Origin: a virus
Virus record (IMG/VR): IMGVR_UViG_3300037245_000987
Location: 1 to 35,587 of that record
Strand: one strand, 5' to 3'
Length of the DNA: 35,587 nt
Of this stretch, positions 1 through 35,587 are shown one piece after another. The number at the start of each line of letters is the position of its first letter. The first letter of the stretch is position 1. Both the position numbers and the translations under genes were made by a program. The notes beneath the pieces were generated by a model. That model worked only from the letters and a program-made list of their open reading frames with translations, did not search any database and was not told the DNA's origin.

Positions 1-611
1 AGTTTACGATTGACCATTACGGTATCGATCTTATTGATGACGCATCTATTAACGGTGTGTATGTTAATAACGTTCTGCAAACTCCTGCACCTGCTATTCC
101 TGCGTTTAATGCGCAGCCTGGTGCTGGTGAACCTTGGCTTTGGAAGAAACATGAGTTCTTGAAATATATCGAACAGGGTAACACCAATATTATCACTAAA
201 ACGTTGCGTGGAAATGCATCATGGATCGTTTGTGGTAATAACGTTGCTAACCTTATCAAGCAAATGCCTGATGGTAGATTCAAACCTACACCAAACTTAA
301 ACAGAATGGTTATGTCTGGTCCTACTAAGATTGGTCAGCTTGATGGTCGTCCGGTTGTTCAAGACCCATTGCTTCCTACTCGTATGAGTGGTGGTACTTC
401 GATTGCCGGTCCTGACCGTTATATCATGGGTTGGAAGGGTGAAAGCTATCTTACTGCTGGCTTCATCTATGCACCTTATATTCCGTTGTTTGCAACACCA
501 ACTTTGATCACCTCTGATTTGTTCGCACAGAAGGGTTTCCTTTCTGCTGCTGGCTTCAAGGTCATCAACTGTGGGTTGTTCACTCATGGACGTATTTACA
601 ATTACATTTAA
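1..611 (+). CDS. Major capsid protein, C-terminal part (T4 gp23-like), cut by window start
   Basis: The reading frame is open from base 3 and ends at TAA 609-611, so the 5' part lies outside the window. The visible ~202 residues end in a pattern typical of T4 gp23-type HK97-fold capsid proteins: a GPDRYIMGWKGES segment, then TAGFIYAPYIPLF, then a final segment with GFLSAAGFKVINCGLF. T4 gp23 has the same order (a Y-V-G-Y-K-G segment, a G-L-F-Y-C-P-Y-V-P-L segment and a final G-F-K-T-R-Y-G segment). The protein would form the icosahedral shell. A GTG at 57 is only an internal codon, because the frame continues upstream through residues such as DHYGIDLIDD. The gene is followed by a strong hairpin, consistent with a highly expressed capsid transcript ending here. 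The family call is firm; the exact relative is not known. Confidence 0.85.
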   Translation, partial: FTIDHYGIDLIDDASINGVYVNNVLQTPAPAIPAFNAQPGAGEPWLWKKHEFLKYIEQGNTNIITKTLRGNASWIVCGNNVANLIKQMPDGRFKPTPNLNRMVMSGPTKIGQLDGRPVVQDPLLPTRMSGGTSIAGPDRYIMGWKGESYLTAGFIYAPYIPLFATPTLITSDLFAQKGFLSAAGFKVINCGLFTHGRIYNYI

Positions 612-633
612 TTGTAATTGAGTTTGTATATAA

Positions 634-658
634 TAAGGCTGGGCTTCGCCCAGCCTTA
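634..658 (+). terminator. Rho-independent-type terminator after the capsid gene
   Basis: A perfect 10-bp stem (TAAGGCTGGG paired with CCCAGCCTTA) closes a CTTCG loop, making the familiar GGGCTTCGCCC core. It lies 23 bases past the capsid stop. The following bases (TGTTTGTAAT) are only moderately T-rich, so termination may be partial. This is the only strong terminator-like hairpin I saw in a gene gap in the window. Confidence 0.75.
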
Positions 659-700
659 TGTTTGTAATATTGTTAGTATGAGAGAAAGAGAGAAATTGAA

Positions 701-1300
701 ATGAAAGCACCGGTTATTAAAAATGTGATAATTCGCAGAGAAGGAACTATTGCTACCAAGCTTGAAACAAAATATTATGAAGCTGGTGAAGTTGTACTGC
801 TAAGATTTGCATCGGAAAATGAGTTTCGTGCTATGTTACCACTTGGCGTTTTTGTCGAGCATGATGGACCCGCCCCAGCCTATGTTAGAAGTACACCAAT
901 TCAACCAATCGAAGTGATTGATAGCCCCGCACCTCAAGTTGTTGCGCCACAGAACAACCCCGCACCTGTTGTAGGCATTAAAAGCCGTAAGTGTGAGAAT
1001 TGCCGTACTATGTTAATTTTAACATCTGCCCAGCATGAACCTGAAAAACAAATACTGTTTTGCCCCAACTGTAACGTAGAAGAACCTTTAGAGCTTCCTC
1101 AACCCGTTACGATTGTTAAAAGTAAAACTGAACTTGTTGAACAATTTGGTGATCCAACTGTTGCACCCAAAGATGAAAAACCTCCTAAGAAAGTTGCAAG
1201 CAAGTGTAAATGTGGCGGTATAAAAGCTGCTAAAGCTACCTTATGCAAAAAATGTTTAGCTGCTGAGATAGCTGCTTTTGATGGAGAGGCTGTTGAATAA
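701..1300 (+). CDS. Zinc-ribbon protein of unknown function
   Basis: A 199-residue protein starting at ATG 701 behind a purine-rich AGAGAAAGAGAG stretch. Residues 1-55 form a small, probably beta-rich domain, followed by a Pro/Ala-rich linker (about 57-92). Next comes a four-cysteine zinc ribbon (C98, C101, C121, C124), then a second linker and a compact second cluster (C169, C171, C182, C185). No catalytic motif is visible. The gene stands between the capsid gene with its terminator and the large repeat protein, so it is probably a minor virion or morphogenesis protein; that is inference from position only. I do not recognise the family. Confidence 0.6.
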   Translation: MKAPVIKNVIIRREGTIATKLETKYYEAGEVVLLRFASENEFRAMLPLGVFVEHDGPAPAYVRSTPIQPIEVIDSPAPQVVAPQNNPAPVVGIKSRKCENCRTMLILTSAQHEPEKQILFCPNCNVEEPLELPQPVTIVKSKTELVEQFGDPTVAPKDEKPPKKVASKCKCGGIKAAKATLCKKCLAAEIAAFDGEAVE

Positions 1301-1315
1301 TAAGGTCTTGTAGTA

Positions 1316-3271
1316 ATGGCTAATACCCTTTGGATTAATTTTAGTGATCAGACGATGTATCGGCTTTCGGGCCAGTTTACATCCACTGTCCATGATTCAG
1401 AAGATGTGGGTGGTGTAGCAGCGCAAGTTCGTGGAATTTCTACCACATCACTCGATCATACTTTATGGTGTGAGGGTGGTGATCAGGGTGATGAAAAGTT
1501 ACATTATTATTCTGGTCAGTTTACTTCTACGAGTAAAGATAGTGTAAATGTAGGTGCTGTAAACAGTAGACCACAGGATTTGTCACAAGAAGAAGACCTT
1601 GATGTGTTGTGGTCTGGTGATGGCGCATCTGGATATCAATCACATTTTTATATTACATCAGGTTTATTTACTACGACTTTAAAAGACAGTCTGAGTTATG
1701 AGACTGATGCTCCACATGGTATTTGTGCTGATGGTTCCGGTGATGTTGTTGTAGCCAATGGTGTAACACAAAAGTTATATGTTTACAGTGGTAGATTTAC
1801 AACTACAGTAAAAACAAGTATAAATGTAGGTGGTGTTGAAACCGGCCCAAGATGTGTAAGTTGGAATGGTGAAGATACATTGATGGGTGGTATTCAGGCT
1901 GATAAACTGTATAGGATGTCAGGTCAGTTTACAACAACCATGCATGATAGTGAATCTGTTGCAGTTGCATCACCACAGGGTATTGATACAACTGATTGGG
2001 CTGCAAGAATGGGCATTGGGGGTGAGCCTCCTGGTCCAGTTGAAATTGCTGATTCAATTTCTCTTGATGAAACAGTAACAGTAACAAAACACGGTGGTTT
2101 GTATGAGGTTGATGTATCAGATTCGATCTCAGTTGCAGAATCAGAAGCGGTAACAAAACACGGTGGTACATATGATGTTGACGTAGCTGATTCGATCTCA
2201 GTTGCAGAGACAGTTGAACTTATATTACATTTAGTAGCTTCTGCAACTGATACTATTACAGTTGCTGAAACATTAACAACTGTAAAAGCTGGTGGTTTGT
2301 ATGAGGTTGATGTATCAGATTCGATCTCAATTGCAACAACAATAACAACTGTAAGAACAGGTGGGTTGCTTGAAGTTGATATCACTGATTCGATCTCAAT
2401 TGCAGAATCAGAAGCAGCAACAAAACATGGTGGTACATATGATGTTGATGTATCAGATTCGGTTTCAATTGGTAAAACATTAACAGTAACAAAGCATGGT
2501 GGTACATATGATGTTGACGTAGCTAACTCGATTTCAGTTGCTGAAACACTTAAAGCTATATTACATTTGGTAGCTTCTGCAATAGATACTATTACAGTTG
2601 CAGAATCAGAAGTAGTAACAAAGCTTGGTGGTTTATATGAAGTTGATGTATCAGATTCGATTTCAGTTGCTGAATCGGTTACAATTGGTGAACCAGAAGC
2701 TTTGTCTTTCTTTAACGTAACTGATACTATTAGTGTCAGTGAATTTTTAGACTTAATTATAAGTCTGCTGAATGCTCAACTTAGTGATTCTGTTAGTGTA
2801 AGTGACACAGCAAATTTATTGATAAGCCGGTTGAATGTAACTGCATCAGACGCAATTAGTTTAGCTGATGATATAAGTTTATTGATAAGTAATTTGAATG
2901 TACGTGTTATTGATGCAGTTTCTATTGCTGAAACAGTAGAAATGTTTATGCATCTTCCACTTGCAATATTTGAACCAATTAGTATTGCTGAATCAGTTAA
3001 CTTGGTTATGCCTTTGTTAGCAACTGCTCTTACAGATTCTGTAACTGTAGATGAAATGCAACGTGTTATACTAACAGGTTTTCCATTAATTGTTGCAGAC
3101 ACTATAACTGTTACTGATACTGCAAAAGTTGAATGGACTGTTTTACCTACAGAAATTACTGATGTTATTTATGTTACTGATTTTCCTACAGTAGAAGTTT
3201 CAGCAGGTGCTTTTAGTAGGAATTGGTGGTGGGGTGATCCCTATAACAATAAAGTATTGGGAATGTTATAA
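1316..3271 (+). CDS. Large repeat protein: propeller-like N-terminus plus about 18 DSISV-type repeats; putative virion fibre/decoration protein
   Basis: A 651-residue protein starting at ATG 1316, with TAAGG at 1301-1305 as ribosome site. Residues 1-230 carry five copies of a blade-like unit, LYxxSGxFTxTxxDS, at about residues 18, 66, 115, 158 and 202 (spacing 43-49), as in a small beta-propeller. After a Gly/Pro hinge (235-241) come about 18 units of a 22-25 residue repeat centred on DSISVAE (variants DTITVAE, DAISLAD, DSVSVSD), to about residue 620. The C-terminus is Trp-rich (RNWWWGDPYNN). Repeats of this beta type are common in surface and fibre proteins. Position after the capsid gene suggests a capsid or neck fibre that binds the cell or a surface polymer. 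No enzyme motif is seen. It could instead be a tail-attached fibre. Confidence 0.65.
   Translation: MANTLWINFSDQTMYRLSGQFTSTVHDSEDVGGVAAQVRGISTTSLDHTLWCEGGDQGDEKLHYYSGQFTSTSKDSVNVGAVNSRPQDLSQEEDLDVLWSGDGASGYQSHFYITSGLFTTTLKDSLSYETDAPHGICADGSGDVVVANGVTQKLYVYSGRFTTTVKTSINVGGVETGPRCVSWNGEDTLMGGIQADKLYRMSGQFTTTMHDSESVAVASPQGIDTTDWAARMGIGGEPPGPVEIADSISLDETVTVTKHGGLYEVDVSDSISVAESEAVTKHGGTYDVDVADSISVAETVELILHLVASATDTITVAETLTTVKAGGLYEVDVSDSISIATTITTVRTGGLLEVDITDSISIAESEAATKHGGTYDVDVSDSVSIGKTLTVTKHGGTYDVDVANSISVAETLKAILHLVASAIDTITVAESEVVTKLGGLYEVDVSDSISVAESVTIGEPEALSFFNVTDTISVSEFLDLIISLLNAQLSDSVSVSDTANLLISRLNVTASDAISLADDISLLISNLNVRVIDAVSIAETVEMFMHLPLAIFEPISIAESVNLVMPLLATALTDSVTVDEMQRVILTGFPLIVADTITVTDTAKVEWTVLPTEITDVIYVTDFPTVEVSAGAFSRNWWWGDPYNNKVLGML
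2045..3200 (+). repeat. Tandem imperfect coding repeat, about 65-75 bp per unit
   Basis: This DNA encodes about 18 DSISV-type protein repeats. Units in 2090-2670 are close copies of one another at the nucleotide level (for example GGTGGTACATATGATGTTGA and TCAGATTCGATCTCAGTTGC recur). Units after 2700 are more diverged. The gradient suggests recent amplification in the first half and older copies in the second. It is a likely site of length variation between related phages. Confidence 0.8.
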
Positions 3272-3609
3272 TGTATAAAGAAAATAGGGCTAATTACATA
3301 TTCTTTTTTATGAGAAATTTAACCACTGGAGCAGGTATGACAGGGTTATCTCCCACTGGTTATGTAACTAAAGATATTGGCGCTCAAGGAAGTGTTGCTG
3401 GGGGTTTTACTGAAACGGGTCGCGGTCAATATAGATTTAATGGAGCAGCAGAAGATTTTAATGGCAGCATACTCGGTTTTTTATTTTGTGCTCCAGGTGC
3501 TGTAGATTATGATGTAACTGTTACTACTACAGAAAAAACAATCGATGATATGGTAGGCGAAGCACCTGTTAATGTTGCTCATACCAGCAATATCATACAT
3601 AGGAGTTAA
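3271..3609 (+). CDS. Small beta-domain virion protein, unknown function
   Basis: A 112-residue protein whose ATG overlaps the previous stop (TAATG), so it is translationally coupled to the repeat protein. It reads as a single beta-rich domain: residues 7-16 (ANYIFFFMRN), a GAGMTGLSPTGYVTKD segment, then a GRGQYRFN turn and a C-terminal strand-rich region. Short domains with a 'TGLsPTvyvsKdG ... GxGxYr' pattern are often found in phage structural proteins next to fibres and connectors; this is recalled family knowledge, not a search. It probably pairs with the repeat protein or with the following protein, whose N-terminal ~95 residues have a similar layout. Function is unknown. Confidence 0.6.
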   Translation: MYKENRANYIFFFMRNLTTGAGMTGLSPTGYVTKDIGAQGSVAGGFTETGRGQYRFNGAAEDFNGSILGFLFCAPGAVDYDVTVTTTEKTIDDMVGEAPVNVAHTSNIIHRS

Positions 3610-3613
3610 TTAA

Positions 3614-4612
3614 ATGAGTTCAATTCTACTAGAAGAAAGATTTACCATAGATGGTGTTGCAACAAATGTAACATCGGTTAAACTTAGTAATCTAGCTGGT
3701 ACTGCCGGTGTTATAAGAAATGACACAGAGGCTGTTGTTGTTGCTGATGATACAGACATGGAGAATGTGGAAGATGGTTTGTATCAATACTCGTTTGAAG
3801 AGCCTGCTGGTGGTTTAACCTATACATACTATGTAGAATGGGTTTATGGTGGAGAAACTTATAGAGACACCAAAACTTATGAAGCTGAACTTTCATCTGT
3901 TTTTCATGCTTCTGCAAACTCTATGAGTAAGAATGATATGGTTGACTGGATAAAAACAGAATTTCAACCATTGACGCTTGCAACACCTGATGATACGGTT
4001 AAACAGATTATTGACAATGCTGTTAGATTTTGGAATACACATAGTGCTTATGATGTTTATATGATGATAGACGCGCCTGCGAGCGGTCATTCAGTGCAGT
4101 TGAATGCTCAAATAAAAATGGTTGCCGAAGTGCTTCCAAGTAAAACATCAACATGGATATTTAATAATCACCCACTGTGGACGATAACAGGTATTCAGGT
4201 ATTGGATAATATTACCGGTGATATGATTATGATGTCAGAAGCTTTTAGAAACTACCATGTTTACATTGGTTCTGATATGCGTTGGCATTTTGTTAAAAGT
4301 ACAGACCCAGCGCAAGGCGGATATTTGTATATGGAAAACATTCCAAACGGTTCGTCTATGCTATGTGTAAGAGGAACAAAACGAATACTTGCTGCTGACT
4401 TAATCAAAGATGAATGTATAATGGATTGGATATTGAATTATTCAATAGCTTTGCTGAAACAGAGAGAGGGAAATACATTACGAAAGGTTGGCGTTGCTGA
4501 CATACCAAATGATGGGGATATTTTAGTTAAAGAAGGAAAAGAAGAACAAAAGGATTTAATACAACAACTCAAGGAAGAAGGAAGGTGGCTTGCTTTTGCA
4601 AGGAGAGCTTAA
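3614..4612 (+). CDS. Putative neck/head-tail connector protein with N-terminal Ig-like domain
   Basis: A 332-residue protein starting at ATG 3614 behind a clear AGGAG (3601-3605). Residues 1-95 look like a beta-sandwich domain (VDGLYQYSFEEP-type turn, then YTYYVEWVYGGETYRDTK). From about residue 102 the protein becomes helical (SKNDMVDWIKTEF, then a DNAVRFWNTHSAYDVY helix), has a central beta region, and ends in a long charged helical tail (about 270-332) rich in Lys and Glu. The helical DxVxQIIDNAVRFW region resembles the adaptor/connector proteins that sit below the portal, and the location between capsid and tail genes fits. I cannot confirm the family without a profile search, so the neck role is inferred. 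It ends in TAATG, overlapping the next gene. Confidence 0.45.
   Translation: MSSILLEERFTIDGVATNVTSVKLSNLAGTAGVIRNDTEAVVVADDTDMENVEDGLYQYSFEEPAGGLTYTYYVEWVYGGETYRDTKTYEAELSSVFHASANSMSKNDMVDWIKTEFQPLTLATPDDTVKQIIDNAVRFWNTHSAYDVYMMIDAPASGHSVQLNAQIKMVAEVLPSKTSTWIFNNHPLWTITGIQVLDNITGDMIMMSEAFRNYHVYIGSDMRWHFVKSTDPAQGGYLYMENIPNGSSMLCVRGTKRILAADLIKDECIMDWILNYSIALLKQREGNTLRKVGVADIPNDGDILVKEGKEEQKDLIQQLKEEGRWLAFARRA
4601..4607 (+). promoter_or_regulatory. Ribosome binding site AGGAGAG that fixes the start at 4612
   Basis: AGGAGAG lies 4 bases before ATG 4612. An in-frame ATG nine codons upstream (4585) has no such site and lies inside the previous gene, so 4612 is preferred. Confidence 0.7.
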
Positions 4613-4959
4613 TGAGAAGAAATTGGAACACAATAAAAAAATTAAATCTGTGGAAAGTTAATCAATTAAACTTACCATACAGAATGTCTTTAGAGAGAGT
4701 GGATGGCAGCATTGTTATGGCTGGTGGCATAAATGTTCCTGAGACAGCGGTATCGTTATTTGCTACGGCGCATATACCATTAGCATCGGGTGATTTAATT
4801 CCTGAGTTTGGTCGGATACCACCAAGAAATTTAGCAGTGTTGATCGCAAAACATTTTAAAAATAGAATGTCCAGCTATCCATATGATGAAATATATAATA
4901 AACTGTCAAAAGATAAAAGCAAATTTTTACAAGGTAAGTATCAGGAATTAGATGAGTAA
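4612..4959 (+). CDS. Conserved-looking small protein of unknown function
   Basis: A 115-residue protein starting at ATG 4612, chosen because AGGAGAG precedes it and the start overlaps the previous stop (TAATG). The N-terminus is basic (MRRNWNTIKKLNLWK). The middle has a SLERVDGSIVMAGGINVPE stretch followed by a hydrophobic segment (AVSLFATAHIPLASGDLIPEF), and the C-terminus is helical and charged. The central stretch is not long or hydrophobic enough to be a confident membrane segment. No domain is recognised. Its neighbours are a connector candidate and the SWIM zinc-finger protein, and its stop overlaps the next start by 8 bases, so it is part of the same expression unit, probably a virion or assembly protein. 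Confidence 0.55.
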   Translation: MRRNWNTIKKLNLWKVNQLNLPYRMSLERVDGSIVMAGGINVPETAVSLFATAHIPLASGDLIPEFGRIPPRNLAVLIAKHFKNRMSSYPYDEIYNKLSKDKSKFLQGKYQELDE

Positions 4960-6661
4960 TAATTTTGATATACTAAATGAATTAACACATGCTGGTGTTG
5001 TTCAGAAGCAGTCAGACATAACAAGTCTGTTTCCAGATTTTGCAGATAAGGTCAAGGGAATAGCTGACATGGGCGGTCTGCGAATGGAGGGAATGGATCA
5101 AGACGCTTGGCACTTCAAAATTCATTCAGGTACAAAGCCTGATGTGTGGTATGATGCTAGTATAAAATGGTTGAATGTGTCAGAAGAGCTTAACAAATAT
5201 GCAGCAAATCAAAATATATGGACAAAAGATCAACAACATGTTAATTTGTTAAAACTATCTAAAGAAGTATCAACTAATGCTGATATACAATTATCATGCA
5301 CTTGTAAAGCTTTTAAATACTATGGTCCTGATTATATTCTGAGCTTGTCTCAATATAATGCTAAGTATGGTGATCCTGAACATCGTCCTCCAAATATACG
5401 AAATCCAAAACAACATGGTGCTGTGTGTAAACACCTGCACAATTTATTGAATGTTCTACCTTGGTGGAATACAACAATGGCAAGCTGGTTACGAGATAAT
5501 TGGACAGAAGAAATACGTCAAATTGAAAACAGGATTAAACAAGATCGCCCAGATCAAGGTATGTCTGAGCCTGAATTTGAACCTGCACCACGACAACCTG
5601 CACCACGACAACCTGCACCACAACAACGTCCACAAAGACCAAGACCGCATTCAACAAAGCAAGTTGCACCACAAAGTCCACGAACTCAATCAAAGGATAC
5701 TGTTACTGGCGCTGGTGATCAATGGTTTATGCCTAAATGGTCGAAACAACGAGAACGAAAATTGTATGAAGATACAACTATGGGAGACATTGCTTATTTG
5801 CCTTCTGCATTAGGTGTTGTAAGATCAGCATTAGGTGGGTTGGCAAAGAAGAAAAGACAATGGAACATTGAAGTACTTGAAGTTGAAAAGGGTAGCAAGG
5901 TTCATTTTGAAGATGCCTTATGCATTTACGTACCAAAAGAATGTTGGGAAGATTTTGCTATGATGTTTAAGGACCCACTTCATAAAGGTGTTGTTACCTT
6001 AGATGAGTATTTGCAAGAAGCCATTGATGCAGAATTAGCTGATAGAAGAAAAGAAATCGAACCACAGATCACAAGAGTATTTGAAGAGGATACATTTAGA
6101 ACGTTAGATAAATCAGTACAAATGTGGCGTGCTCGGTTTGGTATAAATAATAATAAAACTTCTGATGTTGTTGTTGCGGTTGAAAATAAAAGACGAGATG
6201 TTAGAAAACTCGTTGGTGAGTTATTTAGAAATTATGGTAATGACTTAGGAAATTTGGATTTGCTGATCAAGGCTTTTCGTAATCATCAGCCTCTGAATGC
6301 ATTTGCTGTGTTTAAAAATTATGATTATCTGTATGGTACAAGAATGTACAGTAGTTATGAAGGTGTCCAAATGGTTTTTGAAGGAACGGTTGACATGAGT
6401 TATTCTCTCGGTGAATCGATTGCTATAATTGATGGCGATGAAATTTTAGACGAATTAGAAGATTACGGTGGAGTCAGGGTAGTTAGAAATTTATTATACC
6501 CAGTAAGAAAAACATTTGATCCAGACTTTTTTGGGTACTTAGCTGAGGTTATTGAAGAACAGACAAGCTTGGGAGATGATGAGGGAGATGATGATGAAGG
6601 ATTTGATTATGAGGAAGATAAGAAAAAGAATAGAAGAAGCCAAGGACGTAAATCTATATAA
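4952..6661 (+). CDS. SWIM-type zinc-finger protein with Pro/Gln repeat linker and acidic tail
   Basis: A 569-residue protein starting at ATG 4952 behind CAGGA. The cysteine/histidine pattern C116-T-C118 ... C159-K-H161 is exactly the CxC-Xn-CxH signature of SWIM zinc fingers, which bind DNA or protein partners. Residues 60-100 before it (DVWYDASIKW...) are consistent with the strand-rich lead-in. A Pro/Gln/Arg-rich linker (about 205-250) contains three copies of PAPRQ/PAPQQ. Residues about 260-535 form a mixed alpha/beta region of unknown fold, and the tail is very acidic and then basic (EGDDDEGFDYEEDKKKNRR). It lies among head/neck genes. Possible roles are a packaged DNA-binding virion protein or an assembly factor; neither is shown by sequence alone. 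No nuclease motif is visible. Confidence 0.65.
   Translation: MSNNFDILNELTHAGVVQKQSDITSLFPDFADKVKGIADMGGLRMEGMDQDAWHFKIHSGTKPDVWYDASIKWLNVSEELNKYAANQNIWTKDQQHVNLLKLSKEVSTNADIQLSCTCKAFKYYGPDYILSLSQYNAKYGDPEHRPPNIRNPKQHGAVCKHLHNLLNVLPWWNTTMASWLRDNWTEEIRQIENRIKQDRPDQGMSEPEFEPAPRQPAPRQPAPQQRPQRPRPHSTKQVAPQSPRTQSKDTVTGAGDQWFMPKWSKQRERKLYEDTTMGDIAYLPSALGVVRSALGGLAKKKRQWNIEVLEVEKGSKVHFEDALCIYVPKECWEDFAMMFKDPLHKGVVTLDEYLQEAIDAELADRRKEIEPQITRVFEEDTFRTLDKSVQMWRARFGINNNKTSDVVVAVENKRRDVRKLVGELFRNYGNDLGNLDLLIKAFRNHQPLNAFAVFKNYDYLYGTRMYSSYEGVQMVFEGTVDMSYSLGESIAIIDGDEILDELEDYGGVRVVRNLLYPVRKTFDPDFFGYLAEVIEEQTSLGDDEGDDDEGFDYEEDKKKNRRSQGRKSI
5581..5625 (+). repeat. Three tandem 15-bp repeats encoding PAPRQ/PAPQQ
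   Basis: ACCTGCACCACGACA occurs twice exactly, followed by a third copy with one change (ACCTGCACCACAACA). The repeat encodes the linker after the SWIM domain and is a likely slippage site. Confidence 0.9.
6596..6601 (+). promoter_or_regulatory. Ribosome binding site GAAGGA supporting the start at 6609
   Basis: GAAGGA is 7 bases before ATG 6609. The other in-frame starts (TTG 6552, ATG 6576, 6579, 6588, 6591, 6594) lack a well-spaced site. All lie inside the 3' end of the previous gene. Confidence 0.5.
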
Positions 6662-7052
6662 GAGTTTGCTTGTTGTATTGGGTGACTTCTGCGATAAATT
6701 TCCCATGTCAAGTGTTGATCGATTGTTTCAACATTTGTGTGATGAAGGTGCGAAAGTTCTCCCAAAAGATAAACGCGCTGTAGCAATCCTACAAGCTATT
6801 GTTCAGGAATCTTTTACTTTAGGTATCAATGCATTACTTAATAAAAGATTAAGTGATCTTCCTGTTGGTTTAAGACCAATGAACAAATCGGGAAGACGGC
6901 ATGAGATTGCATTTTGGTGCAGGGATGGTAAAATCTTTGATAAGGTAAGGGACTTAATTAATTTTGAAGGTGGATCAGGAAAAGGATTCTGGTCAGATGT
7001 TGATGGAAAACGAGTTAAACTACTTGATGACCATGATGAGAAGACAGCATAA
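6609..7052 (+). CDS. Small protein of unknown function
   Basis: About 148 residues from ATG 6609; the frame is open back to TTG 6552. The first 53 bases overlap the acidic tail of the SWIM gene in another frame. The N-terminus is basic and helical (MRKIRKRIEEAKDVNLYK) and is followed by VVLGDFCDKFPMSSVDRLFQ and a globular helical domain. The C-terminal third (HEIAFWCRDGKIFDKV ... GKGFWSDVDGKRVKLLDDHDE) looks like a small alpha/beta fold. I recognise no family. It ends 14 bases before the next ATG. Because part of it is encoded over a low-complexity acidic stretch of the neighbour, the exact start is uncertain, but the downstream 110 codons are clearly protein-like. Confidence 0.55.
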   Translation: MRKIRKRIEEAKDVNLYKSLLVVLGDFCDKFPMSSVDRLFQHLCDEGAKVLPKDKRAVAILQAIVQESFTLGINALLNKRLSDLPVGLRPMNKSGRRHEIAFWCRDGKIFDKVRDLINFEGGSGKGFWSDVDGKRVKLLDDHDEKTA

Positions 7053-7066
7053 TAGTTGGAGTTACC

Positions 7067-8104
7067 ATGACTATCAGAAATGATATAGAAAAATTGAAGT
7101 TTATGTTCGATGCTCTTGATATAGCGCAACCTGCTTTGAAAAAGGAAAAACCTCAAGATGATGAAGTTGCAACAGATGTTGGATTAGACGCTGTTGATTT
7201 TAATAAAAAGCCAGAACCAAATCATGGATTAGATACGGTTAAAGATAAAGAGTTGGAACAAATAGTTGACATAGTTTCACCACTGGCATTATACGTATGT
7301 AATGATTGTGCTAAAGTAGCAGAAGGTGAAAATCTTAAATGCTCACAGTGTGATTCTTTAGATATAGAAGTGATCACTGAATACGAGGGTGAAAAGGGAC
7401 CGCTTCCTAAACGTACTCCAGAAGAAATTTTGCAAGCTGAGGAAGACGAGGAAATCAATCTACGTGATGATGCTTTACGTGATGAGAAATTAGCACGTAG
7501 AAGTCGCAAAGAATCTCGTGAATTATCTGTACCAGAAAAACATCAGTTGAAAATTGCTAAGAAAACTTTGCAAATGTCTGATGCTGGCGCTAATATTATG
7601 GGTGGCATGGATAAAAAAGAAGCTCGTGCTTTTTTGAAAAAGATCGGTTACTCTGATGATAAAATTGCTGGATTAGAAGAAGCTCTCTTGGAATTTGGGG
7701 ATGACCCAAAATATAAATCTGTGGCTCGTGGTATGGACAAAGAGGAAGCTGAAAAGTATGCAAAGCAAAATGGTGGACAGGTAACAGTAGATGATGCAGA
7801 AGATAACAAAGATGAGTTCAATCCAAAGTTCATGGTTGTTAAGAAAGAAAATGAAGATTTTGAACATGGTAGACCGGATAAAGAATTGGACAACACTGGT
7901 TATGGTGATCACGCAGTAGCTTGCCCTGAGTGCAAAGAATTTAATGACCCAGATGAGGGTGAAGCAAACCCAAACAAAAGACAGTATACATGCAGTGAAT
8001 GTGGTAAAAAGTATACATACGGTAACTGGAGTCCACAACGAGAAGCAAAGGTTTATGAACAATTAGCTGCTTATAGAAAAGCTCGTGATGAGGAAAAAGA
8101 ATAA
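7067..8104 (+). CDS. Protein with two zinc ribbons and a charged helical middle
   Basis: A 345-residue protein starting at ATG 7067 behind TTGGAG. A zinc ribbon near residues 76-97 has C78, C81, C92 and C95. A second near the C-terminus has C286, C289, C309 and C312 (CPEC ... CSECGKKY). Between them lies a very charged helical region (about 115-265) with many Glu, Lys and Asp and the motif MDKKEARAFLKKIGYSDDKI. A shorter copy of that pattern follows (MDKEEAEKYAKQNGG), which suggests a duplicated helical hairpin. High charge and lack of enzyme motifs suit a scaffold-like, nucleic-acid-binding or assembly protein. The stop overlaps the next start (TAATG). The role is not known. Confidence 0.55.
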   Translation: MTIRNDIEKLKFMFDALDIAQPALKKEKPQDDEVATDVGLDAVDFNKKPEPNHGLDTVKDKELEQIVDIVSPLALYVCNDCAKVAEGENLKCSQCDSLDIEVITEYEGEKGPLPKRTPEEILQAEEDEEINLRDDALRDEKLARRSRKESRELSVPEKHQLKIAKKTLQMSDAGANIMGGMDKKEARAFLKKIGYSDDKIAGLEEALLEFGDDPKYKSVARGMDKEEAEKYAKQNGGQVTVDDAEDNKDEFNPKFMVVKKENEDFEHGRPDKELDNTGYGDHAVACPECKEFNDPDEGEANPNKRQYTCSECGKKYTYGNWSPQREAKVYEQLAAYRKARDEEKE

Positions 8105-8943
8105 TGTTCGGTGACTGTTTAGATAAATTGATGGAAGATGATTACGCCAAAAGAACAGATTTTGGTTCTGAACAAGCTGCGTTTATTGATGCTTTAGTAA
8201 GTGTGCAAAAAAGCATTAGCAAGCTCGAAGCAAAAATGAAACCTCTCAAAGCCAACAAGAGAACTTTGACACCTCAGATCATACAGATGTTGGTGGAACT
8301 TAATCAAAGTGGTATTCGAGTTGGTAAAATTCTGATGTTTCTTAGAGGTCCAGGAGTTAAAGACCCAACCGCTAAACAGATTGTTGCAAGGGCAAAAGAA
8401 ACGTTAAGTAATCAGTTTGTTAAAAAGCTGGAAATTATGGTTATGGATTTGCAAACCGTTAAGTCTATAGAGCTTGTTACTAAAACAGAAAAACAACTAC
8501 CCGAAGGATTTAGAGGCTTCATGGGTAAGTTGCGTTCTATGATATTTGGACTCAGTAGCAAGTTGAAAACAATAGAGCGTATGTTTGGTATGCAAACCAA
8601 TGAATCTATTAAAGAGGCTGATGATACTTATCAACATACTGTTCCGGTAGAAGTGTATTTGAATAATTCGGTTGTAGGAAATTCTAAGGAAACAGTAAAT
8701 TATAGAATGGAAATAGCTTATAGAAGTTGGGGAATAAAAGATATAGACGTATCTTTAATCAATGCTATAAGTGTTCCTGTTGGTGAATCCAATATTACGA
8801 TTGATTTTGATCGCATTGATTGTCAAATAGAATGGGTTGCAGGTTCTGGCTATGCTCCAGAAAGTGTAGAGGTTGAGATTGATAAAAATGGTACTGTAAC
8901 ACAATGTGTAGTGGGATTTTATTACTATGACCCAACAAGATAA
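8104..8943 (+). CDS. Two-domain protein of unknown function, helical N-half and beta C-half
   Basis: A 279-residue protein coupled to the preceding gene (ATG overlaps its stop). Residues 1-170 are predicted helical, with Lys-rich stretches (SISKLEAKMKPLKANKRTL) and repeated hydrophobic positions that could form coiled coils. Residues 175-279 are beta-rich (YQHTVPVEVYLNNSVVG ... INAISVPVGESNITIDFDRI ... VTQCVVGFYYYD). This layout, an oligomerising helical part plus a beta domain, is common for virion proteins, but no known family is recognised. Its last 17 bases overlap the nucleotidyltransferase gene, so the two are expressed together. Confidence 0.5.
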   Translation: MFGDCLDKLMEDDYAKRTDFGSEQAAFIDALVSVQKSISKLEAKMKPLKANKRTLTPQIIQMLVELNQSGIRVGKILMFLRGPGVKDPTAKQIVARAKETLSNQFVKKLEIMVMDLQTVKSIELVTKTEKQLPEGFRGFMGKLRSMIFGLSSKLKTIERMFGMQTNESIKEADDTYQHTVPVEVYLNNSVVGNSKETVNYRMEIAYRSWGIKDIDVSLINAISVPVGESNITIDFDRIDCQIEWVAGSGYAPESVEVEIDKNGTVTQCVVGFYYYDPTR

Positions 8944-9835
8944 CATAAAAGAATCTTCAATTGATTTTCCAAAGGATACACTTGATAAGTGTATATGGGA
9001 TGAGACTGATGGTGAATATACGTTGCGTAAAGATGTTAAAAAACACATCCTGCAAGTACTTAATAGATACCCAGGTGCAAATTTAATACGTCTTGGAGCG
9101 ATACATATTATTGGTTCAATATGTACTAACCAATATGCAGATGATGCTGACATTGATGTTCACTTGAATCCAACAGACACTTCAAGATTTACTGAGGATA
9201 ATGTTTGGGCTTTGATGAGTTGGTTTAATGAAAAACGTGATGCTATTAACGGTTGGATAGGAGATCATCCTATAGAAGTTTATTTGCAATTAACTGATTC
9301 AGATATGCTTTCAGATGGTGTGTATGATATGTTAGAGGATAAGTGGCTTAAAGGTCCTACGATTGTTACTGCTGATTTTAATCCATATGAAAACTTCGCA
9401 GATATTGCTGATGAAATACGATCAAAGGTTCGCAATGCCGATGAATTGTTTGGAGAGTTAAAAAGAGATGTGATTGATTATGAAATAATAGCAAATGCTC
9501 TTGAACATATGAAATCAGAAGATAGAGCAAATTTGTTAAAATACCTTGTAGCAAAATTGCAAGAAATAGAAAAGGGTATTGAAGATTTATGTAAAGAGCG
9601 AGAAGACTGGGCGCTAATGCGTCAAGGTGCAACTAAGGATTTATCAGTAGAGCAAGCAGAAAAAGATATTGAGCTCGCTAAAGGTTGGAGAAATACAAAT
9701 GCAATCTTTAAGTTTATTGCAAGATACAAGTACATAAAAGTAATTAAAAATCTGAAAGAATTGTTGGCGGATGATCAACTGAAACCAGATGAAATTGAAA
9801 AGGTTAAATCTATTATGGGAGTTAACGATGAGTGA
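8927..9835 (+). CDS. Nucleotidyltransferase-fold protein
   Basis: A 302-residue protein starting at ATG 8927, overlapping the previous gene by 17 bases, with GTGGGAT upstream. Residues 57-120 match the polymerase-beta-like nucleotidyltransferase core: G63-S64 in a GAIHIIGS segment, then the metal-binding pair D75-I-D77 in DDADIDVHL, and a later strand with E117 (HPIEVYLQL) as the probable third carboxylate. Such enzymes transfer a nucleotide, usually AMP, to a protein, RNA or small molecule. Residues 150-300 are helical and charged and may bind the substrate. No HEPN or antitoxin partner is adjacent. Its place inside the head/neck block is unusual. The substrate cannot be read from the sequence. 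Confidence 0.65.
   Translation: MTQQDNIKESSIDFPKDTLDKCIWDETDGEYTLRKDVKKHILQVLNRYPGANLIRLGAIHIIGSICTNQYADDADIDVHLNPTDTSRFTEDNVWALMSWFNEKRDAINGWIGDHPIEVYLQLTDSDMLSDGVYDMLEDKWLKGPTIVTADFNPYENFADIADEIRSKVRNADELFGELKRDVIDYEIIANALEHMKSEDRANLLKYLVAKLQEIEKGIEDLCKEREDWALMRQGATKDLSVEQAEKDIELAKGWRNTNAIFKFIARYKYIKVIKNLKELLADDQLKPDEIEKVKSIMGVNDE
9817..9821 (+). promoter_or_regulatory. Ribosome binding site GGGAG for the start at 9828
   Basis: GGGAG is 6 bases before ATG 9828. The in-frame ATG at 9789 lies further inside the preceding gene and lacks such a site, so 9828 is preferred. Confidence 0.65.
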
Positions 9836-10136
9836 ATTTAGTAAATGCTATGACAATGTAAAGGGTGCAAACGATAAGTTCATCAAGAAAGTTCAGGAGG
9901 CTCAGGTTAAGGAAGATGAAGATAGAGCCGAGCTTGAAAAGTTTCGTGCTGCATCACAAGAAGAAGTTACGGAAGAAGAAAAAGTTGAAGAAGAGGAAGT
10001 CAAGGAAGAAGAAGTCGAAGAAGAAAAGGTTGACGAAGAAGAAACCGATGAGAAGAAAAGAAAAGTAGCCGGTGCTGCTATGGCATACGGTGTTGAAGAC
10101 GACAAAAAGAAGAAGGACGACAAGAAAAAGGAATAA
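9828..10136 (+). CDS. Acidic Glu/Lys-rich helical protein
   Basis: 102 residues from ATG 9828, overlapping the end of the nucleotidyltransferase gene by 8 bases. Residues 1-45 form a charged helix; residues 46-78 are almost pure Glu, Val and Lys in short repeats (EEEEVKEEEVEEEKV), and the end is Lys/Asp-rich (KKKKDDKKKE). This composition fits an extended helix or coiled coil. Such proteins occur as internal scaffold, core or assembly factors in large phages, but composition alone does not prove a role. The opposite-strand open frame here is only an effect of the repetitive GAA-rich codons. Confidence 0.55.
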   Translation: MSEFSKCYDNVKGANDKFIKKVQEAQVKEDEDRAELEKFRAASQEEVTEEEKVEEEEVKEEEVEEEKVDEEETDEKKRKVAGAAMAYGVEDDKKKKDDKKKE

Positions 10137-10139
10137 CTC

Positions 10140-10496
10140 ATGCTTGGACCTATTGATGATTTAAGAAAAGTTGATCTTGGTAGAATGGATGAAGGATTCT
10201 CTCGTCAGCATTTTGTAGCTATGGCTAAGAATATCAAAAGCGGTATTGAGCGCGCAGGCGCTGGTGATGCTGGTAGTACTATTGAAGCTTTTGAAGAATT
10301 AGCTAGTGATATTGCTAATACCTTTGCTGAAAGTAATCCTCGTTTTGATAGACAAAGATTTCTTGATGCTTGTGGAGTTCAGTATGGTAAATCAAAAGAA
10401 GAAGGTTTACCAACCAAACGTGAACAACCTAAAAAGCATCCTAGATACAATGTAGACATACCAAACAGAGGACATTATTCGGATGATGAAGAATAA
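10140..10496 (+). CDS. Small protein of unknown function
   Basis: 118 residues from ATG 10140, with AAGGA 6 bases upstream, formed by the last codons of the previous gene. The N-terminal half has FSRQHFVAMAKNIKSGIERAG. It is followed by a helical segment, FEELASDIANTFAESNPRFD, and then RQRFLDACGVQYGK. The last 30 residues are Pro/basic then acidic and probably disordered. An 'Fa..NPRFDr.rFl.AC' pattern is one I associate with short proteins common in phage genomes, without assigned function. Placement between the acidic protein and a connector candidate suggests a virion-assembly role. Confidence 0.5.
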   Translation: MLGPIDDLRKVDLGRMDEGFSRQHFVAMAKNIKSGIERAGAGDAGSTIEAFEELASDIANTFAESNPRFDRQRFLDACGVQYGKSKEEGLPTKREQPKKHPRYNVDIPNRGHYSDDEE

Positions 10497-10499
10497 CCT

Positions 10500-10991
10500 A
10501 TGTCAAGTATGATACCAAGACGTTCTATAGATGCATTGCGAAAGCAGGCCGATATTGCAATCGACCTCTTTGGTATGGAAACCACTTTGTTTATATTGAT
10601 AAATTCGGAAGATGTTGAAGGCTTAGATATATATGCTCGTCCTACAGATATGGAGTACGAGAAATATACTACAAAAGTATTTATCAAATGGAATCCATCT
10701 ATGTATCGTTTAAAGAAACTTGGATTATATGTTGAAGATGAATTAGCAATTCTTGTAAAATTGCCAAGACAAGCTACTAATGTAAGAACTCAAGAATTGG
10801 TCAATGTTGATATAATCACAGGTAGTTATTTTAGAGTTCCAATTGAATACGTTCCATCTAATTTTAATAAGTATTCGGAATTTGAACTTGTTGACATGGC
10901 AGTTGGGAAAATGCATGATGCAGCAATTTATGGATATTGGAAAGCTGTACCACGAAGAAAAGTAGAGCCAGATATAAGGGAGCATACATAA
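10500..10991 (+). CDS. Putative neck/head-closure protein
   Basis: A 163-residue protein starting at ATG 10500. After a short helix (residues 7-22, RSIDALRKQADIAIDLF) it is dominated by beta strands: TTLFILINS, TKVFIKWNP, LAILVKLP, VDIITGSYFRVPIEYV. It ends in a short helical and basic tail (KMHDAAIYGYWKAVPRRK). A small beta-barrel with an N-terminal helix just before the tail genes would suit a head-closure or neck protein (the place taken by gp13/gp14 in T4). No specific match is recognised, so this is a positional inference with moderate support. Confidence 0.4.
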   Translation: MSSMIPRRSIDALRKQADIAIDLFGMETTLFILINSEDVEGLDIYARPTDMEYEKYTTKVFIKWNPSMYRLKKLGLYVEDELAILVKLPRQATNVRTQELVNVDIITGSYFRVPIEYVPSNFNKYSEFELVDMAVGKMHDAAIYGYWKAVPRRKVEPDIREHT

Positions 10992-11206
10992 TGAATAGAG
11001 TGAGTAAAATTGAAAATACTTCTGAAAATGATGTGAACATTGAATTAAAAGGTGGATTGAAAGTAACATTGAAACCACGAACTGCTCTACATAATGTAGA
11101 AATTACAAACATCGGCTGTATTAGAGGCAAAATTAAAGTGACAGAAGATTTGAGTGAAATCCAAATGCATGGGGGTAAAACGAGAATCGATGAACGTGCT
11201 ACCTAA
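10991..11206 (+). CDS. Very small protein of unknown function
   Basis: 71 residues from ATG 10991, directly at the end of the previous gene (the A of its TAA is the A of the ATG), with AAGGGA about 10 bases upstream. An upstream in-frame ATG lies well inside the previous gene and was not chosen. The sequence alternates beta-like segments (NDVNIELKGGLKVTLKPRT, IGCIRGKIKVTE), which suggests a single small beta-sheet domain. No known family. It is probably an accessory of the neck or tail, given its neighbours. Confidence 0.5.
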   Translation: MNRVSKIENTSENDVNIELKGGLKVTLKPRTALHNVEITNIGCIRGKIKVTEDLSEIQMHGGKTRIDERAT

Positions 11207-11435
11207 AAAAGGTAAGATGCAGCCAGGATGCAATCTTTTAGCTATGAGAATTGTTAAAGATTACACTGCATATTTGTTGTCAAAAACCACAGGAGTAGAA
11301 TTGGAATCGTTAGTTGAATATCACATAAAAAAAGCAGTTGATGGTGAACCAACAGAGGAATTTATAAAAGAAGTGATGAATAAAGTATTTAAGATTTTGA
11401 GGTTAAGAAGTGGCAGCGCCAACAATAACAGTTAA
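11190..11435 (+). CDS. Small helical protein of unknown function
   Basis: About 81 residues if started at ATG 11190; the frame is open back to GTG 11154 and ATG 11169, and the start is uncertain because no site is well placed. It overlaps the previous gene by 17 bases and the next by 26. Residues 18-45 are helical (AMRIVKDYTAYLLSKTTG), followed by ELESLVEYHIKKAVDG and an EFIKEVMNKVFKILRLR helix. It lies just before the gp15-like gene. The function is not recognised; a small tail-assembly factor is possible. Confidence 0.45.
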   Translation: MNVLPKKGKMQPGCNLLAMRIVKDYTAYLLSKTTGVELESLVEYHIKKAVDGEPTEEFIKEVMNKVFKILRLRSGSANNNS

Positions 11436-12168
11436 AACAAGTTTTCTTCAAACAATTGACATTGGGCTTAGAGGTCTTTTGTTCACAAAGTTTCGTGACA
11501 TACTTGACCTTGAGACAGTTAGAAAGGGTGTAATTTTATTCCCTAAAGAAATTGCGTTAAGAGAAATGGCTGAACGCAGAGGCCGAACAGAACTTGAGTT
11601 TATGAATGTATGGCGTACCTCTACCGCCCCCGATTGGAAAAGGATGGTAACGCCTGTTGCTCAACGAGGTCTGCTGATGGAGTATTTAGATGAATCGACA
11701 AAAACAGATATAGCACGCATAAAAGCTATGCCTGTACATTTAGAATATGATGTTTGGTTCTGGACTAAGTATGTTGATAGACTTAGTGAAATTGCTGAAA
11801 GATATTTATTTTGGCAGCAAGATGACCCGAATCTACATTTGGATTTTGATGTAAAATATGATTTGGTGGAACACTCATACCCAATTGGATTGGATATGCA
11901 TTTTGGTCCATTAACTGATGAGTCAACAGTAGCAGAAAAATATGACAAAGGTACTATGTTTATTTTAAAAACACCGGTAACAATAGATGGTTACATATTT
12001 GTTGCTGATTCGGTTAAAACTGTTAAGAGAATTACACTGACAATGTATGATAAAGATAACCTTACCACAAGAGCAAATATCAATGAGGTTATAGTTGAAG
12101 ATTCAAATCAAGATGTTGAGCTTGAAATAGCTCTAAGATTATTAACAATAGAACATGAATGTGAGTAA
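11410..12168 (+). CDS. Tail sheath stabiliser / tail completion protein (T4 gp15-like)
   Basis: A 252-residue protein starting at GTG 11410 with GAGG about 7 bases before it. The central segment (residues about 105-150, MPVHLEYDVWFWTKYVDRL then EIAERYLFWQQDDPNLHLDF) parallels the T4 gp15 pattern PIKMIYELSIFTRYEDDM ... ILPYFQPHF. The protein length is near that of gp15 (272). The gene is immediately upstream of the tail sheath gene, the usual place for the hexameric protein that caps tube and sheath and joins the tail to the head. N-terminal residues 1-100 include LFTKFRDILDLETV and a PDWKRMVTPVAQRG stretch. I compared by memory, not by alignment, so the call is good but not certain. Confidence 0.65.
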   Translation: MAAPTITVKTSFLQTIDIGLRGLLFTKFRDILDLETVRKGVILFPKEIALREMAERRGRTELEFMNVWRTSTAPDWKRMVTPVAQRGLLMEYLDESTKTDIARIKAMPVHLEYDVWFWTKYVDRLSEIAERYLFWQQDDPNLHLDFDVKYDLVEHSYPIGLDMHFGPLTDESTVAEKYDKGTMFILKTPVTIDGYIFVADSVKTVKRITLTMYDKDNLTTRANINEVIVEDSNQDVELEIALRLLTIEHECE

Positions 12169-12171
12169 GGT

Positions 12172-12178
12172 AAAGGAG
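12172..12178 (+). promoter_or_regulatory. Strong ribosome binding site AAAGGAG before the sheath gene
   Basis: AAAGGAG lies 8 bases before ATG 12187. It is one of the best sites in the window and fits high expression of the sheath subunit. Confidence 0.7.
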
Positions 12179-12186
12179 ACAAGACT

Positions 12187-13836
12187 ATGCTTTATATGTC
12201 ACCTGGAGTTTACACGAGAGAAATTGATCTCTCTACAATAGTACCAGCAATATCAACCACAACTTCGGCTGCGGTTGGATATTCTGCAAAGGGTTCACTA
12301 GACATTACTCTAGTGACTAACCGACAACAATTTGTTCAAGAGTACGGCGAACCTACTCCAGGTAATTGGTTTCATTATACAGCTTTGGCATTTTTGGAAC
12401 ATGGTACGCAGTTGTATTGTCGCCGTGTAGAAAATGGCGCTTTGTACGGTGGTATGCATGTTGTTAAAACCGGTTCAGGTGATAATAACTCTGGTTTCAG
12501 TGTAGGTCAATTAACTCCAGCGTTTTATAACGATTCAAATGTTTCAGATGAATTATTCAGCATTGTTAATAAAGACCCAGGTGCATGGGGTAACAACATA
12601 AGCTGCATTATCAAAAACGTTAAAGATGGTGGTGAGTCTGAGATTACTGAACAGTATACCTTTGAAATCGATGTATATTACACAGATGTTGAAGGTACTA
12701 CTTCAAAAGTAGAAACCTTTAAAGTATCTCGAAGACTTAATAAGATCGATGGATATGGCAAGCAGATGAATCTTGAAGAAAAGATTAATCGATACAGCAA
12801 GTATATCAAAGTTGCTGATAATACTGGGGAAGCCGAAACATTGCTTCCTAAAGAAAATGCAGTAGCAGTATCTTTCCAAGGTGGTTCCGATGGTTCCACT
12901 GTTACGACTTCTGACATCATCGGTGTTGAAGCTGCTGAGACAGGCTGGCAGGGATTTAGAAATACTGATAACACAGATATTCGTATTCTGATCGGTGGTG
13001 GATATGTTTCATCATTCTCAGATTCTGAAATAGCTACTATACAAACAGCTATAATTGCTGTAGCAGAAGCAAGAAAAGACTGTATTGCTGTGCTTGATGT
13101 TCCATATAGTGAACTGACTACAAACACTGAAATTTTAACATACAGAAATGTTACACTGAATGCTAACTCAAGTTATGCAGCTATCTATGCAGGACATGTG
13201 GTTATGAACGATGCATACAATGATAGAATTTTAGAAGTACCACCTTCCGGTTATGCTGCTGCTCAGTATGCTTACAACGATGCTGTTGGTGAAGTATGGA
13301 TGGCTCCCGCTGGTGAAAATCGTGGTCGCCTAAATGTTCTTAGTATTTCAAGAGTGTTTAACCAAGGTGATAGAGACGCATTGTACGCTGCTGGTGTTAA
13401 TCCAATGCAGGTATTCAGAGGCGGTGGAAATGTTATCTGGGGTCAAAAGACCCTGCAAGCCAAATCATCTGCACTTGATAGAGTCAATGTTAGACGTTTG
13501 CTTATAACAATGGAAAAGGCAATGAGTATTTCACTGAGAGGTTATTGCTTTGAGACTAACACGGATTTAACACGATTTAGAGTAAGCGGTATGCTTACTG
13601 AGTATTGTGATAAGCTTTCATCTCGTGGTGCTTTTCAAACTGAGTTAGGTGATAACGGATACTTAGTTGTTTGCGATGAGGATAACAATCAACCTGCAAT
13701 TATAGATGACAACCAAATGAATGTTGATGTTTTCGTGAAGCCTGTGAGGTCTGCGGAAGCAATCCAGCTTACCGTTATTGCAACGAGAACTGGTGCATCA
13801 TTTGAAGAATTAATGGCTCGTGGCGTACTTATGTAA
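12187..13836 (+). CDS. Contractile tail sheath protein
   Basis: A 549-residue protein. The N-terminus MLYMSPGVYTREIDLSTIVP is the classic start of contractile sheath proteins, where the first residues form the arm linking neighbouring subunits. It is followed by TTSAAVGYSAKGSLDITLVT and a QQFVQEYGEPTPGNW segment. The C-terminal domain (from about residue 410) contains NVIWGQKTLQAKSSALDRVN and VRRLLITMEKAM, and near the end MNVDVFVKPVRSAEAIQLTV; all are typical of the conserved sheath core. Length is within the family range (T4 gp18 is longer, 659). Neighbours are gp15-like upstream and the tube protein downstream, the standard order. Expression is supported by AAAGGAG. Confidence 0.93.
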   Translation: MLYMSPGVYTREIDLSTIVPAISTTTSAAVGYSAKGSLDITLVTNRQQFVQEYGEPTPGNWFHYTALAFLEHGTQLYCRRVENGALYGGMHVVKTGSGDNNSGFSVGQLTPAFYNDSNVSDELFSIVNKDPGAWGNNISCIIKNVKDGGESEITEQYTFEIDVYYTDVEGTTSKVETFKVSRRLNKIDGYGKQMNLEEKINRYSKYIKVADNTGEAETLLPKENAVAVSFQGGSDGSTVTTSDIIGVEAAETGWQGFRNTDNTDIRILIGGGYVSSFSDSEIATIQTAIIAVAEARKDCIAVLDVPYSELTTNTEILTYRNVTLNANSSYAAIYAGHVVMNDAYNDRILEVPPSGYAAAQYAYNDAVGEVWMAPAGENRGRLNVLSISRVFNQGDRDALYAAGVNPMQVFRGGGNVIWGQKTLQAKSSALDRVNVRRLLITMEKAMSISLRGYCFETNTDLTRFRVSGMLTEYCDKLSSRGAFQTELGDNGYLVVCDEDNNQPAIIDDNQMNVDVFVKPVRSAEAIQLTVIATRTGASFEELMARGVLM

Positions 13837-13851
13837 GCAACAGCTTCTGAT

Positions 13852-13857
13852 AAGGAG
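13852..13857 (+). promoter_or_regulatory. Strong ribosome binding site AAGGAG before the tube gene
   Basis: AAGGAG is 8 bases before ATG 13866, in the 29-base gap after the sheath stop. Confidence 0.7.
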
Positions 13858-13865
13858 ATATTAAA

Positions 13866-14369
13866 ATGGTAGAAATGAGTGTTGACAGTCTAAGAAATAA
13901 TCTTGGAAATCCAGCACGTACATACTTGTGGGAAGTTGTTGTGCCGAATCCTCTTGAGGGAAGTTCTGCGACTATTATGTATCGTGCTCAGAGTACTTCT
14001 GTACCTGAACGATCATTCGGTGAGATACTTGTTCCATACAAGCAATCTGCTGGAATCAAATTCCCAGGTAAAATCCATTATCCACAAAAATGGGATGTTA
14101 CCTTTGTTGAAGGTGAAGATCGTCAGATGCTTGTAACGTTTTATGACTGGATGAATGATATAATCGATGATAGGTTTATGATCGGTAGAGTTGATTACAA
14201 AACTGACATATACCTGCATTTGTTAAACACAGACAGATCGGTTGCAAAACGAATCAAGTTGGTTGGATGTTATCCTGAAAGAATGGCAGACGTTCAACTT
14301 GGTATGGAACCAGAAGAAAAAGTAATGTTTACAGTTACTTTTAGTTATGACAGATGGGAATTGGTATAA
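13866..14369 (+). CDS. Tail tube protein (T4 gp19-like)
   Basis: A 167-residue protein, close to T4 gp19 (163). Features typical of the tube fold include an N-terminal NPARTYLWEVVVPNPLEG, the ARxT-type loop YRAQSTSVPERSFGEILVPY, KFPGKIHYPQKWDVTFVEGE, and VTFYDWMNDIID. It ends with the usual IKLVGCYPERMADVQLGMEP and MFTVTFSYDRWELV strands. It would stack as hexameric rings inside the sheath. It directly follows the sheath gene with a strong ribosome site. The call is firm. Confidence 0.93.
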   Translation: MVEMSVDSLRNNLGNPARTYLWEVVVPNPLEGSSATIMYRAQSTSVPERSFGEILVPYKQSAGIKFPGKIHYPQKWDVTFVEGEDRQMLVTFYDWMNDIIDDRFMIGRVDYKTDIYLHLLNTDRSVAKRIKLVGCYPERMADVQLGMEPEEKVMFTVTFSYDRWELV

Positions 14370-14372
14370 TAG

Positions 14373-14954
14373 ATGTTCTCTGGAAGTTCATTAATTAGTG
14401 AATTGTCAAGTTTTCCACAAATAGCTGGTCTTCAAACCAGTTATAATTGGAACTTGATGTTACCCGATCTATACGGTATTCTTGTGTCGGGTGTGGTTGT
14501 TGGAAAATATTGTCAGGCGGTTAAATTCGGTCAGTACAATATAAGCAGCGTAGAAGAATTTCGCGTTGGTACTAAAAAAAGATTCTTTCCTGCTGAATGT
14601 AATATTGAGCCGGTTTCAATGAATTTTATGACAACCACACCAGACCTGGTTACTTGCTACTTTAGAAAATGGAGATCACTAATTATTGACGATCTTGGCA
14701 GATACAATCTTCCAAGTTTATACAAACAGACTGCATATATTATGTTTACTGCACAATCAGGTATGCCGGTGAATGTTGTGAAGTTGAAGGGTATTTTTCC
14801 ACTCAGCGCTCCATCATTTGATTTGGGATATTCAACTGAAACACCGGTGGCTATTCCCATTGAGTTCAGAGTTGATTATGTAGATATTGGCCTAGACGAG
14901 CTATCCAAGTATTCAGCAATAGCAAGAATTGGGATGGGCGCACTAGGGTTGTAA
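14373..14954 (+). CDS. Second tail-tube-fold protein (tube initiator, baseplate tube or tail terminator candidate)
   Basis: A 193-residue protein starting 3 bases after the tube gene. It shows the same strand order as tube proteins: SYNWNLMLPDLYG, a CQAVKFGQYNISSVEEFRVG loop, FFPAECNIEPVSMNFM, TCYFRKWRSLIIDD, VVKLKGIFPLSAPSFDLGYS and a final PIEFRVDYVDIGLD. It is longer than the tube protein. In T4-type tails, tube-fold paralogues form the first rings on the baseplate (gp54, gp48) or end the tube (gp3). A gp48/gp54-like gene is already present downstream, so this could be gp54-like or a gp3-like terminator. Sequence alone does not decide. Confidence 0.65.
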   Translation: MFSGSSLISELSSFPQIAGLQTSYNWNLMLPDLYGILVSGVVVGKYCQAVKFGQYNISSVEEFRVGTKKRFFPAECNIEPVSMNFMTTTPDLVTCYFRKWRSLIIDDLGRYNLPSLYKQTAYIMFTAQSGMPVNVVKLKGIFPLSAPSFDLGYSTETPVAIPIEFRVDYVDIGLDELSKYSAIARIGMGALGL

Positions 14955-14980
14955 TGTTTTATTTTTAACAGGAGAGAAAG

Positions 14981-15670
14981 ATGAGTGTTGAATATGTATC
15001 AATAAGCTTGCCTTCAAAATGCAAGCCTTATCCTAACGTAGAAGCTGGCAATGTCAAAGTAAGACCGTTCAAAGGTAAGGACGAACAGCTTATAGCTGAA
15101 ATGGGTTCCGGTAATCCAAAGAAGAAGATTCTGGAAGTTCTAAGGAGTGTTGTTCAAGGGATCGATCCCATCGAGCTAACCGTTGGTGATGTATCATATA
15201 TTATTCTTTGGGAAGCTATCAATTCCTATACTAACATGTATCCGTTAAGCTTGACATGTGAACATTGCTTACAGGAAATAAATGTTAGTGTTGATTTAAA
15301 CAGAATTGATTCTAAAGAATTATCTGATGACTATAAGATTGAGTATATGGTTGATCTACCAACAAAGAAAGTTGGGTTGAGACTTCTAACTCTTGGCGAT
15401 GAAATCAGAATGATGGGGTGGGTGCAGAATCACGAATCGGCATACCTGTATTCTTTTGCTTTATCTATGATAGATGAGTTGAATGAATATGCGCGTGTGC
15501 TTATTCTTGAGGAATTGCCAACTAAAGAGTTGGCTAAGATTCGTAACTACCATGCAAAGTTTGAACATGGTCCCGATTACCTTGCACCATATACATGCCC
15601 GAATTGTGAAGAGGAGGGAAAGGTAATAGTACCCTTTCGATTGGATGAGCTTATTCAGTCTAGTACCTAA
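14981..15670 (+). CDS. T4 gp26-like baseplate hub / tail assembly protein with zinc ribbon
   Basis: A 229-residue protein starting at ATG 14981 behind AGGAGAG (14970-14976). Its layout matches the T4 base plate protein family of gp26 (208 residues): N-terminal SISLPSKCKPYP, a RPFKGKDEQLIAE segment, LTVGDVSYIILWEAINSY, and a split zinc ribbon C93-C96 and C206-C209 (TCEHC and TCPNC). It lies between tube and tape-measure genes, where many phages encode tail assembly chaperones. In T4, gp26 acts in hub assembly. The 3' end overlaps a second frame (15645-15860) and could be extended by frameshifting, as described under findings. Confidence 0.75.
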   Translation: MSVEYVSISLPSKCKPYPNVEAGNVKVRPFKGKDEQLIAEMGSGNPKKKILEVLRSVVQGIDPIELTVGDVSYIILWEAINSYTNMYPLSLTCEHCLQEINVSVDLNRIDSKELSDDYKIEYMVDLPTKKVGLRLLTLGDEIRMMGWVQNHESAYLYSFALSMIDELNEYARVLILEELPTKELAKIRNYHAKFEHGPDYLAPYTCPNCEEEGKVIVPFRLDELIQSST

Positions 15671-15860
15671 TCTTGAGCATCAGTATGAGAGACATTTTTA
15701 CATTTCATATTATACAAGTACAAGTATGATCGAGTGTGGAGAACTTTCTTCACGAGAATTAGCTTATCAATATGGTAGACTGATTAAACAAAAGCAGGAT
15801 GAAGAAGCAGCAGCTAAGAAGCAATCTGAGGGACAGGATTCGTGGCAAAAAACGTATTAG
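15645..15860 (+). CDS. Small frame between gp26-like and tape measure genes; possible tail assembly chaperone extension
   Basis: 71 residues if started at ATG 15645, in the +1 frame relative to the gp26-like gene and overlapping it by 26 bases. No ribosome site lies at the right distance: the AGGAGGG at 15612-15618 is about 26 bases away. The sequence YISYYTSTSMIECGELSSRE and LAYQYGRLIKQKQDEEAAAK resembles the helical, charged C-terminal parts of chaperones made before tape measure proteins. It may be made by a +1 frameshift (candidate CCC-TTT at 15632-15637), giving a fusion of about 292 residues, or by translational coupling. A small gp51-like hub factor is an alternative. The last 19 bases overlap the tape measure gene. 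Confidence 0.5.
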   Translation: MSLFSLVPNLEHQYERHFYISYYTSTSMIECGELSSRELAYQYGRLIKQKQDEEAAAKKQSEGQDSWQKTY

Positions 15861-17836
15861 GAAATAAAGACGCTCAAAAAGCGTTGATCATACAAGAACG
15901 CCTTACACACGATTATAAACCGTTCTTTCAAAATCTTTTGAATACCTATGTCCAGGATGAAGATAGAGATAAGAAAACCGAACAGTATATAATCAATGCG
16001 CTTACAAAGACTAAACGTGCAATGGTTCTTATTGCACGAGTCTTTCTAGGCCAAGGTGTAACCGCTTCTACAGCTAAAGAGCTTGATCTTCTTAATGAGT
16101 TATTGCAGGATGTGGAAGATGCAAGAAAGTTTTGCATTAACACAATTCCAATACAAAAAGCGATGAAGCGTTCTGTTCAGCAAGCCTACGAAACTACTGA
16201 TATTTCCCCAGAAGATTTGAGCATGTCGGTAAATTTAAACCGTCAGTCTAAGAAACAATATGCTCGATCAGTTAAACCTCGTGGTGGTGGTTTCGGTGGC
16301 GGATTCGGTGGGATTGCAAAAGAAGGTCTTAGTGCTTTTGGCATAAGTCCAAGCATGGTTGTTGGTTGGGGATTAATATCACAATTCCTTGGTCCTTTGT
16401 TAGGTCCTTTGTATCAGGCCTTACCTCTTGCGTATGCTGCCGGTACAATTGGATTTAAAGGAATACGTGGATTATACCGTGGTGGTAGAGCAATCGGTAG
16501 AAAAGTTACCGGTGCATTTGGACGTAGAGCAATCGGTAGACAACGTGCAACACCATCTGTGTTTAATACACCAATCATGCCAACTGCATCAGCTTTCGGA
16601 GCAGAACCAAGACAACCAAAGCCAGTACGTGAACCACCTGTACAACCGATGGGTCCTTTTGTTACTTCTAAAGGATATATGGCAGAGCCTGCAACTAATT
16701 ATCGCGATCCTAGAACTGGTAGATTTGCCAGTTCCGGTGCTGCTGCTATTCCACATTTTAGAAGAAGACCATCGATTAAAGAACCTGGTAGTAGAGAGTT
16801 GCATTATGCAGCGCTGCCTACATTTTATTTCTTTAATAAGCTTGCATTCAGAGCTAAGTGGACTAAAGAAGTTTTGCATGAATTAAAAACAACTAATACA
16901 GCTTTGAAAAAAGGTGCTAGAAAAACTGCTGCTGGTGGAAAGCTTAGTATACTAGAACTTATTGGTGCTGGAACTGTTTTCCATACATTGGCAAAAGCTG
17001 CATTAATACTTGCTACTAAACTTTTGATTTTTGCAGGTGTTATAGGACTTGCAACTGTAGTTTTTACTAAGTTGTATGATTTGACTAAGGAATTAAAGAG
17101 AGCAAAACAAGTAGAACACAGAGTAAAAACAGAAGCAGCAATTAGAAAAAGACCTATGTATGGTAAAATGCGTAGTCAGATTTATAGACAAATATCTGAA
17201 ATGGATACTGATGATATAAGGAAAGCTACGCTTAGGGCTGAGGCAGATAAGGTTCTTAAAAAAATTCAAATCAGAGAAGAATTTGAACGTATCGAATCTA
17301 TGCCTACCATATGGTTTGGTCCTGATAGAAGTAAAAAACAAGAAGCTCGTAGACGGTTTAGAGAAAGAGTTGGACAATCTGGATTCATGGGTTGGTTCAA
17401 ATCTCTTAACATGCTTCGCCGTAAAGAAGGTTATTATAAAGACAAGTTTGCAGAAATGCAAACCGATATATTATCTTCACCACAGATAGGACATATGTAT
17501 CCAAGGCCTCCTGTAAAAACAGAAGTAATGCCTGAAACATATGAACGTTTACAAGAAGCATTGTATCCAAAAGGACCTGCACCTGCTAAGGATGAATCAA
17601 TGGGTATTCTTAAAACTCTTCTTGAAAGAGCAAAAAAATCTGATGAAACATTGGCAGAATTACTTACAAAAGTAGTAGAGAATGAAGAAGAAATAGCTAA
17701 GGAAGCAAAGAAACAAACAGCAGCTTTAGAACGTGGAGGAACTGGCGAAGATAGTATGTCAGGACCTTTTGATTCTGCTGGTGCAGCATTAAATGAAATG
17801 AATTACAATGGTGCAGATTCTAGGATGGAGGATTAA
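15842..17836 (+). CDS. Tape measure / baseplate hub protein (T4 gp29-like in role)
   Basis: A 664-residue protein starting at GTG 15842 with GAGGGACAGG upstream, overlapping the small preceding frame. The N-terminal 130 residues are helical. A Gly-rich hinge (about 143-155) leads to a hydrophobic segment (about 163-203, including GWGLISQFLGPLLGPLYQAL). A basic region (GLYRGGRAIGRKV) and a Pro-rich linker follow. A second hydrophobic stretch (about 368-413, KAALILATKLLIFAGVIGLA) precedes long charged helices to the end. Large size, internal hydrophobic segments and a place between chaperone-like and baseplate genes fit a tape measure protein. At about 0.15 nm per residue it predicts a tail near 100 nm, which is inference. 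T4 gp29 is 590 residues. Confidence 0.8.
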   Translation: MAKNVLGNKDAQKALIIQERLTHDYKPFFQNLLNTYVQDEDRDKKTEQYIINALTKTKRAMVLIARVFLGQGVTASTAKELDLLNELLQDVEDARKFCINTIPIQKAMKRSVQQAYETTDISPEDLSMSVNLNRQSKKQYARSVKPRGGGFGGGFGGIAKEGLSAFGISPSMVVGWGLISQFLGPLLGPLYQALPLAYAAGTIGFKGIRGLYRGGRAIGRKVTGAFGRRAIGRQRATPSVFNTPIMPTASAFGAEPRQPKPVREPPVQPMGPFVTSKGYMAEPATNYRDPRTGRFASSGAAAIPHFRRRPSIKEPGSRELHYAALPTFYFFNKLAFRAKWTKEVLHELKTTNTALKKGARKTAAGGKLSILELIGAGTVFHTLAKAALILATKLLIFAGVIGLATVVFTKLYDLTKELKRAKQVEHRVKTEAAIRKRPMYGKMRSQIYRQISEMDTDDIRKATLRAEADKVLKKIQIREEFERIESMPTIWFGPDRSKKQEARRRFRERVGQSGFMGWFKSLNMLRRKEGYYKDKFAEMQTDILSSPQIGHMYPRPPVKTEVMPETYERLQEALYPKGPAPAKDESMGILKTLLERAKKSDETLAELLTKVVENEEEIAKEAKKQTAALERGGTGEDSMSGPFDSAGAALNEMNYNGADSRMED

Positions 17837-18766
17837 ATGGCTGATCAAGGAAATTGGTTTTCACAACAAGGTGGTGCTTTAAAGGATTGGGGAAGTGATA
17901 CTGCTGCTCAGGCTTTTGCTAAAGGCAAGGCTATGTATAAAGATAGTAAAACTAAATACATTTCCAAACATTATAGTGTAACCGAAGACCCATATGGTGG
18001 CCCGATTGGATATCTGAAAGAAGATGTTGGTGAAGAATACGTAATTACGATTCACGATGATTCACCACAATTGTATCAGGGTGGGGGTGTACGCACAAGT
18101 ACAAAAAAGCGTAGAGAAATATTTATAAGAACACTGATACAAGAGAAATTTGAGATGGGTACTAAGTCTGAGTGGAGACCCATGACAGCAGCAACATTGC
18201 TTACTAGACTTGGTATTGAACCAACAGCTTGGTTTGGTAGAACGCCTCTTAACAGATGGGTAACTCGTAGAGTGTGGACTGGAACTACGCCATTACAATT
18301 TTCATTAAATTTAAAATTCGTTGCAGAGGATGATCCTGAAAGAGAAGTTTTATTACCTTGTCAAGAGTTGCAAAGAATGTGTCTCCCATACAGAGGTGAA
18401 AAGATAAAAGGTGATTGGTTCTTGTCACCTCCTGGACCTTCAATGATTCAGTGGTGGACTCCAGAGGGTGGAGGCAGAGGTGAAATTATAACAATAACAA
18501 TAGGCGCATTGTTGCAGATTAAAAAATGTGTTGTACATGACGTTAAGGTAGTATATCCACCAGCATTTCTTGTAGGTGGATTGCCTACGTATGCAAACGT
18601 AAATATAACTTTTGAAACATATGAAATTCAAACGAAAGAGTCGTTAAACACAGAAGTTTATCTAAAGGGTGGTAGACCAGAGATGGCTTCGATTGATAGT
18701 CCGAGACCATCATCGTCTCCAATAACAAGTCCATCATGTGCAAGTGGTGTATGTAGGGTGAACTAA
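17837..18766 (+). CDS. Baseplate tail-tube cap protein (T4 gp48/gp54-like)
   Basis: A 309-residue protein starting right after the tape measure stop, with GGAGG 5 bases before the ATG. The middle contains RVWTGTTPLQFSLNLKFVAE and DDPEREVLLPCQELQRMCLP, the same pattern as in T4 gp48-type proteins, where a 'W.G..pl.i.l...F.a..da...V..P...L..m..P' segment is conserved. The C-terminal part (KKCVVHDVKVVYPPAF ... ANVNITFETYEIQTKE) gives tube-like strands. The last 30 residues are Ser/Pro-rich with a CASGVC pair. The protein would join baseplate to tube. The gene's place after the tape measure and before gp53-like is the expected one. Confidence 0.75.
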   Translation: MADQGNWFSQQGGALKDWGSDTAAQAFAKGKAMYKDSKTKYISKHYSVTEDPYGGPIGYLKEDVGEEYVITIHDDSPQLYQGGGVRTSTKKRREIFIRTLIQEKFEMGTKSEWRPMTAATLLTRLGIEPTAWFGRTPLNRWVTRRVWTGTTPLQFSLNLKFVAEDDPEREVLLPCQELQRMCLPYRGEKIKGDWFLSPPGPSMIQWWTPEGGGRGEIITITIGALLQIKKCVVHDVKVVYPPAFLVGGLPTYANVNITFETYEIQTKESLNTEVYLKGGRPEMASIDSPRPSSSPITSPSCASGVCRVN

Positions 18767-19071
18767 TGAATAGAACAAAATTTTATGCAAAAGTTATTGT
18801 GAATGGAGTTGAGGAATTAGATTTTCTGAATCACACACTTTCCTCTATTGAACTTAAACATGATAATTATAAATACATGACAAACCAAAGTGAAGTAGCA
18901 CGCCCAGATAACATAAGTTGGGAAAACTTTGATACACCTTATTGGTGGTGGCTTGTATGTTTGGTTAATGGGATTGAAAACCCCCTGACAGATATAACTG
19001 TTGGAATGAAAATTACAATACCTAATAAGTTGGATGTAAATGCCTTCCAGAGAAAATATAAATTGCGTTAA
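18766..19071 (+). CDS. Baseplate wedge protein, gp53-like, with LysM-like end
   Basis: A 101-residue protein whose ATG overlaps the previous stop. The sequence follows the T4 gp53 / small baseplate protein pattern: an N-terminal YHKYM-like region (KHDNYKYMTNQSEVARPDNI), WENFDTPYWWWLVCLVNGIE, and a LysM-like end, DITVGMKITIPNKLDV. It is much shorter than T4 gp53 (196), so it represents the core only. Proteins of this type clamp wedge and hub in simple contractile baseplates. It overlaps the hub gene by 32 bases. Confidence 0.7.
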   Translation: MNRTKFYAKVIVNGVEELDFLNHTLSSIELKHDNYKYMTNQSEVARPDNISWENFDTPYWWWLVCLVNGIENPLTDITVGMKITIPNKLDVNAFQRKYKLR

Positions 19072-20317
19072 AACGAGTGACCAAAGACATGGTTCATTCT
19101 TTCTTCAACTTGAGTTCAAGAAAGATAGAGATTCTACAGCCGTAGAACCACTTGATATAGAGCCTCAACACATTAAAAGGTTCACAATAACGTTGGATAT
19201 AAACAGATTGTTACCATCGTTTAAATTTGTTGGTGATGACGCTGCTGGTGTGCTTACACATATATTGCCATTTGATCACAACCAAAGCAAATTCCATGTT
19301 CAACTAGGTAGTTTTCGTTCTGACATTGATGAAACAACGTTATTTAGTTTTGATATATACAGACGATTTCCAACATCCAACTTCATATATGACATCGAGG
19401 GAATGCTTGATGTTAAAAATTTGTTTTCTCCTGGTCACATGAGAGCTTTCAATGGTGATGGAACTATAAAATCTGCTATTGAAACTATTGGCGCAGAACT
19501 TGGAGTACACGAAACAGAAATTAGTTCAACCTTAGATTATGAGAAGACTATTCTACAGCCTGGCTGGTCAAATGCAAAGATGTTAACGTATTTAAAAAAG
19601 AATGTGATAGGTTCTGGCAAAGAAGCTGCATTTTATTGCTTCATCAAATGCGTTGGCAACAAAAATATTTTAGTCTTCAAGCCTATAAAAGAATTGGTGG
19701 CTGGTCCTGTTAAGTATAGATTTACATTAACACCAGAGGTAGTAAAAGATAAAACATCCGGTGAAGAATTTTGGCCGGTGTTGAAATACAGATTTTTTGA
19801 TAATTATAAATATCTTGGTATAACGGGAACCAGAAGACAAGAAAGTGGTTACTTTGATTATGCCAATTCACAATATGTTAAGCAAGCTTTTGATGTAGAT
19901 CAAAATGAAAATGAGTTGTTTGATTATCATTCATTTACTAAATATCATTCAATTGATAATGATGATCGGGCAGAAGATAATATAGGTTTGGGTAACTTAG
20001 GCAGTAACAACGAATTTACAACGAATTTTGAAGGCAGAACACTTAATAAGTTTCATAAAAATATAACAAATTTATCTAAATTATGGATTGATGTGATTGG
20101 TCTTGAAGACGTTTATCCTGGTGATATGGTTAAAGTATATTACCTTGAGCAGACACCACCAGTTGCATACCAACATACAGGATATTGGATGATTGAAAGA
20201 GTAGTGCATGTTATTGGAAGTGCATTTGTAACTAGACTGTTGCTTACAAGAAATGGTTCCGATCCGGGACTAGAAAGCAATTTGATTAAGGCTAAGTTTG
20301 ACAGAGGTAAGACCTAA
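19040..20317 (+). CDS. Baseplate hub protein (T4 gp27 / gpD-like)
   Basis: A 425-residue protein starting at ATG 19040 within the end of the gp53-like gene; there is no later start codon near the N-terminus. Size is close to T4 gp27 (391). It has the beta-rich layout of hub proteins: HIKRFTITLDINRLLPSFKF, FHVQLGSFRSDIDETTLFSF, a TIKSAIETIGAELGVH helix, ILQPGWSNAKMLTYLKKNVI, and near the C-terminus LWIDVIGLEDVYPGDMVKVY and GYWMIERVVHVIGSAFVTRL. The segment 'GWSN...l..l' is typical of hub proteins, which form the trimer that holds the spike. It lies directly before the spike and PAAR genes. Confidence 0.78.
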   Translation: MPSRENINCVKTSDQRHGSFFLQLEFKKDRDSTAVEPLDIEPQHIKRFTITLDINRLLPSFKFVGDDAAGVLTHILPFDHNQSKFHVQLGSFRSDIDETTLFSFDIYRRFPTSNFIYDIEGMLDVKNLFSPGHMRAFNGDGTIKSAIETIGAELGVHETEISSTLDYEKTILQPGWSNAKMLTYLKKNVIGSGKEAAFYCFIKCVGNKNILVFKPIKELVAGPVKYRFTLTPEVVKDKTSGEEFWPVLKYRFFDNYKYLGITGTRRQESGYFDYANSQYVKQAFDVDQNENELFDYHSFTKYHSIDNDDRAEDNIGLGNLGSNNEFTTNFEGRTLNKFHKNITNLSKLWIDVIGLEDVYPGDMVKVYYLEQTPPVAYQHTGYWMIERVVHVIGSAFVTRLLLTRNGSDPGLESNLIKAKFDRGKT

Positions 20318-20904
20318 TGGATGATCATAAATTTTTAGGTAACTATAAAGCAAAGGTTCTTGCTACAGATGCTGAGGAAGAATTGAAACTTGGTAGAATC
20401 AAAGTTGAAGTTTATCCAATGCTTATAGGTAAAGTTACAGCTATTCGTTTAAACAAAACTGATAAAATAGATGTTGAGGGAATTGAGATCGCAGATTTGC
20501 CTTGGTGTAAACCAGCATGTCCTTTATCAATAGGTTCAGGTGATGGTATAGGTTCATTTGCAGTTCCTGATGTTGGTACATTTGTATACGTATTTTTTGA
20601 AGCTGGTGATATATACCAGCCGGTTTATTTTGCAGAAGCGCCCACTGCAACTTTAGGATTACCGGCAGCAAGACTTACTAATTATCCAGAGCGGAGAGTT
20701 ATAAAATTTAAGAAAATTGAAATCATTGTTGATGACGAAGCTGGAACTGTTAAGATAACTACTGATAATGATGTAAATATAATAGCTGGTGATGATGTGA
20801 ATATAACCGCATCTGGGCATGTCAGTGTGAATGCAACCGGCAATGTTAATATAGATGCTGGTGGAACTGTTGATATAGATGGCGGAAGTATTGAGTTGAA
20901 TTAA
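20317..20904 (+). CDS. Central spike protein, gp5-like, OB-fold and beta-helix without lysozyme
   Basis: A 195-residue protein coupled to the hub gene (TAATG). Residues 1-115 form an OB-fold of the gp5/VgrG type: GRIKVEVYPM, then WCKPACPLSIGSGDGIGSF, PDVGTFVYVFFEAGDIYQP and VYFAEA. Residues 153-192 contain five octapeptide repeats beginning with Val (VNIIAGDD, VNITASGH, VSVNATGN, VNIDAGGT, VDIDGGSI), the same period as in the T4 gp5 beta-helix needle. T4 gp5 is 575 residues and has a lysozyme domain that is missing here, so cell-wall cutting must come from elsewhere. The protein would be trimeric and pierce the outer membrane. Confidence 0.85.
   Translation: MDDHKFLGNYKAKVLATDAEEELKLGRIKVEVYPMLIGKVTAIRLNKTDKIDVEGIEIADLPWCKPACPLSIGSGDGIGSFAVPDVGTFVYVFFEAGDIYQPVYFAEAPTATLGLPAARLTNYPERRVIKFKKIEIIVDDEAGTVKITTDNDVNIIAGDDVNITASGHVSVNATGNVNIDAGGTVDIDGGSIELN
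20773..20892 (+). repeat. Five 24-bp coding repeats (octapeptide beta-helix)
   Basis: Five consecutive eight-codon units start with a Val codon at residues 153, 161, 169, 177 and 185 of the spike protein. The number of units sets the needle length. Confidence 0.8.
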
Positions 20905-21179
20905 TGGCAAGTATGAAAATAGCATGTTTAGGTGATGAATCAGATCATGGTGGCGTTGTTACAAGCTCAAATGCTGATGGAACTTTGACAGCCGGTGGTG
21001 ATGTTGTGGCTGTAGATGGAGCAGATCATACCTGTCCTATCCCTGATCACAATGTAACACCGATTACAGCTATAACAACTAAGACTTACCATAACGGAAA
21101 GTTAATTTTAACAGAGGATGCAGTCGCAGGCTGCGGTGCTAAACTAACACCACCAGATAGAAACGTTTACGTGGAGTAA
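20904..21179 (+). CDS. PAAR-type spike tip protein (T4 gp5.4-like)
   Basis: A 91-residue protein, close to T4 gp5.4 (97), coupled to the spike gene by TAATG. It has the PAAR pattern: short N-terminal strand, DHGGVVTSSNADGTLTAGGD, then ADHTCPIPDHNVTPITAITT, and a VAGCGAKLTPPDRNVYVE end. Histidines and cysteines in the HTC, PDH and GCG positions are suited to bind the zinc ion at the tip. The protein would cap the central spike with a sharp cone and be first to contact the membrane. The call is firm. Confidence 0.88.
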   Translation: MASMKIACLGDESDHGGVVTSSNADGTLTAGGDVVAVDGADHTCPIPDHNVTPITAITTKTYHNGKLILTEDAVAGCGAKLTPPDRNVYVE

Positions 21180-21183
21180 TATA

Positions 21184-21567
21184 ATGTCTTATCCAGAAAT
21201 TTGGTCAGATATACATCATAATATTGATATTGATGCGCAGGGTGCAATCAGGAAAGTCATAAATATTGAGGCTGTTAAAACCTCTATTGATAATATATTA
21301 AAGACAAGACCTGGAGAACGGGTTATGCTTCCAACATTTGCTGGCGGTATCCAAGACCTTGTGTTTGAACCAACAAAACCTTTTGTTTATGACCGCATTG
21401 CAGATAGAATAAAAAGCGCTATAAACATATGGGATGATAGAATCCTTATTGAAACAATTAATTTTGAAATTGATGCAGATAATAGTGTAGTTGCTATTCT
21501 TTTTAAATTTTCAATAAAGGGTTATGCTAATATTTTTGAACATTCAGTTAATCTTACAGGAGTATAA
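21184..21567 (+). CDS. Baseplate wedge protein gp25-like
   Basis: A 127-residue protein (T4 gp25 is 132). It contains the family mark KTRPGERVMLPTFAGGIQDL (compare the usual EPR and G.R...P.FG core), preceded by VKTSIDNIL and followed by FVYDRIADRIKSAINIWDDR and a terminal strand KFSIKGYANIFEHSVNL. In contractile systems this protein sits at the junction of wedge, hub and sheath and starts sheath polymerisation. It lies between the spike/PAAR genes and the gp6-like gene, the standard order. Confidence 0.9.
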   Translation: MSYPEIWSDIHHNIDIDAQGAIRKVINIEAVKTSIDNILKTRPGERVMLPTFAGGIQDLVFEPTKPFVYDRIADRIKSAINIWDDRILIETINFEIDADNSVVAILFKFSIKGYANIFEHSVNLTGV

Positions 21568-21569
21568 TT

Positions 21570-23270
21570 GTGGCGCATAGCACAAATCCACTTTCATATA
21601 CAAACTACGACTTTGATGCTTTAAAGACGGAGTTGATAAATAGACTTAAAGTTACCGATGCTTGGAAAGATACATATGAATCCGGTACTGGTACGATGAT
21701 CATCGAATTTTATGCGTACATTGGTGAGTTGTTACTGTACTATCTTGAGAGAAGGGCAGAAGAAAGTTATCTAGCTACCGCTCAGAATAAATCAAGCGTT
21801 CTCAACATCATCAAGCTTATTCGATATTCACCAAAACGTAAAGTATCTGCGGTTGGTTCATTAAGAATAACACTTAGTGAGGCATCAAGCGCAATTGTAT
21901 ATGTTCCAAAATACACAGTGTGTCAAACAGCCAGTGGTATAAATTATATGATCAATAGAGATGTGTCGATCATATCACCAAACCTATCTGTTGTTGCTGA
22001 GGGCATACAGGGTGTTAAAATTGATTCACAATACACAGGTGATGGTTCGATATCACAATCTTTTGCAGTAAATGATACATCTGTTGAAAATACAAATTAC
22101 ACTGTTCTTGTTGAAGGTGAAGAATGGACTGAGGTATCCACATTCATTTCTTCTGTAGGTACATCAAAGCATTATAGAGTTGAACATGAAATTGATGATA
22201 CTCTAACATTCCATTTCGGAGATAATGTTAGAGGGTTAGCACCAGCTTATGCCGACACCATTATATTTAGATATGTTCGATCTGATGGTTTGGCTGGAAA
22301 TGTATATCAGCAAGATAAGATCGTAACACTTGTGGATGCTATTTATGATGAAGATAGCGTTGAGGTTGATGCAACTATAACCAATACTACAACATTTACA
22401 GCCGGTGATGATGCAGAGGATATCGAGGAAATACGATCAGAAGCACCACAGGTTTTCCAGACTGGAGACAGGGCTGTTACAAGAGCAGATTTCAGAGCTA
22501 TTTTAACAAACTACCCATCAATTGCTGATGCTAATGCATGGGGTGAGAATGAAGAAAGCCCACCAAACTACAATATGTTTAACACAGCTAAGTTGTGTAT
22601 TGTGTTAGAAGATTGGCAGCATCCAACAGATTCATTTAAAACCACATTAGGTATATATCTGTATTTGCTTTCAGTATTAACAATTAAATATGAATATCAA
22701 GAAGCAACATTTATTGAGGTTGTGCCAACTCTTGACGTGCTCGTAAACTTAAATTATTCATTAAGTGCTGTACAAGCAGAAATAGCAACCACACTTGCAG
22801 AACAGTTTACTTTAGGCACTACATCAAAATTGGGAATCTCTCAAAATTATTCTAATGTGGTTCATTCGATAGATGAACTTGCTGGTGTAAACCATCATCA
22901 TTTGGAACTTCAAATACGTAAAAATTTGACAGCCGGTGGTGGTTATGATTGGACTGGTGTTTTAGATGCTGTGCATATTAAACGAGGTAGTGTTTATGTT
23001 TATGCACAATCAGGTGGTGGTACAGATCATATTATGGCATACGATGATGAAGCAGGAAACTTTACAGATGCAAGCTCATCATATACAGTCACTGGTGATG
23101 TAGATTATGATACGGGTGTTATAGGTATTGATTTTGATCCCGATACAGATATAAGTGGTGTTTATGCCAGATATCAACAAAATTCACTTGGTGATGTTGA
23201 TGTTTTAGAAAATCAAATTTGTAAATTGTATGAAGTTGATGTAACCGCAATTGGTTATGTAGAGGAATAA
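21570..23270 (+). CDS. Baseplate wedge protein gp6 / gpJ-like
   Basis: A 566-residue protein starting at GTG 21570, with CAGGAG about 8 bases upstream. Near the N-terminus, KDTYESGTGTMIIEFYAYIG then ELLLYYLERRAEESYLATAQ is the typical beginning of baseplate J proteins. The middle has FHFGDNVRGLAPAYADTIIF, then IRSEAPQVFQTGDRAVTRAD, which is the conserved AP..f....RAVT..Df core. The C-terminal part from about 440 (GGGYDWTGVLDAVHIKRG ... YVYAQSGGGTDHIMAYDDEA) is a beta-rich extension. T4 gp6 is 660 residues. The protein forms the iris-like ring that opens to trigger contraction. The call is firm. Confidence 0.88.
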   Translation: MAHSTNPLSYTNYDFDALKTELINRLKVTDAWKDTYESGTGTMIIEFYAYIGELLLYYLERRAEESYLATAQNKSSVLNIIKLIRYSPKRKVSAVGSLRITLSEASSAIVYVPKYTVCQTASGINYMINRDVSIISPNLSVVAEGIQGVKIDSQYTGDGSISQSFAVNDTSVENTNYTVLVEGEEWTEVSTFISSVGTSKHYRVEHEIDDTLTFHFGDNVRGLAPAYADTIIFRYVRSDGLAGNVYQQDKIVTLVDAIYDEDSVEVDATITNTTTFTAGDDAEDIEEIRSEAPQVFQTGDRAVTRADFRAILTNYPSIADANAWGENEESPPNYNMFNTAKLCIVLEDWQHPTDSFKTTLGIYLYLLSVLTIKYEYQEATFIEVVPTLDVLVNLNYSLSAVQAEIATTLAEQFTLGTTSKLGISQNYSNVVHSIDELAGVNHHHLELQIRKNLTAGGGYDWTGVLDAVHIKRGSVYVYAQSGGGTDHIMAYDDEAGNFTDASSSYTVTGDVDYDTGVIGIDFDPDTDISGVYARYQQNSLGDVDVLENQICKLYEVDVTAIGYVEE

Positions 23271-23271
23271 T

Positions 23272-24330
23272 ATGAGTGGTAACTTAAATCTTGATTTGTT
23301 AATACCAGAGAAATTTCAAAAAGAAAATTTCCCTGTGCTTCCGGTATTGCTTGAAGAACTTGATGAGTTGGTATATGGTTGGGTGCAAGAAATACAAGGT
23401 CTTGCAGATTTGATCAATCCCGAAACCGTATCAAATGATTATATGCAATATCTTGCTGGCTTGCTTGGCGCTGTGTTATCTCCACAAGATACAGCTACAG
23501 AAGCGCAGCGTAGAAGTGAACTGCGCCAAGTTGTTGACTGGATTAAAATGAAGGGAACATACGCTTCGGTTCAAGTTATTGAAAACATGTTAAATACAAA
23601 CTTTGAGTTTAAAGAAATGTATACAAATAACTATGTTGATTTTGTACTTACTGATTGGTTCGTAGCTTTAAATCCAGGAGACAACCCACCAGGATTAGAT
23701 GGTTCCTATTACAATAGTCCACACTTTGGTTACATGATTAAACTTAATGTTAAACATGCAGCAAGTGGTATCTGGACTAATGATTATTTATATATACCGG
23801 ATTGGTTCCTTGATATCGATAAATACGTAGAGCGCACGCGCCCGATCCATACCGTACCGCATTACTATGTATTGCTTGAACCTGTAACTAATGATGATGG
23901 CGCAGTTATGACTATGGAAGGTGATATACACACCCAATGCAAAGGTTTGTGGCCTCAAACAAAATTGTATTTTGATGACTCAAATCAGTTTGATGATAGT
24001 GAAAATTGGGATGTGCATGACGATTCATTTTATGAAAGCATAACTAAATGGATAATTGGTACAGGCAGTAAAGGTGCAAGTCCAGACGATGGAGGTTGGA
24101 CTGATCTTGAGACTCCGGTATCAAATGGAACAATTGATATTAGAAGTATTGGCAAAGATAAAGTTGTGTGGGAATTTATTATCCCAAAACAAAATCAACT
24201 AGGAATTTCAGAACTTGGCTTGTATTCAGAAGGACCAGATACTATCAGGGTAGCCAGTTTATTCCCTGATGTAAATCTTGCTGGAAATGTTGATGTACGT
24301 GTCACTGTTACTGTAAATAGAGTATTTTAA
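23272..24330 (+). CDS. Baseplate protein gpI-like with C-terminal fibre-attachment domain
   Basis: A 352-residue protein with GAGGA before ATG 23272. The N-terminal half follows the P2 gpI pattern: LVYGWVQEIQGLADLINPET, DYMQYLAGLLGAVLSPQDTA, RSELRQVVDWIKMKGTYASV and VERTRPIHTVPHYYVLLEPV. The usual 'tR.l...i..yk.KGT..si' core is clear. After about residue 210 there is a second part, with KWIIGTGSKGASPDDGGWTD and KQNQLGISELGLYSEGPDTI, that resembles N-terminal domains of P2 gpH-type tail fibres. It thus looks like a fusion of the baseplate peripheral protein with a fibre-anchor domain. It precedes the fibre gene, which fits a docking role. Confidence 0.75.
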   Translation: MSGNLNLDLLIPEKFQKENFPVLPVLLEELDELVYGWVQEIQGLADLINPETVSNDYMQYLAGLLGAVLSPQDTATEAQRRSELRQVVDWIKMKGTYASVQVIENMLNTNFEFKEMYTNNYVDFVLTDWFVALNPGDNPPGLDGSYYNSPHFGYMIKLNVKHAASGIWTNDYLYIPDWFLDIDKYVERTRPIHTVPHYYVLLEPVTNDDGAVMTMEGDIHTQCKGLWPQTKLYFDDSNQFDDSENWDVHDDSFYESITKWIIGTGSKGASPDDGGWTDLETPVSNGTIDIRSIGKDKVVWEFIIPKQNQLGISELGLYSEGPDTIRVASLFPDVNLAGNVDVRVTVTVNRVF

Positions 24331-24345
24331 TAAGGAGAGTAGATT

Positions 24346-25704
24346 ATGCCAGCCGATGTTGGAAATCAAGAAGTCACAATTAAATTTTATGACGCAGTAG
24401 ATTCATTTGAGTCTAATGAGCGGTTCAGGGATATACGTCCAACAGGTATATACAAGGGTGGTTATTTAACGAAAACTAATGATACCACAATAACTGTATC
24501 ACCTGCTGTAGCTGAAATACGAAGTAAAATAACAAGCCCTTACTATCAGGTCAAGGTTGAAACCACTACTACAGTAACTGGTATTACTGTTGGTTCGGGT
24601 ACTCCCTACGTAGTGCTTCGATGGTCATATACAGAAGTTGCAGCAGATGACTTTATGGAAGTACTTGGTGTAGCTTCACCAGACACCTTTGATATTGTTG
24701 TAGGAAAGTGTAATTACTCCGGCGCAACGTTAACTGGGTTTGATTATGCTGAACGTACTAATCCACATATGATGGATTTATTTTTAAAGATTGAACCAGA
24801 AGAAACACCGTCTATGTATGTGCGAATACGTGGTGGTAGAATCCAATTAAATGATCAAACTGTTCAAATAACTGATCAATTGAGTGGTGCATTTTCTGCC
24901 CCCGGAGGTGGTGATACAGTTGGTGCTGTCTATGTTGATAGCGATGGTGCGATACAAGTGTCATCAGACTTTACACAAACAGGTGAACTCGTGTTAGCTG
25001 AGATTGCATTGACAAATGGACAGACAGAGATTACGGTAGATGAGATTTCAGATGTTCGATCATTCTTGACACCTGCTATTATTCCTGATGATACTACTAT
25101 ACGGTTTAATTCGTCAACTGGTAAGTTGGAACAGGTTCCTCACACTCATGCACAATTGCATGATCAGGCACATGGACATGATCAGTTGCATGATTCAACA
25201 CATATCCACGGTGACTTGCATAGCCAATCTCATACACATGCACTGACTGCTCGATATTTGCACGCTTACAATGATCAGATTCAATGTGTTGAACAGTCAA
25301 CTTGGACTAAGCTTACATTTGCAGTTACTTCAAAGAATTCAGGTATAACATTCTCAAGCAGTCAAATAACGTTGTCTGCCGGTAAAGCATATAACATAAG
25401 TTATGTTGCACAGTTTGAGTCAACTAATTCTAAATCACCTAGAGCAAGATCAAGACTCAAGGTGGTATCCGGTGATACAAGCTGGGACTTGGAAGAGAAT
25501 ACGTTTGTATTGCAAGAAGCTGGTTTAGGTATATATGAAGGAGAAGATGTAGCAAACTCATGGTCTGGTTGGATTATACCTAACCAAGCAACGGTTATTA
25601 GACTTGAAGCAATCACAAGAGACCCAGAAGATATGGACAACTGGGGTGAATGCAGATATGCTCATATCAATGTGTTCCAAAGTGAAGTTGGTGGAGTCGC
25701 TTAA
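24346..25704 (+). CDS. Tail fibre / tailspike-like protein with periodic histidine repeat and jelly-roll-like tip
   Basis: A 452-residue protein with TAAGGAGAG upstream of ATG 24346. Residues 1-260 are beta-rich (FRDIRPTGIYKGGYLTKTND near the N-terminus, probably for baseplate attachment). Residues 266-298 have a strict decapeptide pattern HxHxxLHxxx repeated three times and ending in HTH. In T4 gp37, HxH motifs bind iron inside the fibre tip, so a metal-bound trimeric stalk is likely here. Residues about 310-452 (WTKLTFAVTSKNSGITFSSS ... GWIIPNQATVIRLEAITRDP) look like a C1q/jelly-roll head that could bind a receptor. The gene ends the tail cluster; its stop overlaps the first glycan gene. 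Confidence 0.72.
   Translation: MPADVGNQEVTIKFYDAVDSFESNERFRDIRPTGIYKGGYLTKTNDTTITVSPAVAEIRSKITSPYYQVKVETTTTVTGITVGSGTPYVVLRWSYTEVAADDFMEVLGVASPDTFDIVVGKCNYSGATLTGFDYAERTNPHMMDLFLKIEPEETPSMYVRIRGGRIQLNDQTVQITDQLSGAFSAPGGGDTVGAVYVDSDGAIQVSSDFTQTGELVLAEIALTNGQTEITVDEISDVRSFLTPAIIPDDTTIRFNSSTGKLEQVPHTHAQLHDQAHGHDQLHDSTHIHGDLHSQSHTHALTARYLHAYNDQIQCVEQSTWTKLTFAVTSKNSGITFSSSQITLSAGKAYNISYVAQFESTNSKSPRARSRLKVVSGDTSWDLEENTFVLQEAGLGIYEGEDVANSWSGWIIPNQATVIRLEAITRDPEDMDNWGECRYAHINVFQSEVGGVA
25141..25239 (+). repeat. 30-bp coding repeat giving HxHxxLHxxx decads
   Basis: Three full ten-codon units (starting at 25141, 25171 and 25201) are followed by a fourth HTH at 25231-25239. Histidines fall at residues 266, 268, 272, 276, 278, 282, 286, 288, 292, 296 and 298, a perfect 2-4-4 spacing. 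Confidence 0.9.
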
Positions 25705-26393
25705 TGAGATTCAACAATCAGTACCTACATGAAATTGTAGCGCCAAATCTCCTTGAGAATAGAGCCTGTTATATCATTGGTGGTGGGCCGTCATTAATAA
25801 ACTTCTCACCATCAAGATTGGCCGGTAAATATGTTCTCGGTGTTAACAAAGCATTTGCAAAATTCAATCCGCAAATGAATTGGTCAAACGATAAGATTTT
25901 TGACGATATGATGATCACACCACCTGATGATGACGTAGAATTAAAGCAAATGAGTTATGTATGGAAACATGGTTATAATGGTTTAAAAGTTTTTCGTGAA
26001 CAAATAGATCGAAAGAATTATAGGAACGGTGAGTGTCTAGTAAAGATGCTCATCGAACCAACTGTTAGTTTTGATATAAGTCAAGGTATTTATTGTGGTG
26101 GTAATTCTGGCTTTGGCGCAATGATGTTAGCTGTTGCACTTCGAGCTAATCCAATATACCTTCTTGGATTTGACCTTAAAGTAAATGTACAAGAGGATAG
26201 AACGCACTGGCACAATGGTTATCCTGGGCAAACTCCACGATTACTACTTAGAAAAATGCAAGGATTTAAAGAACCGTTTGAGTTGCTTGCACCGAAGTTG
26301 GCTGATCTTGGAATCAAGATAATAAACTTAGGACCAGACAGTGATTTGAAGTGTTTTCCCGAACAAAATGTGGAAGATATATTACATAAATAA
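25704..26393 (+). CDS. GT42/DUF115 (MptE-like) Rossmann-type protein, putative glycosyltransferase, copy 1
   Basis: A 229-residue protein; ATG overlaps the fibre stop (TAATG). Residues 20-31 have the nucleotide-binding start CYIIGGGPSL, followed by a strand YVLGVNKAF (43-51), and later the pair GGNSGFGAMMLAVALRANP with IYLLGFDL (132-158). This 'GxGPSL ... N ... sG..ml..A...g...iyllG.D' layout is that of DUF115/MptE-like and GT42 (CstII-like sialyltransferase) proteins. Transfer of an acidic or amino sugar from a CMP-type donor is possible, but activity cannot be proven. The next gene is a diverged paralogue. Being coupled to a fibre gene suggests action on virion proteins. Confidence 0.6.
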   Translation: MRFNNQYLHEIVAPNLLENRACYIIGGGPSLINFSPSRLAGKYVLGVNKAFAKFNPQMNWSNDKIFDDMMITPPDDDVELKQMSYVWKHGYNGLKVFREQIDRKNYRNGECLVKMLIEPTVSFDISQGIYCGGNSGFGAMMLAVALRANPIYLLGFDLKVNVQEDRTHWHNGYPGQTPRLLLRKMQGFKEPFELLAPKLADLGIKIINLGPDSDLKCFPEQNVEDILHK

Positions 26394-26416
26394 TAGAAGT
26401 GTTTGACATTTCAACT

Positions 26417-26422
26417 GGAGAG
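26417..26422 (+). promoter_or_regulatory. Ribosome binding site GGAGAG fixing the start at 26430
   Basis: GGAGAG is 7 bases before ATG 26430. An in-frame TTG at 26403 has no site and was rejected as the start. Confidence 0.7.
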
Positions 26423-26429
26423 AGTAGTC

Positions 26430-27134
26430 ATGTCTAAAAGTAAAAAAGTATTTGTCATCGGTGGTGGTCCATCTTTAGTTGGCTTTGATTTTGAGAAGCT
26501 ACGAGACAAAGATACCATTGTTGTCAATCACGCAATATTCGATGTACCTGAACCAAACTATTTTGTGACTATGGATTATCTATGGTTAAACAAATCAGGT
26601 ATCCAACCTAAAACAGGAGACTTCGATTTCAATCGTAGAGACCTGTTCCTAAACACCACAGCAGAAAAGTATTTTATACTCGGATTCAGTCCTCCACGTC
26701 TTGAACATCGTGGGGTAATGATGTATTATGACATTGAATGGGAACAAGTATATGATCTAAGGCTGTTCGACCATGCAATCATAGCATCCAAATATGGTGG
26801 TATGGGTACTATTATGGAGGATTTCCGATGTGCAAGTGATAGTGGTTATTCAGCTTTGCAATTGGCCGTGATCCTTGGATACGAGGAAATATATCTACTT
26901 GGTATGGATTATACAGTCAGCAACAACATAACACATTACAAAGAAGAATGTAACAGGAACAATGCTCAATACTATCTATTACAGAAATTGAATCTGTTCT
27001 TAGATGCATATCCACAAGCCTTTGTAGACATTGAACAGAAAACAAGGTGTCAGGTAACTATTTGTTCTGACATAAGCCGTTTACGTGCATATCGTCCTTA
27101 TTTATCCACTGAGGAGGCTCTGAGCAATGCGTAG
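26430..27134 (+). CDS. GT42/DUF115 (MptE-like) Rossmann-type protein, putative glycosyltransferase, copy 2
   Basis: 234 residues from ATG 26430 with GGAGAG upstream. It repeats the layout of the preceding gene: KKVFVIGGGPSLVGFDFEKL at 5-24, TIVVNHAIFDVPEPNYFVTM, then CASDSGYSALQLAVILGYEE and IYLLGMDYTV (about 134-163), with H169 following in NNITHYKEE. In CstI/II-type sialyltransferases the region after the 'tG.D' strand carries catalytic His/Tyr residues, so H169 is a candidate, by inference. Overall identity with copy 1 is low outside these motifs, so they are old paralogues or independent gains. It overlaps the next gene by 8 bases. Confidence 0.6.
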   Translation: MSKSKKVFVIGGGPSLVGFDFEKLRDKDTIVVNHAIFDVPEPNYFVTMDYLWLNKSGIQPKTGDFDFNRRDLFLNTTAEKYFILGFSPPRLEHRGVMMYYDIEWEQVYDLRLFDHAIIASKYGGMGTIMEDFRCASDSGYSALQLAVILGYEEIYLLGMDYTVSNNITHYKEECNRNNAQYYLLQKLNLFLDAYPQAFVDIEQKTRCQVTICSDISRLRAYRPYLSTEEALSNA

Positions 27135-27930
27135 AGTGTCAATTGTTATGACGTACCATAACCGGCAGCAACAGTTATTTTTAACTCTCAAGTCTATACA
27201 GAGGCAGTATGACGATGACATTGAGATCATAATAATCGATGATGCGAGTGATAATGAATGTACAATGGCAAAACCCGTAGCTGATCAGTTCCATGATATG
27301 GATATTAAAGTAACACATATCCCATCAGAGAACAAATGGTGGACTAACCCATCTGTACCTTATAACATGGGATTCAAACAAGCTACTGGAGAGATAATTG
27401 TTATAACCAATTCTGAAGGTTTTCACATTGGAAACACCATAGAATACATAAGAAGCAGACTAAATAGTAGGAACTATTTATCATTCTCGGCGTATACGAC
27501 ATTACAGCAAAATCATAATGAACTGACTGCTATTACAGGGTGTAAAGCATCAGCGCTGGATAGTACCATGCTGAATCTACTTAAACCGATGCAGCCAAAG
27601 CAATGGTATAACCATCCAATGCTGCGTCCTACAGGATATCATTTCCTGTCAGCTATCACCAAAGAGAACTTAGATCAAATAGGTGGATTCAATGAAATAT
27701 TTGCCAGTGGTTATTGTTTTGATGATGATGAGTTTGTGTGGCGCATTCGTGAAGCAGGAATATATATTGATATTATAGACCCAACAATGTTTATGGTTGT
27801 CCATCAATGGCATTCAAAGAATCCTGCTATGCGTGGTGGCTGTCCTTTATGGGAAAAGAATAGACAGATATGGATTAGTATCACAGGAGGTAAACGATTA
27901 GATGATAGATTACCGGAGGCACGAAATTAA
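27127..27930 (+). CDS. GT2-type glycosyltransferase
   Basis: A 267-residue protein with GAGGAGG (27111-27117) before ATG 27127. N-terminal RRVSIVMTYHNRQQQLFLTL and EIIIIDDASDN (D38-D39) are the nucleotide-binding start of GT-A family 2 enzymes. PSVPYNMGFKQATGEIIVIT leads into NSE (95-97) where a DxD is usual; this variant is a notable change. The acceptor half has GGFNEIFASGYCFDDDEFVW (about 202-221), where the DDDE would give the general base, followed by a conserved histidine in MVVHQWHSKN. It would add a sugar to a glycan or protein in the cytoplasm. The exact sugar is unknown. No membrane segment is seen. Confidence 0.78.
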   Translation: MRRVSIVMTYHNRQQQLFLTLKSIQRQYDDDIEIIIIDDASDNECTMAKPVADQFHDMDIKVTHIPSENKWWTNPSVPYNMGFKQATGEIIVITNSEGFHIGNTIEYIRSRLNSRNYLSFSAYTTLQQNHNELTAITGCKASALDSTMLNLLKPMQPKQWYNHPMLRPTGYHFLSAITKENLDQIGGFNEIFASGYCFDDDEFVWRIREAGIYIDIIDPTMFMVVHQWHSKNPAMRGGCPLWEKNRQIWISITGGKRLDDRLPEARN

Positions 27931-28776
27931 ATGAAGAAGATTCCTAAAATCGCTTACTTCTATTGGGGAGCAAAGGTACTTCCGTACTTGAGGTACATGA
28001 CCTTATACTCCTTTAAGAAGTTTAACCCTGATTGGAACGTAGTATTATTTCGGCCTGTATGTCTAACAGAGGGTGTAACCTGGCATTCCCACGAGAACGA
28101 AGAGCCTATTGATACTGAGGATTATACAGATCGTTTACCCGATCTTGATATCCAAGTGCGCTTATTCGATATGGATACAATCAATTACTCCAATGGTCTA
28201 CCGGAAGTCCTAAAATCCGATCTGCTTCGTCTCTATCTCCTTTCGACCACTGGTGGTCTTTGGAGCGACATAGACATACTATACTTTAGACCAATAGCTC
28301 ATACACTTAAAGACACCTGCAAGCAAGCATATTTCTGTTATAGGCGTGGTGGAGTCACACAAGATGACACGCCAAAGAATGGTCCCCTGTATCATAGCAT
28401 CGGATTCCTTGCAGCAGAACCGGAATGTACTTTTTTCAACCGGCTCTTGCTAAACGCAAGAGCCATGTTAAACAGCGGTGAATACCAGTCTGTAGGAAGT
28501 CCTTACTATGGTATGTTTATAAATATACAGAATCCAAATATTTTTAACATAGATATTAACATGGTGTATCCAAGTAGAGCGCCAGAAAGCATGTTTAAAT
28601 CACCCTTCGGTTGTCACATATATGAAATAAGAGATTTAACAATAGGCTGGCACTGGTATGGAGGACATCCAACAGCAGGTCAGTACCAAAATCTGATGAC
28701 CGAAAGCACATACAAAAATTACGATAACATCATATCACATATCATAGGAAAGATAAATAGTGGTGAGCAAATCTAA
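27931..28776 (+). CDS. GT32-like glycosyltransferase (DXD sugar-binding family)
   Basis: A 281-residue protein starting directly after the previous stop, with GGAGG upstream. N-terminal KIPKIAYFYWGAKVLPYLRY and FNPDWNVVLF are typical of the OCH1/GT32 type. The core KSDLLRLYLL (95-104) followed by TGGLWSDIDILYFRPI (107-122) contains the DID metal/nucleotide-sugar motif (113-115). Further down, the SPYYGMFINIQN region and GWHWYGGHP, with its histidines, match the C-terminal part of the family. Base use in the first half seems somewhat richer in G+C than in its neighbours, which could reflect separate acquisition. The sugar is often mannose or galactose in this family, but is not predictable here. 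Confidence 0.8.
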   Translation: MKKIPKIAYFYWGAKVLPYLRYMTLYSFKKFNPDWNVVLFRPVCLTEGVTWHSHENEEPIDTEDYTDRLPDLDIQVRLFDMDTINYSNGLPEVLKSDLLRLYLLSTTGGLWSDIDILYFRPIAHTLKDTCKQAYFCYRRGGVTQDDTPKNGPLYHSIGFLAAEPECTFFNRLLLNARAMLNSGEYQSVGSPYYGMFINIQNPNIFNIDINMVYPSRAPESMFKSPFGCHIYEIRDLTIGWHWYGGHPTAGQYQNLMTESTYKNYDNIISHIIGKINSGEQI

Positions 28777-29636
28777 TGCTTGAGGTGGAGGTTAAAAAGA
28801 ATTTTGAATGGGATTGTACAGAGAACAAGCTTACAATTTTTGTACCTTGCTATAAAAACATAGACACTGTACGATTCACAATCGAACACATTTCAACAAT
28901 TCTTGAACCTTGGGATTATACCATCATAATAGGCAATGATGGATTCCATCACCATTGGGGTGATCTATCTGAGGCATTGATTCATAGAGATCATCCTGTA
29001 CCTGTAAAATACTTTAGCTTATTGCACACTGAACAGCAACCACGAAATAGTTGCTTTATACGAAATTATGCTATGAAACGTTGCATGTCTGAATACTTTA
29101 TGCAAAAAGATTGTTCAGTAGTTCTTGAGGGTGATTTTCCACTGTATGCTATAAGAACTTGTGAGAAAGGATATTTCTGGCGAGCAGGTAATATAACTGT
29201 GGTTAGTAAAGAAGATACTTATAAATGTGTGGAAAACAATGATTTGCTTGATTTAGGCACAAGTCTTTATCATCGGGTAGAACCTGTCAAAGCTACAAGT
29301 GTTGAAGAACTTAAAAACCATTTAATAATAAGGCATGGTCAAGTAAATTTTTCAACATATTTTCAGTATGCTTTTTGTGCTCCAACACAGTTTTTAAAAG
29401 GCATACATGGATATGATGAAGATTACAGATGGTACGGGTATGAGGATACCGATATGTTTTGTAGACTCACAGCACTTGGTAAAATAATTAAACCGGATTA
29501 TGATACGTATGCTCATCATCTTTGGCATCCGAGTACTGTGAATGAAGAACAACTTATACCAATGAGAGAATTGTTTAGATCAAAAAATCCTGAGCAAACT
29601 CTTAGAAATCCAGAGGGTTGGGGTAGAGGAAAATAA
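28776..29636 (+). CDS. GT-A glycosyltransferase, copy 1 of a tandem pair
   Basis: A 286-residue protein (ATG overlaps the previous stop). After KLTIFVPCYKN it has TIIIGNDGFHHHWG (about 49-62), a QPRNSCFIRNYAMKRC helix (88-103) and FMQKD (108-112) at the metal-binding position. It then has the acceptor motif GYDEDYRWYGYEDTDMFCRL (212-231), typical of GT2/GT7 C-terminal domains where E-D contacts the acceptor. The C-terminal HHLWHPSTVNEEQ supplies the usual histidine. The protein is soluble. The following gene has all these motifs in the same order, so the two arose by duplication. Confidence 0.75.
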   Translation: MLEVEVKKNFEWDCTENKLTIFVPCYKNIDTVRFTIEHISTILEPWDYTIIIGNDGFHHHWGDLSEALIHRDHPVPVKYFSLLHTEQQPRNSCFIRNYAMKRCMSEYFMQKDCSVVLEGDFPLYAIRTCEKGYFWRAGNITVVSKEDTYKCVENNDLLDLGTSLYHRVEPVKATSVEELKNHLIIRHGQVNFSTYFQYAFCAPTQFLKGIHGYDEDYRWYGYEDTDMFCRLTALGKIIKPDYDTYAHHLWHPSTVNEEQLIPMRELFRSKNPEQTLRNPEGWGRGK

Positions 29637-30485
29637 ATGGCTGATATACTTGAAGTAAAACAAAATTTCAATTGGGAAGATACAAAACGCAAGTTGATGT
29701 TGTTCATTCCATGCTACGGTAATAAAGAATTGGTTGAATATGCTATAAGCAAACTTAGCCATGAAGATATAGGTACAGGCACTTTCACTATTGTAATTGG
29801 AAACGATGGTACACATATTGATTGGTCTCATTTAAACACAGGTCCTTTGCATATTTACTATTTCACATTATTACATAATGCAGAGCAGCCTAGAAACGGT
29901 GCATTCATTCGCAACTATGCATTAAAACATTGTCAAGCAGAACTCTTTATGCAAAAGGATGGTGAGGTTGTGCTTGAGGGTAATTGCATATTCAATGCTT
30001 ACAAGACTCTTGAACGAGGATTTTTATGGAGGCCAGGAAATGTATATGTTCTTGATGAAAGAAACTCTAATAAATACATGGAGCAGCACTCAGTAAATAA
30101 TATAGATTTTATTATTCAAAAACGAATAGAACCAGTTAGCCCTATAGATGTTTTAACTACTAAAGAACATATTATTGCAGTGGATGGTGATATTAACTTT
30201 ACATCCTTTTTCCACTATGCATATTGTGCTAAGACAGCAGATTTGCGAGCAATACATGGATACGATGAAGATTATAAATTTTATGGTTTTGAAGACACCG
30301 ATATGTTTTGTAGACTAACGGCTACGAATAAAATATTTAAGGTTGATTACAAAAGTAGTGCTATACATTTGTATCATCCTAGCACTGTAAACAGAGAACA
30401 AATTATGACAATGGGTAAATTATTTCAACGTAAAAATCCTTTGAGTGTGGTAAGAAATGATGAAAACTGGGGAGAGGGTGTATGA
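29637..30485 (+). CDS. GT-A glycosyltransferase, copy 2 of a tandem pair
   Basis: A 282-residue protein starting right after copy 1. It shares KLMLFIPCYGN, TIVIGNDGTHIDW, QPRNGAFIRNYALKHC, FMQKD, GYDEDYKFYGFEDTDMFCRL and YHPSTVNREQ with copy 1, at equal spacing, while the segments between differ (for example LERGFLWRPGNVYVLDERNS). The pattern suggests two enzymes with the same chemistry but different acceptors or linkages, adding successive sugars. Its stop overlaps the next start as ATGA. The sugar specificity is unknown. Confidence 0.75.
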   Translation: MADILEVKQNFNWEDTKRKLMLFIPCYGNKELVEYAISKLSHEDIGTGTFTIVIGNDGTHIDWSHLNTGPLHIYYFTLLHNAEQPRNGAFIRNYALKHCQAELFMQKDGEVVLEGNCIFNAYKTLERGFLWRPGNVYVLDERNSNKYMEQHSVNNIDFIIQKRIEPVSPIDVLTTKEHIIAVDGDINFTSFFHYAYCAKTADLRAIHGYDEDYKFYGFEDTDMFCRLTATNKIFKVDYKSSAIHLYHPSTVNREQIMTMGKLFQRKNPLSVVRNDENWGEGV

Positions 30486-31360
30486 TAGATGTAAATGAAA
30501 ATGAATTTTTCAGATTGGTTAGAGAACATCCAACAGTATCATTCAATGCCGATTCCTGGACAAAAGAAATTTACCCAGATCGAACAGAGGAACAAAAAGT
30601 TTTAGTTGCGATGGAACCTTATAATGGTATGCCACACAATTGGGATGCTGAGAAGATAAAAAACTTTAAAACCTACGTGTGTTGGAACAGCAAGTTTTTA
30701 AATAGCCTAGCAACTGACCCTGCCATAGTTAAGTCTGGTACAGAGTTAGTGTATCTCAGAGGAAATGTGTTCTGCAATCATTATAATGAATTGGCTTCTT
30801 GGCCTGATTATGATTCTCGAATAAAAGGTATTTGCGCATTAAATAAACTGTATGACACCGGACATAAGGATTGTGGTGATATCATAATGGAACGTGAACC
30901 AATGATGCAGGCTGTTGACTTATCAACTGATTTACGTGCTGATGTTTATGCTCCCACACCTTGGGGTGGTGATCTATATCAAGGTCCTGATGGTTCACCT
31001 ATACATCACAGTCATATAAAACAACTGGAATTGATTTCAAACTATCGATTTATGTTAGCATTTGAATGTATATACCACCCGATCTGGTCCTACGATTTTG
31101 TAACAGAACGAATATTTAATGCTTTCAAATGTAAAACTGTTCCTGTGTATTGGGGCGGTTGGAACATAGAACAGTTTATACCAGCAAATATTTTTATTGA
31201 CATGCGTAAATTTGCAGATTTCTATGATGTAAGTAAGTATATGGAAAATATGTCTAAAGCCCAATGGGAAGATATGACTCAGAAAGCATATATTTGGGGT
31301 TTAAAAAATGATACGGGTAGTATGAAACATTTTGAAAATTTGATAGAGAGATATGAGTAA
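30482..31360 (+). CDS. GT10-like fucosyltransferase
   Basis: A 292-residue protein. The C-terminal half has the core of alpha-1,3/4-fucosyltransferases: NYRFMLAFECIYHPIWSYDF with VTER (187-210), NAFKCKTVPVYWGG (213-226) and NIEQFIPANIFIDMRKFADF (228-247). In the family this block binds GDP-fucose, and the pattern 'yKf.laFEns....YvTEKl..al..g.vPVywG......fiP..SfI' is well known. The N-terminal half (1-180) is acceptor-binding and not conserved. It would transfer fucose or a related GDP-sugar; no GDP-fucose synthesis gene is seen in the window, so the donor would come from host or from elsewhere in the phage. Overlap ATGA with the previous gene. Confidence 0.78.
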   Translation: MIDVNENEFFRLVREHPTVSFNADSWTKEIYPDRTEEQKVLVAMEPYNGMPHNWDAEKIKNFKTYVCWNSKFLNSLATDPAIVKSGTELVYLRGNVFCNHYNELASWPDYDSRIKGICALNKLYDTGHKDCGDIIMEREPMMQAVDLSTDLRADVYAPTPWGGDLYQGPDGSPIHHSHIKQLELISNYRFMLAFECIYHPIWSYDFVTERIFNAFKCKTVPVYWGGWNIEQFIPANIFIDMRKFADFYDVSKYMENMSKAQWEDMTQKAYIWGLKNDTGSMKHFENLIERYE

Positions 31361-32228
31361 CATGAGTATTTCCTGCTTAATGATTACAACCGATAAACCT
31401 GAACGACTAGATATGACATTGAAAGCCATGCATTCAATTGATAGAAATTCACAATCTTATTTTAAAGAGAAAGTGTTATCAATTGACGAGCTTGGCTTAG
31501 ATAACGAATATACCTTGGGACTGTTACGGCAAGCAGTCACGTCTATGGGCTGGATAGCGGTATCCGGCCCATGTTCTGGTCAACGAGGCATGGTTAATAA
31601 TATGCTGAGAGGACTTCCTCTCATTACAAGTGATCTGTTGTTCTATTGTGAGGATCATGTTATTTATGAAAAGATACCATCAGAAGATGTTATAAACAGT
31701 ATCTTTAATAGAAAAGCTCAAGTAAGATGGATAAATCTTAATACTCATATTGTTGAAGATAATTTGATCGATAAAATGGTGAATCCTAATGTGGAAGAAA
31801 TTCTAAGGAAAGAACAAGAGTGTTTAAAATATATTCGTACTGACAGTAATTACTTGAGTTATGGTTCAGATTGTTTTTTACTAAAATCAGAGGAATTGGC
31901 CGATGATTATTTTTTGAATTTTCCTGCGATAATAACAACAACTAAAATATTTAGCATACTTCTTACTGCCGGTTGTCAAAATTACCATGATGTTGGAATT
32001 GAAATTGGGTTTACAAAAGCATGGTTTGATTGCAGATTTCCAGCTAAGTTTAAGGTAGCTATTTATGTTAAACCAGAAGCAAGAGTTACTAAGCCATTAA
32101 CCTTTGATGAATTACATTATTATGCTTGGATGCGATTTAGAAATAATGATTTAAGTAAGTTGCATGATTCAATAGCTCAACACGATCATACACCAGATAA
32201 CCCAAAACAAAGAAATGCTTTCTTTTAG
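31353..32228 (+). CDS. GT2-like glycosyltransferase of unknown specificity
   Basis: A 291-residue protein whose start overlaps the fucosyltransferase end by 8 bases (ATG 31353; ATG 31362 is an alternative). It has SISCLMITTDKPERLDMTLK at the start and LPLITSDLLFYCEDHVIYEK (88-107), where E100-D101 takes the metal-site position. The rest includes LSYGSDCFLLKSEEL, a QNYHDVGIEIGFTKAWFDCR segment and a His/Asp-rich tail (SIAQHDHTPDNPKQ). The fold resembles GT-A enzymes, but the match is weaker than for the neighbours. Its place in the row of glycan genes supports the call. Confidence 0.55.
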   Translation: MSNMSISCLMITTDKPERLDMTLKAMHSIDRNSQSYFKEKVLSIDELGLDNEYTLGLLRQAVTSMGWIAVSGPCSGQRGMVNNMLRGLPLITSDLLFYCEDHVIYEKIPSEDVINSIFNRKAQVRWINLNTHIVEDNLIDKMVNPNVEEILRKEQECLKYIRTDSNYLSYGSDCFLLKSEELADDYFLNFPAIITTTKIFSILLTAGCQNYHDVGIEIGFTKAWFDCRFPAKFKVAIYVKPEARVTKPLTFDELHYYAWMRFRNNDLSKLHDSIAQHDHTPDNPKQRNAFF

Positions 32229-32239
32229 GAGAAACGATA

Positions 32240-32914
32240 ATGCCTTGTGATAGAAGTACCCCACGATGTGCAGGCAAACATGACTGCTGTCATAAAATTC
32301 TCTTAGAGATTCTTGATTTTACAGTAGAAAAACTTAATTCAAAGAATATTCCATATTGGTTAACATACGGAACATTACTTGGTGCTGTTCGAGAACACAA
32401 AATGATACCGTGGGATGAGGATATTGATATCGGTATTTTGATAAACGATTTACCATCGCTGTTATTATTAAGTCAAAAGTTTCAAAGGGCTGGTTATGGT
32501 TGGGGTGTCGGTACTAATGCTAATTATATAGTTGGTAAGATAAACATCTATACATCCTTAATAAACGTTTTACATCTTGACGTATCAGTGTATGCCAATG
32601 TTATGGAAGGTAATGAACGATATGTTGAAGGTGTTATGTGGCCAGGCTGTAGAACTCCACTTGATAATGTTCTACCTAAAAACTTAATTGATATTGAATT
32701 TGAAGGCCGAACAGTCAAAGCACCATCAAATCCAGGGAATTTACTTGAAAATTTTTATGGTCCTGACTGGCGAACACCAAAAGTAAAATCGTGGATTAAA
32801 AAAAGAATTAAAGAAGATGAATGCCGAGACCCAGAACTGCTCAAGATCATGGAGAACGCAGGCTGGTATGATTGGGAGCCAGGAAGGAGACTGGAAAAAA
32901 GGAGAAATAAGTAA
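32240..32914 (+). CDS. LicD-family phosphotransferase (phosphocholine or polyol-phosphate transferase)
   Basis: A 224-residue protein with AGGAGA before ATG 32240. The hallmark of LicD/fukutin proteins is clear: YWLTYGTLLGAVREHKMIPW (39-58) followed by DEDIDIGI (59-66), with G44, G48, R51 and the D61-x-D63 metal pair of a nucleotidyltransferase-like fold. LicD enzymes move phosphocholine from CDP-choline to sugars; fukutin relatives move ribitol phosphate from CDP-ribitol. The N-terminus is Cys-rich (C3, C10, C16, C17). The next gene, overlapping by one base, encodes a cytidylyltransferase able to make a CDP-alcohol, strongly suggesting one pathway. The alcohol is not determined by sequence. 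Confidence 0.82.
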   Translation: MPCDRSTPRCAGKHDCCHKILLEILDFTVEKLNSKNIPYWLTYGTLLGAVREHKMIPWDEDIDIGILINDLPSLLLLSQKFQRAGYGWGVGTNANYIVGKINIYTSLINVLHLDVSVYANVMEGNERYVEGVMWPGCRTPLDNVLPKNLIDIEFEGRTVKAPSNPGNLLENFYGPDWRTPKVKSWIKKRIKEDECRDPELLKIMENAGWYDWEPGRRLEKRRNK

Positions 32915-33336
32915 TGTTTGCAAACAGACGAGTAGTGTATTGTGCTGGTACGTGGGACTTGTTTCACATAGGCCACTTAGAAATGATTAAAAAGGCAAGG
33001 CAACTTGCTGATGATGGAATTTTAATAATAGGTGTGTCAACAGACAAACTTGTTGAGAAGTACAAAGGGGTAAAACCATTCGTTCCTTATGGAGAACGTT
33101 TGAAAATAATACAAGCTTTGAAGTATCCTGACTTAGTTGTTCAGCAGTTAAAGCAATTTGATGTTGATCGTATGCAAGAATTATTTGTTGATGAGGTTGT
33201 TCTTGGAAATGATTGGCTTGTGAAAATGTCTCCAGAGTTACAAAAGTTAATAAACCATGTACATGTATGTTTTAAACCACTTACAGAGGGTGTATCAACC
33301 AGTGACATCAAATACAGATTGAAGGAATTACAATGA
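32914..33336 (+). CDS. Glycerol-3-phosphate / phosphocholine-type cytidylyltransferase
   Basis: A 140-residue protein, the size of TagD/GCT enzymes, coupled to the LicD-like gene by TAATG. It carries YCAGTWDLFHIGHLEMIKKA with the HIGH nucleotide-binding motif (18-21), IGVSTDKLVEKYKG (39-52; K-x-K-G type), PYGERLKIIQAL (58-69), VVLGNDW (95-101) and TEGVSTSDIK (124-133), matching the RTxGISTT signature. It would make CDP-glycerol, CDP-choline, CDP-ethanolamine or a related CDP-alcohol from CTP. This is the expected donor for the LicD-like enzyme. Which phospho-alcohol is used needs structure comparison. Confidence 0.85.
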   Translation: MFANRRVVYCAGTWDLFHIGHLEMIKKARQLADDGILIIGVSTDKLVEKYKGVKPFVPYGERLKIIQALKYPDLVVQQLKQFDVDRMQELFVDEVVLGNDWLVKMSPELQKLINHVHVCFKPLTEGVSTSDIKYRLKELQ

Positions 33337-34433
33337 AAACAGTGATGACTATAACAGGCATCAGACCGGACTTCATCAGGATGAGTGAAGTGTTTAAACA
33401 ATTGGATGCTAATTTTAACCATATACTTGTTCATAGTGGTCAACACTATGATCGCATGATGTCAGATGTATTCTTTGATGAATTAGAAATACGTGAGCCT
33501 GATTACAATTTACATATTGGAGGTCCGGGCATTGAACACTATAGACAAACAGGAAGACTAAGCGGTAAGATAATTGAATTGCTTAGAAAAGAAAAAATAC
33601 ATCCAGATATTATTCTGTTCCTTGGTGATTCAAACTCAGTACTATGCGCAGTACCTTTAGCAAAAGAAGGATACCAGATCGGACACATCGAGGCAGGTAT
33701 GAGAAGTTATGATCGAAGAATGCTTGAGGAAATAAACAGAGTTGTTTGTGATCATGTAAGCAATCATTTGTTTGTATATCACGAAGAATATGAAGCGCAA
33801 GCATTAGCAGAGGGAATACCTGCTGAGAGTATTCATGTAGTTGGCAATACAATTGTGGAACCTTGTCTTAATGCATCTTATCCTTGGCTTTTTGTCGATG
33901 ACAAAGCAGACGATCAAATACTGCTGGATATCCATAGACCAGAGAATTTCAATGACTCTGATAGACTTCATAATATATTAGACTTTGCTTCATATTGTAG
34001 GGAAACTTATAACGTTCCTGTTAGAATGCTTAACTTTGGCCGAACACAAAAAGCATTAGAAGAAATGGGAATAAATTCTACAAGATTGGAAATGTATGAT
34101 ATTGAACCAATCGATCTTATGAGTTATAAAACATTCTTAGTTCAGCAATATCATTCACTGTTTATAATTTCAGATTCAGGAACCGCACAAGAGGAACCAG
34201 CTTTGTTGAAAACACCGGTGATTGTTCCAAGAGACTTTACTGAACGTCCTCAGTCGGTAGACTATGGTTGTTCTTATATGCTTAACGTAAATGACAAACG
34301 AGGTTTTAATGCTGCTGAGGGTTGGATGTTAAAGAAATTGCATTTTCCGAATCTTAACCCTATAGATAGTTCATGGCTTGGTGATGGTCAAACATCGAGA
34401 AGTATTGTTAGAATACTCAAGGAGGTATTATGA
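33333..34433 (+). CDS. UDP-GlcNAc 2-epimerase, non-hydrolysing (WecB/MnaA-like)
   Basis: A 366-residue protein, the family's usual length, overlapping the previous gene as ATGA. It starts VMTITGIRPDFIRMSEVFKQ and has HSGQHYD (34-40), FLGDSNSVL (96-104), HIEAGMRSYDRRMLEEINR (118-136), VVGNTIVEP (169-177), DIHRPENF (199-206), and near the end ISDSGTAQEEPALLKTPVIV and FTERPQS. The catalytic set of the WecB family (D99, E120, E132/E133, H201) appears to be present. It converts UDP-GlcNAc to UDP-ManNAc. The usual partner dehydrogenase (WecC) is not in the window, so UDP-ManNAc may be used directly by a phage glycosyltransferase. Confidence 0.88.
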   Translation: MKTVMTITGIRPDFIRMSEVFKQLDANFNHILVHSGQHYDRMMSDVFFDELEIREPDYNLHIGGPGIEHYRQTGRLSGKIIELLRKEKIHPDIILFLGDSNSVLCAVPLAKEGYQIGHIEAGMRSYDRRMLEEINRVVCDHVSNHLFVYHEEYEAQALAEGIPAESIHVVGNTIVEPCLNASYPWLFVDDKADDQILLDIHRPENFNDSDRLHNILDFASYCRETYNVPVRMLNFGRTQKALEEMGINSTRLEMYDIEPIDLMSYKTFLVQQYHSLFIISDSGTAQEEPALLKTPVIVPRDFTERPQSVDYGCSYMLNVNDKRGFNAAEGWMLKKLHFPNLNPIDSSWLGDGQTSRSIVRILKEVL

Positions 34434-35077
34434 CACAGTATCCAGATTTTACCCCAAACCCAACATTTATAAATGGTTTCAATAGAGCATTACGTAATTT
34501 GGGTGGTGACGCTGGAGACTTTTTAGAGTTTGGTGTTTATGGTGGTCGTACATTTGCATGGCTGGCTGAACAATTACTAAGCAAAAGTCCCAAATCTATC
34601 TTACGTGGATTTGATTCTTGGCAAGGAATACCAAAAGAAACAGAAGGTTTGTTTTGTCCACCAAGACATGCTGAGGGCATGATGTCTTTAGGTAAAATTT
34701 ACGTCATAGAAAGACTTGAAAATCTTGGTATAAGGGTTGGTGTTGATAAACGTTTTAGATTTGTTGATGGCTTTTTCTGTGATAGTTTAACGCAAAAAGT
34801 ACAGAAAAATATTAAAAATTTAGCATTTGTAAATATTGATGTTGACATACATAAATCAACAGTTGAATTATTGGATTTCATTACACCATTAGTTCATGCT
34901 GGAACGGTTTTGTTTTTTGATGACTGGAAAGACCCAGACGATGCTAAGATATGTAATGAAAAATGGGGAGAACATTTAGCGTTTGAGCAATGGTTAGAAA
35001 AAAATCCAAACATTGTTTCAGCCGAATATGATATTAACTTCCTTAATCAACGTTGGATAGAAATTTTAAAGGTGTAA
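34430..35077 (+). CDS. TylF/MycF-like SAM-dependent O-methyltransferase
   Basis: A 215-residue protein overlapping the epimerase gene by ATGA, with GGAGG upstream. It has the SAM-binding motif FLEFGVYGGRTFAWLAEQL (31-49), GFDSWQGIPKE (60-70), FVNIDVDIHKSTVELLDF (133-150) and LFFDDW (161-166). The last two give the DxD/DD metal ligands typical of macrocin O-methyltransferase (TylF) types that methylate sugar hydroxyls. Its place among glycosyltransferases suggests it methylates a sugar in the same glycan, which can protect or cap the chain. The exact target is unknown. Confidence 0.8.
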   Translation: MTQYPDFTPNPTFINGFNRALRNLGGDAGDFLEFGVYGGRTFAWLAEQLLSKSPKSILRGFDSWQGIPKETEGLFCPPRHAEGMMSLGKIYVIERLENLGIRVGVDKRFRFVDGFFCDSLTQKVQKNIKNLAFVNIDVDIHKSTVELLDFITPLVHAGTVLFFDDWKDPDDAKICNEKWGEHLAFEQWLEKNPNIVSAEYDINFLNQRWIEILKV

Positions 35078-35079
35078 TT

Positions 35080-35587
35080 GTGGATTTTAGAGTTGTTGCA
35101 TATTATACGAAGAAGTCGATCTACGAAGGATATGCAATGACACTAGCAAAATCTATATCAAAATTTGACATGCAATCTGAAATTCGTGCAATTGATAGCC
35201 TTGGCAATTGGGATAAGAATACGCACTATAAGCCAGGATTTATTCGTGAAATGCTCGATAAGTATCCAGATCAATCAATTGTTTATATTGATGTAGATGC
35301 AGAGTTTTTGCAGTATCCTAAGTTATTCGATGAATTACATTGTGATATAGCAGTGCATTTATTAGATCATAAGCAATACAGAAGAATACGAACACCACCA
35401 GAGATATTAAGTGGAACTATTTATTTTGGCAACACAGAAAGAGCAAGAGACATAATTACCCTGTGGAAAGAAGTGTGTGATGCAAATCCAACAATGTGGG
35501 ATCAAGCAGCATTACACCAAACTCTTGGTGTACCTGAAAATTATTACAACCTACCTCCACAGTATTGTATAATCCATGATTACATGG
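35080..35587 (+). CDS. Glycosyltransferase, GT-A type, cut by window end
   Basis: An open frame from GTG 35080 (AAAGG just upstream, 2 bases after the previous stop) to the window end, about 169 residues, with no stop. It reads MDFRVVAYYTKKSIYEGYAM at the start, then KNTHYKPGFIREMLDKYPDQ and SIVYIDVDAEFLQYPKLFDE, giving a DVD motif at about residues 72-74. ILSGTIYFGNTERARDIITL and MWDQAALHQTL follow. This is the layout of nucleotide-diphospho-sugar transferases that use an 'YiDxDv' strand and a later 'DQ..ln' motif. The C-terminus is missing. The sugar is unknown. Confidence 0.7.
   Translation, partial: MDFRVVAYYTKKSIYEGYAMTLAKSISKFDMQSEIRAIDSLGNWDKNTHYKPGFIREMLDKYPDQSIVYIDVDAEFLQYPKLFDELHCDIAVHLLDHKQYRRIRTPPEILSGTIYFGNTERARDIITLWKEVCDANPTMWDQAALHQTLGVPENYYNLPPQYCIIHDYM

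Follow-up and report, generated by a model that had tools for sequence, protein, structure and literature searches.

The 452-aa protein encoded at positions 24346–25704 (+ strand) of the viral contig studied here is a modular tail fibre, composed of an N-terminal shoulder, a histidine-rich segment, and a TNF/C1q-like head. We consider it probable (at roughly 0.64) that the array within this segment is an inserted triple-stranded shaft, with six-histidine metal sites at four HxH motifs and three-histidine layers between them. The window, that is, the whole stretch of DNA that was analysed, comprises the 35,587 nucleotides of IMG/VR virus record IMGVR_UViG_3300037245_000987; the virus is represented by this 35.6-kb contig, which is possibly a fragment.

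The array (25141–25239, + strand; residues 266–298) reads HTHAQLHDQA (25141–25170), HGHDQLHDST (25171–25200), HIHGDLHSQS (25201–25230), and HTH (25231–25239), and thus consists of three full HxHxxLHxxx units followed by the HxH of a fourth. Its histidines, at residues 266, 268, 272, 276, 278, 282, 286, 288, 292, 296, and 298, account for 11 of the 14 in the whole 452-aa protein, and the four HxH motifs start at residues 266, 276, 286, and 296. An earlier note on this DNA had described eleven histidines following an exceptionless 2-4-4 spacing over 33 residues, which is exact in the ORF translation; its division of the segment into HxHxxLHxxx units stands for the three full units, all with Leu at position 6, and does not extend to the fourth, which runs HTHALTARYLH. 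Strictly periodic placements (period of at most 11) make up 4e-7 of all possible placements of 11 histidines in 33 residues. All 11 histidines also fall at odd positions of the array, giving one face of HHQHQHHQHSHHDHQHH and an opposite face of TALDAGDLDTIGLSST; because the period of 10 is even and the three histidine positions are odd, all of them would lie on one face if the strand were extended. Such parity has a one-in-six chance of arising for three positions in a decad, and Gln, Asp, or Ser also share the histidine face (positions 5 and 9). The same-face arrangement may be taken as supportive, not decisive.

Comparison of the three full units points to constraint on His and Leu. None of the 12 comparisons at His and Leu positions differs, as against 15 of 18 at the remaining positions (Fisher p ~1e-5, for comparisons that are not independent of one another). 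The His and Leu codons show four differences between full units, all synonymous, and the other codons share 35% DNA identity, compared with 28% expected for random codons of the fibre gene. The array is therefore not a fresh DNA duplication. The His/Leu pattern may represent either old repeats held by selection or a pattern that selection itself has built. The Tandem Repeats Finder listing does not include the array. Elsewhere in the window, a 651-aa protein (1316–3271) contains many degenerate HGGTYDVDVADSISVAE-type repeats with a DNA period of 69 bases, and a 15-base tandem repeat (AACCTGCACCACGAC; 5580–5627) within the gene at 4952–6661 encodes PAPRQ repeats.

The identity of the protein as a tail fibre or receptor-binding protein is based on its ORF, gene order, and N-terminal-domain relatives. 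A gp6-like baseplate wedge gene (Baseplate_J; 21570–23270, + strand; PHROG 219, E 8e-56; PF04865) is followed by a Tail_P2_I-like baseplate gene (23272–24330, + strand; PF09684, E 3e-6) and then by the fibre gene. The tail-fibre assignment made earlier from the letters alone is borne out by these genes just upstream, by two N-terminal-domain relatives that match PHROG 24210 ("tail fiber protein"), and by the shoulder and head, whose folds resemble those of trimeric fibres and heads. No Pfam Collar match was found in the window fibre, and homology to the T4 gp37/collar family was not detected.

The conserved N-terminal shoulder, a putative baseplate-anchoring domain (residues 1–243; 24346–25074, + strand), is delimited by identity, model, and fold matches. 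The AlphaFold model of the fibre was built on a 20-row alignment, and the predictions are of monomers; within it, most of residues 34–240 are confidently modelled. Residues 3–141 match the HFTV1 tail fibre (Z 9.8) and the p2 receptor-binding protein (Z 8.6), while residues 146–240 match the shoulder of the cyanophage A-1(L) long tail fibre (Z 9.3) and residues 143–239 match Mtd (Z 8.3). All four Z values are of moderate size; by Foldseek on its own, A-1(L) ranks first (E 4e-4). The array has a pLDDT of ~35 in the monomer and yields no confident model. The C-terminal head, a jelly roll of the TNF/C1q-like type (residues 304–452; 25255–25701, + strand), was recognised through AlphaFold, Foldseek, and VIA. 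Modelled apart, it reaches a pLDDT of 78 and a pTM of 0.77. Foldseek hits include BxpB (E 2e-6) and the binding domain (CBD) of the A-1(L) short tail fibre (E 1e-5), as well as ExsF, TNF, and C1q, and VIA gives Z values of 12.6–14.2 to TNF, C1q, BxpB/ExsF, and the A-1(L) CBD. The HFTV1, Mtd, and p2 fibres or receptor-binding proteins and the TNF/C1q and BxpB/ExsF folds are homotrimers. The A-1(L) fibre is also a homotrimer (PMC10966104). Since both flanking folds are homotrimeric in known members, three copies of the histidine segment would be brought side by side.

A first search with the whole fibre protein found no relative, and tblastn against named phages with the whole protein and the His segment, where low-complexity filtering may hide the segment, gave no match. 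Relatives were reached through the wedge gene first, and then with the fibre N-terminus as query. The resulting family shares residues 1–243, with 41% and 32% identity to the proteins of loci L121 and L124. HxH was found in none of the complete N-terminal-domain relatives. In the alignment, the relative in L129 shares shoulder and head but lacks exactly a 38-residue segment: its ...GQLKVVDP-VYL... aligns to ...GKLEQVP-(38 residues)-YL... in the window. The insert relative to L129 spans 25141–25254 (+ strand; alignments and head comparison) and is preceded by a junction, AIIPDDTTIRFNSSTGKLEQVP (25075–25140, + strand), predicted to form a beta hairpin (strands 252–255 and 260–263 in the AlphaFold model), beyond which relatives diverge in their C-terminal modules. 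A similar PDxxTIxxNxxGKL stretch occurs in L129, L143, L144, and L152. The absence of HxH from the relatives, together with the absence of the segment from L129, identifies the array as an insert at a module junction. The His segment is absent from all relatives found, and alignment evidence on the array comes from its internal repeats alone.

The gene neighbourhood on the 3' side varies among these loci. The gene run after the fibre in the window (25704–35077) resembles a glycosylation island, with two MptE-like/DUF115-type genes, one PHROG sialyltransferase-like, Glycos_transf_2 and galactosyltransferase-like genes, a TylF-like methyltransferase, and, by eye, UDP-GlcNAc epimerase-like and cytidylyltransferase-like genes. 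Glycosylation-type genes lie similarly 3' of the fibre in L121, L124, L126, and L129; the corresponding region of L127 contains, in place of glycosyltransferases, a repeat protein and at least three genes with CxxxCxxC-type motifs that on inspection look radical-SAM-like. In L126 and L129 the fibre gene is immediately succeeded by a paralogous second one (L126:5142–6263; L129:5290–6438); the window has one.

Comparison with the arrays of other viruses comes from IMG/VR, which was scanned for three period-10 HxH preceded by A/S/T and followed by a polar or small residue. The sample, drawn from long ORFs with limited histidine content, comprises at least 136 units from at least 29 loci, in which A/S/T at position 10 is present by construction. 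Among the matches listed, class A decads (HxHxxY[AS]xx[ST]) number 50 units at 9 loci, and class B decads (HxHx[IVTF]xxxGx) 86 units at 20 loci. Period-10 HxH arrays of up to eight consecutive units occur in L174, L187, L183, L234, L197, and L282, and also in L178, L270, L274, and L175. In PHROG comparisons, tail or tail-fibre families account for most of the proteins scanned, and families of unknown function alone for some. Read from sequence, these data indicate that period-10 HxH arrays are a widespread, ordinary though little-described part of phage fibres. Class A (L174, L187, L183, L234, and L282) resembles the window in its period of 10, in HxH at positions 1 and 3, in a mostly hydrophobic residue at position 6, and in A/S/T at position 10 (imposed by the search), but has Tyr6 in 46 of 50 units and Ala or Ser at position 7 in 48 of 50, where the window has Leu6 and His7 in all three. 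Class B (L178, L270, L274, L271, and others, in tail and collar fibres of phages) likewise consists of period-10 HxH arrays but, unlike the window, has a hydrophobic residue or Thr at position 5 and Gly or Ala at position 9. By score, the units of the window lie closer to class A than to class B, with the class A pattern broken at positions 6 and 7.

The third histidine of the HxHxxLH motif occurs in none of the 136 class A and class B units among the matches listed. A search for HxHxxLHxxx in other phage fibres had been proposed as a check; as run here, it found no case in those units and, among the matches listed from IMG/VR, only antisense artefacts. The plain HxHxxLHxxx DNA pattern gave readable matches mainly in simple-repeat reading frames and was therefore restricted; the adjacent-unit scan for the third histidine also imposed specific residues at position 8 and position 10. 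The restricted two-unit HxHxx[hydrophobic]H pattern had no match in IMG/VR, and a loosened version had four, all antisense to Met-rich genes. Among 84,980 genomes, the two-unit pattern had five matches, in bacterial genomes, none of them recognised as a fibre; two lie in His-rich extensions of metal-handling-type proteins, one HypB-type with a CobW domain (L138) and one an ABC ATPase (L141). No CobW/HypB or ABC ATPase domain lies beside the His stretch in the window fibre. As far as these comparisons reach, HxH decads are common in phage fibres, and what is unusual is the third histidine, accompanied by Leu where Tyr is usual. PDB sequence searches with the whole fibre protein, the His segment, and class A arrays returned no match to the fibre or segment and no solved structure with a period-10 HxH array; the hits of a class B query, chiefly to designed propellers of the Cake series and to a quinoprotein, were judged spurious.

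In the shaft that we propose, the short insert would run between the trimeric baseplate-anchoring shoulder and the trimeric TNF/C1q-like head, its three chains parallel and in register, with the trimeric domains holding both ends. Each of the four HxH would contribute six imidazoles at the three-fold axis to an octahedral Fe (or Zn, Ni) site. The third histidine of each decad (272, 282, and 292), exactly midway between HxH sites, would form a three-His layer, which in an extended chain lies at a distance of four residues from each flanking HxH and may coordinate an additional metal or pack through hydrogen bonding. Leu6 would point the opposite way and pack on neighbouring strands. Such a metal ladder would fix the register, stiffen the shaft, and carry the head outward from the baseplate. 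The layered sites suggested in the earlier note, with two histidines from each chain and further histidines between, are compatible with the same-face parity and with a third histidine that lies exactly halfway between HxH sites. Within this shaft reading, we infer the trimer, the inward-facing histidines, the metal, and the mechanical role; the third histidine of each decad could instead be solvent-exposed. A coiled coil was set aside by reasoning, as a 10-residue histidine repeat gives no usual heptad or hendecad seam. A more specific form, in which a cassette acquired at the shoulder/head junction makes a continuous column of four six-His octahedral and three three-His sites, with up to seven metals in ~33 residues per chain, is offered tentatively and seems to us rather less likely than its opposite. 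If true, this alternating column would imply denser metal loading than in HxH-only fibres.

The main rival is a flexible, solvent-exposed His-rich linker with loose metal or surface binding and no ordered metal core, which might serve as a metal sponge, a pH-responsive spacer, or a host-surface adhesive. The low confidence of the monomer model over the array (pLDDT ~35), the two His-rich extensions of metal-handling-type proteins among the five genome matches (L138 and L141), and the fact that relatives dispense with the segment are all in keeping with it. However, strict spacing and an invariant Leu are unexpected in a loose tail, the HxH decad recurs across many fibres, and the position of the segment between two domains of trimeric fold would force its copies together; we regard the linker as improbable, if worth taking seriously. 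The shaft could also form without metal, its histidine column packing by hydrogen bonding or stacking with Gln/Asp and water in a purely structural role. Gln, Asp, or Ser do share the His face, and HxH alone is no proof of metal, but HxH sites in solved trimeric fibres and spikes (T4 gp37, R1/R2 pyocin, P2, and phi92) hold metal (PMC6116203, PMC4901313), and this version appears less likely than the linker.

Much further down the scale, an iron-bait or "Ferrojan horse" fibre, in which a siderophore receptor of the host would recognise the iron that the fibre carries, has been proposed for marine-phage HxH fibres (PMC11705849). Nothing links the window phage to a siderophore receptor, the array lies between shoulder and head and not at the tip, and receptor binding is more likely the task of the head; this reading is therefore very unlikely. 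Coincidence or a recent low-complexity DNA expansion, devoid of protein-level meaning, would be in line with the many pattern matches elsewhere that are simple-repeat or antisense noise, but is hardly credible given the mixed histidine codons, the little DNA identity at other codons, a constraint restricted to His and Leu, and a long intact ORF in fibre position.

Several characterised fibres provide a frame for the proposed shaft. The T4 gp37 needle (2XGF) carries seven irons along its trimer axis, and plaques are lost when H929 or H931 is changed to Ala (PMC6957217); its HxH motifs were computed here at positions 742, 883, 915, 929, 966, 980, 989, and 998. As an analogy, the comparison with gp37 drawn in the earlier note holds good (PMC6957217, PMC6116203): both proteins have an HxH series, but the spacing in gp37 is irregular or 9, with no His between and with a collar-type domain. 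The R1/R2 pyocin shafts (6CL5, 6CL6) are one-way trimeric shafts with a single axial, octahedral HxH iron before a C-terminal beta-sandwich head (PMC6116203), although another group did not decide between Fe, Ni, and Zn (PMC6363177); they differ from the window in having no decads, no third histidine, and a different head. In the receptor-binding protein of Staphylococcus phage phi11, six histidines from three chains likewise hold one axial iron in the stem of a trimeric fibre (PMC4901313), but with the spacing H-x7-H, unlike HxH, where helical bundles meet and with no beta shaft.

The long tail fibre gp34 of Anabaena phage A-1(L) (8KEC; L286:27257–28396) shares with the window a shoulder fold (Z 9.3) followed by an HxH array, with five HxH at 252, 261, 270, 279, and 288. 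It was solved as a trimer by cryo-EM, and its arm was called similar to T4 gp37 (PMC10966104); neither "histidine" nor "metal" occurs in the main text of that paper. Unlike the window, gp34 has a period of 9, two histidines per unit, a gp37-like arm, and no TNF/C1q head. The HxH runs of both solved precedents (T4 gp37 and A-1(L) gp34) thus have a period of 9, compared with 10 in the window, while our survey suggests that period-10 arrays are widespread in phage fibres and, by sequence, lack a solved structure. With 33 histidines per trimer, the window array would extend the range of HxH metal shafts in phage fibres by a cassette-like variant, and offers a simple test case for the effect of a third histidine between HxH sites.
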